Shown here: piece by piece, positions 1-64,000 of the stretch | Layout: each line of letters opens with the position of its first letter | Position numbering within the stretch: the first letter of the stretch is position 1 | Assembly (NCBI RefSeq): GCF_021228795.1 | Contig: NZ_CP089309.1 | Coordinates: 1,674,001-1,738,000, forward strand | Reading direction: 5' to 3' | Source of the DNA: Thiocapsa bogorovii | Lineage (GTDB): Bacteria > Pseudomonadota > Gammaproteobacteria > Chromatiales > Chromatiaceae | DNA: 64,000 bases | Position numbers and translations under genes: made by a program | The notes under the pieces: model-generated | The model's input: the letters and a program-made list of their open reading frames with translations, nothing else | Database searches by the model: none | What the model was told of the DNA's origin: nothing

Positions 1-1453
1 CGGGGTTGGCGTTGTTGCAGGCGACCGGGACCGGGACCAGGCCAGCGCTCAGGTTGGTGCGCGGGTTGGTTGCATAGAGCTCCATGGCGATGTCTGCCAT
101 GGTGTTGGAGACCGAATCCGCAAAGGGACTCCCGAATGATCCGTCGCGATTGCCGACCCCTGCGCTGGTCCAATTGTTGGCATAGCCATCGGTGAGCAGG
201 ACACCGAAATTCATCTGGCAAGCTTCTTGGATCGGCGCATTTCCATCCGTGCGCTTAAATTGAGCCCGCATGTGATTGACGGCTTCCCGGTTCGGCGTGC
301 CGCCAGAATTCAGATCTTCATAGATCTGCTCGAAGAAGTCCGACCGTTGGGTCGTATTGGAAAGATCGCGAATCGTCAGGTCGGTCGCGGGGCTCGGCAG
401 GCTGTTGATTCGGTAAGCCCCGATGCGGAAGCCCTCGATATCCTTAAAGGCGAAGCCGATCGCCCCGCGGGCCGAAGCGTGGCGCTTGCGGTAATATGTA
501 AACCAATTGGCGAAGTTTTGGATTGCCGCCTCATAGGCTGCTGTCGACTCGAAATTTTCGGGGCGAATCTCGTAACGGGTCATGGTCGAACCGTCGGGGG
601 CCCGACCATCTTCGGATGTGGCGCTCGGCTTGTAACCGAAGCCCTCCGGAAGAGACGTCCCCGGAGAGAGAAAAAAGGTCGCCGGGTAGAAGGAAATGGG
701 CACACCCCTTACCGAGTCTATCGCGCGGTCGGTCGACAATGTTTTCCATTCCTTCGGGTTGCTCCAATCGTAGAATCGGGTCCCTGCGGGAATCACCATG
801 CCAGGAAACATACGGAAAACATGGTTATCGTCAGTTCGCTCTCGCAGTGCCGTCAGATTATAGGTTTCGGTTCCGCGCGTCGGATCCGTCTTGGCAGCGG
901 CCGGGTTGGAATTCTCGAAGCTATAGCCGCCCTGATCGGGCCAAGGCGTGTAGGTTCTGCTTGGGTCGAAGTAGGCGGCGTTGTACTCGGGCGAGCGCGT
1001 GAACGCGAACGCTCCGATCGGCGGCACCGCGTAATGGTCGTTGCTGCTGTCGGTATAGGCCCGCCTGCCGCTGGTCAGACCGCTGCCGTTGGGGAAGAGA
1101 TAGACGAATTTCTTCCAGGTACCGTCCGCGGAGCCGACACGGTTGAAGTTGATGACGCCGGTTTCACGCTGCCCGTCTACATTCCAGCCGGTAAATGAAT
1201 TGTCATTCGTATTCCACCAGAGCGCGCCATCATTGGCCGGCATCAGGACCTCGGAGTCCATGGAGCCCGAGTCGTCGACCGCCAGAACGAGCGCCGGGAT
1301 CACCGGCGGCATCACGAACAGCGGGGTGTTGGCGATCGTGACCTCCGCGTGCAGCGCGGGCGCACCTCCAAACGCTAGGCCAATGCCGAGCATGAATGAA
1401 CCGAGCCTGGACATCAGCGGTGTGATCGATCTAGTTCCCTGTTGCCCTCTCAT
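1..1453 (-). CDS. pilY1: PilY1 type IV pilus tip adhesin, N-terminal part (cut by window edge)
   Basis: N-terminal 484 codons of a PilY1-like protein; the rest lies left of the window. The chosen start (ATG at 1453) follows a GGAG-like ribosome site and begins a signal peptide ending near LHA-EVT around residue 38. A von Willebrand A domain follows at once, with the metal-binding DDSGSM motif near residues 56-61 and, near the window edge, the LLTDGYAN strand typical of such domains. PilY1 sits at the pilus tip and helps extension and surface attachment. It is the last gene seen of the fimT-pilV-pilW-pilX-pilY1 operon, about 70 bp after pilX, which is the usual order in gammaproteobacteria. 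The C-terminal beta-propeller cannot be checked. Confidence 0.9.
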   Translation of the reverse strand, partial: MRGQQGTRSITPLMSRLGSFMLGIGLAFGGAPALHAEVTIANTPLFVMPPVIPALVLAVDDSGSMDSEVLMPANDGALWWNTNDNSFTGWNVDGQRETGVINFNRVGSADGTWKKFVYLFPNGSGLTSGRRAYTDSSNDHYAVPPIGAFAFTRSPEYNAAYFDPSRTYTPWPDQGGYSFENSNPAAAKTDPTRGTETYNLTALRERTDDNHVFRMFPGMVIPAGTRFYDWSNPKEWKTLSTDRAIDSVRGVPISFYPATFFLSPGTSLPEGFGYKPSATSEDGRAPDGSTMTRYEIRPENFESTAAYEAAIQNFANWFTYYRKRHASARGAIGFAFKDIEGFRIGAYRINSLPSPATDLTIRDLSNTTQRSDFFEQIYEDLNSGGTPNREAVNHMRAQFKRTDGNAPIQEACQMNFGVLLTDGYANNWTSAGVGNRDGSFGSPFADSVSNTMADIAMELYATNPRTNLSAGLVPVPVACNNANP

Positions 1454-1524
1454 CTCCGGTTCCTCCATCGAACGAGCATTTACGAAGCGCCCCTGTTCTC
1501 TTCCCATGCACGAACGTCACTGTC

Positions 1525-2040
1525 TCAAGGCGGCTCCACGACGGACTGCAAAATCACCACGGCCTTATCGGTGCCACCCACGCCACGCGCGGTAACCTGA
1601 TAGCCGTACTGCCAGCGCGGCGGCAGGGTGACGCCGATTCGGTTCATCTTGCGCACTGGATCCACATAAAAGACGGGGGCCGACGGTAAACCGAGATTCT
1701 CCGCGGTGCCGGTCGATTCCGGGTTGGTCCCGCCCCATTGAGCCGGATCCGGGTCCAGTCCCAGCTCATCGAGCGCAGCCTCAAGATCCTTTGTTGCCGC
1801 GATGGATGTGTCGTTGAGCACTGCCAACTCACCAGCCCGCAGGGCCGCTTCGGCGGCCTGGAAGGCAAGCTCGCGATCACGGACGTTGCCCGCCATGCGC
1901 TCCTGCAAGATCGTGGAGCGCATCGCCGTGATGCCGACGACGGTCATCACGAGCATGAACATGAGTGCCACCACCAAGACCACCCCTTTCTGGCGCGGCC
2001 AGCGATTCCGATCGGAGTTAGGCCTGCGTGATCTGATCAT
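1525..2040 (-). CDS. pilX: PilX minor pilin
   Basis: 171-residue minor pilin. After a short basic leader comes QKGVVLVVALMFMLVMTVVG, a hydrophobic helix like other PilX N-termini, followed by the PilX signature around ERMAGNVRDRELAFQAAEAA. It is atypical of pilins in having no Glu at position 5 after the cleavage Gly, which is normal for PilX. PilX joins the minor pilin complex that primes type IV pilus assembly in the inner membrane. Its start overlaps the end of pilW by 4 bp (ATGA), so translation is probably coupled. Confidence 0.92.
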   Translation of the reverse strand: MIRSRRPNSDRNRWPRQKGVVLVVALMFMLVMTVVGITAMRSTILQERMAGNVRDRELAFQAAEAALRAGELAVLNDTSIAATKDLEAALDELGLDPDPAQWGGTNPESTGTAENLGLPSAPVFYVDPVRKMNRIGVTLPPRWQYGYQVTARGVGGTDKAVVILQSVVEPP

Positions 2041-3056
2041 GGGAGTCGATTCCGGATCGCGATGGTTGCCGTTTCGACGCGCCGCAGGCGGTGATCGTCA
2101 GGTTCCAGCAGGGCGCCGTTGAAGGGGATGGCTTGCGGGCTATCGACCAAATTGTCTTCCGCGCTCACTAGAAGCAAGGCGATCCGAACCGCGACGACAT
2201 TGCCCCAATTGCCGTTCACCTCGGCCGCCGTTTGATACGCTTCTAATCCCGGCGCGCCGCTCGTGTCTACGCCGTAGAGGATCTGCATGTCGTGGATGCC
2301 CGGAAGGACTTCAGCGGGGTTGCCGTCCTCCACCGGCCGTCCACCTTTGAACCGCCAGATTGCACGGCACGGCGGGGCGCCCGGTTCGACATTCTCGCAG
2401 TCACTGATGAAAAAGGTCGTGTCGATGTAGGACATCACATCGGCATCCAGCAGATATGCCTTGGAGAGAGCGTCGTGTTGAACTCTGAAGAAGCCCTTCG
2501 TATCTTCTTTGTCGACGATTTTGGTTGCTTGAAATACGTCTACGCTCGAGCAATCGGAGATGATCAGGATGTCCATTTTGTCCCATCTGTCGGCGTTGCG
2601 ATTGATCCTTAAGGCAACGTCTTCATTGCCCGCCGACATTGCTTTCGTCAGATGCGCGAACGACCCCCCCCCTCCGCGGACGGTCATCTGGTCCGTGCCG
2701 GAAGTGACGAGACGCCCGCCGACCAAGGTTCCCGACGCAACGTCGTCGAGCCCCGATATGATCGTGCCCGCGTCCAAGCTCAGACTCAGCCCGTCGACGT
2801 TCGCCACATGGACTTGAAGGTTGCGGTCACCGAGCCGCGCGCAGCCGATAAAACCGGCCATACGAACCGTTCGCCCCAACAGATCGAAGGCGTAGCGTCC
2901 GTTCTCCTGGGACCGCGAGACGGCCTCCATGGCTCGATAGGTCTGTTTGCTGCCGAGATAGACGCTCAGGATCCCGGTCGTAAGGAAGAGGCCCAAGACC
3001 AGCGAGACCAGGATCTCGACGATCGTCAATCCCGACTGTTTGGATCTTGATGTCAT
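2037..3056 (-). CDS. pilW: PilW minor pilin
   Basis: 339-residue protein with a type III prepilin leader. Cleavage is expected in KQSG/LTIVEILVSLVLGLF, with Glu at mature position 5, then a hydrophobic helix and a long pilin head. The motif SRSQENGRYAFDLLGRTVRM is typical of PilW. It is a component of the pilus-priming complex processed by the PilD prepilin peptidase. It starts 8 bp after pilV and overlaps pilX by 4 bp, within the minor pilin operon. Confidence 0.92.
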   Translation of the reverse strand: MTSRSKQSGLTIVEILVSLVLGLFLTTGILSVYLGSKQTYRAMEAVSRSQENGRYAFDLLGRTVRMAGFIGCARLGDRNLQVHVANVDGLSLSLDAGTIISGLDDVASGTLVGGRLVTSGTDQMTVRGGGGSFAHLTKAMSAGNEDVALRINRNADRWDKMDILIISDCSSVDVFQATKIVDKEDTKGFFRVQHDALSKAYLLDADVMSYIDTTFFISDCENVEPGAPPCRAIWRFKGGRPVEDGNPAEVLPGIHDMQILYGVDTSGAPGLEAYQTAAEVNGNWGNVVAVRIALLLVSAEDNLVDSPQAIPFNGALLEPDDHRLRRVETATIAIRNRLP

Positions 3057-3064
3057 GTTCGACC

Positions 3065-3562
3065 TCAGATTTCAGTGGCCATGGTCAGCTTGAAGAATTT
3101 CGCATCCTTACCATCCGCGGCCGGTTTCTCCATGCACTGAACACTGATGCTGACAATCTCGTCGTGGCCGGTAACCTGACCGACACTCCCCAGGCACTGT
3201 GGTAACAGACAGGCGAAGGCATTGCACCATTCAGCGAGGTCGTTCTCGGCCACGGAGCCTACGTCGGCGATGACGAGTTCGGGATCACATTCAGCCTCCT
3301 CGCAGGCGCCGACGTACGCACCCGCGAGCGCAGCGGGACGATTGGTCCGCATCCGGTCGGCCATCTCATGCGCCATCTGAGTCGCCTGACCGCGGATGTC
3401 GGCCTGCCGCGAGAGCCGCAGCGCGCTGCCCTGCAAGGCCGCGAGGCCCAGCAGGCCGACGGCCAGGATGACCATGCTGATCAGCACCTCGATCAAGCCG
3501 ACGCCCCGCTGCCTACGCGGCGAGCGGCATGGCTGAGAGGGATAAGCTGCGTTTTTGTTCAT
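3065..3562 (-). CDS. pilV: PilV minor pilin
   Basis: 165-residue minor pilin with leader RRQRG/VGLIEVLISMVILAVG (Glu5 present) and the PilV-typical stretch LSRQADIRGQATQMAHEMAD. Four cysteines in the head (two at CEEAEC, two in the second half) may form disulfides. It lies 4 bp from fimT and 8 bp from pilW in one transcription unit. PilV is needed for assembly or stability of type IV pili in well-studied relatives. Confidence 0.9.
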   Translation of the reverse strand: MNKNAAYPSQPCRSPRRQRGVGLIEVLISMVILAVGLLGLAALQGSALRLSRQADIRGQATQMAHEMADRMRTNRPAALAGAYVGACEEAECDPELVIADVGSVAENDLAEWCNAFACLLPQCLGSVGQVTGHDEIVSISVQCMEKPAADGKDAKFFKLTMATEI

Positions 3563-3566
3563 TGAG

Positions 3567-4121
3567 TCAGCATCCCGAGCGAATGACGCTGATTCGACCG
3601 GTCACGCCGACGTCGATTGTGCGCGCGTTCTTTCCTGTGCAACCGGTCGTCTTATGCGAAAAGGTTCCTTTTTTCACCACATCACCCGCCGCGCGATAGC
3701 GCACGTGTGCCGGACCGGAAAAGGTCGCGACCCCCGTCATAGCCTCCTCCACGCGTAAGACCTCGCCGACAACAGGGTTGGCGGTCGTATCGTCACTCGC
3801 ATTGGTGTCGACGAAGATGATCCAGCCGCCATCCCAGACGGTGCCGCCCGTGCAGGTGGCCTGGTCGGTGGAGGGACAGATCGAGACATGTTGGCCGCGT
3901 TTGACGGCCTCGCTGCGGGCCAGGCTCAGCGCCGTGACCAGGGCATTTGCCTGGGTCGTGGCCCGGTTGTTCTGGATGAGATCGCGAAAGCTCGGGACAC
4001 CCAATGTGAGCACGATCGCGGCGATCGCGACGGTGACCATGAGTTCGAGTAGCGTAAAGCCGCCACATGCGTTGCGCGCAGGGGAAGCAGGACAAGGAAA
4101 CTCGGGAAAGGCTACAACCAT
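3567..4121 (-). CDS. fimT: FimT/GspH-type minor pilin
   Basis: 184-residue pseudopilin with leader CGG/FTLLELMVTVAIAAIV (Glu5 present) and a GspH/FimT head domain. The early motif SLARSEAVKRG followed by ICPS and GGWIIFVD is characteristic of FimT/FimU. It is the first gene of the minor pilin operon. The ATG at 4121 has an AGAGG ribosome site 6-7 bp upstream. FimT-type proteins take part in pilus priming and in some species bind DNA during natural transformation; which role applies here is not visible. Confidence 0.88.
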   Translation of the reverse strand: MVVAFPEFPCPASPARNACGGFTLLELMVTVAIAAIVLTLGVPSFRDLIQNNRATTQANALVTALSLARSEAVKRGQHVSICPSTDQATCTGGTVWDGGWIIFVDTNASDDTTANPVVGEVLRVEEAMTGVATFSGPAHVRYRAAGDVVKKGTFSHKTTGCTGKNARTIDVGVTGRISVIRSGC

Positions 4122-4169
4122 GTGACCTCTCTTTTTTCAGTCAGTTGAAATAAGCACAAAGCATGCCCT

Positions 4170-4268
4170 GGGGCGCTATTCAGGGGCGCTATTCAGGGGC
4201 GCTATTCAGGGGCGCTATTCAGGGGCGCTATTCAGGGGCGCTATTCAGGGGCGCTATTCAGGGGCGCT
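4170..4268. repeat. 13-bp tandem repeat, seven full copies plus eight bases
   Basis: The unit GGGGCGCTATTCA is repeated seven times without a mismatch from 4170 to 4260, then GGGGCGCT starts an eighth copy. It lies 48 bp upstream of the fimT start codon, in the promoter region of the minor pilin operon, so copy-number change could affect its transcription (inference). There are no spacers, so it is not CRISPR. Confidence 0.97.
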
Positions 4269-4862
4269 GCTCGGTCTCGTCGCCTATGCTGCTTCTTCAA
4301 CCGTACTGACGACGATTCGAACAATACTTTCGATCAAAATAGTAGCATAGCGACCTTCCAAAATCCGGGGCGATTCGCGACGCGGCGCACATCCCGGACA
4401 TGGAGATGGAGATGGACCGACGGTCGGGCCATCCGCTAACATCGCGATTGAGGCGTGCAGGATACGTTCGATCTACTTGTCGCCTTGGCCTCGGGTCCGG
4501 GATCGTCGGCGTCGATCGGCCTCCGTCCGGCAGATTGAAACGACCAAGAACTCGTCGGCTCCGAACCATGCGCATCGTCCTCATCCTGATCGTCGCCTCT
4601 TGGGGAACCATCGCGCTTTTGACCTTCGCGACCACATCTGGGCGCCTTGCCTCGCCGCACATCCGGGTGTCTGCAGCCGAGAAAGTCTTTAGCGGAGACT
4701 CATCGACACCGAGCTGACCGACCGTATTTCGACATTCTCGGCCAATCAACGTCCTGTTTCGTCATATTCGGCCCGCCCGCCGAAGACGACCAGCGCCTCC
4801 TTTAGAGCCTCGCCTGCAACGCCTCGCCGATCCCGCGCCACGCGGGCATAATACCGTAGCCT
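4269..4862. other. No confident gene
   Basis: About 590 bp between the 13-bp repeat and the pilin promoter. A plus-strand reading frame near 4568-4717 has a hydrophobic start (MRIVLILIVASWG), but no recognisable domain or ribosome site, so I do not call it. Confidence 0.5.
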
Positions 4863-4878
4863 TGGTCGATTTATTGCT
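4863..4878 (+). promoter_or_regulatory. Probable sigma-54 (-24/-12) promoter of the pilin gene
   Basis: TGGTCGATTTATTGCT places GG and GC exactly 10 bases apart, the essential sigma-54 spacing, with a good TTGCT -12 half. The -24 half departs from TGGCAC. It lies about 85 bp before the pilin ATG. Pilin genes of many gammaproteobacteria are sigma-54/PilR dependent, which fits. Confidence 0.6.
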
Positions 4879-4961
4879 TAGATATCCGGAGACCTAGCGG
4901 CATTCTGAAGCCCGAGATCCGGACTCCTTCGCCGATCAAAATTCAGACGGAGGCACGAGAC

Positions 4962-5564
4962 ATGCGCGGAATCATTCAAGGGCACTGGCGCGAAGAGGCA
5001 CGGATCCGGGGCTTCACCCTGATCGAGATCATGATTGTCGTCGCCGTGATCGGCATCCTGGCCGCCATCGCGCTGCCGGCCTATCAGCACTATACCGTCC
5101 GCAGCAAAGTCAGCGAAGGGTTGGGGTTTGCCTCGGCCGCGAAGGTCGCGGTGGTATCTGCCTATTCCGGCGGCGAACTTCCCGCAAACAACGCCGAGGC
5201 CGGATTGCCCGAAGCAGGGGATGTCCAAAGCCAGTACGTGGACTCAATCCAGATCGAAGAAGGCGGCAATATCCGAGTCACGTTCAACGAAACCATCCCG
5301 CAACTTGACGGGCTAAGCGTCATGCTGGCGGCGAAAGACCGCGGCGGCGCCATCGATTGGTGCTGCTACAGTCCGGATATCGAAGCGCGGTATATGCCGG
5401 CGACCTGCCGAGATGATGCGCAGTGCGAGGAAACTCCTACACCTGTAGAGGAAACTCCTACACCTGTAGAGGAAGCTCCTATACCTATATGTCAAGCCAG
5501 GGGCTGCCGCTGCCCGGACGGTTGGATTTACAAACAGAAAAAGAACATCTGCCAAAAGGATTGA
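4962..5564 (+). CDS. Type IV pilin with Pro/Glu repeat and Cys-rich tail
   Basis: 200-residue type IV pilin. A 17-residue basic leader ends in RIRG and the mature protein begins [18 protein letters not shown] with Glu5, a textbook class-a pilin helix. The head follows PilA/PilE up to about residue 145. Beyond this is an unusual tail: three heptad repeats ([21 protein letters not shown]) and a cysteine-rich end ([11 protein letters not shown]...C). The tail cysteines may form extra disulfides, or the tail may be a glycosylated or adhesive extension (inference). GGAGG lies 8 bp before the ATG and a sigma-54-like promoter lies upstream. It could be the major pilin or a paralogue. Confidence 0.88.
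5427..5489 (+). repeat. 21-bp in-frame tandem repeat inside the pilin gene
   Basis: The unit GAGGAAACTCCTACACCTGTA occurs twice identically (5427-5447, 5448-5468), then once with four changes (5469-5489). It encodes the E-E/A-T/P heptads of the pilin tail. Gain or loss of units would keep the reading frame. Confidence 0.95.
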
Positions 5565-6300
5565 TGTCGACTGAGTAGGGGCTCCCGAAACGTTTGAAAC
5601 ACGGATAGGAAGACCAAGTGCCGCTGCGAGTCCAGGGTCCTTGAGGGCGGCCTCGAATATGAGTCTGGCGAGCGATGGGACGAGATTTAGCGGCGCAGAG
5701 AACAGACACGAGAAAATCAAGGAGCGACGACACCCTCTCTCGCGGGAGAAAGCGGATACCGCACGGTGCGCCGCCCGAATTCAACTCGGCCTCAAGCTGG
5801 CCGATGACGTCCCAGTCCGGCATCGGCTCGGGAGCATCGTTCCAGGCGGGCCGCCCTCCGGCAAACCCGACGGCGCTACGTCCGCTATGAGTGCCCTTGC
5901 CGCCGTTGCTGTTCGCAGAGCCGATGTCTCCTTCGGGTCGGGAACAGCCTATCGCCGACCCGCAGAGGTCCCAGGGTTGGAGGGCGAAGGCACCAGAAGT
6001 GAAGCCAGTCGGGCAGCGTCCGCTTTCTGGACTCTCGGTCGGATTTCCTCCTCCACGGCCAGCGACCGCACTGCGCGTTGACCGGACGCTGAGGCGGAAT
6101 GAGCCAGTGACCGGAATTGGCCGACAACTGCCAGACAAGCCATCGGCCATAGCGGCCACTCCTAACCAATGCAACTTCGGCCCGCTTTGCGCGACGGAGC
6201 GGTCGTAATCTGTCGACGAAGACTTCGGGTTCCGGGCTGGACAAGCGGTGTCCCGGGTCGATGCAGACGACCACGCAGGCGCTGGAGATGAAGGCCCCGC
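5565..6300. other. No recognisable gene
   Basis: About 735 bp. Long open frames exist on both strands but have low-complexity Arg/Ser/Pro composition, no ribosome site and no domain I recognise. It probably holds decayed DNA leading into the methyltransferase remnant. Confidence 0.5.
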
Positions 6301-6680
6301 CATTTCAGCCGGAGAAGATCCCCCTCAGCCGGAGAAGATCCCCGAGCTCGGCTGTGGGAACGGTGGGACGACCATGGTGCTGGCCGCGCAAACCGGTGCG
6401 CGAATCACGGCGATCGACACGGAAAATGCCGCGTTCGCGCGTCCGCGGCAGGTTTCGCCGATCGCATCGATGCGCGCGGTCTGGACAGGGCGCGTCTGCC
6501 GGTCCCGGACCAGCCGGATAACGTGGTCTGGGCTGAGCGCAGCGGGTACATCATCAGCGTCGACACCGCGCTCGAGGCCTGGCGGTCGATGCTGCGGAAG
6601 GGCGGTATACCGGCGTGCTCCGACATCGTCTGGTGCTGACCGCCTGAGCGGCGAGCTGTTCGTGTTGGAGCGCCGCTGAA
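6300..6680 (+). pseudogene. Class I SAM-dependent methyltransferase remnant
   Basis: One frame gives the SAM-binding motif ELGCGNGGTTMVLAAQTGA and the acidic ITAID strand. The continuation is in other frames: GFADRIDARGLD, then NVVWAERSGYIISVDTALEAWRSMLRKGG and a DIVW end, the usual order of a small methyltransferase. At least one frameshift near 6440 and loss of both ends make it non-functional. No intact start is visible. Confidence 0.65.
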
Positions 6681-6748
6681 GCTGCTTGCTCTGCGTCGGT
6701 CAAGCGATCGGGCCAGCGTTCGCGATCCTTTTCAACAGAGAAGACACC

Positions 6749-7288
6749 ATGGAGTTTTCGATAGGCGCCGACGGCCGAGAAGAGGACATCATCGACCTTT
6801 TCACCGCGACCTTCACCGCGTCCGAGGGTCGTAGAGAAGGCGCGCTGATCGGAAATCTCGTGCGGAACCTGCTGGGCGGCACGGCGGAGAAGGATCTCTT
6901 CGTCTTCACTGCCGAGCAGGACGGCGCGATCATCGGTGGCGTCCTCTGCTCTCGGCTGAGCTACGCGCAGGATGATCGGAGCTTGTTCGTTCTCGCCCCC
7001 GTCGCCGTGGCCACCGATCAGCAAGGAAACGGCATCGGGCAGAAGCTGCTGACCCATGCCCTGGCTGGGCTTCGCAGTGCTGGTGTCGACATCGCCATCA
7101 CCTATGGCGATCCGAACGACTATGCCAAGGTCGGCTTCATGCCGATCAGCGAGGCGGACGCGCAAGCGCCCTTCAAGCTAAGCCAACCCGAAGGCTGGCT
7201 GGCACAGCCGTTGAACGGTCATGAGATAACGCCGCTGCAAGGCCCGTCCCGCTGCGTCGAGGCGCTGGATGATCCCGTGTTCTGGTAA
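6749..7288 (+). CDS. GNAT family N-acetyltransferase (YhbS-like)
   Basis: 179 residues from the ATG at 6749, preferred over upstream starts because the family begins at this point and AGAGAAG precedes it. The acetyl-CoA loop is seen as LAPVAVATDQQGNGIGQKLL, the Q/R-x-x-G-x-G/A type, around residues 85-104, followed by the ITYGDPNDYAKVGF region typical of YhbS-like enzymes (GDPxYYxRxGF). It probably acetylates a small molecule or protein in the cytoplasm; the substrate cannot be told. It stands alone between two pseudogenes. Confidence 0.85.
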   Translation: MEFSIGADGREEDIIDLFTATFTASEGRREGALIGNLVRNLLGGTAEKDLFVFTAEQDGAIIGGVLCSRLSYAQDDRSLFVLAPVAVATDQQGNGIGQKLLTHALAGLRSAGVDIAITYGDPNDYAKVGFMPISEADAQAPFKLSQPEGWLAQPLNGHEITPLQGPSRCVEALDDPVFW

Positions 7289-7299
7289 GCGCCACAGTG

Positions 7300-8292
7300 A
7301 TGGATTCTGATGACTCCAAACGCCTTCACTGCAGCGCAACTGCGGGGGCTGCCAGCGGCAATCCGGCGACGCTCGAAGCGCTTGGCTGGGACCCGTTCTT
7401 CGCACAACAGGCCAGCCTCGAGGCGCTCTCCGAAACGCCCCCGGTGCGCGTCGTCGCGGTGCACCGCAGCGGCCTACAGATCGTCGGCGTCGACATCGAC
7501 GAGCACCTCCCGCCGCGCGCCGTGCACCAACCGGCAGCTGCAACTGATCGCGGCGAATATCGACACGGCCTTCGTTGTCACCTCCTGTAATCAGGATTTC
7601 AACCTGGCCCGGCTGGAGCGCTATGTCGCCCTGGCCTTCGAGGCGGAGATCGCACCGTCATCGTGCTGACCAAGGCTGACCTCGTGACGAATCTGCAAAT
7701 CCGGGTCGACGCTGCCCGCATCATCTCGGAGCGGGTGCCGGTTGTTGCCCTCGACGCCCGTGGGGACGAACCAGCGCAGGTGCTGTCGCCCTGGTGTAAG
7801 CCAGGCCGGACGGTCGCATTCCTTGGGTCGTCGGGTGTCGGGAAATCCACCCTGACCAACGCCCTGGCTGGCACCGATGCCATCGCGACCCAGGCCATCC
7901 GCGAAGACGACGCGAGAGGGCGCCATACGACGACACGTCGCGAGCTCCATCTCATCGCCGGCGGCGGCCTCGTCCTCGACACACCGGGTATGCGGGAACT
8001 GCAGTTGACAGATGCCGTGTCCAGCATCGCCGATACCTTCGAGGACATTCAGACCCTGTCGGCTCAATGCCGGTTTGGCAATTGCCGGCACGAGCGCGAG
8101 CCCGGCTGCGCTGTCCGGGATGCGCTCGAGCATGGCCGACTCGACCCTGCGCGACGAGCCTGCCGGCGCAAGCTCCTGGCGGAGGACAGCTTCAACTCCG
8201 CGAGTCTCGCCGAGCGCCGGACAAGAGACCGCACATTCGGCAAGATGGTCCGACGGGTGATGAAGGAGAGCACATCACGCCGACGACCTTGA
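7300..8292 (+). pseudogene. rsgA: RsgA (YjeQ/EngC) ribosome-assembly GTPase, broken
   Basis: Homology to the circularly permuted GTPase RsgA runs through three frames. The N-terminus (LEALGWDPFFAQQ, VVAVHRSG) is in one frame. QLQLIAANIDTAFVVTSCNQ and LERYVALA are in a second. G4 LTKADL, G1 GSSGVGKSTL, G3 DTPGMREL and the zinc-knuckle cysteines (CRFGNCRHEREPGC) are in the third. The join near 7535 also lacks most of the OB-fold, so an internal deletion has occurred, and a one-base shift lies near 7660. The last frame could make a protein from 7663 but would lack the N-terminal domain. Confidence 0.85.
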
Positions 8293-8384
8293 TCAAGGTC
8301 CGCTCTGCAAAGTCGCGTGATGGCTATGGCTGGACATCGCGCCGACCCACGCGGAAACGACCGCATCCCGAGGGGGCTGCATTG

Positions 8385-8876
8385 ATGAGTCATTGCTGGA
8401 ACCAGCGGGGTTCGCACCCGCTCAGCGACCGTTCGAAGAATCGGTTGCTCAGTCTCGGTCTGCGCCTCGCCCTGAGCTTGGGGCTCTTCTGTTCGACTGC
8501 GGTCACGGCATCACAGGCGCCACTCACCGGGCTTGCACCGCTGCGCTGGCAGCAGCGCATCATCCTGGTCGATGGGCAGCAAATCCCGGATGCCGTCGAG
8601 CGCCTGCGCAGAGCACAGGAGGCGATCGATGAGCGCGACATCCTCTGGTTCGTCAACCAGCAGGGCCGACTCCAGAGCAACTATCCAGGGCCGCTCGACG
8701 GTGCGCTTGCGGCGGAGCTGAAACGGCAGTACTTCAGCCGGTCCGATGCCGCTGTCTTCCTGATCGGCAAAGACGGGGGTCTCAAGACCGGCGATCAGCG
8801 CTTAGACCTGCCACGGCTGTTCGAGCGCATCGATGCGATGCCGATGCGACGACGGGAGATGGAGGGCGGTGAATGA
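8385..8876 (+). CDS. DUF4174 domain protein, secreted
   Basis: 163 residues. An N-terminal signal peptide has a basic start and a hydrophobic core (LLSLGLRLALSLGLFCSTA), with cleavage expected near TAVTA-SQA. The remainder (LRWQQRIILVDG to LIGKDGGLKTGDQRLDLPRLFERIDAMPMRRREM) matches the DUF4174 family, a small thioredoxin-like periplasmic domain of unknown role in which the RRxE end is conserved. The stop overlaps the next start by 4 bp (ATGA), so the two products are probably made together. Confidence 0.8.
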   Translation: MSHCWNQRGSHPLSDRSKNRLLSLGLRLALSLGLFCSTAVTASQAPLTGLAPLRWQQRIILVDGQQIPDAVERLRRAQEAIDERDILWFVNQQGRLQSNYPGPLDGALAAELKRQYFSRSDAAVFLIGKDGGLKTGDQRLDLPRLFERIDAMPMRRREMEGGE

Positions 8877-9241
8877 CAGACACGCGCCTGACCTTGACAC
8901 GATCGGCCGCAACCTGGAACCGTCCCATGTTTCGCGCAACGCTGATCGACGAGATCCAAACGCTCGGCCCCGAGCACCCGGCACTCCAGCCGCTGCTGCA
9001 AGCGGGCCTGCGACAGACCAGCGCGGTGGCCGATGACGCACTAGCAGTCCACCTGCTGAGCAGCCGCGAGCAAAAGGGCCGTATCCTGGTGCATCTCGGT
9101 ATCTTCTACGCCGGCATCATCGCCGGCTGCAGCTGCGCCGATGATCCGTCACCGGTCGACACCATCACGGAGCACTGCGAGTTGCTGCTGGACATCGATC
9201 TCGCCACTGGCCAGGCACGGGCGGCCTTGTGCGGCGGGTAA
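8873..9241 (+). CDS. Conserved small protein of unknown function
   Basis: 122 residues, no signal peptide or membrane helix. The core strand ILVHLGIFYAGIIAGCSCADDP has a CxC pair followed by two Asp, and later CELLLDID. The pattern suggests a compact beta-rich fold and possible metal binding by the cysteines (inference). It overlaps the DUF4174 gene by 4 bp, so it is probably a cotranslated partner. I do not recognise a named domain. Confidence 0.65.
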   Translation: MTDTRLTLTRSAATWNRPMFRATLIDEIQTLGPEHPALQPLLQAGLRQTSAVADDALAVHLLSSREQKGRILVHLGIFYAGIIAGCSCADDPSPVDTITEHCELLLDIDLATGQARAALCGG

Positions 9242-9323
9242 CCCAACCTCGGCCGTGCTGTGTCTGTTGGCCCTCGTCGATCGAATCACCGGGAGAGCGA
9301 TCTTGATCAGCACGCATCAGGTG

Positions 9324-10316
9324 ATGAAGGCGATTACCTACAGCGAATACGGCCCGCCGGAGGTGCTGCGGGTCGAGGATGTGCCCAAGCCTGCGTGTGG
9401 CAACGACGAGGTGCTGGTGCGGGTACGCGCGGCCGAGGCCACCAAGGCCGATTGCGAATTGCGCCGCTTTCGCTTCGCCGTGAACTGGTTCTGGTTGCCG
9501 CTGCGCTTGGCGCTGGGGGTGCGCCGTCCGCGCCAGCGCGTGTTGGGCGGATACTTCGCCGGTGAGGTCGCCGCGGTCGGCAAGGCCGTTACAGGGTTCT
9601 CGATTGGTGAGCGGGTCTACGGTGGGACCGGGCTACGCCTGGGCACTTATGCAGCCTATGTGGCCCTGCCGGCCCGTGGTCCGGTTGCTCCGATGCCGGC
9701 GACGATGGAGTTTGCGGAGGCCGCCGCGGTGCCGCTGGGCGGGTTGAACGCACTGCATTTTCTCGGCCGCGCGAACATTCAGCCGGGGGACGAGGTGCTG
9801 GTCAATGGTGCGGGCGGCAGTATTGGCGCCCATGCGGTGCAGCTCGCCAAGTCATCGGGCGCGCGCGTCACGGCGGTCGATCATGGCCGCAAGGAGGGGT
9901 TTCTGCGTCGCCTGGGCGCCGATACCTTCGTCGACTATCGACAAACGGACTTCACCGCCGGCGGTCAGACCTACGACATCATCCTGAGCATGGTCGCCGG
10001 CGCGCCCTATGGTCGCTGTATCCGCGCGTTGCGGCCCGGCGGACGTTACCTGATCGCCAATCCCCGCCTGTCCGATATGTTGCGAGCATGGATCACCAAC
10101 CGTTTCACGCGCCGGCGCGTCGTCGTCGCCTTCGCCCCGGAGACCCGGGCCGGGTTGGACGCGCTGCGCGAACTGATCGAGCAGGGCAAGATCGGCCCGA
10201 TCGTCGATCGCGTGGAGCCCATGGAGCAGGCGTCCGAGGCCCATCGTCGCGTCGAGCGCGAAGAGCGCTTGGGGGCGATTGTGCTGGCGATCGAGGATCG
10301 TCTCGAAGCGAGATAG
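9324..10316 (+). CDS. NAD(P)-dependent alcohol dehydrogenase / quinone oxidoreductase (MDR)
   Basis: 330 residues. Medium-chain reductase fold: a GroES-like half (MKAITYSEYGPPEVLRVEDV, then GGYFAGEVAAVGKAV) and a Rossmann half with VNGAGGSIGAHAVQLAKSSG around residues 153-172. The catalytic zinc ligands of classical alcohol dehydrogenases are absent, so it belongs to the zinc-free quinone oxidoreductase-like group. It ends in a usual helix, LGAIVLAI. The ATG at 9324 is chosen because the family starts with MKA; longer frames upstream have no support. Its substrate is unknown. Confidence 0.85.
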   Translation: MKAITYSEYGPPEVLRVEDVPKPACGNDEVLVRVRAAEATKADCELRRFRFAVNWFWLPLRLALGVRRPRQRVLGGYFAGEVAAVGKAVTGFSIGERVYGGTGLRLGTYAAYVALPARGPVAPMPATMEFAEAAAVPLGGLNALHFLGRANIQPGDEVLVNGAGGSIGAHAVQLAKSSGARVTAVDHGRKEGFLRRLGADTFVDYRQTDFTAGGQTYDIILSMVAGAPYGRCIRALRPGGRYLIANPRLSDMLRAWITNRFTRRRVVVAFAPETRAGLDALRELIEQGKIGPIVDRVEPMEQASEAHRRVEREERLGAIVLAIEDRLEAR

Positions 10317-10373
10317 CGCGTCCGGCACGCGTTCGCGGCCGCCGCGATCACGTCGGCGCTGTTCGCCGGGGGC

Positions 10374-10643
10374 TTGGTCTTTGCTGCCGAGGAGCCGTCA
10401 ACCCAGAAAGGCCTCAAGGAGTTCGCGTGCAAGGACGTCATGCGCCTGTCCGACAACCAGCGGGAGTACGCACTGGCATTGGTACACGGCTACCGGCTCG
10501 GTAAGATGAACACCACGCAGGATGAGATCGAGGTCTTGGCAGCGATGACCGATCAGTTCATCGATCACTGCCTGGACAACCCCAAAGACAACGCGCTGGC
10601 GACGTTCGAGAAGATCGGCAAGTCACGACGGGGCTGCCGTTGA
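10374..10643 (+). CDS. HdeA/HdeB-like small periplasmic protein, start unclear
   Basis: The conserved part KEFACKDVMRLS...ALALVHGYRLGK...FIDHCLDNPKDNAL has the two-cysteine HdeA/HdeB pattern of small acid-stress periplasmic chaperones. In the same frame, upstream sequence from about 10320 encodes a good signal peptide core (AAAAITSALFAGGLVFA), but no ATG, GTG or TTG lies before it, because the preceding gene's stop codon is directly upstream in frame. The only start, TTG at 10374, would remove the signal peptide. The gene may have lost its start and be a pseudogene, or may use a rare codon. The C-terminal SRRGCR also looks replaced, next to an integrase fragment. Confidence 0.5.
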   Translation: MVFAAEEPSTQKGLKEFACKDVMRLSDNQREYALALVHGYRLGKMNTTQDEIEVLAAMTDQFIDHCLDNPKDNALATFEKIGKSRRGCR

Positions 10644-10674
10644 GCGTACGTTATCGAACGGCAGGACCGAATCG

Positions 10675-11148
10675 GTGTTGACAAGGTGTCCGGAATTGCC
10701 CGCAACGATCTTGGTCCAACGTCCGCTGCGTGAAGAAGTCCAGCCGTTCGATACTACGCGAGTCAGCGCCTCAGACGGCCGAGACCGCGAGCCTGTGCGA
10801 TTCGAACTGACCGACCAGACGCGCGAGGCCGTACAGGCCTGGATCAAAGAGGCCGCCCTCTCCGATGGGGATTATCTCTCCCCCAGTCGGCAAAGCGGCT
10901 CACCGCACTTGTCCGCCCGTCAGTACGCGCGCATCGTCAAGCGATGGATCGGACTCATGGGCGCTGATCCGCAGGAGTACGGGACGCACTCGCTGCGTCG
11001 GACCAAGGCGACGTTGATCTACCGTCAGACCAAGAACTTGCGCGCCGTCCAGCTGCTCTTGGGGCATCGCGAGATCGAAAGCACCGTGCGCTACTTGGGA
11101 GTGGAGGTTGACGACGCTCTCGACATTGCCGAGCACATCGAGTGCTGA
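10675..11148 (+). pseudogene. Tyrosine recombinase (phage integrase type), C-terminal fragment
   Basis: The 157-residue frame holds the C-terminal half of a tyrosine recombinase: HSLRRTKATLIYRQ (HxxR), LLLGHREIESTVRYLG with the third-box His and catalytic Tyr. The N-terminal core-binding domain and the first catalytic Arg are missing, so strand exchange is not expected. It directly abuts the damaged HdeA-like gene, as if left behind by an insertion. Confidence 0.75.
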
Positions 11149-11226
11149 GGGAAGCATGGGCGCTCAGTCACGGCTGAGCGCCGCTCGGGAATTCGGCGTG
11201 AGACCCTGCCCCCGGCAATCGATCCC

Positions 11227-12222
11227 CTAGATCGGCTCCTTGAGGACCTCTTCCAGGGTCGTGCCGTCCAGGACGCGATCGGCCCAAACCTCGAGTTCCG
11301 CCTCGCCCGCCTGCTCGAGGCGTGCCTCGGCCCAGGCCGGCAGGGGTCCGAAGCGCCGCACCAACTGCCGGCGCAGCAGCCTTGCCTCTCCCCGGGACAA
11401 TCCTTCCTTGATACCTTGCTGAATCCCTTGCTGAATCCCTTGCTCCAGTCCCTGTTGTTTCCACTCCTCGGTCCAGGTCTTCACCCGTTCGGCCAACATG
11501 GCGCGCATCTCCTGAAGATTGTTGACGTTCGGTAGCTCGGCGCCCGGCACTCGCGCCGGCAGCAGCACGCGCTTGAGCCAGACGACGAAGGCGCGACGCA
11601 GACTGTCCTGCTCGGGTGCGGCAAGCCAATCAATCAGACTCGCCAGAACCCGCTCGATATCCTCGGGCCGGCGACTGTTCTCGAGCCGGAACAAGGCCGC
11701 GGCGACATTGCGCTGTCCCGCCAGATCGGTATCCGCAAGCCGCTGCTCGTCCAGCAGCAGATAGCGGATCTGCGGCTGCCATCGGCGCAGCTGCTCGGGT
11801 AGATCCGGCTCGATCAAGTCGTCGAGACTGGTCTTGGCCCACCAGGGTTTCTCGCCATTGTAAAGGACGATCGGCAGCACGGGAGGCAGCGGGCTTCCAG
11901 AGGGGATCTCGCCAGCGGCGGCGAGGTCCTGATAGAGCAGTCCGACATAAGTCAACAGCCGCACCGCCATGAGGCGATCGACGCTCGACTGAAACTCCAG
12001 CAGCAAGTAGACGTAGACCCAGCGCTCGCCCCAGCGCAGCCGCCAAATCATGTCGTCCTCGCGCTCCCGTAGGTCGTGGCTGATGCCGATCTCGCTGACG
12101 CGCTGTAGGGTCGTGAAGTCCAATTGCTCGACCCAATCCTCGTGCACGAAGCCTCGGATCAAGTCCGCGACCAGATCGCGATGCGAAAACAGGAGCTTGT
12201 AGGAAGGATCGTGTTCGGCCAT
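11227..12222 (-). CDS. Rpn/YhgA-like PD-(D/E)XK nuclease with DUF4351 tail
   Basis: 331 residues. The N-terminus (HDPSYKLLFSHRDLVADLIRGF) and the FVYVYLLLEFQSS-type strand (here VYVYLLLEFQSSVD) are the Rpn recombination-promoting nuclease / putative transposase family. The active-site D (DDMIWRL), E and Q match PD-(D/E)XK with ExQ. The C-terminus after about residue 255 has short repeats (QGIQQGIQQGIKEG) and a DUF4351-like end (RLLRRQLVRRFGPLPAWAEARLE). Rpn proteins nick DNA and have been linked to recombination and phage defence. It is a lone gene with a weak ribosome site. Confidence 0.88.
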   Translation of the reverse strand: MAEHDPSYKLLFSHRDLVADLIRGFVHEDWVEQLDFTTLQRVSEIGISHDLREREDDMIWRLRWGERWVYVYLLLEFQSSVDRLMAVRLLTYVGLLYQDLAAAGEIPSGSPLPPVLPIVLYNGEKPWWAKTSLDDLIEPDLPEQLRRWQPQIRYLLLDEQRLADTDLAGQRNVAAALFRLENSRRPEDIERVLASLIDWLAAPEQDSLRRAFVVWLKRVLLPARVPGAELPNVNNLQEMRAMLAERVKTWTEEWKQQGLEQGIQQGIQQGIKEGLSRGEARLLRRQLVRRFGPLPAWAEARLEQAGEAELEVWADRVLDGTTLEEVLKEPI

Positions 12223-12702
12223 CAGGGAGAGCGGGATAATTCTGTTGTTTCAGAACAATACCCCAAACCGATCCGCATGACAGGGCGCGCGCAAGGCAGA
12301 TGCCTCAAGAGCGTCGGCAAGCCGCCGCTCGCGACAGACTGCTGCCGGGCAGGTAGATCCTGTTAGCGGAAAGTCGGCCGCGTTTCGACGAGTGAGAAGT
12401 CACGACCCAGACCTGTCGCTGACGAAAGGGCCCGGAGCGGCCCGGTTTGGACGCGTAGCGGACTGTCGCAGTCAACCCTGTGAGCGACTCTGGACCGGCC
12501 AGAAGCGAGTCTAGGGGCCTGTTTCCGAACGACCGTTGATCCGCGATAAAGAGTCATTTTCTATAAGGTGTCGGTTCGAGTGGGGGCCTGTCGTCCCGTC
12601 TTCCCGCGAGGGGCGAGAAATGCAGTAGACCTTGACGCTTGTTGCCGTGGCTGGAACGGCATAAAGTGCGATGTATGTAGAACATCCCACAGTTGCCACG
12701 TC
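12223..12702. other. No gene seen
   Basis: 480 bp between the divergent rpn-like and vapB genes. Short frames only, nothing recognisable. The promoter of the vapBC pair should lie in its right-hand end. Confidence 0.5.
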
Positions 12703-12960
12703 ATGCAAGAGATCGTCTCCATCCGCGAAGCCAACCAGCACCTATCCCGTTACCTTGCACGGGTTGAGCAGGGTGCCGAGCTCGTCATCACGCGACGCGG
12801 CAAACCCATCGCCCGAGTGCTGCCGATCACCGAGGCGAGGCCGCTTCTGACCGACGCCCAGCGCGCGGCGCGCGAGCGGTTGCGGGAGCGCATGAGCCGG
12901 GGCTACGCCCTCGGCGGCATACGCAGCGACCGCGACAGCCTCCATGAGCGCGGCCAATGA
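12703..12960 (+). CDS. Phd/YefM-family antitoxin (VapB-like)
   Basis: 85 residues. MQEIVSIREANQHLSRYLARV then ELVITRRGKPIARVLPI is the Phd/YefM fold: an N-terminal DNA-binding half with the VITRRGKPxA signature and a flexible C-terminus that would bind the toxin. Its stop overlaps the start of the PIN toxin by 4 bp (ATGA). Such antitoxins normally repress their own promoter. Confidence 0.9.
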   Translation: MQEIVSIREANQHLSRYLARVEQGAELVITRRGKPIARVLPITEARPLLTDAQRAARERLRERMSRGYALGGIRSDRDSLHERGQ

Positions 12961-13397
12961 CCCGGCAGCGCTTCAGCGTCGATACCAACATCCTCATCTA
13001 CAGCATCGACAAAGATGCCGGCCCTCGGCATGAACAGGCGCGTGCGCTCATGGACGCGCTTGCAGACGCCGATTGCGTCCTGATGCTCCAGGCGCTCGGC
13101 GAGTTCTTCCATGCCGTGACACGCAAGGCGAAGATGTCCGCGGACGAAGCCGCCGCTTTGGTGTACGACTGGATGGAGCTTTATCCGGTGGCCGCGGCCG
13201 ACGGGCGCACGCTTCGCGACGCCATCGGCCTGAAGAACGCGCATGGGTTCGGCTTCTGGGATGCCATGCTCGTGGAGGCCGCCAGGGTTGCCGGCGTAAC
13301 ACGCTTCCTCACCGAAGACATGCAAGACGGTCGCAGGGTTGGAGCCCTGCGCCTGGAAAACCCGTTCAAGGCGGACTTCGAACTCGGCTTCGATTGA
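12957..13397 (+). CDS. vapC: PIN-domain toxin (VapC-type ribonuclease)
   Basis: 146 residues with a PIN domain: SVDTNILIYSID (first acidic residue), QALGEFFHAV (Glu), FGFWDAMLVEAA (FWDA with Asp), and FLTEDMQDG (last acidic pair). These are the four acidic positions needed for Mg-dependent RNA cleavage. It is coupled to the Phd-type antitoxin before it by a 4-bp overlap and together they form a complete type II toxin-antitoxin pair. Confidence 0.92.
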   Translation: MTRQRFSVDTNILIYSIDKDAGPRHEQARALMDALADADCVLMLQALGEFFHAVTRKAKMSADEAAALVYDWMELYPVAAADGRTLRDAIGLKNAHGFGFWDAMLVEAARVAGVTRFLTEDMQDGRRVGALRLENPFKADFELGFD

Positions 13398-13422
13398 GCG
13401 CCCGCCGAAGTTCGACTCGCTC

Positions 13423-14017
13423 ATGCCTCAGCATCCGCTCTTCGACGTGTCCCCGGACCAGATTGCAGCCCTCGACGACGAAGGACTGCACCTGCTGATC
13501 GCTCGGCTGTGCGAGGCCGACCTGCAGCGCCGGGGGCTTGCTACCAGTGCCTTCCTTTACGGCGGCAACCAGATCGCTGCCGATGGCGGTATCGACGTGC
13601 GCGTCGAATTGCCTGCCGACACGCAGATCGACGGCTTCATCCCCCCGAGCGGCGACCGGCTTTCAGGCCAAGGCTGACGAAATGCCGGCAAGCGAGATCG
13701 CCAAAGAGATGCGCCGGGGGGTGACGCAACCCGACGGCACCAAGACTCGGCGTCTGCGCCCGAGTATTCGTGCACTGGCGGCTGAGGGTGGGGTCTATGT
13801 GATCGTCAGCTCTAAGGGTTCCACCGCCGACTCGAGGCTGACGGAGAGACGCGATGCCATGCGCGCCGCCGTCGCCGACCTCCCAGGCAGCGACGCCCTG
13901 CACCTCGACTTTTATGACCGGACCCGCATGACCACCTGGGTGCGCTCTTATCCCGGTGTCGTGCTCTGGCCTTTGGACCGGATCGACCAACCGCTGCCCG
14001 GTTGGCAGCCATTGTGA
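13423..14017 (+). pseudogene. Remnant of a large protein with N-terminal PD-(D/E)XK-like domain
   Basis: MPQHPLFDVSPDQIAALDDE opens a domain with ADGGIDVRVELP (acidic residue) and, one frame later, TGFQAKADEMP (QxK). Together these look like a restriction-endonuclease fold. The break is an extra C in a run of six at 13641-13646. The second frame continues IRALAAEGGVYVIVSSKGST and FYDRTRMTTWVRSYPGVVLW and stops at GWQPL. Full-length relatives, as I recall them, continue into a P-loop NTPase module of many hundred residues, which is absent here. It directly follows the VapBC pair. Confidence 0.6.
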
Positions 14018-14261
14018 AACTGGTCCCGCGCCTCCGCCGCCAATGGTCCCTACCTGCTGTTTTGGCCCCGGTTCGCCCCGCTCTCCATGCCTCGCGGATA
14101 GGTCCCCTGGGAAAAGCCTGCCTCTATGGCCGTCGAGCGTCGTGTCCATCAGATCGCGATTAGGATGGAATGGAGCAAGCTCGGGCGTTGTCGTCTTCCG
14201 CGAAAAGCCCGCTAGACTCCGGTAGACGGAACGAACTGTCCAGACCTCGAGGTGACTCGGC

Positions 14262-15428
14262 ATGCCATCGAACTTTCAGCCCGGCTTCGATTTCGACGAG
14301 ATGCGAACCCTGCTCGAGATCGCACAGCAGACCTACACCGGCATTGCACCGAGCAAGGGTGCCCCTCCCGTGCCGGCACCCCCGGTCAACTGGCGGCTCG
14401 ACACCGACCTGACGCCCAGTGGCACGACGTTGCTCGACAACTACTGGCAAGTCTGGCGCAACCAGGACGAGGACGACCAATATTGCATCGCGGTCCGAGG
14501 CACTGTCGCGACCGCGCCCAGCGTACTCGAAGATCTCTTGCTCCCACTGGTGCGCGCCCGCCTCTCGGTCTCGCTCGCGCACTGCGGTATCCCGCTGACC
14601 CTGGATCTCGACCTCGCGCGCGATGAAGCCGATAGTCCCGTGGAGGCCGGAGTTCATGCCGGCTTTGCGCTGGGTCTGATGTCGATCCTGTTCACGACCG
14701 ATGCCCCCTTGTGGTTGACCCTGCTCGGGCTTCCCGAGGATGCCCGGATCTACATCACCGGCCACAGTCAGGGGGCTTCGGTCGCACTTCTGCTCACCAG
14801 CTTCGTGCGTCACTCCGAGCTGTTTTCCTCCAAACACTACAAGACATACGTCTTCGCTCCCGCCAAGCCGGGCAACGACCACTACGCCTACGACCTCGAC
14901 CGGACGGCCGGCGTCCAGGGACTCGCGTACTCCGTGGTCAGCACGCAGGACTGGGTGCCGCAGGTCCCGTTCACGCTGGAAGGACTCAATGCCATCAATC
15001 GGCCCAATCCACTGGCCGCATTCCCGAGCGGCTGCGCCGAGGTTTCGACTGTCCAGTCGCCGCCGCAGGTGCAGCAGGCCGACGTTGCCGAAGAAGCCGC
15101 CCGCGAGGAGGCTCGGGCGAGGCTGCAGACGCTTTTCGCGGATTTGCGTCGGCAACTCCCGAACCAGATCTACGGCGTGACCGCGTCGCAACTCAGCCCG
15201 GCCCTGTCCGGCGCCGCTGGAGCAGATCGGATTCTCGGCTCGGCCTGCCTCGACTCCGTTCTCGAGCAACTCATTAACGCCATTCTCCCGTCACTCAACT
15301 TCGCCAAGGCCGGCACCATGGTTCCCGCCTTCGCGACACCCGGTTCAAATCCCGACGACCCGAAGGACTTCTTCTGGCAGCATCACCTGGGGAACTACTT
15401 GAAGTACCTGACGGAAGATTACGGCTGA
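14262..15428 (+). CDS. Class 3 lipase-family hydrolase
   Basis: 388 residues, no signal peptide. The nucleophile elbow YITGHSQGASVALLLTS around residue 165 is the GHSQG form of the lipase GxSxG motif. An earlier strand, YCIAVRGTVAT, matches the oxyanion part of fungal-type class 3 lipases, and the late Asp/His region includes VVSTQDWVPQVPF. A segment near residues 265-290 is Ala/Glu-rich and probably helical. It probably hydrolyses an ester or lipid in the cytoplasm or on the membrane face. GAGGTG lies 8 bp before the ATG. It is a single gene between remnants. Confidence 0.82.
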   Translation: MPSNFQPGFDFDEMRTLLEIAQQTYTGIAPSKGAPPVPAPPVNWRLDTDLTPSGTTLLDNYWQVWRNQDEDDQYCIAVRGTVATAPSVLEDLLLPLVRARLSVSLAHCGIPLTLDLDLARDEADSPVEAGVHAGFALGLMSILFTTDAPLWLTLLGLPEDARIYITGHSQGASVALLLTSFVRHSELFSSKHYKTYVFAPAKPGNDHYAYDLDRTAGVQGLAYSVVSTQDWVPQVPFTLEGLNAINRPNPLAAFPSGCAEVSTVQSPPQVQQADVAEEAAREEARARLQTLFADLRRQLPNQIYGVTASQLSPALSGAAGADRILGSACLDSVLEQLINAILPSLNFAKAGTMVPAFATPGSNPDDPKDFFWQHHLGNYLKYLTEDYG

Positions 15429-15445
15429 GGCATCGGGGATTCGGC

Positions 15446-15530
15446 GTGCATACCACCATGCTGCGTGTCGCCGACACGCCGGATCAGCTGGCCGTCGTCA
15501 TCGCGCATGAGATCGGCCACGTGCTACCCG
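15446..15530 (+). pseudogene. M48 metallopeptidase stump
   Basis: HTTMLRVADTPDQLAVVIAHEIGHVL contains the HExxH zinc motif of M48 peptidases (here HEIGH) in its usual setting. The reading then stops making sense at about 15530, where sequence from a response regulator on the other strand begins. Only about 28 codons remain. Confidence 0.6.
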
Positions 15531-15720
15531 TATTTGCATCCGCGGGCAGGCGGATGTCGAGCAGGACGATGTCGGGTGTGAGGTGCCGCAACAGCACCGT
15601 CAGCTCCGCGTCGCTGCCGGCTTGGAGGACATCCCAAACCTCCTGGCGGACCTCGTGGGAGACCAAGTCTCGGATAACCGGATCATCGTCGACGATAAGG
15701 ACCTGAATGATGCAAAAACA
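15530..15720 (-). pseudogene. Response regulator receiver-domain stump
   Basis: Reading the minus strand gives QVLIVDDDPVIRDLVSHEV, then LLRHLTPDIVLLDIRLP, which includes the acidic pocket DDD and the phosphoacceptor Asp of a CheY-like receiver domain. It is cut after RLPADANTG, where the M48 fragment on the plus strand begins, and it has no good start codon. About 62 codons remain. Confidence 0.65.
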
Positions 15721-15873
15721 CAGGTGACGTCGACGCGCAACACCGCACCCCGGCGGATGCTGGCCGACGCGGTCTCCGAACCCGAACGGAGCAACGCCGG
15801 GAAGACCCTCGTGCGGCAGCCCTTTTCGCCGCCCCTCGGCCGATCATCCCTCGCCGAATTCCCTGTCGCCGAT

Positions 15874-16356
15874 TCAATAGCGCCCGCCGGTCTTCAGCAT
15901 GTAATTCGCCAGCTCGGTGCGCTCGAGATTGACCCGCATCAGGTTCGTGTGGGTGATACGGAAGATCGCACGCATGACCTTGTAGACCAGCCGCGGATGG
16001 GTCTCGACAAGGGCCTCGAAATCGTCGGGTTCCAGGGTCAAAACGCTGCTGTCGTCCTCCGAGCGCAAGGCTGCCTTGCGTGCGGAGCCGTCGACGAAGG
16101 CACGGGTTCCGGCGCACTCGCCCGGACGCATCCGATACAGAGACTCCTCGACCCCGCCGACCGTCTTGCAGACGCATAGACGGCCCTCCGCCAGCAGAAA
16201 CAGGGTGCGCCGCTGCTCGTCCTCGGAGACCAGCAACTCGCCGTTGGTCAGCCTGACGAGACCCATGCACCCTGCAAGGACCGACGCTTCCGTCTCGTCC
16301 AGCTCGGTGCCGAGCTCCGAGCTGCGTAGTATTGCCGCCCGATCCATTTGATTCAT
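15874..16356 (-). CDS. Cyclic nucleotide-binding (Crp-like) domain protein without HTH
   Basis: 160 residues from the ATG at 16356. A single cNMP-binding beta-roll: GLVRLTNGELLVSEDEQRRTLFLLAEGRLCV, then GECAGTRAFVDGSARKAALRSE (phosphate-binding cassette position) and a C-terminal helix region FEALVETHPRLVYKVMRAIF. No helix-turn-helix follows, so it is not a classical transcription factor; it could be a sensory or partner protein. It lies 147 bp downstream of napB in the same direction and may be transcribed with the nap operon. Confidence 0.8.
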   Translation of the reverse strand: MNQMDRAAILRSSELGTELDETEASVLAGCMGLVRLTNGELLVSEDEQRRTLFLLAEGRLCVCKTVGGVEESLYRMRPGECAGTRAFVDGSARKAALRSEDDSSVLTLEPDDFEALVETHPRLVYKVMRAIFRITHTNLMRVNLERTELANYMLKTGGRY

Positions 16357-16503
16357 CGACCGATCTCCCGTTTCTCTCCAACACGATGGACAATGTGCAG
16401 CTGTCGTCCGCGCGCGCGGCAGCGGCGGACGCGGATCAATGTCCCGCCAGTTTAGCGCGTCGGATCGGGATGTGCCCCATCGGCGAAGCACGCTCGTAGC
16501 CGG

Positions 16504-16977
16504 TCAAGGCACGTCGAAATCATTTCCGACGAGCAGGTTCGCCTCGGTCTGCGGGACGTGGCACTGGGTACAGAAGTAGCGGGTTCCGATGATCTTCTTC
16601 TCGATCGTGCTCGGATCGCTGCGCAGGCTCACGTAATGGCTCTCGGGCATCGGAGAAGGCTCGGCCGCGTCCTTGTCCTGATCCCAGAGATCCTGGTCGT
16701 GATGACATTTCAGGCATTTATTGCTCTTCAGCGTAATGAGGCCGGACTCCTCGATGCTGTGCGGGATCAAGGGCGGCGCATCCTCGAACGCCGTCGGCAA
16801 GGTCGAGTCGGCATCCTCGGGATCGATCGAGAGGTAGTCGAAGCTCACCGGGTCGGGAGAATCGAAGACGGTCCCGCCAAGATCTTCGTCGATCCAGGAC
16901 AGGTCTTGTGCAAAGGTAAGGCTGCCGGCCAGAACGACCCCGACGACGAGCGCGAGGGAACGGGGAAGCATGGTCAT
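16504..16977 (-). CDS. napB: NapB, diheme cytochrome c subunit of periplasmic nitrate reductase
   Basis: 157 residues with a signal peptide (MTMLPRSLALVVGVVLAGSLTFAQ). Two heme-attachment CxxCH motifs are present, CLKCHH and CTQCH, with the nearby His ligands of NapB. It carries electrons to NapA in the periplasm. The ATG at 16977 overlaps the stop of napH by 4 bp. It is the last structural gene of napDAGHB. Confidence 0.95.
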   Translation of the reverse strand: MTMLPRSLALVVGVVLAGSLTFAQDLSWIDEDLGGTVFDSPDPVSFDYLSIDPEDADSTLPTAFEDAPPLIPHSIEESGLITLKSNKCLKCHHDQDLWDQDKDAAEPSPMPESHYVSLRSDPSTIEKKIIGTRYFCTQCHVPQTEANLLVGNDFDVP

Positions 16978-17861
16978 GGGTGATCCTCCTTCGTGATGAG
17001 CGGATGCCGCGCCGGAGCGGAGCCGGGACCTGGTTGATGTAAGCGCCAACCGAATGCCAAGCTCTTCTCCGGGCAGATCGGGATACAACGCGCGCAATTC
17101 GTACATTCCCCCGAGACGACCTGACCATCCTGCGCGAGCCGTTTGAGGTTCAAGACCTGAGGTTCCGGGCAGATCGCTTGGCATTTCCCGCAACCGCTGC
17201 AGCTGGCTTGATCGAATTTGACCCTGACCTGGGCGGTATGGCGCCCGACCACGGAATAAAAGGCGCCGAGTGGACAGAGGTGACCGCACCAACCGTGCTT
17301 GACGACCAGCCAGTCGAATAAGAAGAGACCGACCAATGCGGTCCAACCCAAACCCAGACCGAAGATGATCTCGCGATGCATGGCCCCGATCGGGCTGACC
17401 CATTCGAATGACGGAAGCTCGATTAAGATCGACAGCAGCAGGGCGAGCGCCAGCACCGTGTATCTCAGGTGGCGAGGAATCCCGAAGAGGTTCCTGCGCC
17501 AGGTCTTGCGGTGCAGAAATCCCGCAAAGTCGGTGACTGGATTCACCGGACAAACCCAGGAGCACCACACCCGGCCGCCCAGGATCATGAAAACGCCTAA
17601 GACCAGCGCCGCGCCCAGAAGCTCCTCGAGTTCAGGGAGGTGCCCGGTCAGCAGGATCTGGAGCGTCGCGAAGGGATCGGCGAGCGTCACCTGACCGAGA
17701 ACCTCCGATGCACTGAGGTTGCCGCTCAACACGGGGAAACCGAAGAAAGACCAGCCCCAATGCAACGTGCCGAAGAACATCAGCAAGACGCCGATCTGAA
17801 CGACTCGCCGCAGAATCAAGTGGCGCCAGCCCCAGAGGCGAGTTGACGTTGCCCTATTCAT
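16974..17861 (-). CDS. napH: NapH, membrane quinol dehydrogenase component
   Basis: 295 residues with about four transmembrane helices (for example VVQIGVLLMFFGTLHWGW and YTVLALALLLSILIEL). Between them are the CxxxCP motifs WCSWVCPVNP and WCGHLCPLGA typical of NapH. The C-terminus has two 4Fe-4S clusters: CSGCGKCQAICPEP and CTNCARCIPICPEK. With NapG it passes quinol electrons to NapB/NapA. No napC is present, so this pair is the likely electron entry point. A 314-bp structured repeat separates it from napG. Confidence 0.95.
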   Translation of the reverse strand: MNRATSTRLWGWRHLILRRVVQIGVLLMFFGTLHWGWSFFGFPVLSGNLSASEVLGQVTLADPFATLQILLTGHLPELEELLGAALVLGVFMILGGRVWCSWVCPVNPVTDFAGFLHRKTWRRNLFGIPRHLRYTVLALALLLSILIELPSFEWVSPIGAMHREIIFGLGLGWTALVGLFLFDWLVVKHGWCGHLCPLGAFYSVVGRHTAQVRVKFDQASCSGCGKCQAICPEPQVLNLKRLAQDGQVVSGECTNCARCIPICPEKSLAFGWRLHQPGPGSAPARHPLITKEDHP

Positions 17862-17874
17862 CGGGTTTCCGAAT

Positions 17875-18150
17875 CGAGGCGTGGCGCGGAGCGCCAGGCG
17901 ATGCGTGACACCGCCGGAGCAGTGTCACGAGTGAGCGCGCCTCGGCGAATAGGGTAACGCGTCTTACCGAATTGTTCGAAAGACCGGTCTGCAGGGACAA
18001 GCAAGCCTGTAGGGTGCACGAGCGCGAGCGAAGTCCACCGAGCCCTGCGCCGACGCTTCAGTGGCTCGTAACACCCGCTCTGCGGTGTCGCGCATGCCCC
18101 GTGGCGCTCTGCACCGCGGGGCACGATGGCCGCAGAGGCGAGCAAGGCCG
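17875..18150. repeat. REP/BIME-like pair of structured repeats between napG and napH
   Basis: Two related units in inverted orientation. Unit 1 has an outer stem CGAGGCG (17875-17881) / CGCCTCG (17938-17944) enclosing TGGCGC-GGA-GCGCCA (17882-17896) and CGTGACAC / GTGTCACG (17904-17911, 17922-17929). Unit 2 on the other strand has ACACC / GGTGT (18071-18088) and TGCCCCGTGG / CCGCGGGGCA (18095-18123). Read on opposite strands both contain GCGGTGTCxCGCAT followed by TGGCGCTC. A third hairpin-like stretch, GTAGGGTGCACGAGCGCGAG, starts at 18009. Such elements often modulate mRNA stability or attenuate transcription in operons. Confidence 0.75.
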
Positions 18151-18175
18151 GCGTCGGCTGCCGATTGCTCGTCAT

Positions 18176-18943
18176 CTAAAACTCCGCCTGATTCAGATAA
18201 TCCAGCCCGGGCACCTGACCCTGCTCCGGTGCGGAATCCAGTCGTCCCTTCCGGGTTTCGCCTGCATCGGGACCGGACATCGCGCCGTCTGCCTGCTTCC
18301 ATCCCATCCTGAAGTGGTCGCCGATCTTGCCTTGAATCAACTCGGCGGGAAGCACCTTGATGGCCGCGATCTGGGTCGGACAGGCATTCTCGCAAATTCC
18401 GCAGCCCGTGCAGCCCGCGCTGAGGACCATGGGCAGAAGCATTGCGTGCTTGCTCAATTCACGCCGTCGGGTTTCGACGTGGATGGCTTTGTCCCGAAGC
18501 GGGCACACCCGATAGCAGATCTCGCAACGCAGACCCTGCCAGGAGAGACAATTCTCGGTGTCGATGAAGGCAAGACCCATCCGCGAGTCCATGACCTCGT
18601 CGAGCGTCGGTGACAGCGCACCGGTCGGGCAGGCGGCCTTGCAGGGAATGTCGTGGCACAGGTAGCAGGGGATCTGTCGGGGCTCGAAACAGGGTGTTCC
18701 CAGCGGAGCGCGGTCGCCTAAGGCGGCCAGTTTTAAGGTGTCGTAGGGACAGGCGACGACGCAACGTCCGCATTTGATGCAGAGGGCATTGAAGTCCGCA
18801 TCCGGCAGCGCACCGGGCGGGCGCAGGGCCGATGGTTCGGCGCGGGCGTTCTGAATGACGAGATACGACCAGAGCATACCGCCACTCGTGGCGACGGCTG
18901 CGCCCTGGATGCTCTTCTGTATGAAACTGCGCCGCGTTGTCAT
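18176..18943 (-). CDS. napG: NapG, periplasmic 4Fe-4S ferredoxin-type protein
   Basis: 255 residues. A Tat-type leader (TTRRSFIQKSIQGAAVATSG) has the twin-arginine RRSF. Four [4Fe-4S] motifs follow: CIKCGRCVVACP, CYLCHDIPCKAACP, CEICYRVCP and CTGCGICENACP. It works with NapH in quinol oxidation for periplasmic nitrate reduction. The ATG at 18943 is chosen because the Tat motif starts right after it. It follows napA by about 90 bp. Confidence 0.95.
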   Translation of the reverse strand: MTTRRSFIQKSIQGAAVATSGGMLWSYLVIQNARAEPSALRPPGALPDADFNALCIKCGRCVVACPYDTLKLAALGDRAPLGTPCFEPRQIPCYLCHDIPCKAACPTGALSPTLDEVMDSRMGLAFIDTENCLSWQGLRCEICYRVCPLRDKAIHVETRRRELSKHAMLLPMVLSAGCTGCGICENACPTQIAAIKVLPAELIQGKIGDHFRMGWKQADGAMSGPDAGETRKGRLDSAPEQGQVPGLDYLNQAEF

Positions 18944-19036
18944 GATCGGTGATTCGCCGGATGTGATGAAGGCATTCGGCTCGCTCGGATGCGTGCGCCA
19001 CATCCGAGTACTGTCGAAGGAGCCGAGGAGGCCGCA

Positions 19037-21781
19037 CTACACCTTGTAGATCTTGATCGCGGTCTTCTTGAAATCCTCCTCCTTGGAGATCGGACAGGTC
19101 GCGTCGATGCAGAGCTTATTGACGAATACCGATTCGTCGAAAAAGGCCATGAAGCTATAGCCTCGCGGCGGACGATTGCGACCGGCAGTCTCGATCACCG
19201 CCTTGATCTTGCCGCGTCGGGATTCGATCCAGACCGCATCCTGACGCTTGAGCCCGCGCTCCTCGGCGTCCTTCTCGTTCATGTCCAGGACCGCCGCCGG
19301 CATGGCCCGATGCAGCTCGGGAACGCGGCGCGTCATGGTGCCGGTATGCCAGTGCTCGAGCAGACGCCCGGTGCAGAGCCAGAGGTCGTAGTTCCCGTCG
19401 GGCGACTCCACCGGTGCGGCGTAGGGTCTGAAGAAGATCTTCGCCTTGCCGGGGAATTTGGTCTTCTCTTGGGTCGTAGGACCTTTTAGATCTCCGCTCA
19501 CCAGCTCCTTCATGGCACCGCCGTAAAACTCGATCTCGCCGGTCTTCACATAGGGATCGTATTTGGCGTTAAAGCGCCACGGCGTCTCTTTGCCGTCGAC
19601 GACGGGCCATCGCAGGCCGCGCACATCGTCTTGATAATAGACATCGAAAGGCGCGAGGTCGTGATGATGACCGCGCCCGAAGGCGGCATACTCTTCGAAC
19701 AACGCCTTTTCCACAAACCAATCCACGCCGAGATGCTTGACCGTGTGATTGTCGTGTCCTTTGGCGACCGGATCGGGCCAAGCAAACGCCTTGTTCTCCG
19801 GTGTCTCGAAGAGCGCTTCGTATAAGGTCATCTCGGGTCGATAGCCCATCTCCTGTGCCGCCGCCATCACCTCCGGGAGCCTCCCCTCGTCGAATCCTTC
19901 GTCCTTGAGACCGGGAATCGATTGTTCCTTCCAGACCTCCGCCAAGGTGATGCGTTTGGAAAACTCCAAGATCTGCCACAGGTCGCTGCGCGCCTCACCG
20001 GGTGGGGGCACCTGCTCGCGCCAGACCTGCGTGCGTCGCTCGGCGTTCCCGTAGCCACCCCATTTCTCGAAAATCATAGCCACGGGCAGGATCAGATCGG
20101 CCACCTTGGCCGAGATGCTCGGATAGGCATCGGAGACGACAATGAAGTTGTCTTGCTCGCGTGCCGCCTTCAGCCAATGGTTGGCATTGGCGACATGCTG
20201 GAAAGGATTATTGACCTGCACCCAAACCCACGAGATGGAGCCGTCTTCCAGGTCCCGCATGATCTTGGTGATGTGGCTCCCGGGTTTCGGATTGAGCGTC
20301 TTGGGCGGCAGCTTCCAGGTCTGCTCGGTAATGTCGCGATGCTTGGCGATATCCACGACCATGTCGGCCGGCAAACGGTGACTGAAGGTACCGACCTCGC
20401 GAGCCGTGCCGCACGCGGAAGGCTGGCCGGTCAGTGAAAAGGGGCTGTTGCCGGGCTCGGCGATCTTCCCCAAGAGCAGATGCACGCTGTAGATCTGCTC
20501 GTTGACCCAGGTCCCGCGGACATGCTGATTGAATCCCATGGTCCAAAAACTGACCATCTTTCGATCCGGCTCGGCATAGAGATCGGCCAGCCTCACGAGC
20601 TTGGCCTTGAAGGCATCCAAGGACTCCTCGGCGTCACCCTTGGCCAGCTCGGCGACAAAATCCAACGTGTAGGGCTCGACCCCTGCCTTGAAGTCCTCGA
20701 AGCCGACCAGCCAATGTTTGCCGGCGGTTGCCGCATCATCCTGTTTGATCGTGTGCACCTGCTCCGGATCCAGACCGCGCCCGATGGCCTCGTCCCGCGT
20801 CAAGGTGACCTCGATCTCGCGGGCCTGGATATCCTTCTCGGCATCGAAGGCGAACTTGTCCGTCGCTCGCATCCCATAACCGATATCGGTGGGGCCGGCA
20901 CAAAAGACACAGTGCGCGTCGACGAAGGCTTTATTGACCGCATCGCGGTGGATGATCTCGCGCGCAAGGTAGTTCAGCAGTGCCGTGTCGGTGTTCGGCT
21001 TGATGATGATCTCGAGATCCGATCCTTCCGATGTCATGTTCCGAAAGGTCGTGATATTGACGACCTTCATCTCGGGATGACCGAGGCGCCGGTCGATCAC
21101 ACGTTGCCAGAGGACCGGATGGGCCTCGGCCATATTCGCGCCCCAGGCGACGACCGTATCCGTGTATTCGATGTCGTCGTAGTTGCCGGGCGGCTCGTCG
21201 ACTCCGAAGACCTGCATAAATGCAGCGACCGCCGAGGCCATACAGTTGCGCGCGTTGGGATCGATGTTGTTGCTGCGAAGACCAGCCTTCATCAGCTTGG
21301 TCATCGCGTAGCCTTCCTGGATCAGCCATTGGCCGGAGCCGATCACGCCGATCCCGGTCGGACCTTTTTCTTCGTAGGCCTTCTTGAACTGGATCGCCAT
21401 CTCGTCGAAGGCCCGATCCCAGGTCACCGGTGTGAACTTGCCCTTCTTGTCGAACCGACCGTCGGTCATCCGCATCAAGGGCTGCGTGAGGCGATCTTTG
21501 CCATAGAGGATCTTGCCGTTGAAATAGCCCTTCACACAGTTCAGACCGCGATTGACCGGGGCGTCGGGATCGCCCTTGGTCGCGACGATCTTGCCGTCTT
21601 GGGTCGCGATCATGATCCCGCACCCCACACCGCAGAAGCGGCAGACACCTTTATCCCATCGCCAATCCTGCTCGGTCTCGGCTGCCGCAACGGCGGCGAT
21701 GCGGCTGATGGGGATTCCGACGGCCATGGCCGTCGCGGCTGCGACGCCTGATTTCAGAAAGGTACGGCGGCTGGGCTCCAT
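19037..21781 (-). CDS. napA: NapA, periplasmic nitrate reductase catalytic subunit
   Basis: 914 residues. Tat leader [19 protein letters not shown], then the [4Fe-4S] motif [10 protein letters not shown] with its fourth Cys in GLNCVKG, then bis-MGD molybdopterin domains. The Mo ligand is the Cys in [10 protein letters not shown]. The C-terminal cofactor region includes [20 protein letters not shown]. It is longer than the E. coli enzyme (about 830) and closer to the longer NapA type; the additions lie mainly around residues 330-380. It reduces nitrate to nitrite in the periplasm. Of two adjacent ATGs, 21781 has the better spacing to GGAGGA; 21784 is possible. Confidence 0.97.
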
Positions 21782-21846
21782 CATTCCTCCTCGATCTCGT
21801 TCTATTTCTTGATCGCTCACCCGCGCGAGTCGGGCGAGGATGTGGT

Positions 21847-22125
21847 CTAGGACTCGGCCATCTCCGCGGGGATCGCATCCCATTCCGGCGGTGTTTCGTC
21901 GAAGACGTGGTAGACCATCTCGGCCAGCATCACGCCGGGCAACGCCTTGATGCGACAGAGCGCAGCGACCTCCCCTTCGACCGTCTCGGCCTCTTGTACG
22001 ACCACGATCCGCCCGGTCGCAGGCACCGTGTGATGGACCTCGACGCCGGGCAACACATTGAGCGCTAGCGTTGTGTTCTCGACTCGGGCGGGCGGGACGA
22101 CGACCAGGATGCCTGAGAGATTCAT
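21847..22125 (-). CDS. napD: NapD, NapA signal-peptide chaperone
   Basis: 92 residues starting [16 protein letters not shown], the ferredoxin-like NapD fold, with the [22 protein letters not shown] strand pair typical of the family. NapD binds the Tat leader of NapA during cofactor loading in the cytoplasm. It is the first gene of the operon; GGAG lies 9 bp before the ATG, and a perfect FNR box lies about 74 bp upstream. Confidence 0.93.
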
Positions 22126-22192
22126 CGGCGGGTCTCCGGGCTCGGGTTGGTTTTGAGTGTCCGGACGCTAGCGCCGCCGCTGACGAGAAACC

Positions 22193-22206
22193 TTGATCCC
22201 CATCAA
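22193..22206 (-). promoter_or_regulatory. FNR/Anr binding site upstream of napD
   Basis: TTGATCCCCATCAA is a perfect match to the FNR consensus TTGAT-N4-ATCAA. Its centre is about 74 bp before the napD start codon; a transcription start near 22158 would put it at -41.5, the class II activator position. It predicts activation of napDAGHB under low oxygen. It also lies about 90 bp before the nrtB remnant on the other strand. Confidence 0.85.
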
Positions 22207-22290
22207 GAATCGCGAGCGAATGATCCGAGCGTGCCAAGGCTTCGCCGAGCCGAGTTGAGTCTGGCTCGCTGTTTGCCTTTACTAATCTCT

Positions 22291-22642
22291 ATGCCGACGG
22301 TCGCTCGTGACCTGATGAACGTCAGCCGTGTCCTGCGGCTCTCCTGGTTCAAGCAGACGGTCAAGATCATCCTGCCGTCGGCCTTGCCGATGATCTTCAC
22401 GGGGCTGCGGCTGAGCCTCGGGATCGGCTGGATGGTGCTGATCGCCGCGGAGATAGATGTTGGCCCAGAACCCCGGCCTCGGGAAATTCGTCTGGGACGA
22501 GTTCCAGAACGGCAGCTCCAACTCGCTGGCGCGGATCATGGTGGCCGTGTTCGTGATCGGCTTCATCGGCTTCGCGCTCGACCGCGGCATGCTCATGCTT
22601 CAGCGCCGCGTCTCCTGGGACAAGTCGGCGGTGCTGCGATGA
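22291..22642 (+). pseudogene. nrtB: NrtB nitrate ABC transporter permease, 3' fragment
   Basis: The C-terminal third of an NrtB/SsuC-type permease: MNVSRVLRLSWFKQTVKIILPSALPMIF and GLRLSLGIGWMVLIAAE. The frame is then broken by four extra bases (ATAG near 22453) and resumes as [20 protein letters not shown] to the end. The N-terminal two thirds are missing. It is followed by nrtC in the normal order. Confidence 0.85.
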
Positions 22643-22694
22643 CCCGCCCTGTCAATTGCTCCGACCCCATGACCGTCGCACGAGGATCCAAGGC

Positions 22695-23539
22695 ATGTCT
22701 GTCTATCTGAGCATCGATCGGGTCGGGATCACCTTCCCGACACCGAAGGGACCGCGCGAGGTCCTGAAGGACATCAAGCTCGACATCGCCCAAGGCGAGG
22801 TCGTCTCGCTCATCGGCCACTCGGGCTGCGGCAAATCGACCGTGCTGAACATCGTCGCCGGGCTGCTCGAAGCGAGCGTCGGCGGCGTGCTCCTTGAAGA
22901 GCGCGAGGTCAAATCGCCGGGCCCGACCGCGCCGTTGTCTTTCAGCAGCACTCTCTGCTGCCGTGGCTGACCGTCTACGACAACGTCCGCTTGGCCGTCG
23001 ACCAGGCATTCGGTCGCGGCAAGACCCGCAAGGAGCGGCATGAGTGGACCCTGCACAACCTGGATCTGGTGCACATGGGGCACGCGCTGGAGCGCCGCCC
23101 TGCAGAGATCTCGGGCGGGATGAAGCAACGCGTCGGTATCGCCCGTGCCCTGGCCATGGAGCCCAAGGTCCTGCTGATGGACGAACCCTTCGGGGCGCTG
23201 GACTCGCTCACCCGCACACACATGCAGGATTCCCTGCTGGAGATCCAGGCGCGGCTCAACAACACCGTCATCCTGATCACGCATGACGTCGACGAGGCCG
23301 TGCTGCTCTCCGACCGCATCGTGATGATGACCAACGGCCCCTCCGCGACGGTCGGGCGGATCCTGGATGTCGACCTGCTGCGCCCCCGCGACCGACTCGC
23401 ACTCGCGGAGGATCCCACCTATCACCACTACCGCGCCGAGGTCGTGAAATTTCTTCACGAGCGGCACGCACCCGCGGCCGCGCAGTCCGGAAAGCCGGCG
23501 CGCGAGCGTCCGGCGTTGCGTCTGGCGGCGAACGGTTAA
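22695..23539 (+). pseudogene. nrtC: NrtC/NrtD nitrate ABC transporter ATPase, frameshifted
   Basis: Walker A GHSGCGKST and the ABC signature SGGMKQR with Walker B VLLMDEP are all present, but in two frames. One base is missing near 22925: the first frame reads KSPGPTAPLSF, the other VVFQQHSLLPWLTVYDNV, which is the expected Q-loop continuation. With one base restored it would be about 280 residues. It could be a very recent mutation or a sequencing error. Confidence 0.85.
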
Positions 23540-23551
23540 GGGAGCAAACAC

Positions 23552-24901
23552 ATGGGCATCATCCCCGATTGGCTCAGACGCAGCGCGCACGCCGGCGGGC
23601 GCGACGGACTGGAAAAGACACGCCTGACGCTCGGCTTTATCCCCCTGACGGACTGTGCACCCCTGGTCATCGCCAAAGAACGCGGTTTCTTCGAGAAGTA
23701 CGGCCTGGACGTGGAACTCTCCAAGGAGACCTCTTGGGCGAACGTTCGCGACAAGGTGAGTATCGGCATCCTGGACGGCGCCCACATGCTCGCACCCATG
23801 CCGATCGCGAGCACGCTCGGCATCGGTCCGGTCGAAAAGCCTACCGTCACGGCGCTGAGCCTGGATCTGAACGGCAACGCCATCACGGTCTCGCAGGCAC
23901 TCTACGAGCGGATGCGCGAGCTGGACCCAGGCGCCATGAACCACCGGCCCTACTCGGCGGTGGCCTTGAGGCAGGTGATCGAGGAGCGGCGCGCGCAAGG
24001 CGGCAAGCCGTTGACCTTTGCAGTGGTCTTCCCGGTCTCGACCCATGCCTACGAGCTGCGCTATTGGATGGGCGCCGCCGGGATCGATCCGGATACCGAC
24101 GTGCGGCTGCTGGTGGTCCCGCCGCCGCAGATGGTGACCCAACTGCGCGCCGGCAACATCGACGGGTTCTGTGTCGGCGAGCCTTGGAATTCGGTCGCCG
24201 TCGCCGAGGGTCTCGGGCGTGTCCTCATCACCAACTACGAGCTCTGGAACAACAACCCCGAGAAGGTCTTCGGGGTCAATCTGGAGTGGGCCGAGCAGTA
24301 TCCCAATACACACCGCGCCCTGCTCATGGCCCTGTTGGACGCAGCGCGCTGGACCGATGCGCCCGAGAATCGCGCGAGCGTCGCCGAGCTGATCGCGCCG
24401 AGCCGCTACATCAATGCCCCGGTCGAGATCGTGCGTCAGTCCATGACCGGCACCTTCCGCTATGCGCTCGACGAGGCGCCGGTCGCGATGCCCGACTTCA
24501 ACGTCTTCTTCCGCTTCGCCGCGACCTATCCCTGGCGATCCCACGCGCTCTGGTTCCTGACCCAGATGGTGCGTTGGGGCCAGATCGAGAAACCGATCGA
24601 TCTCGCCGCCGTCGCGGCCGAGGTCTATCGACCTGACCTCTATCGGGAGGCGGCCGATGCCTTGGGTCTCGCCTCGCCCGCGCTCGACCACAAGCGCGAG
24701 GGGTTGCACGCGCGCGGCTGGATGCTCGAAGGGGCAAGCATCCCGCTGGCGATGGGCCCGGATCGCTTCTTCGACGGATTGACCTTCGATCCCGCCGATC
24801 CGGTCGGGTACATCGCCGGTTTCGACGTCCAGCGCCGTGCCTGCTCGCTGGAGGCGCTGGCGGCGGCGAACGGCGGCCCGGCCACGGCGGCGACGGTCTG
24901 A
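23552..24901 (+). CDS. NrtA/NasS-family nitrate-binding protein, no signal peptide
   Basis: 449 residues of the CmpA/NrtA periplasmic-binding fold: LGFIPLTDCAPLVIAKERGFF, GILDGAHMLAPMPIA, the hinge QLRAGNIDGFCVGEPWN and GVNLEWAEQYPN. The N-terminus has no Tat or Sec signal. This favours a cytoplasmic nitrate sensor (NasS-like, which would control a NasT antiterminator not seen here) over a transporter subunit, though its place after nrtBC fits transport. GGAG lies 9 bp before the ATG. It is intact although the genes on both sides are broken. Confidence 0.83.
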   Translation: MGIIPDWLRRSAHAGGRDGLEKTRLTLGFIPLTDCAPLVIAKERGFFEKYGLDVELSKETSWANVRDKVSIGILDGAHMLAPMPIASTLGIGPVEKPTVTALSLDLNGNAITVSQALYERMRELDPGAMNHRPYSAVALRQVIEERRAQGGKPLTFAVVFPVSTHAYELRYWMGAAGIDPDTDVRLLVVPPPQMVTQLRAGNIDGFCVGEPWNSVAVAEGLGRVLITNYELWNNNPEKVFGVNLEWAEQYPNTHRALLMALLDAARWTDAPENRASVAELIAPSRYINAPVEIVRQSMTGTFRYALDEAPVAMPDFNVFFRFAATYPWRSHALWFLTQMVRWGQIEKPIDLAAVAAEVYRPDLYREAADALGLASPALDHKREGLHARGWMLEGASIPLAMGPDRFFDGLTFDPADPVGYIAGFDVQRRACSLEALAAANGGPATAATV

Positions 24902-24952
24902 GGCCGGTCGCAACGCGCCCCGACACACGAATTCCCGACGCGGAGAACCAGC

Positions 24953-27116
24953 ATGAACCCCGATGGCATGAACAAAGAACGTTTGGTCCTGGTGGGCAAC
25001 GGCATGGCCGGGATGCGCACCATCTGTTGAAGCTGGAGCCTGACCTCTACGAGATCACGGTCTTCGGCGCTGAGCCGCATCCGAACTACAACCGCATCCT
25101 CCTCTCGCCGGTGCTCTCCGGGGAGAAGACGATCGACGAGATCATCCTGAACAGCCTCGACTGGTACGCCGAGCATGGGATTACGCTGCACACCGGCGAT
25201 CCGGTCGAGCACATCGACCGTCGCAAACGCTTGGTGCGCAGTCGGTCCGGTCTGGAGGTGCCTTATGACCGGCTGATCCTGGCGACCGGATCCAACCCCT
25301 TCATCATCCCGGTACCCGGTGCGGATCTGCCCGGCGTGCTGGGATATCGCGACATCGCGGATGTGGAGGCGATGATCGAGACCGCGCGCGGCTTCAAGCG
25401 CGCCATCGTCATCGGCGGCGGACTGCTCGGACTCGAGGCCGCCTACGGTTTGCAGCAGCAGGACATGGAGGTGACCGTCGTGCACCTTCTCGACACCCTG
25501 ATGGAGCGGCAGCTCGATAAGCCTGCCGCGGCGCTCCTGAAGGCGTCGTTGGAGCAACGCGGGCTGACCTTTCTCATGGAGGCCCAAAACGCGGCGATCC
25601 AAGGGCGCGACCGCGTCGAGTCGGTCCGCTTCGCCGACGGCAGCGAGGTCGCGACCGATCTGGTGGTGATGGCGGTCGGCATCCGCCCGAACATGACGCT
25701 CGCCCAGAGCGCCGGGATCCATTGCGAGCGCGGGATCGTGGTCGACGACACCATGCTGACCTACGACGCCCGCATCTACGCGATCGGCGAGTGCGTGCAG
25801 CACCGCGGGCAATGCTACGGCCTGGTCGCGCCGCTCTTCGAGCAGGCCAAGGTCTGCCCCAATCATCTCGCCAAGCTCGGCTACGGCCGTTACCAGGGCT
25901 CCGTGACCTCGACCAAGCTCAAGGTCACCGGCATCGATCTCTTCTCGGCCGGTCAGTATGCAAGGGGGAGATCGTCAAGGCGATCACGAGCAAGGGGCTC
26001 TTCACGCTCGAAGACGTCAAGCTGCACACCAAGGCGGCGGCCTCGTGCGGGTCCTGTACCGGCCTGGTGGAGCAGATCCTGGCGAGCACGCTCGGGAGCG
26101 ACTACTCCACACCCGAGGCGAAACCCATCTGCACATGCACAGACTACAGCCACGATCAGGTCCGCGCGGCGATCCGCGAGCAGCACCTCACGAGCCTGAG
26201 CAACTGCTTCGAGAAGCTCGACTGGCGTCAAGCCAACGGCTGCCATATCTGCCGGCCCGCGCTCAACTACTACCTCATCTCCACCTGGCCGGCGGATGCG
26301 ATCGACGACAGCCAGTCGCGCTTCGTCAACGAGCGTGTCCACGCCAACATCCAGAAGGACGGGACCTATTCGGTCATCCCGCGCATCTTCGGCGGCGAGA
26401 CCTCGCCGGCCCAGCTGCGCGCCATCGCCGAGGCGGCCGAAAAATATGCCGTGCGCTCGGTCAAGATCACGGGCGGCCAACGGATCGATCTGCTGGGCCT
26501 ATCCAAAGAGCAGCTGCCGCACATTTGGAAGGATCTGACCGACGCCGGTTTCGTCTCGGGCCATGCCTACGGCAAATCGATGCGCACGGTCAAAATCTGT
26601 GTGGGGTCCCAATGGTGCCGCTTCGGCGTGCAGGATTCGACCAAGATGGGCATCGAGCTCGAGGAGTTGAACTGGGGCTCCTGGACCCCGCACAAGTTCA
26701 AGCTGGCCGTCTCTGGCTGCCCGCGCAACTGTGCGGAGGCGACCATCAAGGACTTCGGCGTCATCGCCATCGAATCCGGCTGGGAGTTGCACATCGGCGG
26801 CAACGGTGGCGTGAAGGTCCGCGCAACCGACGTCCTCTGCCGGGTCACCACACCCGAGCAGGTCAAGGAATACTGCGGCGCCTTCATGCAGCTCTATCGC
26901 GAAGAGGCACGCTATCTGGAGCGCACCGCGCCCTGGGTCGAGCGGGTCGGCCTCGCCTACATCAAGAAACGCATCGTCGAGGACGAGATCGGACGCCGCG
27001 CCTTCTACAAGCGCTTCCTGGAGTCGCAAACGCAGGCCCAGGTCGATCCCTGGAAGGCACGCGCGGCCGGCGCGCAAGCGCATGAGTTCACGGCGTTAAA
27101 GCAGGTGAATGGGTGA
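24953..27116 (+). pseudogene. nirB: NirB, NADH-dependent assimilatory nitrite reductase large subunit, broken
   Basis: Three pieces. The start LVLVGNGMAGMRT stops after 24 codons because several bases are lost near 25024. The FAD/NAD half (LYEITVFGAEPHPNYNRILLS, VIGGGLLGLEAAYG) runs to LFSAGQ near 25955. It then joins VCKGEIVKAITSKGLFT in another frame, missing about 90 residues. The siroheme/4Fe-4S half is complete: CVGSQWCRFGVQDS and SGCPRNCAEA. Intact NirB is about 840 residues; this sums to about 715. It is a true pseudogene, as the internal deletion is too large for a sequencing error. Confidence 0.9.
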
Positions 27117-27130
27117 GAGAGAAGGATGAT

Positions 27131-27249
27131 AGCTGTTAGCTGTTAGCTGTTAGCTGTTAGCTGTTAGCTGTTAGCTGTTAGCTGTTAGCTGTTAGCTGTT
27201 AGCTGTTAGCTGTTAGCTGTTAGCTGTTAGCTGATAGCTGATAGCTGAT
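27131..27249. repeat. 7-bp tandem repeat (17 units)
   Basis: Fourteen perfect copies of AGCTGTT (27131-27228) followed by three of AGCTGAT (27229-27249), lying between nirB and nirD. It is a pure short-unit array without spacers, likely variable in copy number. Confidence 0.98.
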
Positions 27250-27304
27250 ACCAGGCTGCCGGATGCACGACGCCCCAAACACCGCACCAACACGAGGCTA
27301 CACA

Positions 27305-27640
27305 ATGACTGCAGTCGTCGACGACATGACTTGGCTTGAAGTGGGTACGCTCGATGAGATCCCTCGCCAAGGTGCGAGGGTGCTTAAACGCGAACAGGGT
27401 GATATCGCCGTCTTCAGGACCGCGGCGGACGAGGTGTTCGCCTTGCTCAACCGTTGCCCGCATCGCGGGGGGCCCTTATCGGAGGGGATCCTTTACGGGC
27501 GAAACATCGTCTGCCCCCTGCACAATTGGTGTCTCGATCTGGCGAGCGGCGAAGCAAAGGGGCCGGACGAGGGTTGTGCGCCCGCCTATGCGACGCGGGT
27601 CGAAGCCGGCCGGGTCTTCGTCTGCGCAGAACCCAATTAA
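27305..27640 (+). CDS. nirD: NirD, nitrite reductase small subunit (Rieske type)
   Basis: 111 residues from the ATG at 27305, chosen for GAGG 8 bp upstream. It is a Rieske-like domain with the [2Fe-2S] ligand motifs CPHRGG and CPLHNW, so it keeps both Cys-His pairs that many NirD proteins have lost. It supports NirB in reducing nitrite to ammonium. It is intact although nirB is broken, which suggests recent loss of the pathway or another partner. Confidence 0.9.
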   Translation: MTAVVDDMTWLEVGTLDEIPRQGARVLKREQGDIAVFRTAADEVFALLNRCPHRGGPLSEGILYGRNIVCPLHNWCLDLASGEAKGPDEGCAPAYATRVEAGRVFVCAEPN

Positions 27641-27712
27641 ACCGCGCTCCGCGCAGTATGCGATGTTTGTTGGATGGGATCGGTCTTCGCGGCCTTGACT
27701 AGCACTGGAGCC

Positions 27713-27755
27713 GGCGCGGTTTAAGATATTAAAAAATATGATTTTAAACCGCGCC
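27713..27755. repeat. 12-bp inverted repeat with AT-rich loop
   Basis: GGCGCGGTTTAA (27713-27724) and TTAAACCGCGCC (27744-27755) are exact reverse complements around a 19-base AT-rich loop. A further half copy (TTAAACCGCGC) lies at 27637-27647, overlapping the nirD stop. It could be a terminator for nirD or a small dispersed palindrome. Confidence 0.8.
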
Positions 27756-27930
27756 CCCACCAAAGGTTCCGGATCCACTAAACGTCGAAATCACTCGAAA
27801 ATGAGCATCCCGCTATTGACGCGGTCTAGCGGCAGGCCGTCGCCGTTCATCCGTTTTTCGGCGATTGCCGGAAATTCGATACCCGCTACTGACGCCCTCG
27901 CGAAGGCGCGACGATCACGGAGACAGGACG

Positions 27931-30615
27931 ATGACCGAACCGAGCAAGACAACCTGTCCCTATTGCGGCGTGGGCTGCGGGGTGCTCGTCACGCCGCAGT
28001 CCGACGGAACGGTTTCCGTCCGCGGCGATCCGGATCACCCGGCGAACTTCGGGCGTCTCTGCTCGAAGGGCGCGGCCCTCGGCGAGACGCTCGGGACCTC
28101 GGGACGACTGATCCATCCGAGGGTCGCGGGCGAGCGGGTGAGCTGGGATCGGGCGCTTGATCGGGTCGCCGGTCGTCTCGGCGAGATCGTCGCCGAGCAC
28201 GGACCGGAAGCGGTCGCCTTCTATGTCTCGGGTCAGCTCCTGAACGAGGACTACTATGTCGCCAACAAGCTGATGAAGGGCTTCATCGGCGGCGCGAACA
28301 TCGACACCAACTCGCGGCTCTGCATGGCCTCGAGCGTCGCCGGCTACAAGCGCGCCTTGGGTGCCGACACCGTGCCCTGCGACTATAGGGATCTGGAAGC
28401 CGCCGAGCTGATCGTCCTGGTGGGCTCCAACACCGCCTGGTGTCACCCCGTCGTCTACCAGCGGATCAAACAGGCAAAGCAGGCCAATCCGGACCGCCAA
28501 ATCGTCGTGATCGGTCCGCGCCGCACGGCGACCTGCGAGATCGCCGACCTGCACCTGCCGATCGCGCCCGGCACGGATACCGTCCTCTTCAATGGTCTGC
28601 TCAACTGGCTCAGACGCGAGGACGCGCTGGACTGGACCTTCTTGGAGACGCACACCGAGGGTTTCGCCGCCGCTTTCACCGCCGCACGCGAGTCAGCCGG
28701 CTCTGTGCCGCGCGTCGCCGCCGCCTGCGGCGTCCCTGAATCCGACCTCGCCGATTTCTACCGGCGCTTTGCCCGCACCGAACGGGTTGTCACGCTCTAC
28801 AGCCAAGGCGTCAATCAATGGTCGTTCGGGACCGACAGGGTCAACGCCATCATCAATTGCCACCTGGCGACCGGACGCATCGGCCGATCCGGCATGGGGC
28901 CGTTCTCGATCACCGGACAACCCAATGCGATGGGCGGACGCGAGGTCGGCGGATTGGCCAATCAGCTCGCCGCGCACATGGACTTCGCACCCGAGGACGT
29001 CGATCGGGTCGGGCGCTTTTGGCAAGCCGACGGCATCGCCCGCGCGCCGGGCCTCAAGGCGATCGAGATGCTGCGGGCGGTTGAAGAAGGCAAGATCAAG
29101 GCGATCTGGGTGATGGCGACCAACCCGGCCGTGAGCATGCCCGACGCCGATCGGGTGCGTGCCGCGCTGCAGGCCTGCGAGCTCGTCATCTGCTCGGACC
29201 TCTTCGCCGACACCGACACCGCCCGCTGTGCCGACGTGCTCTTGCCCGCCGCGGGATGGGGCGAGAAAGAAGGCACCGTCACCAACTCGGAGCGGTGCAT
29301 CTCGCGTCAGCGCGCCTTCCTCGATCCGCCCGGCGAGGCGCGTCCGGACTGGTGGATCCTCACCGAGGTGGCGCGCCGCATGGGGTTCGACGATGCCTTC
29401 CCGTATCGCTCGGCAGCCGAGGTGTTCCGCGAGCACGCTGCCCTGTCCGCCTTCGAAAACGACGGACGACGCGACTTCGACATCGGCGCCTTGAGCGATC
29501 TCTCGGCGAGCGACTACGATCGGCTCGCCCCGATCCAATGGCCGCGCCCGGCGTGACGTGAAGCCGCACGCCTCTTCGCCGACGGCCGCTTTTACACCCC
29601 GAACGCCAGGGCGCGCTTCGTCGCGATCGCGCCGCGACCGCCCGCGACCGCGCCGGACGAAGACTATCCACTCGTGCTCAACACCGGCCGCATCCGTGAC
29701 CAGTGGCACACGATGACCCGCACCGGCCTGACGCCACGCCTGAACAGCCACATCGCCGAGCCCTTCGTGCAGATCCATCCGGTCGACGCCGCCGCACACG
29801 GCCTCGGCCGGGGCGGCATCGCCGAGCTGACCAGCCGCTGGGGTCGGATGCTGGCGCGTATCGACGTCGATCCCGATCAGCGCCCCGGCTCCGTCTTTGT
29901 CCCCATGCATTGGAGCGACATGCTGGCCCGCCAAGCGCGCGCCGATGCGCTGGTCAATCCGATCACCGATCCCGTCTCCGGGCAGCCCGAGTTCAAGCAC
30001 ACGCCGGTACAGGTGCGCCTCTTTCGCGCCGCTTGGTACGGCATTGCACTGAGTCGTGAGCGGCTTCCGGTCCCCGACGGCACGCCGCGAGACCTGACCG
30101 TCCCGCAGCCCGACTACTGCGTCGCCGTCCGAAATCAGGGCTTCTGGCGCACCGAGATCGCCGGCCGCGAACTCATTGAGGACTGGGCCGACTGGGCACG
30201 CGGAGCATTCGGCGCGGACGGCGCATGGCTGGACTTCGCCGACGTCGCACACGGCCGCTATCGCGGCGCCCGTATCGTCGACGGACGCCTCGCGGCCTGC
30301 CTCTTCATCGCCCCGTCCCCGAATCTGCCGAGCAGCCGCTGGCTCGGCGAGCTCTTCGGCGCGGCGCAGCTCGATACCCGCGCCCGCACCGGTCTCCTCG
30401 CCGGCCGACCGCCGCGCGGCCAGGTCGACGCCGGCGAGACCGTCTGCGCCTGCTTCAACGTCGGCCGCACGCGCATCGAGCAGGCGATCCGCAGCGAGGG
30501 CCTGAGGTCCACCGACGCCATCGGCGTCTGCCTGCAGGCCGGCACCAACTGCGGGTCCTGTCTGCCCGAGTTGGGTCGTATCCTGGAGCAAACGCTCGAC
30601 CGCGGCGCGGCGTGA
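27931..30615 (+). pseudogene. nasA: NasA assimilatory nitrate reductase with in-frame stop
   Basis: The frame from ATG 27931 to 30615 is continuous for 894 codons except for TGA at 29554-29556 (codon 542). After the stop it continues without shift as REAARLFADGRFYTP, the expected sequence, so a CGA-to-TGA type change is likely. Domains: [4Fe-4S] CPYCGVGCGVL with GRLCSKG, molybdopterin domains with NSRLCMASSV, and a C-terminal BFD-like [2Fe-2S] domain CACFNVG...CLQAGTNCGSC. AGGA lies 5 bp before the ATG. Readthrough or sequencing error are the alternatives to a pseudogene. Confidence 0.9.
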
Positions 30616-30714
30616 ACGGGGAGCACAATCGGACTAGAATCCGCGGACACTCGAGCCCCTGACCGCGCCACTCATTGGTCCGGTCGGGCTCAACCCCTTG
30701 ATGAGGAGAACCTC

Positions 30715-31152
30715 GTGTCCGAACTGCAGGAAACCGCGTCCGAGCCCGCCATCGTGCAAGCGGTGCGGCGTCTTCCCCCTGCCGAGCAGCAGTTGCTTTT
30801 GGCGTGGGCGCGCGGCGTCGGCACCATCCGTTACGGGACATTGCGGGGCTTCAAGAAGGCGGGGGCCATGCTCAAGCTCACGCGCGATCAAAAGGCCGCG
30901 TGGCCGCTTCTCAAGGTCCTGTCGTTGGCCGTGAAGCATACCCTCTGGGACGCGCGTTCTTGGACCGTGCGACTGGGCGTCGGGGCCGTTCTTGCCACCT
31001 TTATCGCGGTCGACAACGGAGGGGCGGGTATCGTGGCGCTGGGGGGCGGGATCGGGCTCCCGCTGTGGATGTTGATTGGCGTCGGCGGCGCCTCAGCCGG
31101 CCTCCTGGCGGACAAGATCAAGGCACGGACGACGGCGCGTCGCAGCGCATAG
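30715..31152 (+). CDS. Small membrane protein of unknown function
   Basis: 145 residues starting with GTG, with GAGGAG 9 bp upstream. The N-terminal half is soluble (IVQAVRRLPPAEQQLLLAWA). The C-terminal half has two hydrophobic helices (LGVGAVLATFIAV and IVALGGGIGLPLWMLIGVGG) with a short Asn-Gly turn. No domain recognised. It follows nasA by 99 bp and may share its transcript. Confidence 0.6.
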   Translation: MSELQETASEPAIVQAVRRLPPAEQQLLLAWARGVGTIRYGTLRGFKKAGAMLKLTRDQKAAWPLLKVLSLAVKHTLWDARSWTVRLGVGAVLATFIAVDNGGAGIVALGGGIGLPLWMLIGVGGASAGLLADKIKARTTARRSA

Positions 31153-31454
31153 TTCGGCCGGTCATCCGATCGGTGCTTGCGTTGACCAGAGACCTGGTGA
31201 CCTCGGGCTCTCGACCGATCGCCTTGATTCATTGCGATCGTCGAGCATTGGCTCGCCGCGGGGATCGCCGCGGTGGATGACCCGGCACGTCCGACGATCA
31301 TCAGCGACGCCGAGAATCACAACGTGACCTCGGTGCGCGCGGCACTCGCGACGCTTCAACGGCATCGGCAGACCGCCGAAGCCGTCGCGGGGATCGGTCG
31401 GCACGGGCCGGGCCAAGGTGCGTCCCGATCAGCGACAACCGGCTCGATTCTTTC
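31153..31454 (+). other. Possible gene remnant
   Basis: From about 31226 the plus strand encodes a protein-like stretch, IAIVEHWLAAGIAAVDD, then PTIISDAENHNVTSVRAALA, ending near 31395 without a start codon. I do not know its family. The rest of the 300 bp holds nothing I can name. Confidence 0.35.
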
Positions 31455-31937
31455 TTATCGGCCCTCGCCTTCCGACCCAAGACCCGCGTCGGCGTCCCGG
31501 ACCTTTACAAGCGCGACGGCGTTCATGCAGTAACGCAGTCCACTCGGTTTCGGGCCATCGGGAAACACATGACCGAGATGGGCGCCACAGGTGTTGCAGG
31601 TGGTTTCGACACGCAGCATGCCGTAAGCGTTGTCGCCGTGGTAAGCAATCGCATTCTCCTTGACGGGTTGCGTAAAGGACGGCCATCCAGTGCCGGAATC
31701 GAACTTGTGTCGAGCGTCAAACAATAAGGTGTCGCAACAGACGCACGCATAAAGCCCGGGCTCGAATAGGCTGCACATCTCCGAACTGAAGGGCCTTTCG
31801 GTGCCCTTCTGCCGAGCGACTCGATATTGCTCGTCGGTCAGGTGCAGACGCCACTCGGCATCGGTCTTTTCAACGACTCTGTCGGGTTTCAAGTTTCCGG
31901 TCTCGAGGAAACGAGTGACGTCGTGCCAAGTCAACAT
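31455..31937 (-). CDS. msrB: MsrB, peptide-methionine (R)-S-oxide reductase
   Basis: 160 residues, no signal peptide. Two zinc-binding CxxC pairs (CVCC, CNTC), the substrate motif FDSGTGWPSF, the HLGHVFPDG strand and the catalytic Cys in RYCMNA are all in order for MsrB. It repairs methionine-R-sulfoxide in oxidised proteins using thioredoxin. The ATG at 31937 fits family length; the ribosome site is weak. A half-size transporter gene lies 83 bp upstream. Confidence 0.95.
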   Translation of the reverse strand: MLTWHDVTRFLETGNLKPDRVVEKTDAEWRLHLTDEQYRVARQKGTERPFSSEMCSLFEPGLYACVCCDTLLFDARHKFDSGTGWPSFTQPVKENAIAYHGDNAYGMLRVETTCNTCGAHLGHVFPDGPKPSGLRYCMNAVALVKVRDADAGLGSEGEGR

Positions 31938-32020
31938 GCTCTGATCGCTCTGTCGGGTTTGGAAATCGGGTCTTCGCTGATTCGACAACCATGGGGTCCC
32001 GGACGGCCAGGGACAACGAC

Positions 32021-32440
32021 TCATGGCCAGGCGAGGATCAAGACGCCTGCAAGAATCAGCATCCCGCCGAGCACCAACTTGAGGGTCACGGCCTCGCCGA
32101 GGAAGACCACGGCCAGGACGATCGCGAATGCCAGGCTCAATTTGTCGATGGGGGCCACCAGCGAGGCCGGCGCCAATTGCAGCGCGCGATAGTAGAGCAG
32201 CCATGAAAAGCCGGTTGCGAGTCCGGACAGGATCAAGAAACCGACGGCACGCCATTCCAAGGTCCGGGGCATCTGCCACTCCCCGCGCAGCGTGACCACG
32301 CCGGCGATCATCGTCAGAATGACCAGGGTGCGGATCAGCGTCGCCAGGTTGGAATTCAGCCCCGCCACGCCGAGCTTGCCGAAGATGGCGGTCAGGCCCG
32401 CGAAAAATGCCGAGCCGAGCGCGAAGACTTGCCAGGCCAT
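32021..32440 (-). CDS. EamA/DMT-family transporter, half size
   Basis: 139 residues with four or five transmembrane helices (ALGSAFFAGLTAIFGKLG, LVILTMIAGVVTL, VGFLILSGLATGFSWLLYY, LAFAIVLAVVFLGEA, LVLGGMLILAGVLIL). It corresponds to one EamA domain; the usual proteins carry two, so this probably works as a dimer like short drug/metabolite transporters. The motif APIDKLSLAFAIVLAVVFLGE is typical. Substrate unknown. Confidence 0.85.
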   Translation of the reverse strand: MAWQVFALGSAFFAGLTAIFGKLGVAGLNSNLATLIRTLVILTMIAGVVTLRGEWQMPRTLEWRAVGFLILSGLATGFSWLLYYRALQLAPASLVAPIDKLSLAFAIVLAVVFLGEAVTLKLVLGGMLILAGVLILAWP

Positions 32441-32451
32441 AAGGGTCTCCT

Positions 32452-32640
32452 TTAGGTGATTCGAGGCTGCCGATAGCGAAAGATCAGGTCCGAGCCTTCG
32501 GGAGGTTCGAGCAGGCTCAGGCGGCCGCCCTGCCGAGCAGCGGCTTCACGCGCGATCGCGAGTCCTAGCCCGCTGCCCTCCCCGTCCGCGTCCGGCACGC
32601 GGTAGAAGGGGTCGAGCGTGCCCGCCTTGGAAGCGGCCAC
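32452..32640 (-). pseudogene. Sensor histidine kinase, last 55 codons
   Basis: DPFYRVPDADGEGSGLGLAIAREAA is the F box and G2 box (GSGLGL) of a HATPase domain, followed by the usual end RQGGRLSLLEPPEGSDLIF. Everything upstream of the F box is missing, so only a stump is left. Confidence 0.8.
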
Positions 32641-32873
32641 AAGGGATGCTCGCCCGGCGTGGAAGACTCGCTGCGCAGATCGTCCGATGCGTTCGCAGAG
32701 CCTGCAAGACGCGCCTGGATGCCCGCGTTGGTTTGCCTCTATCGTGCTACTCTCGTGATCCGGGACGGCTTCTCGGGTCTAATATCGGCAACCCGAGGTC
32801 GATCGCCTCGGGCGGGCCCGCAGACCAACGTCTCCTCCAGCTCAGAGCAAGCGTAGGACGTGCACAGCACGCA

Positions 32874-33863
32874 ATGCCCATGCGCCGACCACCATCCAAC
32901 ATCCCCGTTCCTCCACACCGTACGCAACGCCGTGAACCCTTACCCTCCGAGCATCCGCGACAGGGGGAGGACGACGCGGCGTCGGCCGACCGGCTGCGGC
33001 AGATCATGGAACACCCTGCCTATCGGCAGCCAGACCGGGACGTTCACTTTCTGCACACGCACGCCGCCCGAGGCGTGCGTCTGCAGCTCGATTACCTGAA
33101 AGCGGAGCAGTGCCTCGAGGGCCGCGGCGTGCATCACTGCATCGTGGTCTTCGGCAGCACACGATTGCGTCAGCCGGAGGACGCCCGGCGCGAGCTGGCA
33201 AGCGCCCGGGAGGCGGCGACCGAGACACCGAAGGACCCGGAGCGGGCGCGCCGGCTGAGGCTCGCGGAGCACCGCCTGGCACTGTCGCGGTATTACGACA
33301 TCGGCCGCGAGCTTGGCCGACTGGTGGGCGCGGCGGGCCGGGGGGCGAAGGATTCACGGCTGATCGTCATGACCGGCGGCGGACCGGGTGCCATGGAATC
33401 GGCCAACCGGGGCGCCTTCGACGTGGGTGCCGACAGCGCGGGGCTGAACATCACGCTGCCGGGCGAACAGTATCCGAACCCCTACGTCACCCCCGGTCTG
33501 TGCTTCCAGTTCCACTACTTCTCGCTCCGTAAGCTACATTTTATGAAACGTGCCGCGGCCATCGTCGCGCTGCCGGGCGGCTTCGGGACGCTCGATGAGT
33601 TGTTCGGGGCGCTGACGCTGATCCAGACCCGCAAGGTGCCGCCGATGCCGGTGGTTCTGATCGGCGAAGACTACTGGCGGCGCGTCTTCGACATCGACTA
33701 TCTGTTGGAGGTGGGCAGCATCGACGCCGAGGACATCGAGCTGTTCTGGTACGCCGAGACCGCGGCCGAGGCGTGGAACGGCATCCGCCATTGGCACCGC
33801 GTCAACGGCAGCGCGTTGTTCAAGGAGGGCGGAGACGTGTTGCCCGAGGAGGAAAACAGATGA
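32874..33863 (+). CDS. LOG-family (lysine decarboxylase-like) Rossmann protein
   Basis: 329 residues. The LOG/TIGR00730 motifs are present: GGGPGAMESANRGA and LPGGFGTLDEL (PGGxGTxxE), preceded by HHCIVVFGSTR. It is larger than cytokinin-activating LOG enzymes because of an N-terminal extension of about 90 residues and a helical linker. Proteins of this type act as nucleotide 5'-monophosphate phosphoribohydrolases; the true substrate is unknown. The start (ATG 32874) is uncertain; ATG 32880 is also possible. Its stop overlaps the start of the next gene by 4 bp. Confidence 0.85.
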   Translation: MPMRRPPSNIPVPPHRTQRREPLPSEHPRQGEDDAASADRLRQIMEHPAYRQPDRDVHFLHTHAARGVRLQLDYLKAEQCLEGRGVHHCIVVFGSTRLRQPEDARRELASAREAATETPKDPERARRLRLAEHRLALSRYYDIGRELGRLVGAAGRGAKDSRLIVMTGGGPGAMESANRGAFDVGADSAGLNITLPGEQYPNPYVTPGLCFQFHYFSLRKLHFMKRAAAIVALPGGFGTLDELFGALTLIQTRKVPPMPVVLIGEDYWRRVFDIDYLLEVGSIDAEDIELFWYAETAAEAWNGIRHWHRVNGSALFKEGGDVLPEEENR

Positions 33864-35242
33864 GGCTATCGTTCCACGGCGCGGACCGGGCGGTGACCGG
33901 CTCCTGCCACCTCGTGGAGGTCGGCGGGCTGAACATTCTGGTGGACTGCGGCCTGTTCCAGGGCGGACGCGAGGTCGACGAGGAGAACGCGGCCGACCTC
34001 GGCTTCGACCCGGAGTCCATCGACATCCTGCTGCTGACCCATGCGCACCTGGACCACTGCGGGCGTATCCCGTTGCTCGTCCGGCGCGGATTCAAGGGCG
34101 AGATCATCGCCACGCCAGCCAGCCGGGAGCTGGCCAGGGTGGTCCTGTTGGACGCCGCACACCTGCAGCAGGAGGAAGCCGAGCGCCGCTCCCGCAAGGC
34201 GCACCGGCGCGGCCAACGCGTTCCGGCGCCCCTCTACGGCGTGCTGGACGCGCTGAACGCCATGGACCTGTTCGGCCGCAGGGCTCACTACGGGGTGCCC
34301 ATCGAGCTGGCCGACGACGTTTCGGCGACCTTTACAGACGCGGGGCATATCCTGGGCTCTGCCAGCATCCGGCTCGAGCACCGCGATGGTGACGACACCA
34401 AGGCGGTGATCTTCTCGGGCGACCTAGGCAACAGTGGCCGACCCATCCTCCGCGACCCCACCGTTCCTGCGCCCGCCGACACCGTGGTCATGGAGACCAC
34501 CTACGGCGACCGGGACCACAAGCCGCTCGAGCCATCCATTGGCGAACTCTACGCCGCCATCAATGACACCCTGTCGCGCGGCGGTAACGCCATCATCCCC
34601 ACGTTCGCGCTCGAGCGCGCGCAGGAGTTGCTCTACCACCTGCGCGAAGGCGTCGAGCAGGGCCTGCTGCCACGCACGCTGCCGGTGTATCTCGACTCGC
34701 CCATGGCCATCTCGGCGACCGAGATCTTCCAACATCACCCGGAGTGCTACGACGCCGAGGCCCGCGCACTGTTCGAACGCGGAGACGACCCCTTCGGCTT
34801 GCCGGGACTGCGTTTCACCCGCGAGACGGCGGACTCCATGGCGCTCAACCGCCTCGCCGGCGGCGCCGTCATCATGGCGGGTTCAGGTATGTGCACCGGC
34901 GGGCGGATTCGGCACCATCTGCGCCAAAACCTATGGCGCCGCGACTCCAGCGTGATCTTCGTCGGCTTCGCCGCTCCCCGCACCCTGGCCCGTATCCTGA
35001 TCGACGGCGCCAAGCGCGTGCGCCTGTTCGGCGACGACATCTCGGTCAATGCGCAGCTTTACACCATCAACGGTTTTTCGGCGCATGCCGACCGGACGGA
35101 ACTGCTCGCATGGCATCGGGCCATCCGACCGGAGCGCACCATCCTCGTACACGGCGAAGAGAAGGCCATGCACGCCTTCTCAACGCAGCTGCGGGACACG
35201 GAGGTGTTGATGCCGAGCCAGGGAGACACCGTCGCGCTCTAG
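33860..35242 (+). CDS. Metallo-beta-lactamase fold, beta-CASP RNA nuclease
   Basis: 460 residues. The MBL motif THAHLDHCGRIP (HxHxDH) near residue 60, GHILGSASIRLE, SGDLGNSGRP, then the beta-CASP half with FALERAQELLYHL, YLDSPMAI, SGMCTGGRI and the final GFSAHADR and LVHGEEKAMHAF. It resembles bacterial RNA exonucleases related to CPSF73. It is translationally coupled to the LOG-family gene (ATGA overlap) with GAGGAGG upstream, so the pair probably acts together in RNA or nucleotide turnover (inference). Confidence 0.93.
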   Translation: MRLSFHGADRAVTGSCHLVEVGGLNILVDCGLFQGGREVDEENAADLGFDPESIDILLLTHAHLDHCGRIPLLVRRGFKGEIIATPASRELARVVLLDAAHLQQEEAERRSRKAHRRGQRVPAPLYGVLDALNAMDLFGRRAHYGVPIELADDVSATFTDAGHILGSASIRLEHRDGDDTKAVIFSGDLGNSGRPILRDPTVPAPADTVVMETTYGDRDHKPLEPSIGELYAAINDTLSRGGNAIIPTFALERAQELLYHLREGVEQGLLPRTLPVYLDSPMAISATEIFQHHPECYDAEARALFERGDDPFGLPGLRFTRETADSMALNRLAGGAVIMAGSGMCTGGRIRHHLRQNLWRRDSSVIFVGFAAPRTLARILIDGAKRVRLFGDDISVNAQLYTINGFSAHADRTELLAWHRAIRPERTILVHGEEKAMHAFSTQLRDTEVLMPSQGDTVAL

Positions 35243-35600
35243 ACCGCGGCCTGCGTCTCCGTTTTTGGAGGGGGCGGAGCTCGGGGCAGACCGATCACCA
35301 TAAAAGGCGTCGTTGACGCCCGTCGCGGGACATTCCCCGCCAGCGCATCCCGCTCCACGCGGACGCGGCCGCCTTGCGGCGAACGGATGTGCCGCGTGGG
35401 CGTGAGTGGGTGGTTTAGAACTCGCAGTCGCCGAAGTTTACGGAGTGGCCGTCGTCCTCTTGCTCAACGACGCGCATCCATATGCGAGCACGGCGTGGTG
35501 TGACCTCCTCTAACGGCGCCGCCCCGTGGCGGCGACATCTATTTATTAGCCTATACTTATGGATGAGAGGTAAAGCCACGCCTTCTCAGGAGGAACCCAG
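35243..35600. other. Intergenic region
   Basis: About 360 bp. The right end has an AT-rich stretch (TTTATTAGCCTATACTTATG around 35540-35562) that may be the rhodanese promoter, then AGGAGG. On the minus strand 35415-35480 could encode the end of a protein (VVEQEDDGHSVNFGDCEF), but there is no credible gene start. Confidence 0.5.
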
Positions 35601-36059
35601 ATGAAACGTCTATTTGCCGTGTTGATTCTCGGCGTCTTGCTCGTGCCCTCGGCGCTCGCCTACGACGAGGTGCTGGCGAAAAACTACGAGCTGTTCTTCT
35701 CCACCTTCGAGGAGAGCCAAGTGCCCAAGGCAATGCACTTGATCCCACCCGATAAGCTTGTCACCGCGATCAAAAACGGTGAGGACTTGGTCTTCATGGA
35801 CGTCCGGACCAACGCAGAGCAGTCGATTGTCGGCGTAACCTATCCAAATTCACTCAGCATGCCGATGAATGAAGTCTTCGAGCCCGATAATCTCGCCCGG
35901 ATTCCGACGGACAAGAAGGTCGTGGTGACCTGCCAGTCAGGTGTGCGATGCACCGTCATCGCAACCGCGCTGCGCAACATCGGGTTCGACAACATCTACG
36001 CCGTAAAGGGGGGATTGGCCGCGTTGGTCCAGTACCTCGGCGCCAAGACAGCATTCTGA
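35601..36059 (+). CDS. Secreted rhodanese-like protein
   Basis: 152 residues. Sec signal peptide MKRLFAVLILGVLLVPSALA-Y. Rhodanese domain with DLVFMDVRTNAEQSIVGV and the active-site loop CQSGVRC holding the catalytic Cys, then IGFDNIYAVKGGLAAL. It should handle sulfane sulfur in the periplasm, a plausible role in a sulfur-oxidising bacterium (inference). AGGAGG lies 9 bp before the ATG. Single gene. Confidence 0.9.
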   Translation: MKRLFAVLILGVLLVPSALAYDEVLAKNYELFFSTFEESQVPKAMHLIPPDKLVTAIKNGEDLVFMDVRTNAEQSIVGVTYPNSLSMPMNEVFEPDNLARIPTDKKVVVTCQSGVRCTVIATALRNIGFDNIYAVKGGLAALVQYLGAKTAF

Positions 36060-36185
36060 ACGGAGCGGAAAAGGCAGCGGCGCGGGTTGTCCATCCATGT
36101 CGCTGTACACTTGACCAACGGCATTCAACCTCGAGCAACAGATCAGTCCACTCCATCGTCCCGCGCGCGTCTTGATGCGCGCATC

Positions 36186-36898
36186 TCACCAAGGAATCGG
36201 CTCGCCCTGCCGGAAGAAGCCCCCGCTGGGTCCGTCCTCTGGCAAGGTCGCGGCCCAGACGATGCCCTTGGCCCCTCCTCGACCGCCAGCGGGGCGTTTG
36301 CGCCGCCCATGTCGGCGCGCACCCGGCCCGGACAGACCGAGTTGATCTTGATGTCGGTGTCGCTCAACTCGTCGGCCAGGATGCGGGTGACGGCGTTGAG
36401 CGCCGTCTTCGACAGGCGGTAGGCCGGGCAGCAGCCGTTCATCTCGCTGAGCTGGCCCATCCCTGACGAGACATTGACCACGCGACCGCGCCCCTGCATC
36501 AAGGGAATCATGAGCTGGCACAGGCGAAGCGCGGCCAGCGTGTGGGTCTCGAAGCCGCGAATGATGACATCCAGCTCCGCCTTCAGAATGCTCGACGCCG
36601 GGCTGCCGGGCGAGGGATCGGGAAAGATACCGGCGGTGTTCACCAGCACGTCCAGGCGTCCGAAGTGCTGCTTGATGCGGTCGCGCAGGTCGATCAGCGC
36701 GCCTTCGTCCGTCACGTCCACCGGCTGGAAGCTCACCTCATATCCATCCTCGGCGAGCGCCGCGGCTGCCGCGCGTCCCTGCTCCTCGCGTCGCGCGGTA
36801 AGCAGGACGCGGTAGTCGAGCACCGCGAGTTACCGACAGGTCTCGAGACCGAGTCCGCGATAGGCGCCGGTAACGAAGGCAATGGGTCGATGGGGCAT
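36186..36898 (-). pseudogene. Short-chain dehydrogenase/reductase, broken by stop and frameshift
   Basis: The start PIAFVTGAYRGLGLETCR carries the TGxxxGxG cofactor motif, then TAA at 36830-36832 interrupts codon 23, in a position where relatives have Gln. The frame continues as DYRVLLTARREEQG, VLVNTAGIFPD, VNVSSGMGQLS and YRLSKTALNAV (the YxxxK active site). Near 36273 one G is missing, and the true end (GIVWAATLPEDGPSGGFF...) is in another frame. Two independent lesions indicate a pseudogene. Confidence 0.88.
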
Positions 36899-37339
36899 GG
36901 TGCAACCTCTCTCGTGATGGAATGTTCTCGCCTGACAAAGGCCCTAAAGCTAGTACCAAAACCGAAGGCCAATACATCGTAAAGATCGCGAGCCGGGACG
37001 TCGACCGGATCCGAGGCCTTGGCTGCAACAGCGGTTTCGCGGGCGGCATCCGCGGCTTCGCCGCGTTGCGGGCTCGCTACTTGAGTCCGCGATGCCTAAC
37101 TCGCTGTGCACCTACGGAGCTCGGGATGAATTCCGTCGGCGTTGCCCATACCCTGCTTGCACGAGGGATTATCCCCGTCGTTATCCAAATGCGGCTCCTG
37201 AGCGGCCGAGCACACGATGTGATCTCTGATTCGTGTCGCCATGGCCAACTCGTTGGCGCGTCACCGCCGTCGGCCTCGCAAACCGCCTGCCACGTCGATC
37301 GCACTCATCACGAATCCCCATTCCGACAAGGAGTTCTTG
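36899..37339. other. No gene seen
   Basis: 440 bp between the SDR pseudogene and the channel gene. Only short frames without support. AAGGAG precedes the channel ATG. Confidence 0.5.
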
Positions 37340-39235
37340 ATGCATAAGATCTATTTACCGCTATTGCTGGCGACCGTCTTGTCCTTGCCCGGCCTTTCGG
37401 TGACGGCCGACGAAGGCGCTCAACCCCCCTCGCCGATGACGACTGAAGATCCGGCCATCCCGGTCGATGAGCTGGCTCTGTTGCTCAAACCACTGACCAA
37501 GTCGCAACTGTTGATCGAGGCCGATGCCTGGCAGGGGCTGGTGCAGGACAAGGTCGAGGAGATATCCCGCGCCGAGATCGCGGTCAAGCGTCAGAATCAA
37601 GAGATCGACACGGCAACACAGATCAAGAAGGAGCGCGAGAAGGCAAAGAAGCAACTGGAGGATGTCGAACAAGAGGCCAGCGACGCTCGCATCAGTGGCG
37701 ATCCGACGGCGATCGCCAAGGCGGAGGAAGCGGCTGCCGACGCGCTGGAGCAGATGGATGTCGTGAGAGAGCACATCGACGAGGCCGCCGATGCGGCGGA
37801 GCGTTCCGCGGAAATCCGTGACCAGATGTCCGAACAGGTCAAGGCCCGTCTCGAAGAAACCGCGGAGGCGGCGCAGGTCGCGGGTGCAGCAGTCGATAAG
37901 GTCGATGAGGCGGTCGATCAGGCCAAGGACAAGTCCGGAGACGCGTTACGCGTCGCGGCGGACGATACACGCGCAGTGGCCGAACAGGCCGCGCAGGCAA
38001 CGGAAGCGGTGGCGGAAAAGGCCGCCGAGGTCGTCGCGACCGCGAAGGAGCCGGCGCAGCAGGCCGAAGCGGCTGAGGGGGCGCTCGACGGGAGTGCTGC
38101 GCTCATGGATCAGGCCGCCGAGTCGAAGAAGCAGCAGAAGGTCGCATTGCTCGAAGCGGTCGCTGAGCTACGCGAGCAGCGCACCCTCTTGTTGGATCAG
38201 TTCAACGCGGTCATCGCGGCGTTGGAGACCAAGACCGACGAGCAAGACGCCGATACATTGGCCAAGATCCGCGACTACAAGCTCTACGCCTCTGCTGTGG
38301 GTGGCATCGAGCTCGATGTCACAGACGCGACCTCGGCGTGGCTGGCCATTCAGGGTTGGGTCATGTCGGACGAGGGCGGGGCACGTTGGGTACTGAATCT
38401 CGCGAAATTCGTCGGCATCTTGCTTGCGGCCTGGATCATCTCCGGCATCGTCAGCGGCCTGATTCACCGCGCGGTGCGCCGCGTGCCCGGCGCATCGAAA
38501 TTGCTCGAGGATTTTCTGGTGAAGGCGGCAAGGTGGGTGGTCCTGGCCATCGGTGTGATCATGGCGTTGGCGGCGCTGGAGCTCAGCATCGGCCCGCTGC
38601 TTGCTTTGGTCGGTGCCGCGGGCTTCGTCGTCGCGTTCGCGTTGCAGGACTCGCTGAGCAACTTCGCCAGCGGGCTGATGATCCTGTTCTTTAAGCCGTT
38701 CGATGTCGGTGACGTGGTTGATGCCGGCGGCGTTTCCGGTTCCGTGGAGTCCGTGAACCTGGTCTCCACCACCATCCGTACCTTCGACAACAAGAAGATG
38801 GTCGTGCCCAACAACCGCGTCTGGGGCGACGTCATCACCAACGCCAGCGGCGTCTCCGAGCGGCGCGTCGACCTGGAGTTCGGTATCGGCTACGACGACG
38901 ACATCGACAAGGCGCAGGCCATTCTCGAAGAGATCGTCCACAACCATCCCAACGTACTCACAGAGCCGGCGCCCACGATCCGCATGAACGCGTTGGCAGA
39001 CTCTTCGGTGAATTTCATCGTTCGGCCCTGGACCAAGACAGCCGACTACTGGGGCGTCTATTGGGACATCACGCGCGAGGTGAAGATGCGCTTCGACGCC
39101 GCCGATATCGGCATCCCGTTCCCGCAGCGTGACGTCCATCTCTACCTCGCCGACGGCGGCAAGTTGCCCGGGCTAGTGGCGGCACCGGTGCCCGAGACCG
39201 GAGCAAAATCCAGCGACGGCGGACTCGACAAGTGA
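37340..39235 (+). CDS. MscS-family mechanosensitive channel with long periplasmic coiled coil
   Basis: 631 residues. Signal peptide MHKIYLPLLLATVLSLPGLSVTA, then about 280 residues of Ala/Glu/Lys-rich coiled coil (IKKEREKAKKQLEDVEQEA and many similar), three transmembrane helices (WVLNLAKFVGILLAAWIISG; WVVLAIGVIMALAAL; LLALVGAAGFVVAFALQDSL) and the MscS beta domain GLMILFFKPFDVGDVVDAGG...KMVVPNNRVWGD. It releases solutes on hypo-osmotic shock. The long N-terminal region places it among the larger MscK-like forms. AAGGAG lies 7-8 bp before the ATG. Confidence 0.92.
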   Translation: MHKIYLPLLLATVLSLPGLSVTADEGAQPPSPMTTEDPAIPVDELALLLKPLTKSQLLIEADAWQGLVQDKVEEISRAEIAVKRQNQEIDTATQIKKEREKAKKQLEDVEQEASDARISGDPTAIAKAEEAAADALEQMDVVREHIDEAADAAERSAEIRDQMSEQVKARLEETAEAAQVAGAAVDKVDEAVDQAKDKSGDALRVAADDTRAVAEQAAQATEAVAEKAAEVVATAKEPAQQAEAAEGALDGSAALMDQAAESKKQQKVALLEAVAELREQRTLLLDQFNAVIAALETKTDEQDADTLAKIRDYKLYASAVGGIELDVTDATSAWLAIQGWVMSDEGGARWVLNLAKFVGILLAAWIISGIVSGLIHRAVRRVPGASKLLEDFLVKAARWVVLAIGVIMALAALELSIGPLLALVGAAGFVVAFALQDSLSNFASGLMILFFKPFDVGDVVDAGGVSGSVESVNLVSTTIRTFDNKKMVVPNNRVWGDVITNASGVSERRVDLEFGIGYDDDIDKAQAILEEIVHNHPNVLTEPAPTIRMNALADSSVNFIVRPWTKTADYWGVYWDITREVKMRFDAADIGIPFPQRDVHLYLADGGKLPGLVAAPVPETGAKSSDGGLDK

Positions 39236-39279
39236 TCGGGGTGCGCGAGGCAAGGCCCTAACCTCCATCAGCAACACCG

Positions 39280-39500
39280 AAAGATGGTGCCCGCGCCGTC
39301 GCATCGCGCGACTCGCGGCGTGATTGGTCATCCGGCGGGAAGCACGGCAGTGTCGTTGGAAACGCGTGCAGACTCCTGCGAACACCACCGGCCGGGCCGT
39401 GCGGTCCGCGTCGTCTGCGAAATGTGCGATTTCGCAATGCAGTTTTGCGCCGACTATGTCCAACTCAGGGGTAGCGCCGTCGCCGGCCAGTCAAGTTCAA
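39280..39500 (-). pseudogene. Degraded REP-associated (Y1) transposase fragment
   Basis: The minus strand reads HCEIAHFADDADRTARPVVF, then AGVCTRFQRHCRASRRMTNH, which lines up with REAIYRDDADRDAWLTVFAE and VCTRFNWRCHAYCQMTNH of the intact copy at 44710-45576. The HUH motif after MTNH is lost. An old, much decayed copy. Confidence 0.7.
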
Positions 39501-39632
39501 TCGTCAGGAGTTCGATAAAGACGGATGGATTCGGCAGCAGGACCGACCCCCACGCTCGGCAGCACGGACTCGCCGTGAACATGTTGGCTAGAACGCCGAC
39601 CTGTGCCGGATACAACCATGGAGCATCCATCG

Positions 39633-39896
39633 ATGAGGACTCAACTGGTAAAGAACGCGATCGTTGCGATCGTCGTGGCGACGAGTTTTGCGTGCGGCAA
39701 TTCGGCACTCGCTGCGGGCGGTAAGAACGCTTACAACAACCCAACAGGTGATCCGGCCGAGGACACCTACCAGACCCCCTACACCAATGTCGGCGAGGGG
39801 CGCATCATGGTCTTCTGCGCGGAAGGTGAGACCCTGGTCGTGACGCCGGCCGAAGACGGGGCCGTCGAGGCAGTCTGCGTGCCGGCTGCAGCCTGA
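39633..39896 (+). CDS. Small secreted protein of unknown function
   Basis: 87 residues. Signal peptide core NAIVAIVVATSFACGNSALA-AGG. The mature part of about 60 residues has two Cys (VFCAEGE, AVCVP) likely to form one disulfide. GGAG lies 9 bp before this ATG, which I prefer over two upstream in-frame starts. No domain recognised. Confidence 0.6.
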   Translation: MRTQLVKNAIVAIVVATSFACGNSALAAGGKNAYNNPTGDPAEDTYQTPYTNVGEGRIMVFCAEGETLVVTPAEDGAVEAVCVPAAA

Positions 39897-40230
39897 TCCC
39901 ACCCAAGCCGCACGGTTCGTCTACTGGCCCAATCCTTAATCGGCCGACGTGCTATCCCACCGGGTGCGGCTGAAATCAGTGGTCTCGTCGACCGTCATAT
40001 TCTTAGACGGGTCAGCATCGTGCAAGCTCGTACCGAAGAGTACCGGGTTGGTCCTTTAGGTGCCGTGGAGTACCGCGGTACCGGAGTGTACGTCGGCCGG
40101 ATGCGCGTGTTCCAATGGCGCCGGTCACGGCATGGCGCCACTCGCCGTCTACGTCCAAACCGGCGCACCGAAACCCCTCGATCAGACCCCGCTGTAGCGC
40201 TACCAAGTCTCTGCGACGGATGTTACTGTT
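39897..40230. other. No gene seen
   Basis: About 330 bp after the small secreted protein with no supported reading frame. Confidence 0.45.
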
Positions 40231-40540
40231 CGCGGGCGAAGATATCGAGGGCGGCCAGATTGCGATCTTGCCCGCCGCTCCAGGTGAATACGACCTTCAG
40301 ATCGATGCCTCTCTTCTGGCGCCCTGAGTGCGGGAACGACACCCCGCAACGCTTTATTTGAAAATAACCGACGGCGCCCCGGTACTCTTTCCTGACTTAC
40401 AGCAACGGGAACAGGCTTTTCAGGCGCAGCAGGGAGCCTATGTCGACAATAGCAACGCCGTGCTCGACGGCATGTACGATAGCTATCTGGACCAATCGGC
40501 CACGCAATACCAAGGACATCAAAGAGAGGTTTGTTCCTAG
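40230..40540 (+). pseudogene. Possible degenerate gene
   Basis: Two adjoining frames look protein-like: FAGEDIEGGQIAILPAAPGE followed by YDLQIDASLLAPE, then after a shift near 40330 LYLKITDGAPVLFPDLQQRE and ending YQGHQREVCS. No family recognised and no clear start. It may be one gene with a frameshift. Confidence 0.4.
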
Positions 40541-41413
40541 CCCTCGACCCGGCACATGGTGCGACTCAAACCTGAGGGACAAGCCATGTCATCCGGGTAG
40601 GCCGAGAACGGCGGATTAAAAAACCTCATGCATCCGCGCTGACCGCGACCCCGCCTATGGCCTTTTCGACAGCGAAAATCGCCTCCCGTAGGTGGGACAC
40701 ATTCGACTTTCAGGGCTTGAGGAGCACCGCCAACCGCAGGGGTTGGCCCGCGATCGGGCTCACCACCTTCCCGCCCCGCGTGACCCTCTTTGAGTACGTT
40801 GAGTACGCCGCTCGTGCCATCCGCAACTGCTATACCGTCCTATCCCCCTGCCCGATACCCGCGCACGACGAAAAACCCCGAGCATCTCTGCTCGGGTCTC
40901 GCGCGCTCACTCACAGAGCACACTCTGTGACTTCAACGGCGTCGCATATTCAAATGGCGCGATTGCCTAATTCCGGTGCAGGCTCGGGTCATGAGCCTAC
41001 CGGCTTAGGCGATTGCCGGAGACTTTCGTACCAGATGATGCAGGATTGGCGTTTGCCTTCAAGGAAGGCTGGCGGGAGCATAGCAGGCTATGTGACCGCC
41101 AGCCCGACACCGAAGGCGGGCGTCAAGACAAGTCAGAGGGTATGAAAGTCGACAGAGATCGCCTTAGTTCCCAGGGGGTCATTCGAGCCAAAGGCCGTCG
41201 CTCCTGGCCTTCATCAGGGCCAGGTGAATCGCCAGCGCTCCGGATGCGAAAAACGGGCATCGCCTTGAGGCAACCCTCTTACAATCCCACATCGTTGATC
41301 GGATCGGAAACCGTTACGTCTGCGGTCCGGGCGCGTTCGTCGACCTCTTCAACGCGGATTCTCGTACTCGGGTGTCCATCCGGCTCAGCTGATCAAAAAG
41401 TATCGAAAGACAC
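40541..41413. other. No confident gene
   Basis: About 870 bp. Frames at 40657-41145 and 41013-41417 have no ribosome site or domain. There is a short stretch, LAFAFKEGWREHSRLCD, near 41045, that could be a fossil of a coding region. Confidence 0.4.
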
Positions 41414-42292
41414 ATGAACCTACGCCAGATCTCAGGGATCGCTCGGCCGATCGAGCCGGGCTATCCGACCAACCGCTGGATTGCCGTTCTGACGCTCCTC
41501 GTGCTGATCGCCGGGGGCGTCTGGCGATTGCTCGACGGCGACGGCTGGCTGACCGCGAGCGGGTGGTCCGCGTCGGCCGCCGTCAGCTTCTTCCTCGCTT
41601 GGGCACTGGCACGTGAGCTCGATCCAGACCGCGAGCTCGCGGCCTTCGTCGCCGCTGGATTCACGCTACCGGCCCTTGCCGCGGCCGGGCTCGGTTGGTT
41701 GCCCTTACCTGACCTGGCGGCGCTATTCCTGGTCCTGCTTGCGATGCGCGTCATGAACCGCAGCACCGGGGTCGCCGCAACTGTGCCGGATACTGTCGGC
41801 CTGCTGGGCTTAGGGCTTTGGCTGGGCTACGAGAGCAGCCCGATCTATCTGGCTGTAGCCGTCGCCGCGCTACTGATCGACGCGCTGCTTGGGCCTGCGG
41901 ATCGCCGCCGTGTCATCCTCGCCGTCTTGGCCGCGACCATCGGCGGCGTACTGGTCGCGATCGGCGACCCGCCTTACGCCCCGCCATCCCCTCCGACATC
42001 GGCACCGATGTGGGTCCCGGTTCCAGTGCTCGCGGCGCTCATCATGAGCGCAATTTTCGCGGTCACGATCCGCGCCGCCGATCAGGTCCAAAGCCTTGCC
42101 GACGCCACCGCGGAGCCGTTGTCTCCCCGCCGCGTCCGCGCCGGACAGTTGCTGGCGCTGTTGACCGCGCTTGGCCTCACCCTCGCGCATGGCTCGCCGG
42201 GCCTCACGGGATTGCTGCCGCTCTGGGCAGCGATGGCGGCCACCGGCGCCTATCGGATCGCCGCAGGACGCAAGCCGGCAATCCCGAAATGA
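41414..42292 (+). CDS. Polytopic membrane protein of unknown function
   Basis: 292 residues with about eight hydrophobic helices (WIAVLTLLVLIAGGVWRLL; FVAAGFTLPALAAAGLGWL; LAALFLVLLAMRVM; VGLLGLGLWLGY; IYLAVAVAALLIDALLG; VILAVLAATIGGVLVAIG; PVPVLAALIMSAIFAVTI; LLALLTALGLTLAHG). There are few charged residues in the membrane part and no transporter motif I recognise. The reading frame is well formed up to its stop, and a Y1/IS1182 remnant follows. Confidence 0.65.
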   Translation: MNLRQISGIARPIEPGYPTNRWIAVLTLLVLIAGGVWRLLDGDGWLTASGWSASAAVSFFLAWALARELDPDRELAAFVAAGFTLPALAAAGLGWLPLPDLAALFLVLLAMRVMNRSTGVAATVPDTVGLLGLGLWLGYESSPIYLAVAVAALLIDALLGPADRRRVILAVLAATIGGVLVAIGDPPYAPPSPPTSAPMWVPVPVLAALIMSAIFAVTIRAADQVQSLADATAEPLSPRRVRAGQLLALLTALGLTLAHGSPGLTGLLPLWAAMAATGAYRIAAGRKPAIPK

Positions 42293-42389
42293 TCGTGCTG
42301 ACTCGGCACTGAGTCCGGGGCCGTACGGGCATCCGCACCGAATTGAATCCTCTTTCCAAGAGCCGAGGCTTGCTGGATAACGGACCGAG

Positions 42390-42700
42390 GAGCCGCGGTT
42401 GAGCAGCAGCTTGTCCGGTTCTGCGCGTGGCCGGGTCGCACCTCGGATCAGGGGTTTGATCCGGAGGCCTTGCTGAAACTCTACCTGTACGGCTACACCA
42501 ATCGCGTGTGCACAGCTCCAGGCTCCAGGAGCGAGAATGCCGGCGCAACCTCGCGGTGAACTGGCTGCTGGAAGGATTGACGCCGAGCGATACCGAGCGC
42601 GAGTTCGTGCTGCTGTGCAAGAAGCTTGGGTTGCTCGGCGAGGAGACCGTCGGCATTGATGGCTCGTTCTTCAACGCCAGCAACGCGAAAGAAGGGCGCA
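42390..42700 (+). pseudogene. IS1182-family transposase remnant
   Basis: GFDPEALLKLYLYGYTNRV, SSRLQERECRRNLAVNWLLEGLTP and REFVLLCKKLGLLGEETVGIDGSF are the N-terminal signatures of IS1182 transposases, spread over two frames and with the region between LTP and REF deleted. The catalytic DDE residues downstream are absent. It ends where a piece of Y1 transposase DNA begins. Confidence 0.75.
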
Positions 42701-42711
42701 ACGGCGTACCG

Positions 42712-42788
42712 CCGGCGAGCTCGATTCGGAGTGGTCTGGCCCTGGAAACAGCTTCGTCCAGCGATACTGGAAAACAAGACCTGACCCC
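42712..42788 (-). mobile_element. 5' end of a Y1 transposase element joined to IS1182 remnant
   Basis: Reading minus, 42754-42712 encodes RPLRIELAGGT, the beginning of the REP-associated transposase. The upstream flank GCGATACTGGAAAACAAGAC and the motif ACAAGACCTGACCCC (42774-42788) match the flank of the intact copy at 45576-45621. Only the extreme end is left. Confidence 0.75.
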
Positions 42789-42864
42789 AACGTTCGCTGA
42801 CCCCAATTCCACTCCGATCGGACCGGCACTGGAGAACGTTCGCGCCCAGATCTAGGGGATGCGC

Positions 42865-43974
42865 TCAGCGGCCGAGGACCCGTCGGCGCATGCCGCGCAG
42901 GGCTCGTCGCGCCCGGCGATCAAGCTCATGCCACACCGCGACAACCAGGTTTCGCTCGGTGGCGCCGCGCTTGTGCGAGCCAAGGACATCGGATGCGATG
43001 AGTGCGTCCAGGGCAGCAATGCCGTCCTTCCTAGGCCGGTAAACACCCCAGACCTCCAGGGGCTCGAGGATGCCGCGCGCGACCAGACTGTCGTCGCAGT
43101 CGATAAGAAAATCGAGATAGCGTCGCGCGGTGGCGTCACGCGGGTCGAGCCGCTTCGCCAACCGTGCGTTGGTGCATATAAACCGCATGAAGGCGCCATG
43201 TCGGTGCTCGAAGATCGGCTCGAAGGTGGCGCGTAGAACAGGCATCGTGTCCTCCTGCCGGATGCCTTCCATGCCCTCGTCCTCGACCGGGGCGTTCAGC
43301 CGAAGGCCGCGGGTGATCTCTTTCGGGATCGCGCGCAGAAGGGCGTTCGCCATGCGTTCGTTCGCGTCCCAAAGAAGCTTGCGATTCTGTCCGACCACGT
43401 CGACGAGATGGAAGATCCCGTTCGGCGACAATCCCAGCAGCAGTTGTTCGAAAAGGCGTTCGAGGTTGATGACGTGGTGGATGGCCGCGTGTGCAAAGAT
43501 CAGATCGTACTGTCCCTTCTCGATGGTGATGAAGTTGATGTCCTCGACCGCGAAGGTCACCGCGAATTGCTCGCGGTCGACGATCTCCTGCGCCGGGCCG
43601 AACAGGGCCGGGTTGATGTCGGTGCAGGTGATTCGGTAATCGCAGGTCAGGGCGCGCGCAAGTTTGAGCTCATGGCCGCAATAGCCGCTGCCTAGACTCA
43701 GGATACGCAACGGTCGCCCGAGTGCACCGAAGCGCGCGTTCAGAGCGCCGGCGAAGTCGGCAAACGGCGAGGTATCCAGGGTGCGCTGAACGTGCTGCCA
43801 ATAGTAGGTCCAGCAGTCGCTGGCGTGAGCTCCGCCCTCGCGCAGATCGTCGGTGATTTCGATCTCCGCGTAATGCTCCTTCTCCTCACGGACCAGGGCG
43901 TCGTAGTCGTAATGCTTGGTGAGATCTCGCTCCATCATTGAACGCATCTGCGCCAGCCGGGCGCGGATACACAT
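42865..43974 (-). CDS. Class I SAM-dependent methyltransferase
   Basis: 369 residues. The SAM-binding motif RILSLGSGYCGHELKLARAL around residue 92, then ITCTDINPALF (acidic loop) and YDLIFAHAAIHHVINLERLF with LSPNGIFHLVDVVG give a clear Rossmann methyltransferase. The N-terminal 80 residues (SDCWTYYWQHVQRTLDTSPF) and C-terminal 150 residues are unassigned. Start uncertain: the ATG at 43974 has GAGAGG almost touching it, and 43947 or 43938 are alternatives. Substrate unknown; neighbours are mobile-element remnants. Confidence 0.8.
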   Translation of the reverse strand: MCIRARLAQMRSMMERDLTKHYDYDALVREEKEHYAEIEITDDLREGGAHASDCWTYYWQHVQRTLDTSPFADFAGALNARFGALGRPLRILSLGSGYCGHELKLARALTCDYRITCTDINPALFGPAQEIVDREQFAVTFAVEDINFITIEKGQYDLIFAHAAIHHVINLERLFEQLLLGLSPNGIFHLVDVVGQNRKLLWDANERMANALLRAIPKEITRGLRLNAPVEDEGMEGIRQEDTMPVLRATFEPIFEHRHGAFMRFICTNARLAKRLDPRDATARRYLDFLIDCDDSLVARGILEPLEVWGVYRPRKDGIAALDALIASDVLGSHKRGATERNLVVAVWHELDRRARRALRGMRRRVLGR

Positions 43975-44049
43975 CCTCTCTGTTGTTGCTCAAAGTCGTG
44001 TGGAACGGCGGTGCGGGTCCGGCGGCTAGGCCAACCCTCAGACCGAAGA

Positions 44050-44506
44050 TCACTTCGTGGCCAAGACGACCCGGGGCCGTGCACGGACATGATCGAAGCG
44101 GAGCGCCTTGAAGGTCCTGCACACACTTCGCCGTCGATCGTGGTGGCTTGCATGGGGCTCGAGCAGCTTGACCAAGGCGACGGTGACGGCGACCTGAGCA
44201 AACATGAGCGGCACGAGCCTTTTCGCAGGTCGATCTTGGTGCGGGCGACGTCATCGCGCCGTTGTTCGATGTTCAACGTCAAGTCGCCTCGGACGTGTTC
44301 GAGATCGGCTCTTAGCTCGGCTCGGATCGGCTCAATCTCTTTCGCAGCCGCAGTTCAGTCTCGCGCCCTTGGACTGGCGTGGCTGAATCCGCAAGGTGCG
44401 GATAGCGAACTTGCAGACGCTCGACAACTTCGGCGATGACACGAACGCGACTGCGCTCGTCGAAGGCCGTGGTCAGGGCCTCAAAGAGTGCGACCGCGGG
44501 TGTCAT
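44050..44506 (-). pseudogene. DUF1640/coiled-coil (CCDC90-like) membrane protein, two frameshifts
   Basis: TPAVALFEALTTAFDERSRV and VIAEVVERLQVRYPHLAD start the protein at 44506. After a one-base loss near 44330 it continues IEPIRAELRADLEHVRGDLT and EQRRDDVARTKIDLRK. After a second one-base loss near 44235 it ends with a transmembrane helix LMFAQVAVTVALVKLL. This coiled coil plus C-terminal helix layout matches DUF1640-type proteins. Two single-base losses in short purine runs could be decay or sequencing errors. Confidence 0.55.
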
Positions 44507-44709
44507 TGCGATGTTTGGGCCCCAACGCACGATAGCCTTGACCGTTTCGGGCCGAGCAGGCTGCCCGGGCAGACGGCATCGGAGATGTCGTCGAGCCAGA
44601 CGTCCGGTTGCTCGGCCTTGAGGATCGGTCGGTTTAGCAGCGGATTTTAGCACGACATCGTAAAGCACGCGGCCGAGGAACAGGCCTCGAAATGACTTGC
44701 CTCGCGACT

Positions 44710-45576
44710 CTACTCCGGCGCAGAGGAGCCAGCGTCGATACGCTCGAACCGGCGCACCGCGCGGCTGACAGTCGAGTAGTGCACGCCGAAATGCTCGGCG
44801 ATCTCCCGCATCGTGTAGGCACCGCTCAGGAATGCCCGCGCCATCGCCTCGCGCGGTGGCGCGTTCTGATCGGCGAACGCCGACAGCGGCTGCGCGAGCG
44901 CACGGCGCTGGGCACGCGGAACCTCGCGCAAGCGCTGCGGATCGTTCGCCAAACCCCGGTGGCGCTCTACGAAGCCGTCGGTGCCGAGAAAGACCTGGCA
45001 CCGCAGTCCATCCCACACGCTCGACCGTCCGACCCCCTCGGCGACGAAGGCCGCGTACGCGTCTTGCGCCGCCGCACGCGCAGGCCCGAACTGACCGAGC
45101 ACCCAGTCGGTCTCCAACCAGGGGGGCGCCGGCACCCGGCCCAGCATGGCGGGGTAGCTGCTCCACGCCCAATCACCCGCATCGGCCACCATGCCGGCAC
45201 GCACCGGATTGAGCACGACATAGCGCGCCAGTTCGAGCAGGTAGGTATCGCGCTCGACGAGAATGCCCTTGAAGCGGCCCTGAAACAGGTGTCCGACCAG
45301 GCCGTGACGGCGATTGACCCGCTGGGTGAAGACGCCGTTGAGCTGCCGCATCCCCTGCGACAGATTCCCCTCCGCGGTCTCCACCACCAGGTGATAGTGA
45401 TTGGTCATCTGGCAGTAAGCATGACAGCGCCAATTGAAACGTGTGCAAACTTCCGCGAACACCGTCAGCCAGGCATCTCGGTCCGCATCGTCGCGGTAGA
45501 TCGCCTCGCGGCGATCGCCGCGCGCGGTGACGTGATACAACCCGCCGGCGAGCTCGATGCGGAGTGGTCTGGCCAT
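44710..45576 (-). CDS. REP-associated tyrosine transposase (RAYT, Y1/HUH family), full length
   Basis: 288 residues. N-terminal MARPLRIELAGGLYHVTARG, HUH motif in MTNHYHLVVETAEGNL, and the catalytic Tyr region GRFKGILVERDTYLLELARY with VVLNPVRAGMV are the IS200-like Y1 transposase core. A C-terminal helix-turn-helix (MREIAEHFGVHYSTVSRAVR) may read repeat ends. It is the only intact copy in the window and the likely source of the degraded copies at 39.3, 42.7, 53.0, 54.2 and 55.6 kb. Such enzymes mobilise REP-like hairpins or their own ends. Confidence 0.95.
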   Translation of the reverse strand: MARPLRIELAGGLYHVTARGDRREAIYRDDADRDAWLTVFAEVCTRFNWRCHAYCQMTNHYHLVVETAEGNLSQGMRQLNGVFTQRVNRRHGLVGHLFQGRFKGILVERDTYLLELARYVVLNPVRAGMVADAGDWAWSSYPAMLGRVPAPPWLETDWVLGQFGPARAAAQDAYAAFVAEGVGRSSVWDGLRCQVFLGTDGFVERHRGLANDPQRLREVPRAQRRALAQPLSAFADQNAPPREAMARAFLSGAYTMREIAEHFGVHYSTVSRAVRRFERIDAGSSAPE

Positions 45577-45900
45577 GGAAACAGCCTAGCCCAGAGATGC
45601 CGGAAAACAAGACCTGACCCCGCACTCTCTTCCCAAACTGCAGCACGGCACCAGTCAAGATACTATGGCGTTACACAAGACCCTACAGCCCCGGAGCCTC
45701 GCAAAACCTGCCCCCATCGTCTTCGCAAGAACCAACCACGCCAGCCGGAGCGTCTTCATGCCCAAACCCGAAAATAGCCTCGCAGAGGCCCTGGAAACCT
45801 GTTCGCCGGAGCGACGCGCCGGCTTCGCCCGCTGCGACAACGGCGAGACGGCACCGCAGGCGATCGGCTCGCACACCCTCTGCGACCGGGCGCCCCTGAA
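45577..45900. other. Upstream flank of the transposase with dispersed motifs
   Basis: It contains ACAAGACCTGACCCC at 45607-45621 and the block AAACTGCAGCACGGCACC at 45635-45652, both of which recur elsewhere. A possible small plus-strand frame from 45758 (MPKPENSLAEALETC) has no known domain and I do not call it. Confidence 0.55.
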
Positions 45901-46317
45901 ATGCCACCCGGCGGACCTCTCCTGATGTTGGTCCTGATGCCGGAGGGCGTGTTTCGGCGAGGGTTTCGGCTAGCGCTCTGGGGTTGCGTCCTGGTGGTGG
46001 CCTGGCTTGCGTTCGCGCCGCTCGCCGAGCCCGTGGGCTTCTCGTGGGACAAGGCCAACCACGCGCTGGCCTTCTGCCTCATGGCTGCTCTGGCGGACGG
46101 CGGCTATCCGGGTCGCGCCCGAGAGTGGCCGCGCTGGGGACTGCTGCTGGGCTACGGGCTCGTCATCGAGTTGGTGCAGTGGCCACTGCCCTATCGCGAG
46201 TTCTCCTGGCTCGACCTGGTCGCGAACGTCGTCGGCGTCTTGCTTTATATCGGCCTCCGCGCCTGGGTCGGCTGGCGCGTTCGACGCACGCGCGGACCGG
46301 CTCGCAGTCGATCGTGA
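45901..46317 (+). CDS. VanZ-like membrane protein
   Basis: 138 residues with four helices: ALWGCVLVVAWLAFAPL, WDKANHALAFCLMAALADGG, LLLGYGLVIELVQW and LVANVVGVLLYIGLRAWV. The family signature DKANHALAF and the ELVQ...R.FSWLDLVANVVG stretch identify a VanZ-like protein, a small membrane protein related to one linked with teicoplanin resistance but mostly of unknown role. The start could be 45901, 45925 or 45937; no strong ribosome site helps. Confidence 0.82.
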   Translation: MPPGGPLLMLVLMPEGVFRRGFRLALWGCVLVVAWLAFAPLAEPVGFSWDKANHALAFCLMAALADGGYPGRAREWPRWGLLLGYGLVIELVQWPLPYREFSWLDLVANVVGVLLYIGLRAWVGWRVRRTRGPARSRS

Positions 46318-46417
46318 TACTCGGGCTCAGGGGCAGATCACGGTTCCTTCGGCGGAAAACCCAACCTGGCGGGGACGATAGCCTCGCGCTTGGCTCCCGC
46401 TCACCCGAACCCGCCCT

Positions 46418-48172
46418 TCAAAATCTCAGGCGCACCTGCCTTCCATCGCTGTCACGGGATTTGACCTCGAAGTGACAGACGCCGAGATCGGCAGAGAGCG
46501 TGGCGGTGTGAAGGCCGTTGCGCCAGGTGAGCTCCATGCGGTCATCGTCCGTGTCGGCGACGCTCAGCGCACCGGCAAAGGCCGGCGAGCGATTACGCAG
46601 ACGAATGAGCTCGAGCTGATTGCGAACGAGCGGCTCCGCCAGCCCCTCGCGGACCCGATCCATGGTTAGGTTCGTGCGGTTGATCTCCTTGTGACCGGCG
46701 GTGCCGCCCGCATCCGCGGCCGCATAGTCGTTCCTTCCTGCAAACAGGTCCAGATACCACACCTGGGGGATGCCAGGCATAAACAGTTGGATGGCCCGAG
46801 CCAGCAGCAGCTTGCACTCGTCTTCCCCCAGCGCACTGAAAAATGTGGCGTTGACTTGGTAGTAGGCAATCTTTTTGCCGTCCGTGCCATAGAGGTTCTT
46901 GACGCGGCCGCCATGGTGGATGACGCCCTGCATCACCTGGTCGATGATCGCGTCGTCGAGAAGGCCCGGACGATGGTCGCCAGCCATCCCCGCGCCCGCG
47001 CCGCGCAGGTCCAGCACCGGGATACCGTCGTGGCAACCGAGCATGTTGATGGTCTGCAGGCCGCGGGACTGAATCTCCGCGATCCAGCGACGCAACGGCG
47101 CGCTGGTACCGCGCTGGAGCGCGTCTATGACCAGACCGGGAAAGAAAAAGTCATAGATGGGATAACCCTCGGCGGCAACCTCCTCATGGAGACCCTTGCC
47201 ATACTCGGCATGCACCTCAGGGAAGATGATCACGTCATGGCGCTGAGCGATGGCACGCAGGCGGTCCAGGTAGTCCCAGGTGCCGGGCTTGTTGAAGAAG
47301 TTGGGCTTGCCGGGCTCCTTGTGCAGATAGGCGAACGCATCCAGGCGGATGATCTTCGCGCCATAGCCCGCCAGCTTGGCCAGGGTCTCGTCGTAGAACT
47401 CCCAGACCCGCTCGGAGCGGGCGTTGAGGTCCATCTGGCCCAGGTACTCGCGCTTCTGGTCCACCAGAGCCATGGCCTGGTTGCGCAGATAGTTGTAGCC
47501 GTCCAGATCCATGTCGTCCGGGTCCACGCCATTCTCCAGCGCGCCGTTCACCATCATAGACAGAGCGGTGGCGGCCGAGCCGTCCATCCCGGTGGCGATC
47601 AGCTCGTCCGGTGCGATCGGCCGATAGCTCACCTTCTGGTAGAAGGTATTCCAGTAGGGCCGCTCGGTCCCGTCCGGGAAGCGCACATCCAGGATCGGAA
47701 GCCCCGGCTTGCGCAGGAACAGCTTCTCGAGGTGTTCCGCGTCCGGGATCACGTGGCCGTCCGGACCCATGGTCCCATGCTCGTGCCAGAAGCTGTTCCA
47801 GTCGATAAAGAAATCCCGGTATTCGGACGCGTCGCCCTTGGCCAGCAAATCCCGGAACTGCGGCGAGGCGACAGAGAGATGATTGAGAACCAGATCGAAC
47901 TTGAACTGGATGCCCCGCTCCGTGAGTGCCTTCAGATCGTCGCGGGTGACCAACTCCTCGTTGAGCCCATAGTCGATCACCGAAAAGCCACGATCGAGAT
48001 CGCTGTTGAAGCAGGTGGGCAACAGGTAGAGCAGGGAGAAGGTGCCGTCGAAGTCACTCTCGCCAAGCAACTCCACCAGGTCCGATAGGCGGGTGCCGAT
48101 GCTGTCCGGATAGAGGTTGAGCATGACCCCATTGGGAAGTGTCTGAGTGGCTGCTGCGTCGTGTCGTTCCAT
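46418..48172 (-). CDS. GH13_18 sugar phosphorylase (sucrose phosphorylase type)
   Basis: 584 residues, no signal peptide. Alpha-amylase-fold motifs: FDLVLNHLSVASPQF, the nucleophile Asp in KIIRLDAFAYLHKEPG, the acid/base Glu in IIFPEVHAEYG, and NMLGCHDGIPVLDLRGAG with the third Asp. The arrangement and length match subfamily GH13_18, which holds sucrose, sucrose-6-phosphate, glucosylglycerol and glucosylglycerate phosphorylases. Which sugar is split cannot be settled from motifs. It would release glucose-1-phosphate in the cytoplasm, possibly from a compatible solute. GGGGGAA precedes the ATG. Confidence 0.88.
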   Translation of the reverse strand: MERHDAAATQTLPNGVMLNLYPDSIGTRLSDLVELLGESDFDGTFSLLYLLPTCFNSDLDRGFSVIDYGLNEELVTRDDLKALTERGIQFKFDLVLNHLSVASPQFRDLLAKGDASEYRDFFIDWNSFWHEHGTMGPDGHVIPDAEHLEKLFLRKPGLPILDVRFPDGTERPYWNTFYQKVSYRPIAPDELIATGMDGSAATALSMMVNGALENGVDPDDMDLDGYNYLRNQAMALVDQKREYLGQMDLNARSERVWEFYDETLAKLAGYGAKIIRLDAFAYLHKEPGKPNFFNKPGTWDYLDRLRAIAQRHDVIIFPEVHAEYGKGLHEEVAAEGYPIYDFFFPGLVIDALQRGTSAPLRRWIAEIQSRGLQTINMLGCHDGIPVLDLRGAGAGMAGDHRPGLLDDAIIDQVMQGVIHHGGRVKNLYGTDGKKIAYYQVNATFFSALGEDECKLLLARAIQLFMPGIPQVWYLDLFAGRNDYAAADAGGTAGHKEINRTNLTMDRVREGLAEPLVRNQLELIRLRNRSPAFAGALSVADTDDDRMELTWRNGLHTATLSADLGVCHFEVKSRDSDGRQVRLRF

Positions 48173-49053
48173 CGTGGATTCCCCCCTGGCTTGCTGTGGC
48201 GCCGTTACTCTATATCTGGTGCTGGCGGCCCGAGTGGCGCACTAAAGGCTTTTCGGTTGGGCTTGTGCGATCGGATGAAATGATCGGAAGCCGAACGGTC
48301 ACGCGAGCTAAAAGGAGTTTAGAGAGCAGGCGTCCCGCGACGGTCGATCCGGCCTATCTGTTGCCGCCCCTTTCGCATTGAAGGCGCAGCGTGTGGAGCG
48401 AGAATTTGAACCAGAAACGACACAATTTTACCGCTCCGCCAGCTGCTGGCAAATCCAGCGAGTGAAGGAGGCCCTCCTCAGCCCGGCGGGTGCTTGGCGG
48501 TGCCCTACAAGGCTCGACGCCGCTGCGGGGACACTCGCCGACCGGATTCTTAGGCTGCGGGGGTGGTAACACCGCCCTGCTAGCCGACGCGCTCGGCCCC
48601 CGTTCCCTCAAACTGCAGCACGGCACCCGTCAAGATCCTATGGCCGTGATGCCAAGCCTAGACCGATAATGCTCGATTACAAGACCTGACCCCTTTTTTC
48701 TCCCATAATGCTGGATTACAAGACCTGACCCTTTTTTCTCCCTTACGAATCGAAGTTACCGACTTCTTGTATCATGTCACCTTGTACGGTCATCGAGTGT
48801 GACGATCGGAATCATGCAGTCTGGATGGCGGTGTCATATTAACTGTCAAACGACCTATAACGATCGTGTCAAGGTGGCGCTCGCAGAGGGGAATCGGTCG
48901 AGGAAGAAGTGCTGGCTCAATGATGTGTTCACCGTGCACAACGATCGTCGACATGGCTCGATCGAGATGCTCGGCAGCGGATTAAATATCGGCGTCACCC
49001 AAGTATTCAAGCGTCTTGATTCTCAGATTCATGTTATACCATGAGGCTTAGCG
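48173..49053. other. 880-bp gene-free stretch with dispersed repeats
   Basis: No supported gene. It contains a second copy of AAACTGCAGCACGGCACC (48610-48627), the motif ACAAGACCTGACCCC at 48679-48693 and a 14-base form at 48718-48731. From about 48760 base composition becomes more AT-rich, up to the sulfotransferase. Confidence 0.6.
48666..48743. repeat. 39-bp tandem duplication carrying the ACAAGACCTGACCC motif
   Basis: ATAATGCTCGATTACAAGAC... at 48666 and ATAATGCTGGATTACAAGAC... at 48705 are near-identical units, each ending in a T run and CTCCC. They differ at one base and by one C. Confidence 0.85.
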
Positions 49054-49992
49054 ATGAAAACGGATTCAAAAGAAATCACGCCCATTTTTCTCGTTGGTGC
49101 AAGACGATCTGGGACAACCCTTTTCAGGGTAATTTTGAATGGACATCCGGATGTGTCATGGGATAGAGGCTGGGAATTCGCAGTCAATTTCATCGGCGAC
49201 CAGGGTCAGGTTCTCGAGACATTCAAAGACGCAACACCCGAAACCTCCAAAAACCCTACCATTACTGATGTGCGTTCCTACTTAAACCACAAAGCCCAAA
49301 CAACACTGGGCAATAAAAAAATCCTGGGCGTCACCGTTCATGAGGGATTCAAGAAGATTCCCTATCTCTACAAAAATGCGAAATATATCCATATCATCCG
49401 GGACCCGCGGGATATCGCCATTTCCAGCGTCAAACTTGGGTGGGCCGGATCCTATTATTATGCTCCGGACATGTGGATAACCGCACAGCGGGAATGGGGT
49501 GAGCTGAAGACGTCCATTGATGAAAATGCATGGATTGAACTAAGGTACGAAGAATTTGTTACCCATCCGGAAGCCGAGCTCAAGAAAGTCTGTGATTTTA
49601 TAGGCGTCGACTATACTGAAAAGCTATTCGATTACATCAATACCACGAAGTACAACTATCCCAAGGAGTCCTTAGCCTATCGATGGAAAACCCAACTTCA
49701 GGAATCCGAGGTACAGCTCATCGAGTCAAGGATCGGGGGTTATCTTCATCAAGGCGGATATGAGCCATCCCCCTATCCTTCCCTCGTCATCAGTTGGCCA
49801 AAGGCAATGCAGCTAAAAATCAGGAACTTCATCGGAATCAAAGCGAGAGGTATTTCGGACGAAGGATTTTTTCTATATCTAACTGGATTCGTAGGCCGTA
49901 AGCTTCGATTGAAATCGCTGCTCGCTCTGCATAAAAAGAAATTGGGGGAGATAAAGCAGAAGCGCGTTGAGAAGCTGGAAAAAGACTACTGA
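49054..49992 (+). CDS. Sulfotransferase family protein, low GC
   Basis: 312 residues. The PAPS 5'-phosphosulfate loop is LVGARRSGTTLFRVILNGHP at residues 13-32 and the 3'-phosphate-binding site is IHIIRDPRDIAISSVKLGW near residue 111. The C-terminal part is Lys-rich and amphipathic. It would move a sulfuryl group from PAPS to a carbohydrate or other acceptor. Base composition and codon use are clearly more AT-rich than the flanks, a sign of transfer. No ABC exporter or glycosyltransferase neighbours indicate a target. Confidence 0.88.
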   Translation: MKTDSKEITPIFLVGARRSGTTLFRVILNGHPDVSWDRGWEFAVNFIGDQGQVLETFKDATPETSKNPTITDVRSYLNHKAQTTLGNKKILGVTVHEGFKKIPYLYKNAKYIHIIRDPRDIAISSVKLGWAGSYYYAPDMWITAQREWGELKTSIDENAWIELRYEEFVTHPEAELKKVCDFIGVDYTEKLFDYINTTKYNYPKESLAYRWKTQLQESEVQLIESRIGGYLHQGGYEPSPYPSLVISWPKAMQLKIRNFIGIKARGISDEGFFLYLTGFVGRKLRLKSLLALHKKKLGEIKQKRVEKLEKDY

Positions 49993-50927
49993 ATCGAAGT
50001 CGAGCCGCCGGATGAGCAAATGATGCGCCGGCGGAGCGGGTTCCCAGAAAAGGGACCCAAAAACGGCTACCATTGAGCTGAACCCGATCAATGGTACGTC
50101 CCATTTTTTCTTGCCCGGACACGCGTTCGGTCATGCCGCGAAGCGCCGTCCCGTCACCGCAAACGCCCAGTCGTTTCTCGTTGGGAAGGCAAGGTATCGA
50201 CTCCGATCCGAACCAGCCACCTTTGCGGATCGCGGCCGTGGGAATGTTCCCATTGGGAAGAGACACCCCGCCCCCGGTTCTTATGAAACCCGGAAAATCG
50301 CCGGTGCCGTGCCAAGATCCAAGTAGGCCGCGGGTTCGGAGATCGCTGGCGCGACGCCCGGCGGGCGCGGGCCGACCCCCTGGTGGCTCGCCGGCAGGGG
50401 CGTCTCGGTCACGACCGTTCCTCCGTGGCGTTTGGCGGGAATGCGCCGGTGCCCGACCCAGGCTCGATGGCTTTCGGCCAAGCCCTTCTGCGAGGTCGCC
50501 GGCGCATTCCCAAACCGATGGTACGAAGGCACGACCCACCTCGAAGATCACGGTTCCTTGAGACTGCACAAGCACGGCCGACAGTTTCCCCGTCAATAAG
50601 AAACAACCGCGCTCCGTCCCCGTTCTCTTTTCCGCAAGTTGGATAGGTGTGCCGGGGTCAGAATGGACGCTAGAGTAGAGGGCAGATGATCGCGCAATTA
50701 TTCGCTCAGTGGATCGCTTCCGGTGCAACCGAGCCGTCGCGCGGCGGACTGAACCCGGGACGGCGATCCATGCAAGCTGGCAGGCCGAAAATGCTGGATC
50801 GCATGACCTGCCCCCATTGCCCTGCATTGTCCTGTGCCAAACGAAAGGGGGCGGCAACGGATTGGCCCGATCTACCGTCGCGGGACACCTGCCCTCTACT
50901 CTACCCGCGGCCTTCAGCGTCGCGCAA
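49993..50927. other. 935-bp gene-free stretch
   Basis: No supported gene. It holds copy A of the 75-bp dispersed repeat (50248-50323). Plus and minus frames of up to 156 codons are Arg/Pro-rich without domain or ribosome site. Confidence 0.5.
50248..50323 (+). repeat. Dispersed ~75-bp repeat, copy A
   Basis: Shares the order TTGGGA-GACACCC-GGTTC/GCTCG-ATGGAACCC-GGAAAATCG-CGGT-CC-GCCAAG with copies B and C, about 65-75 percent by eye. It lies 256 bp downstream of the low-GC sulfotransferase and in its orientation. Confidence 0.65.
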
Positions 50928-52364
50928 TTAATAGACGGCGCTATCCGGATTCACCCGCTCCGTATCCCGGATCTGCTCCACCAGCCGCTTGACATCGTCC
51001 AGCGTCGTCTCCGGATTCATGAAGACCAGCCGTAGCCAGCGCCGGCCTTGGAATTCGGTGGAGGTGATGTAAAAGTCCCCACGGTTGAGGATTCCGTCGC
51101 GCAGGGTGAGCTGGTGGGCGTCCGTTCCCGGCAGGCGCAGGCAGAGGATGTTCGACTCCGGCGCGACAGCGACCTCGATATCGTCGATGCCCTTCAGATA
51201 GTCATGGACTTGCTCAGCGAGGCGATACTGATGCTCGACGTAGCGCGCGAGGCCCTGCTCGCCGAGCGCGGCGAGCACCATGAAGAATCGCAGCCCCATG
51301 GCACTCTTGGTGCATTCGACGGACCGGTGCAGAAAATCGAAGCCCAGCTGCTCCTTGTCGTGAAAAAGGTAGCTCGCCTGTTGCGAGAAGGCGCTGTCGA
51401 TGGTGCGATGATCACGCACCAAAAGCGCGGCACAGACGGATGGAGTCCGCATCATCTTGTGGGCGTCCCAAGTCAGCGAGCTGGCGAGCTCCACTCCGTC
51501 CAGCCGATGGCGGTATTCGGTCGACAGCAGCGCCGATGCGCCGTGGGCGCCGTCGACGTGGAACCAGATACCGCACTCGCGACAGAACTCGCCGATCGGA
51601 CGCAGCGGATCGTAGACGCCTACCGAGGTGCTGCAGGCATTGGCGACGAGGGCCAGCGGCGTGCGCCCGTCGGCCTGGATGCGCTCCAGGATCTGCGGCA
51701 GGGTCTCCGGCCGCATCGCGCCGCGGGCATCGCAGGGAACCCGGTAGATATTGCGGGTGCCGATGCCGAGGATGCCGACGGCGCGGTCAATGCTGTAGTG
51801 GTTGCTCTCGGGGGCAATGACAGCAAGGTCGCCTTGGTCGCCCTGGTGCCAGGCATCGGGGCGCAGTGCACTGCGCGCGGCGATCAGGGCCGTCAAGTTT
51901 GCCAGCGAGCCGCCGTGTGTCAGCACGCCGCCACCGCAGATCCGTTCGGCACGCTTTCCGGCCTCGATGGGCGCCGGTGTCCAACCGATCTTTTCAAGCA
52001 TCCAGTTGATGACGAACCATTCGATGGCCGCGGCGCCGGGGCCCATCTCGTAGATGGCCATCGGGTTGTTCGTCAGCCCGTCGATCAGCGCACCGAGTGA
52101 TGCGGAGGGGTGAGGCACCGCCACCTGATGGCCCATGTAGCCGGGCTGGTGCAGATTGATGATGCTACCCAAGTAAGCTTCGGTGAAACGCAGCAAAACG
52201 TCGCCGGTGAGCCCGCCCTCGCGGGCAAGACAGTCAAGGCGGAGGTCTTCGATCAGTTCGACCAGCGGGCGTTGCGCCAGTACCGGCGTGCGGCGCTCGC
52301 GTGCGGCCGAAACCTGACGGTCCAGTGCCGCGGCGACGATCTCGAGGTCTGAGCGAAAAGTCAT
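50928..52364 (-). CDS. PLP-dependent group II decarboxylase
   Basis: 478 residues. The PLP lysine is in TWDAHKMMRTPSVCAALLV, with FHVDGAHGASALLS before it (the Asp that contacts the pyridine N) and GGVLTHGGSLANLTAL, the phosphate-binding region. It belongs to the aromatic amino acid / glutamate / diaminobutyrate decarboxylase family. The N-terminus INLHQPGYMGHQVAVPHPSA is typical of diaminobutyrate or tyrosine-type enzymes, but the amino acid is not certain. ATG 52364 is preferred to GTG 52373. No biosynthetic neighbours are present. Confidence 0.9.
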   Translation of the reverse strand: MTFRSDLEIVAAALDRQVSAARERRTPVLAQRPLVELIEDLRLDCLAREGGLTGDVLLRFTEAYLGSIINLHQPGYMGHQVAVPHPSASLGALIDGLTNNPMAIYEMGPGAAAIEWFVINWMLEKIGWTPAPIEAGKRAERICGGGVLTHGGSLANLTALIAARSALRPDAWHQGDQGDLAVIAPESNHYSIDRAVGILGIGTRNIYRVPCDARGAMRPETLPQILERIQADGRTPLALVANACSTSVGVYDPLRPIGEFCRECGIWFHVDGAHGASALLSTEYRHRLDGVELASSLTWDAHKMMRTPSVCAALLVRDHRTIDSAFSQQASYLFHDKEQLGFDFLHRSVECTKSAMGLRFFMVLAALGEQGLARYVEHQYRLAEQVHDYLKGIDDIEVAVAPESNILCLRLPGTDAHQLTLRDGILNRGDFYITSTEFQGRRWLRLVFMNPETTLDDVKRLVEQIRDTERVNPDSAVY

Positions 52365-52789
52365 GGTCTGCACCCAATCCGGGTCTATCAGGCGAGCTGC
52401 CGGTCGTCACTTCACCCCAGCGACAAGCCTCTCCGGCGTCGGGGCAGACGTCAATTTCCCGCAGCGGGTTGGTGGCGCTTTACAGTCCGAGCCATACCGC
52501 ATAACACCTCGCGAGGGCTCCTGCTGTCGCAAGCACCCGGTCGTCATGGCGACACGCGGCTATGACGATGGTCAAATCAACTCAGATCCAGCGCTCCGCG
52601 CAATCGCCACCTCCCTAAGCCCCGAATTCGCACCTGACGTGAGCCCGCCATCAATTGTGCCCAGGCTGGTATCCAATACCGGCCGGATCTTGCCGCTCCG
52701 GGCCAGCGGCGTCAATGTCCGCACATTGCGGCCGATACCGCCCCAAGACGCTCCGTTCACGCCCACCCCGCAAGCCCCACACCACCGGC
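52365..52789. other. No gene seen
   Basis: About 425 bp upstream of the decarboxylase, with no domain-bearing frame. The decarboxylase promoter should lie in its left part. Confidence 0.45.
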
Positions 52790-53000
52790 GCCAACAATCC
52801 GTCGATGATCCCCTCCCTTTCCGCACCCCTCTCGAGCGCCTCGTCGGCGCCGTCGAGCGCGTCACCTTCCACAGCGAGCAATCCGGCTTTTGCGTCCTGC
52901 GGGTGAATGCCCGAGGCCAACATGATCTGATGACGGTGATCGGCAGTGCCGTTTCTGTCTCGGCCGGAAAGTCCATCCACACGCACGGGCGGTTGATCAA
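52790..53000 (+). pseudogene. RecD2-like helicase, N-terminal scrap
   Basis: LERLVGAVERVTFHSEQSGF and CVLRVNARGQHDLMTVIGSA match the N-terminal OB domain of RecD2/RecD-like DNA helicases. It breaks off at about 53000, where Y1 transposase sequence begins. No helicase motif remains. Confidence 0.7.
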
Positions 53001-53002
53001 TG

Positions 53003-53090
53003 GATCTACGCCGCCGTCAGTTGCGCCGTGCGCCGGTTCGAACGCGCAGACGCCGTCACGGCCGCACAGGAGTCGACCTACCGTCGAAGG
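53003..53090 (+). pseudogene. 3' end of a Y1 transposase, plus strand
   Basis: VSCAVRRFERADAVTAAQES matches the C-terminal end TVSRAVCRFERADAGSAAPE of the copy at 54.2 kb. It is fused to the RecD2 scrap, and a degenerate motif ATTACAAGCCTTGCCCC follows at 53128-53144. Confidence 0.7.
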
Positions 53091-53254
53091 CACCGTGGTC
53101 ACGCTTTGTGATCACCGCATTACTCGATTACAAGCCTTGCCCCTAACTTGCCCCCTTCGCGCCGCCGCCCACACCTATGATAAAAAAGGAAACCTCAGCC
53201 GAACGATCGTCCGCAAGATTCATATCTGCCAAAAATGAATACAGAAGGTATCTC

Positions 53255-53491
53255 ATGGCAACAACATCCCTAAGCCTAGGGGAACGCTGGGAAGTCTTCA
53301 TCAAGAACGAGATCGCAACCGGTCGGTATGGCTCGGCAAGTGAGTTGGTAAACGATGCGCTGCGTCACATGGAGGAGCGCAACGCCAGATCGGCTGCGTT
53401 GCGTGAACACCTGGCCGAAGGCGAGGCGCAGGCGCGACGTGGCGAGCTCGTCGAGAATGCGGGAAAACCGCGAGCATTCCGCGCGAAATAA
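53255..53491 (+). CDS. ParD-family antitoxin without a toxin
   Basis: 78 residues: SLSLGERWEVFIKNEIATGR and YGSASELVNDALRHMEER are the ribbon-helix-helix ParD/CopG-type fold, with a Lys/Arg-rich end. AGAAGG precedes the ATG. A ParE toxin normally overlaps the 3' end; here the next 150 bp hold no ParE-like frame, so the antitoxin is orphan. Confidence 0.85.
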   Translation: MATTSLSLGERWEVFIKNEIATGRYGSASELVNDALRHMEERNARSAALREHLAEGEAQARRGELVENAGKPRAFRAK

Positions 53492-53656
53492 TTCGGGAAT
53501 CGGCCGGTGAAACAAAGTGAGCGACAACAAAACGGCATGAGCAGGACGGCCAGCGGGATGGTCAGCCCTATCTGCCAACGAGCCCTGAGCGAGCACGATG
53601 AGCGATGTCATCGGCAGGAAGCTTTTCGGCCCGCCGCCAGCGTCGGCTGGTTTCGC

Positions 53657-54094
53657 CTACTCCGGTGACCAAGCTGGATCGAGAATCTGATCTGGCGTCC
53701 AGAGGCATGTCTCGGGGAAATCCGAGAGTCCGGTCTCCTGCGCGGCTTGTGCCGTCGCGTCGTCCCAAACGCCCGCCCACCAGTCGGGGTCGTCGAGCTT
53801 TGGAAGCAGGCTCGGGGTCTCTTGGAGTCTACGCAGGATCCCTCGCCGTTGGTTTCTAATGGTGATCTGCCAGCTGGCTCCGCGGCGACCGGGCTGCATC
53901 TGCCACTTCACCAGGTGAGCCAAGAGCAGTGCCATGCGGTTCGTCAGCTCTCTCTGCTCACTCTTTCCCACGTCTTCGATCTCCTCGGCCAGATGAGCAA
54001 TATCCAACAGGTCGAACCGTCTTTCGCGCAGCAGTCTTGCTTGTTCGGACGCCCAAGCGACCACGTCTTCTTCGTACCTTGTTGCGTTCGCCAT
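53657..54094 (-). CDS. DUF29 family protein
   Basis: 145 residues beginning MANATRYEEDVVAWASEQAR, then FDLLDIAHLAEEIEDVGKSE and RMALLLAHLVKWQMQPGRRG, the signature of DUF29, a family very common in cyanobacteria and purple bacteria and often near toxin-antitoxin or transposon genes. The C-terminus FPETCLWTPDQILDPAWSPE is also typical. Function is unknown. ATG 54094 is preferred because the family begins there. Confidence 0.9.
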   Translation of the reverse strand: MANATRYEEDVVAWASEQARLLRERRFDLLDIAHLAEEIEDVGKSEQRELTNRMALLLAHLVKWQMQPGRRGASWQITIRNQRRGILRRLQETPSLLPKLDDPDWWAGVWDDATAQAAQETGLSDFPETCLWTPDQILDPAWSPE

Positions 54095-54165
54095 GGTGGC
54101 TGTTCCGCTAATCGTCGTTGGTTTATCTCTCATCGGATGACTATAGATCTGAGTCCGGACACAAG

Positions 54166-54187
54166 AAAGCCCGCTGGGGCGGGCTTT
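54166..54187. terminator. Hairpin, probable intrinsic terminator
   Basis: AAAGCCCG (54166-54173) and CGGGCTTT (54180-54187) pair around a 6-base loop. It lies between the DUF29 start and the end of the Y1 copy; on the minus strand it would end with TTTCTTG and could terminate the transposase transcript. Confidence 0.65.
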
Positions 54188-54214
54188 GTCGAGCGGGCTT
54201 GGTGTGCTTTGTGG

Positions 54215-54735
54215 TCAGGTCCTGAAATCACTTATCCGATGGCTCGACTCCGGCGCGGCCGATCCGGCATCGGCGCGCTCGAACCGGCACACGGCGCGAC
54301 TGACGGTCGAGTCGTGTACGCCGAAATGCTCGGCGATCTCCCGCATCGTGTAGGCACGGCTCAGGAATGCCCGCGCCATCGCCTCGAGCGGCGTCGCGGA
54401 TTGATCATCGAACGCCGACAAATGCCCTTGAAGCGGCCCTGAAACAGGTGTCCGACCAGGCCGTGACGGCGATTGACCCGCTGGGTGAAGACGCCGTTGA
54501 GCTGCCGCATCCCCTTCGACAGATTCCCCTCCGCAGTCTCCACCACGACATGATAGTGATTGGTCATCTGGCAGTAGGCGTGACAGCGCCAATTGAAGCG
54601 TGCGCAGACCTCCGCGAACACCGCCAGCCAGGCCTCTCGGTCCTCATCGTCGCGATAGATCGCCTCACGGCGATCGCCGCGCGAGGTGACGTGATAAAGC
54701 CCGCCGGCGAGCTCGATTCGGAGTGGTCTGGCCAC
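54215..54735 (-). pseudogene. Y1 REP-associated transposase with internal deletion
   Basis: The N-terminal half (RPLRIELAGGLYHVTSRGDR, MTNHYHVVVETAEGNLSKGM) is intact to GRFKGI, then joins LSAFDDQSATPLEAMARAFL in another frame, which is the C-terminal helix-turn-helix. Compared with the copy at 44710-45576 about 140 residues containing the catalytic Tyr region are missing. The start is GTG instead of ATG. Ends are kept, so an intact transposase could still act on it (inference). Confidence 0.88.
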
Positions 54736-54760
54736 GGAAACACCTTAGCCCAGCGATGGA

Positions 54761-55108
54761 TCAAGCGTTCCGGTCGCCGATTTCGACGACGACTTCGCCG
54801 ACCTCCAACATCGCCATGGCGTCCGGCAGCACCTCTGTCAGGATCCGGCGCGGGTGGGAGTTGGTAACATTGCCGCAGGTGAGCCAGAGGATGCGCGGCG
54901 GCGGACCGAGTCTTAAGGCAAGTTCCACGAAATCGCTGTCCTTGCTCATGATGACGACATCGCCTTGGTCGCGAGCCGCTTGGAAAATCGCCCGGTCATC
55001 GCTGTCCCGCAGCCCCAGATCACGTACAGCCAGGCATCTGATCTCAAATGTACTTGCCAGCCAGGCTGCAAGGGTCGGCGGCAATTGCGCATCAAGCCAG
55101 ATCGTCAC
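54761..55108 (-). CDS. DUF5615 PIN-like toxin
   Basis: 115 residues: MTIWLDAQLPPTLAAWL opens with the first Asp of a PIN-like fold, then DSDDRAIFQAARDQGDVVIM and SKDSDFVELALRLGPPPRIL complete the DUF5615 pattern (xDxDF). Predicted ribonuclease toxin. Its ATG overlaps the stop of the DUF433 gene by 4 bp, so the two form a type II toxin-antitoxin pair. Confidence 0.9.
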   Translation of the reverse strand: MTIWLDAQLPPTLAAWLASTFEIRCLAVRDLGLRDSDDRAIFQAARDQGDVVIMSKDSDFVELALRLGPPPRILWLTCGNVTNSHPRRILTEVLPDAMAMLEVGEVVVEIGDRNA

Positions 55109-55335
55109 GCGACCAGTCGCGGGATGTCGACGCGCTCAGCGGCTAGGAGCAAACAGGCTTGAATGTCCTCCGGCTCCAAATCCGGAAAGTCCGCGAGGAT
55201 CTCGCGGGCGGACACGCCCTCCGCGAGCATCTCAAGGATATCGACGACGCGGATTCGCATGCCGCGAATACACGGGCGCCCGCCGCATTGATCGGGGTTT
55301 GTGGTGATGCGGTCTCTAACCAGGTGTTTGTCCAT
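55105..55335 (-). CDS. DUF433 antitoxin
   Basis: 76 residues with ITTNPDQCGGRPCIRGMRIR and VVDILEMLAEGVSAREILAD, the compact helix-turn-helix fold of DUF433 antitoxins, normally upstream of a DUF5615 toxin as here. It probably represses the pair's promoter. Confidence 0.9.
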   Translation of the reverse strand: MDKHLVRDRITTNPDQCGGRPCIRGMRIRVVDILEMLAEGVSAREILADFPDLEPEDIQACLLLAAERVDIPRLVA

Positions 55336-55544
55336 TTGGGACTCCGAGGGGCTGCCAATCGCTTTCTATTAGGAGGTTGTGACTGCGGCCAGTCAAGTCA
55401 GATCAGGCCGGACGATAGGCGACGGGAACATAGGCTGACATATCACGGAGTCGCAGTCGGCGACCAGACCGATCGGTCGGGCCTTCCCTCAGTCTCCGAC
55501 AGGAGCGAGGATCGGAGGCGTGACGTCCACGAGGCTACAGCGTC

Positions 55545-56071
55545 AGTCCAGGGAATCCCGTATCCGCTGACTCGACCCCGGTTCGGCCGAGCCGACCTCG
55601 GCGCACTTGAACCGGCGCACGGCGCGACTGACGGTCGAGCAGTGCACACCGAAATGCTCTTCGATCTCCTACATCGTGTAGACACTGCTCAGGAATGCCC
55701 GCGCCATCGCCTCGCGCGGGGGCGCATAGTCATCGGCCATCGCCGATAAGGGTTTCGCCAGCGCGCGGCGCTGGGCACGCGGGATCTCGCCTAAACGCTG
55801 CGGATCGCTCGCCAGTCCAGGGTGACGCTGTACGAAGCCGTCCGTGCCGAGCAAGACCCGGCACCGCAGCCCATACCACACGCCACGTGATAGTGATTGG
55901 TCATCTGACAGTAGGCATGACAGCGTCAATTGAAGCGTGCGCAGACCTCCGCAAACACCGCCAGCGAGGCCGCTCGGTCCTCATTGTCGCCGTAGATCGC
56001 CTCGCGGCGATCGCCGCGCGAGGTGACATGATACAACTCGCCCGCAAGCTCGATTCGGAGTGGTCTGGCGA
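55545..56071 (-). pseudogene. Y1 REP-associated transposase, start lost and internally deleted
   Basis: It reads RPLRIELAGELYHVTSRGDR, then CARFN-stop-RCHAYCQMTNHYH, then jumps to VWYGLRCRVLLGTDGFVQRH in another frame and on to AMARAFLSSVYTM-stop and STVSRAVRRFKCAEVGSAEP. The first codon is ATC rather than ATG, the Trp after CARFN is a stop, and about 340 bp are lost after the HUH motif. Flanked upstream by ACAAGACCTGACCCC (56103-56117). Confidence 0.88.
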
Positions 56072-56238
56072 TGGAAACAGATTAGCTCAGAGATGCTTGA
56101 AAACAAGACCTGACCCCAACTCCCCCTCTGCACGTGCACGCGGCCGTCCCTCAGGTAATCGTTGCCATCTTGCCAGCAGAAAAACTCAGCCCTAAGCTGG
56201 AGCTTTACTCGAACCCTCAAGACGACAGGAGGCGATCG

Positions 56239-56487
56239 ATGGCTGAACCGCAACTCTCCGTGCGCAGCGCCAAGGCACGCGAACTGGCCCATCGGCTTGC
56301 GCGCTACGAACGCCGCTCGGTGGCCGAAGTCGTCGAGCGGGCGCTGGAGATGTACCAGGCACGGCAGCTCGGACACGAGCCTGCACGGGCGTTCTATGAG
56401 AGGCTGGCGCGGGATTGCGCGACCGATGTCGATCTTGAGGCGCTGGTCCGCGAGGAACGCAAACCCCATACGGGCATCGACCTTTGA
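56239..56487 (+). CDS. VapB-type antitoxin
   Basis: 82 residues: LSVRSAKARELAHRLARYER and RSVAEVVERALEMYQARQLG resemble the Rv0623-like / ribbon-helix-helix antitoxins. AGGAGG lies 7 bp before the ATG. It ends in the start region of the PIN toxin. Confidence 0.85.
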   Translation: MAEPQLSVRSAKARELAHRLARYERRSVAEVVERALEMYQARQLGHEPARAFYERLARDCATDVDLEALVREERKPHTGIDL

Positions 56488-56903
56488 TCTTCGCAGACAC
56501 CAACGTGGTGTCGGAAACGCTGCGCAAGACGCCCGACAAACACGTCCTCGATTGGCTGATCCGTTTCGACGCCGAGATCGCCTTGCCCCCCGTAACCATC
56601 GCGGAAATCGCCTTCGGCATCGACAAGATCCGCACGGACCAGCGTGCCGCGCGACTGACCCGAGGGCTGGAGGACTGGCGCACCCGATTCGTCGACCGAA
56701 TTTATCCGTTCACCGAAGCCGCCGCCCTCGCCTACGGAACGATCATGGGCGGAGCGAACAGGCGAGGGCGCCCTCTGAGCGCGCCGGACGGCATGATCGC
56801 TGCGATCTCGATCGTCAACCGCAGCGCCCTGGCGACCCGGAACATCGCCGGCTTCCGGGCGATCCCTGAGCTTGAACTCGTGAATCCATGGGATTTCCGC
56901 TGA
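56484..56903 (+). CDS. vapC: PIN-domain toxin (VapC/FitB type), TTG start
   Basis: 139 residues: IFADTNVVSETLRKTPDKHV (first Asp), VTIAEIAFGIDKI (Glu), APDGMIAAISI (Asp) and LATRNIAGFR (final conserved Asn-x-x-x-F). The start TTG at 56484 overlaps the antitoxin's TGA, so expression should depend on antitoxin translation. The last 43 codons are repeated 1100 bp downstream in the 322-bp duplication. Confidence 0.9.
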   Translation: MIFADTNVVSETLRKTPDKHVLDWLIRFDAEIALPPVTIAEIAFGIDKIRTDQRAARLTRGLEDWRTRFVDRIYPFTEAAALAYGTIMGGANRRGRPLSAPDGMIAAISIVNRSALATRNIAGFRAIPELELVNPWDFR

Positions 56904-57094
56904 CCTGGGCAGGAACCGCCCGTGCGTCGCTCCGAGGCCAATAGCCGGCTTCAGTGCGGGCCAGCACAGCAAGCCCGGCTGAACCTGCAGCTGCTCGCTG
57001 TGCTCCCTCAGGCCTCGGCACCATGGCGGCGCGGAGCGTCCGATCAGGCTTGCTGCACCGAACGCCAAAATATCGTATTACAAGACCTGACCCC
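56773..57094. repeat. 322-bp duplication, copy 1
   Basis: Contains the 3' end of vapC and about 190 bp of downstream DNA, ending exactly in ACAAGACCTGACCCC (57080-57094) plus preceding TATT. Copy 2 lies exactly 1100 bp to the right with four differences seen by eye. Confidence 0.95.
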
Positions 57095-57132
57095 GCCACC
57101 TCGCTATCGCGTTCCGCCTCAAGGCTTAGGGG

Positions 57133-57138
57133 TATAAT
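57133..57138 (+). promoter_or_regulatory. Possible -10 box of the antitoxin/RelE operon
   Basis: A perfect TATAAT, 32 bp before the antitoxin ATG. No clear -35 box at 17 bp. Confidence 0.4.
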
Positions 57139-57169
57139 CCGCCAATCGCGAAGCAAGCTGGACGATACG

Positions 57170-57376
57170 ATGATCACCGTGCACGAAGAGTACCTAGTCG
57201 ACGAAGCCGGCAACCGTAAGGCCGTCGTCCTACCGTTTGACGCATGGCAGCAGATCAAATCAGAGCTGGAGGAGCTCGATGACATTCGCGCATACGACGA
57301 GGCCAAGGATCAACCCTCGGAGCCGATGCCGTTCGAGGAGGCGATGCGCGAGATTGCCGAGGGAAGGCTCGATTGA
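57170..57376 (+). CDS. Small antitoxin (RelB/Phd-like)
   Basis: 68 residues: MITVHEEYLVDEAGNRKAVV then LPFDAWQQIKSELEELDDIR, an N-terminal beta-hairpin and acidic helix as in antitoxins paired with RelE/ParE toxins. The start of the toxin lies inside its last codons. Confidence 0.85.
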   Translation: MITVHEEYLVDEAGNRKAVVLPFDAWQQIKSELEELDDIRAYDEAKDQPSEPMPFEEAMREIAEGRLD

Positions 57377-57627
57377 CCTACGCCATATTCATCGAGAGGC
57401 GCGCCCAACGTTCACTGTCACGAATCGCCGGACAGGACCGGGACCGGCTATCCAATGCCATCCGCCGGCTGGCCGATGAACCCAGACCACAGGGAGTCAA
57501 GAAACTCAGCGGACGAAACGCCTGGCGGATTCGTGTCGGTGATTATCGCATCCTCTACGAGATCCACGACGAGCGTCTCCTGATCATGGTGGTGGACGTC
57601 GGCCACCGGCGAGAAATCTACCGGTAG
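57373..57627 (+). CDS. RelE/ParE-family toxin, TTG start
   Basis: 84 residues with the RelE pattern: YAIFIERRAQRSLSRIAGQD, then PQGVKKLSGRNAWRIRVGDY and RILYEIHDERLLIMVVDVGH with RREIY at the end. It has the basic cleft residues and Arg/Tyr of mRNA interferases of this family. TTG at 57373 overlaps the antitoxin's stop by 4 bp. Confidence 0.92.
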   Translation: MTYAIFIERRAQRSLSRIAGQDRDRLSNAIRRLADEPRPQGVKKLSGRNAWRIRVGDYRILYEIHDERLLIMVVDVGHRREIYR

Positions 57628-57872
57628 GACCGACGCACGCCATGGCGAATGGCGATTCCGGCGCCGAGCCAGATGCCGGAGCCTCTCGGTAGATGCCAGA
57701 AAACCCAGCCGCCTCCTTGCCTTCCGGCAAGTGGCCGAACCGCGTCTCCGTTCCGCCCTGCGCGGGCTAGTAATCTTCGCGATTTTCGCGATCTCCGCGA
57801 AATGTGAGACCCCGTGCCCTAACACCTTAGCTCAGCGATGCTGGAAAACAAGACCTGACCCCACCGCCTTTA
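57628..57872. other. Spacer with Y1-type flank
   Basis: No gene. Near 57825 it carries ACACCTTAGCTCAGCGATGC and then TGGAAAACAAGACCTGACCC (motif 57848-57862), the same flank seen before the Y1 transposase starts, without a transposase gene attached. Confidence 0.7.
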
Positions 57873-58194
57873 CTCTGAGCGCGCCGGACGGCATGATCGC
57901 TGCGATCTCGATCGTCAACCGCAGCGCCCTGGCGACCCGGAACATCGCCGACTTCCGGGCGATCCCCGAGCTTGAACTCGTGAATCCATGGGATTTCCGC
58001 TGACCTGGGCAGGAACCGCCCGTGCGTCGCTCCGAGGCCGATAGCCGGCTTCAGTACGGGCCAGCACAGCAAGCCCGGCTGAACCTGCAGCTGCTCGCTG
58101 TGCTCCCTCAGGCCTCGGCACCATGGCGGCGCGGAGCGTCCGATCAGGCTTGCTGCACCGAACGCCAAAATATCGTATTACAAGACCTGACCCC
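57873..58194. repeat. 322-bp duplication, copy 2
   Basis: Repeat of 56773-57094, including the 43-codon end of vapC. It begins 10 bp after one ACAAGACCTGACCCC motif (57848-57862) and ends in another (58180-58194). Confidence 0.95.
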
Positions 58195-58226
58195 GCGGCC
58201 CCTCATTAGCGCGGCCCCTCATTAGC
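58195..58226. repeat. 16-bp perfect direct repeat
   Basis: GCGGCCCCTCATTAGC is present twice in tandem immediately after the 322-bp duplication, at the boundary to the low-GC genes. Confidence 0.9.
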
Positions 58227-58250
58227 GCCAGTGTCCGCTGGAATCCCTTA

Positions 58251-59294
58251 TTAAAGCCAGATTGACAAATCTGCCTCAAATCCGACCTTCTTTCTAGAAT
58301 GCGCGTGAGCTATTGCGATGCCTACACTAGTTAGGTCAAGATGTTCAAATGTTGATTTCGTTATATCTTCAAGGAACTTCTCAAACTTCGGGCATATTGA
58401 TTTCAGGTAATCCGTTGCCTCTTGCTTGCTCATCATTTCGCTACTATTTATCTGTATTAATTTATTGGTGTTATCTTCTGAGATGGCCTGCTGCTCGCAA
58501 AGGATTCGGATTATGTCGTCATTCATTCCTCTTGCCTGAACAAGATTGACGTTGTGCTGACATGGAATAATGACGTGCCAGATGTTTGGGCTTTCTTCTG
58601 CTATTTCGGCTAGTTGATCTCTTTCAAATCCTTTGCAGAATATGGCATTATAGTTCTGCATTAAAGTATTTACAACGTCTCTTGAGCCCGCCCTTATGGC
58701 TGCGCAGCCAACATACTCAATATGCCTGTAGTTTGACGCCTTTTCGCCTACGGCATCTGCGAATACTAGTACAGCATTGTTCAGATAATCAGAAAACATC
58801 TGAAGATTGGTGATATTAAGTCTTCTCGTGTAGTAGAGATTAAAAAAACAAGCCAATATATCGAGTTGCACACCATTCAATTTCGGTGCTATTGAGAGAG
58901 ATTCATTTAGAACTACTTGAAGTAGACTTCTTTCTTCTTCTCTGGAGCGATCAACCAATATATCAACCAGAATGTCTCCCAACTCCTTATCACCAGAGCG
59001 AGCATATTCCTTTTGTGCTTGAAATAAAGAATGTTGGAAATCCGGGTCTTCAGACGCCTTTAGGCCTTCTGGATTCTTTACTGAAAGCTCTTCTAGAAAC
59101 TGCTCCGTAATCTCTTTTGCTCGCTCATCAGCAGTGTCTTTGGCTGCACCAGCAAGTTTGTAGAAATTAACTTCGAATACCTCTAACGCAATTTCTTTAA
59201 CATGTGCAATCGACAGGCCTGTGTTTACGGTTATGCTTTCCGCCTGTAAATTCACAGAGTTGTCGCCTGATTCTTGTGTTTTCTTACTTATCAT
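58251..59294 (-). CDS. LPO_1073/Vpar_1526-like protein of unknown function, low GC
   Basis: 347 residues from ATG 59294. The N-terminus has SGDNSVNLQAESITVNTGLS, a GDNS-type beta-rich motif, then HVKEIALEVFEVNFYKLAGA, and a long helical body including SLLQVVLNESLSIAPKLNGV. I recognise the overall pattern as the LPO_1073/Vpar_1526 family, for which no activity is known to me. AT-rich compared with neighbours. It overlaps the small gene before it by 11 bp. The shared GDNS motif suggests that the two proteins act together. Confidence 0.7.
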   Translation of the reverse strand: MISKKTQESGDNSVNLQAESITVNTGLSIAHVKEIALEVFEVNFYKLAGAAKDTADERAKEITEQFLEELSVKNPEGLKASEDPDFQHSLFQAQKEYARSGDKELGDILVDILVDRSREEERSLLQVVLNESLSIAPKLNGVQLDILACFFNLYYTRRLNITNLQMFSDYLNNAVLVFADAVGEKASNYRHIEYVGCAAIRAGSRDVVNTLMQNYNAIFCKGFERDQLAEIAEESPNIWHVIIPCQHNVNLVQARGMNDDIIRILCEQQAISEDNTNKLIQINSSEMMSKQEATDYLKSICPKFEKFLEDITKSTFEHLDLTSVGIAIAHAHSRKKVGFEADLSIWL

Positions 59295-59499
59295 CACTTT
59301 CCTTGTCTTTATTCGAGATGTTGATACTACCGCCAACCTGAACATTTGTTGAGTTGTCGCCGCTTTTTTGCGTCATTTTTGTGCTGGATGACGTTCGGAC
59401 CAAAAACCACGAAATGACTGAAACCCCGACCCCGCTGAAGATCCATTCTTTATTGTTGACTATGTAATCTAGCACTAGACTCTCCATTTTAAGATTCAA
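59284..59499 (-). CDS. Small single-helix membrane protein with GDNS motif
   Basis: 71 residues: one transmembrane helix WIFSGVGVSVISWFLV, then a soluble tail KSGDNSTNVQVGGSINISNK that repeats the GDNS-x-N-x-Q-x-G pattern of the following gene. No known domain beyond that. Its end overlaps the next gene by 11 bp, indicating one operon. Confidence 0.65.
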   Translation of the reverse strand: MNLKMESLVLDYIVNNKEWIFSGVGVSVISWFLVRTSSSTKMTQKSGDNSTNVQVGGSINISNKDKESDDK

Positions 59500-59989
59500 C
59501 GTGTTCTAGATTGCGAGCATGTTTTCATGTCCTAGACCGCATGCTGTCCAGTAACCATGTCACCGCAAAGGCGCCGTGCCGCTCCCCCGTCTCAGGAGAT
59601 GCTGGACCGACATAGGCGAGCCCTCAAGAGCTAGAGTAAAAAACCCTCAAGCGATCGGCAATCGCTCCAGGCAGTTCGGCTTTCGCTTCGCTGTCTTCGT
59701 CCGGTCCATGACCTTAGCTTTCCCCGCAACGTGTGCGAGAAATATAGCACGAGATTCCGGGCACGCCCGAGTCACACATGCACCTTGGCGGGGAACCGAC
59801 GATTTTCTGGGGTTCCATCGAGCCACTGGCCGGGTGTCTACTCCCAACGGAGCGGCCCCCTCGCCTTGTGAGCGTGCTTGGGTGCGAGAACATAGGTCGC
59901 GCCATTGATTAATGTCGGCTAAATGGTGAGCCCTTTCTTCATGAAACAGATGGCGATTTAATTCGACCAGGGTGTACTAGAGACATTTG
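59500..59989. other. Gene-free stretch
   Basis: 490 bp between two low-GC genes; it holds copy B of the 75-bp dispersed repeat (59773-59850) and no supported gene. Confidence 0.55.
59773..59850 (-). repeat. Dispersed ~75-bp repeat, copy B
   Basis: On the minus strand: TTGGGAGTAGACACCCGGCC, then CGATGGAACCCCAGAAAATCG and CGCCAAGGTGCATGTGTG. It lies 140 bp downstream of the gene ending at 59990 and in its orientation. Confidence 0.75.
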
Positions 59990-60718
59990 TTAGTGGCTTT
60001 TGCGAAGGCTTGCCTCCAATGCTTTTAGAAGACCTGGCGCAGACTGCCTAACAAAATCGACTTGATCAGATGTTATATCTTCACCATGCACCGCATAGTT
60101 ACAAATTGATATGACCTCTTGTATACCGACCACAATCTCTCTTGATATATAGTCTGATCGCCCCAATTGATTTAGCATTTTTCCGACAGAGACTCTTCTA
60201 GTATCAAGCCCAAGTGCTATCGAGTGCCGGCGAAGTAGCTTTTCGAAGGCCAACCTAACCTGAAACATCTCTGTTTCAATCGAATCAGCATACCTCCCGC
60301 TTAGATTGTCTGTATCTTCTGGCTTTATACCTAGCTTGGCTAGTGCATCTTGTATCTGAGCCGTTAAATCCGGGATTTCCGAATCCTTTGGTGGTTCGGG
60401 ACTCGTACGTATATATATTTGGTTATTGTTAGCGGAAGAAACCTCAATAGAAGAAGTAACTTCGGTTTTTAGGATGGCTAATTGATGGGTCAGGTCCTTC
60501 TTTAACTCTTGAATATCTTGCTTAAGCTTAATTCCGAATATATCCATTTCTTGAAAAATGGGAGCGAGGCAGATACCAATCCATACAATAAATACCATTG
60601 AATCAAAATAAGTCGGGTTCCCGCCTATTAGATCTTCCTGTCTGCTAAACAGAAAAGAGCCTACGACAACCACAAGGACAAACCACCAAAATAACTTAAA
60701 GTTTTCCGTGTTTTTCAT
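59990..60718 (-). CDS. Membrane-anchored protein with coiled coil and HEPN/DUF4145-like end, low GC
   Basis: 242 residues from ATG 60718. Two N-terminal transmembrane helices (LFWWFVLVVVVGSFLF and MVFIVWIGICLAPIF), a cytoplasmic coiled coil (LKQDIQELKKDLTHQLAILK), a Ser/Asn linker and a helical C-terminal domain: VRLAFEKLLRRHSIALGLDT and VISICNYAVHGEDITSDQVD. The late N-x-x-x-H pattern resembles DUF4145/HEPN-type domains (moderate). Such membrane-plus-HEPN layouts occur in phage-defence effectors (inference). The start is uncertain; upstream in-frame ATGs exist. AT-rich. Confidence 0.65.
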   Translation of the reverse strand: MKNTENFKLFWWFVLVVVVGSFLFSRQEDLIGGNPTYFDSMVFIVWIGICLAPIFQEMDIFGIKLKQDIQELKKDLTHQLAILKTEVTSSIEVSSANNNQIYIRTSPEPPKDSEIPDLTAQIQDALAKLGIKPEDTDNLSGRYADSIETEMFQVRLAFEKLLRRHSIALGLDTRRVSVGKMLNQLGRSDYISREIVVGIQEVISICNYAVHGEDITSDQVDFVRQSAPGLLKALEASLRKSH

Positions 60719-61049
60719 AAACAACTCGATTCGCGTGGTTGCCTTATAGCCTGCTTTTGATTCCATACACCATCTCGGTACTAGGCCGCATTTAGTCACG
60801 TACCCTACGCAGTGAGTCATCCTCCCTACGATGCAGTAAGCCAAGGTCCTGCCAGCCTCGGTTCACGCTATCTCAAAGCCCCATGCCGGGTACGGATACC
60901 ATTGCGGGGGTTTCCAGGCACCTTCATGCCACACATGGACCTTGGTGGGGCATCGACGTCTTTCCAGGGTGCCATCGAACAAGGGGCCGGGTGTCGACTC
61001 CCCACGGAGAAGCGTAAGCGTCCGGGCAACTACCGGATTTCCCCTTCCC
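60719..61049. other. Gene-free stretch
   Basis: Holds copy C of the 75-bp dispersed repeat and the likely promoter of the preceding minus-strand gene. No other gene seen. Confidence 0.5.
60929..61009 (-). repeat. Dispersed ~75-bp repeat, copy C
   Basis: On the minus strand: GTGGGGAGTCGACACCCGGC, then CGATGGCACCCTGGAAAGAC and CACCAAGGTCCATGTGTGG. Closest to copy B. B and C are direct repeats flanking the membrane-anchored gene. Confidence 0.75.
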
Positions 61050-61180
61050 TTTTGAGGTCGTCCATTTTCAGATTGTGCGGCAGCAGCGCCGCGACCGCCT
61101 CGGGGGACTTGGCACCGGGCAGGTGCTCGAAGAGGTGGTTGAGGTAGGCCCAAGGCTCCAGGCCGTTGGCCTTGGCGGTT
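61050..61180 (-). pseudogene. IS66-family transposase, C-terminal remnant
   Basis: The minus strand encodes TAKANGLEPWAYLNHLFEHL and PGAKSPEAVAALLPHNLKMD, the end of an IS66 transposase. It is cut at about 61180, where the RIT element begins. Confidence 0.85.
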
Positions 61181-61298
61181 TATGCCGCCCGCCGAACTAT
61201 GCCGAGCGGCGAAACTATTGCCGGGAACCGCCGAAAGTCCATTGTGACGAATTCGGCATAGTCTTGTATCTCCGCGTTCAACACCGGAGGGCAAGATT
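61180..61298. repeat. Left end of the RIT element with subterminal repeats
   Basis: Short related blocks GAACTATGCCGAG (61193-61205) and GAAACTATTGCCGGG (61211-61225), and in inverse orientation TTCGGCATAGTC (61252-61263), lie between the IS66 remnant and the first recombinase. Likely recombinase-binding end of the element. Confidence 0.65.
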
Positions 61299-62540
61299 AT
61301 GTTGGCGGAAGAGTACTTGCGTAAAAGTCGGCTATTCAAAAGTCTGAAGTGCGGGCCCGACGGACATGTGATCGATCTCTACACAACCCGCCTGGTCAAG
61401 GAGGGGCTCGCTCGCCAGGGCACCTGGCGATGTCTGAGTCTAGTCGATGGTCTTTTGAAGTGGCTGACCGGCAGCCGCTTGGAGCTTGCTCGGCTCGATG
61501 AGCACGTGCTCGAGCGCTACCTGAGGCACCGAGGCCGCAAGCAGTCTATCCAGACGGGCGACCGAGCCGCGCTGAAGCGCCTACTTGAGGTCCTGCGAGA
61601 AGCGCAGGCGATTGCGCCTGCACCAGTGCCGCCGATGTCGTGGGATGAGGAGATTTTCGAACAGTTCGCCGATGACCTGCGACATGAACGCGGGCTGGCA
61701 CCGACGTCCATCCTCCGCCACCGACCGATCGTTCGCCGGTTTCTTCGCGAGGTATGTCCCGCCGGCGCCGGCAATCTCGACAACATTGGACAAGAGGATG
61801 TCATCGGCTACGTCGAGCGCCACGCCCGGGACGCAAGCGCGGCGTCCGGGAAGGCCATGTGCTGGTCCCTGCGTGCCTTTCTGCGCTACCTCTACCGGCG
61901 CGGGGCGAACCCGAGGGAACTTGCCGACTGCGTGCCTTCCATCCGGGGATGGCAGCTGACAGATCTGCCGACCGCTCCGTCCTGCTCGCAAGTTGAGAAG
62001 GTTTTGGCCCAGTGCGATCGAACGACAGCGTTAGGACGGCGCGACTATGCCATCCTCCTGCTGCTCGCCAAGCTCGGTTTGCGCGCCAACGAGGTTGCGA
62101 CCCTCACGTTGGACGATATCGACTGGCGGTCCGGGGCGATGCGCGTTCGCACCAAGGGTCGGCAGCAGACCTGGATGCCAATCCCCGCCGATGTCGGCAC
62201 GGCCATCGTTGCCTACCTGCGTGAGGATCGACCGGTGTCCGATTCTCGCCAGCTGTTTCTGCGGATCTTGGCGCCCCACGTCGGTTTTGCCTCCGGGTGC
62301 GCCATCACGATGATTGCCCGGGCTGCGCTCGAGCGTGCGGGAATCAGCGGCTTTGCACACCGAGGGGCGCATCTGTTCCGCCACAGCCTTGCCAGCGAGC
62401 TGCTGCGCTCCGGCGCCACCTTGTCGCAGATCGGCCAAGTGCTCGGACACGCGCATCCCGACACCACGCGCATCTATGCAAAAGTCGATCTCGAGGGGCT
62501 TCGGTCGTTGAGCCTTCCTTGGCCGGGAGGTCTGCAATGA
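61299..62540 (+). CDS. ritA: RIT element tyrosine recombinase A
   Basis: 413 residues. An N-terminal core-binding (SAM-like) domain is followed by the catalytic half: Arg in KLGLRANEVATLTLDDIDW, HxxR in HLFRHSLASELLRSGATL, LGHAHPDTTRIYAKVD with the third-box His and the nucleophile Tyr. First gene of a Recombinase-In-Trio unit; GGAGGG lies 9 bp before the ATG. Stop overlaps the next start by 4 bp. Confidence 0.93.
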   Translation: MLAEEYLRKSRLFKSLKCGPDGHVIDLYTTRLVKEGLARQGTWRCLSLVDGLLKWLTGSRLELARLDEHVLERYLRHRGRKQSIQTGDRAALKRLLEVLREAQAIAPAPVPPMSWDEEIFEQFADDLRHERGLAPTSILRHRPIVRRFLREVCPAGAGNLDNIGQEDVIGYVERHARDASAASGKAMCWSLRAFLRYLYRRGANPRELADCVPSIRGWQLTDLPTAPSCSQVEKVLAQCDRTTALGRRDYAILLLLAKLGLRANEVATLTLDDIDWRSGAMRVRTKGRQQTWMPIPADVGTAIVAYLREDRPVSDSRQLFLRILAPHVGFASGCAITMIARAALERAGISGFAHRGAHLFRHSLASELLRSGATLSQIGQVLGHAHPDTTRIYAKVDLEGLRSLSLPWPGGLQ

Positions 62541-63463
62541 TCGCGCTACGCTGTGCACTCGAGCACTACCTGAGCATCCGCCAAGGGCTCGGTTACAAGT
62601 ACCGGCATCAGGCGCGGCGACTGGCCGACTTCGTTTCATTCATGGAGCGGCAAGGGGCTGTCACCATCACGACCAAGCTGGCTTTGGCTTGGGCGACTTT
62701 ACCCGCCGATCGGCACGCTTCCTGGGCCTTGCGGCTGAGCGACGTCCGTGGCTTCGCGCGTCATGTTGCGAGCATCGACCCGAACACGGAGGTGCCGCCC
62801 ACCGGAATCTTGCCGCCTGTGAAGCGCGCCAAACCCTATCTCTACAGCGATGTGGAGATCCGTGCGTTATTGGCCGCCGCCCTGGCCCTGCCACCCGACG
62901 ATGCCCTGCGGCGGTGGACCTATCATTATCTGTTCGGGTCGATCGCCGCGACAGGCATTCGCCTGTCCGAATCGCTCGGACTTCAGCGCAGCGACGTCGA
63001 CCTCGACGAGGGCGTGCTGACCGTGCGAGAGAGCAAGTTCGGCAAGTCCCGGCTGGTGCCGGTGCATCCGACGACCTGCGCAGGCTTGCGCGACTACGCC
63101 CGGCGGCGGGATGCGCACCTCGGATCGCCGCGCGGGCCGCACTTCTTCGTTGCGGAGCGCGGCGGCGCATTGCTACCCCAATATGTCTATCGTGTCTTCT
63201 GGCGGCTATCGCGCGAGATCGGACTGCGGCAAGCGGGTCAGCATACCGGCCCCAGAATCCATGATTTACGCCATAGTTTCGCGATTCGGACGCTCCTCGG
63301 CTGGTATCGCGACGGGCTTGACGTTGCGCAGCGGCTCCCGCTGCTTGCGACCTATCTTGGCCATGCCAGCGTGCGCGACACCTACTGGTACCTCTGCGCC
63401 TGTCCGCAGTTGATGGGAGAAGCCGCACGGCGCCTCGACCGACGCTGGGAGGGACGGCCATGA
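62537..63463 (+). CDS. ritB: RIT element tyrosine recombinase B
   Basis: 308 residues. Core-binding domain (LEHYLSIRQGLGYKYRHQAR), catalytic Arg in ATGIRLSESLGLQRSDVDLD, HDLRHSFAIRTLLGWYRDGL (HxxR) and LATYLGHASVRDTYWYLCAC with Tyr. It starts and ends in ATGA overlaps with its neighbours, so the three are translated as a unit. Confidence 0.93.
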   Translation: MIALRCALEHYLSIRQGLGYKYRHQARRLADFVSFMERQGAVTITTKLALAWATLPADRHASWALRLSDVRGFARHVASIDPNTEVPPTGILPPVKRAKPYLYSDVEIRALLAAALALPPDDALRRWTYHYLFGSIAATGIRLSESLGLQRSDVDLDEGVLTVRESKFGKSRLVPVHPTTCAGLRDYARRRDAHLGSPRGPHFFVAERGGALLPQYVYRVFWRLSREIGLRQAGQHTGPRIHDLRHSFAIRTLLGWYRDGLDVAQRLPLLATYLGHASVRDTYWYLCACPQLMGEAARRLDRRWEGRP

Positions 63464-64000
63464 GCGCAAGCCCCAGTGCCGCCCCGCTCATCGAGCGCTA
63501 CTTCACCGTTCGACTGATGCGGCAGCGCGAAGTCAGTGCGCACACGATCGCAGCCTACCGCGATACGTTCCGGCTCCTGTTCCGGTTCGCCCAAAAACGG
63601 CTCCGCAAGCTGCCGTCGGCGCTCGCCCTCGAAGATCTCAATGCCACCCTCATCGACGCGTTCCTGGCCGATCTCGAGACCGCGCGCGGCGCGAGTGTCA
63701 GGACGCGCAACTTGCGCCTGACGGCGATTCGATCCTTCTTTCGCTTCGTGTCTTTCGAGGAACCGGCCGCCAGTGCGCTGATTCAGCGCGTTCTCGCAAT
63801 CCCCGCCAAACGGCATGACAAGCGCCAAATCGATTTCCTGACGCGGACCGAGATCGATGCCATTCTTGCCGCACCCGACTGCACGACATGGCTGGGATGT
63901 CGTGATCGTACCTTGCTGCTGCTCGCGGTTCAGACCGGCTTGCGCCTTAGCGAGCTCGTCAATCTGGATCGGGCATCTGTCCATCTCGCAGCACCGGCTC
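63460..64000 (+). CDS. ritC: RIT element tyrosine recombinase C (cut by window edge)
   Basis: 180 codons seen: core-binding domain (YFTVRLMRQREVSAHTIAAY; LRLTAIRSFFRFVSFEEP) and the start of the catalytic domain with Arg in QTGLRLSELVNLDRASVHL. HxxR and Tyr lie beyond the window. Third overlapping gene of the trio. Confidence 0.9.
   Translation, partial: MSASPSAAPLIERYFTVRLMRQREVSAHTIAAYRDTFRLLFRFAQKRLRKLPSALALEDLNATLIDAFLADLETARGASVRTRNLRLTAIRSFFRFVSFEEPAASALIQRVLAIPAKRHDKRQIDFLTRTEIDAILAAPDCTTWLGCRDRTLLLLAVQTGLRLSELVNLDRASVHLAAPA

Follow-up and report, generated by a model that had tools for sequence, protein, structure and literature searches.

The targets of ANTAR-domain proteins are paired hexaloop hairpins carrying an A1-G4 motif. 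In operons controlled by NasS and NasT, for example in Paracoccus denitrificans, an ANTAR regulator lies beside an ABC transporter, together with nirBD, nasA, a further binding protein of the NrtA type and a strong terminator in the leader, as far as the accessible text of two reports describes them (PMC3795266, PMC5424462). According to the former, the NasS-NasT complex separates on sensing nitrate or nitrite and thereby frees the RNA-binding NasT (PMC3795266, accessible text). We found these genes and the terminator in three congeners of Thiocapsa bogorovii BBS (G002, G004 and G007), in the order nasT-like, nrtABC, nasS-like, nirBD and nasA, with the ANTAR response regulator adjoining the operon. 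The locus in BBS differs: the window, a 64,000-nucleotide stretch covering positions 1,674,001-1,738,000 of the single contig (5,649,927 bp) that makes up the genome, lacks the nasT-like gene, the leader, nrtA and the 5' part of nrtB, and what is left of nrtB, as well as nrtC, nirB and nasA, is broken. Judged by comparison with the congeners, the stretch is very probably a degraded assimilatory nitrate operon beside a maintained nap operon, with the route from nitrate to ammonium presumably lost. Like other bacterial pseudogene clusters left by the loss of a dispensable pathway, it combines small indels, a nonsense codon and larger deletions with sound flanking genes, and it does not differ from them in kind; it stands out only because a single genus shows the cluster intact, part-decayed, shredded and absent. 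In kind, this is an ordinary pathway loss that has happened more than once in Thiocapsa.

Within the 3,423-bp piece of G004 that is missing from BBS lie the nasT-like gene, nrtA and most of nrtB. The nasT-like protein of G004 is an ANTAR response regulator of 193 aa with the domains PF00072 and PF03861 (L048:800-1378), and its gene is also present in G002 and G007 and missing from the BBS window. In each intact congener, a leader terminator lies about 45 nt upstream of nrtA; it is a long, almost perfect stem with a U-tract (L048:1916-1966 in G004; 3/3 genomes). In the intact leaders, a simple but strict scan (stem of at least 5, no bulges) found no paired A1-G4 hexaloop hairpins (0/3 leaders). 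The four Rfam matches on the G004 leader were all below gathering, and no Rfam match exceeded gathering in positions 15500-31500 of the window. Because neither the nasT-like nor the NasS-like protein matched a dedicated NasT or NasS model of NCBIfam over its cut-off, these two names rest on domains and context; for the NasS-like protein, no NCBIfam model of any kind was matched over its cut-off. The preliminary description of this DNA had not noticed that nrtA, the nasT-like gene and the leader are gone altogether.

DNA alignment with the three open-frame congeners revealed six inactivating lesions in the BBS cluster (Table 1), namely the 3,423-bp deletion, a 4-bp duplication in nrtB, a 1-bp loss in nrtC, losses of 7 bp and 283 bp in nirB, and a nonsense codon in nasA. 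Indels are given relative to G004, G002 and G007 together, except that the 3,423-bp deletion was called against G004; the nasA TGA was called against G004 and G002, the contig of G007 ending earlier. Between them, these lesions affect uptake through nrtA, nrtB and nrtC, the reduction of nitrate through nasA and of nitrite through nirB, and also the regulator and the leader. Much of this damage had been noted in the preliminary description. The 5' loss it reported for nrtB is the end of the 3,423-bp deletion, and the four extra bases are a tandem AGAT duplication at 22451-22458 (full-length NrtB in G004 has 343 aa and PF00528). The base it reported as lost from nrtC is a single G gone from a GGGG run at 22919-22921, and its single in-frame TGA in nasA lies at 29554-29556, codon 542 of 895 when the stop is counted, in place of a GGA glycine codon in G004 and G002; this TGA lies inside a 93% identical NasA match. 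For nirB, the loss near codon 24 proved to be a 7-bp deletion at about 25024, followed by a stop at 25028-25030, and the internal deletion was found between 25959 and 25960 with a size of 283 bp, not about 270 bp. Compared with the three congeners, BBS also carries 11 inserted bp near 24951, shortly before nirB begins. The 3,423-bp deletion ends in a short direct repeat (ACGGTCGNTCG in G004, 10/11 bases alike), whereas practically no repeat flanks the 283-bp deletion. As the preliminary description had it, the frames of nirD and of the NrtA/NasS-like gene are both open.

Table 1 Features of the nas-nap region of T. bogorovii BBS, in window positions
Feature	Position	Strand	Observation or basis
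nap operon	16504..22125	-	napD 21847-22125; napA 19037-21784; napG ending 18176; napH 16974-17861; napB ending 16504
Junction of the 3,423-bp deletion	22297..22307	.	Lost: nasT-like gene, leader with terminator hairpin, nrtA, 5' nrtB
nrtB remnant (ABC permease, last third)	22297..22642	+	AGAT 4-bp duplication; alignment with congeners
nrtC (ABC ATPase)	22695..23539	+	1-bp deletion in G run
NasS-like / NrtA-like binding protein, 449 aa	23552..24901	+	Open frame; PF13379, E 3.5e-96
nirB pseudogene	24968..27116	+	Two deletions; profile matches and congener alignment
Heptamer tandem array TAGCTGT, 16.9 copies	27130..27247	+	Between nirB and nirD
nirD, 111 aa	27305..27640	+	Open frame; TIGR02378, 88.0 bits against a cut-off of 74.65
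Dispersed palindromic repeat element	27634..27831	.	Between nirD and nasA
nasA with in-frame TGA	27931..30615	+	Profile match, congener alignment, open reading frames

The nap operon adjoins the cluster divergently on the opposite strand, is open throughout as napDAGHB, and is maintained. Its gene names follow the preliminary description and common usage; Pfam 4Fe-4S domains were found in NapG and NapH. Compared with G004, napA, napD, napG and napB of BBS contain no indel, and in napH there are two 1-bp indels near the end that cancel each other, in agreement with the earlier statement that this operon carries no lesion.

Between G002 and G004, the eight nas genes (10,713 bp in G004) show one 3-bp indel, which is in frame, and none that breaks a frame; the BBS lesions are thus far above background. 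From the nasT-like gene to nirB, G007 showed compensated or in-frame changes only; its nirD is too diverged for an indel count, and its reading frames stay open across nirD and within nasA as far as the contig end. The relatives that share the layout therefore all have open frames, in G007 up to the contig end inside nasA. It is extremely unlikely that the lesions are sequencing or assembly errors in a working operon. Such errors might be suspected, as nanopore reads were part of the hybrid assembly (CP089309.1) and the nrtC lesion concerns one base in a G run; but that assembly was Illumina-corrected, according to the accessible part of the genome paper (PMC10892978), the nrtC lesion is the only one of homopolymer type, and a tandem 4-bp duplication, deletions of 7, 283 and 3,423 bp and a nonsense change are not typical errors. 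Moreover, napA, napD, napG, napB, rpoB and nifH are open in the same genome, and the reported lack of growth with KNO3 (PMC10892978, accessible part) also speaks against a working operon. Ten genomes, BBS among them, have a full copy of rpoB, and its matched stretch is free of stops in all of them (in the alignment, the row of G007 is filled for 1,305/4,140 positions).

Changes per branch were counted by parsimony with G002 as the outgroup. In the six nas genes, the branch leading to BBS carries 81 nonsynonymous and 184 synonymous changes and that leading to G004 carries 38 and 142 (Fisher p 0.029); the four broken genes taken separately gave 73/148 and 33/115 (p 0.026). The difference in rpoB was opposite in direction (BBS 3/136, G004 12/94; p 0.005), and the nap genes of BBS, at 66/156, did not differ from its nas genes (p 0.92). 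These counts are at most a weak sign of relaxed selection on the nas remnants of BBS, and since the rise is small and nas equals nap on the BBS branch, substitutions alone are not proof of it. The preliminary description had called the loss "ongoing", which holds insofar as remnants persist; with a nonsynonymous rise this slight, nothing beyond persistence is meant by the word. The weak substitution signal fits recent decay. That the cluster broke during laboratory upkeep on ammonium rather than in nature is unlikely. The strain was isolated in 1969 according to the accessible part of the genome paper (PMC10892978), and in G004, the congener nearest to BBS (DNA identity about 93-95% over 22295-29915), the cluster is intact, both of which speak for breakage in culture. 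However, six separate lesions in about 50 years is, in our judgement, a lot, a second congener (G003) has been shredded separately, and the slight nonsynonymous excess suggests, weakly, a longer time without constraint.

Within the degraded operon, the NasS-like gene and nirD have most simply not yet been hit. By a rough estimate they occupy about 1.7 of 8.3 kb, and because of this small share their escape from five or so hits is unremarkable. Their dN/dS values against G004 are low (0.054 for the NasS-like gene and 0.022 for nirD), which together with their open frames could point to remodelling, in which the NasS-like protein, NirD or an N-terminal part of NasA acts in another process. We regard this as very unlikely: the broken genes also have low values (0.073-0.165 against G004), so that such values mostly reflect the time before breakage, and NasS without NasT and NirD without NirB are not known to have a partner.

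Decay of the operon could have begun with the 3.4-kb deletion, as the loss of an antiterminator-like gene, the leader and the start of the transporter could alone have silenced it. The downstream genes could hardly function after such silencing, and further lesions would have been neutral; the reverse order of events is equally possible on present data. BBS would be unable to import nitrate and reduce it to ammonium by the nas route, and would live on ammonium, urea or N2.

Whole-genome searches with NirB and NasA revealed no second nas/nir set in BBS. With NirB of G004 as the query against 11 genus genomes, long matches of 93% or more were obtained in G002, G004 and G007, two separate pieces in BBS (residues 13-338 and 427-813) and a 42-residue stub in G003. 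A second NirB was not found in the BBS genome, the other matches listed for the 11 genomes being at most 39% identical, and G001, G005, G006, G008, G009 and G010 had no NirB match above 38% identity among the matches listed. For NasA, the matches in G004, G002 and BBS (with its one TGA) were full, G003 had pieces, and in G007 a match of 104 residues at 67% lay where the contig ends; no second NasA was found in the BBS genome, as the remaining matches in the genus genomes were at most 40% identical. With no second nasA or nirB, and in agreement with the congener comparison, loss of nitrate assimilation with Nap kept, as first proposed for this DNA, is upheld. An NMT1_2/ABC locus near 2101141-2103738 was considered as a second nas set and rejected, having about 67% DNA identity to nrtC and no NirB or NasA matches. 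Recoding or read-through was likewise rejected as a rescue, for it cannot bridge losses of 283 bp and 3.4 kb. Ammonification by NrfA was rejected because no PF02335 match in the BBS genome exceeded the Pfam cut-off (best match 20 bits); cytochrome c-552 nitrite reductase is nonetheless on the list in the accessible part of the genome paper (PMC10892978). A nifH match over the cut-off was found in 9/11 genus genomes, including BBS, the exceptions being G003 and G007.

The accessible part of the genome paper (PMC10892978) states, giving no description of the test, that BBS did not grow when supplemented with KNO3, that it has a shortage of assimilatory nitrate genes, yet nirD is present, and that the genome contains nifHDK and 124 putative pseudogenes. 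The decayed nas cluster is not described in that part (PMC10892978), and no title or abstract retrieved on Thiocapsa nitrate assimilation or nas-nir gene loss reports one; the broken genes may already be flagged in the deposited GenBank annotation. In a strain whose hydrogenase has been studied, the decay offers a likely genetic cause for the lack of growth with KNO3. The listing of the NADH nitrite reductase large subunit as present (PMC10892978, accessible part) is also affected, as nothing in the BBS genome other than the broken nirB matches NirB closely. Tools that score gene presence by fragments would wrongly predict nitrate assimilation here.

In G003, nap and the gene downstream of the cluster are kept, the nasT-like gene and 5' nrtA are deleted, and five internal deletions (about 213, 348, 3,676, 540 and 377 bp) and two 1-bp losses were found, although this genome is a draft of 390 contigs, in which assembly collapse at junctions is possible. 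At three of the six BBS lesions G003 has lost the sequence; at the remaining three, which allow comparison, it does not share the lesion: 5' nrtB is kept, the 4-bp duplication is absent, and the nasA pieces are free of stops. In G010, 12 bp separate the nap upstream region from the sequence that follows nasA elsewhere, and in G008 the gap is about 180 bp. A tree was built from a 7.1-kb rpl-rpoBC stretch of 10 genomes, leaving out G007 (support as SH-aLRT/bootstrap). It places G004 closer to BBS than G003 is (100/100), groups G010 with G001 (99.5/99) beside the carrier G002 (98.4/95) and away from the carriers G003, G000 and G004, and puts G008 outside these branches (85.9/84). Since G004, closer to BBS, is intact, the decay in BBS and in G003 is best read as separate, and the position of G010 and G001 beside the carrier G002 favours loss of the cluster in these two, rather than absence from the start.

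The nap tree differs from the rpl-rpoBC tree in placing G008 beside G002 and G007 (99.8/99). Synonymous distances between the window and G002 were 0.19-0.33 for the six nas genes, 0.27 for napB, 0.42 for rpoB and 0.52 for napA, and that of the nasT-like gene between G004 and G002 was 0.54. Parts of the nap/nas region have thus likely been exchanged between species, and for this reason the number of separate losses cannot be fixed. The nap operon was matched over its full length in G003, G004 and G010 and over the part that contigs cover in G002 and G007; about 307 bp of spacer are missing in G008, and at the corresponding place in G001 both nap and the nas cluster are missing. The nas cluster is intact in G002, G004 and G007, part-decayed in BBS, shredded in G003 and absent from G001, G008 and G010, and nap is kept in seven of these eight genomes. 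The genus therefore allows stages of operon loss to be compared, and the chances are about even that Thiocapsa presents a natural time series of the recurrent loss of one pathway. If so, nitrate assimilation would have been repeatedly selected against, or been dispensable, in these sulfide-fed, mostly N2-fixing phototrophs, perhaps aided by interspecies exchange of the empty site.

In the wider family, 116 genomes were sampled for a NirB match at E 1e-60 or better (G003 and G004 are not among the rows listed). Such a match was found in 49 genomes, the other 67 having none at this threshold, and in 48 of the 49 the best match exceeded the family cut-off; only that of BBS fell below it, in two pieces. 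Among these 48, the match is split over contigs in G024 and G071, and contains one stop in G020 and G090.

The intergenic repeat that follows nirD is palindromic, with ends reading TTAAACCGCG...CGCGGTTTAA and a strong predicted fold. Genome-wide, 39 others resemble this copy at 75-81% identity (40 scored of 168 first-look candidates), and the alignment covers 18 of the 40 scored places. An Rfam search of window 15500-31500, a stretch that includes the repeat, gave no match above the gathering score. Similar ends were also found 3' of the nasT-like gene in the three congeners with an intact nas cluster (G002, G004 and G007). In such intact congeners, the nrtA leader carries a strong, conserved terminator hairpin, which is likely an attenuator under NasT-like control.

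Coordinates of the repeat, leader, spacer and divergent features
Feature	Location	Position or context
Palindromic intergenic repeat, ~195 bp	window 27634-27831	3' of nirD
Terminator hairpin	L048 (G004 locus) 1916-1966	5' of nrtA
TAGCTGT tandem array, 16.9 copies	window 27130-27247	nirB-nirD gap
napG-napH spacer, ~307 bp	window 17839-18145	
nirB 3' end and nasA of G007	L032 (G007 locus) 12192-14005	

The heptamer array had a single further site in the genome, a short one, when an exact three-unit probe was used, and the nirB-nirD gap of G004 is ~80 bp shorter than the array-bearing gap in the window. Another tandem array, a perfect one with 7.6 copies of the 13-bp unit GGGGCGCTATTCA, lies at window 4170-4268.

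The napG-napH spacer was covered by matches in the congeners G003, G004, G007 and G010 and was missing from G002 and G008 in the locus comparison; some of its portions have inverted matches elsewhere. G007 (Thiocapsa sp. UBA6158) diverges from the window more strongly at the 3' end of nirB (87% identity) and in nasA (68%) than over its remaining cluster (92%), which suggests a recombination break inside nirB.
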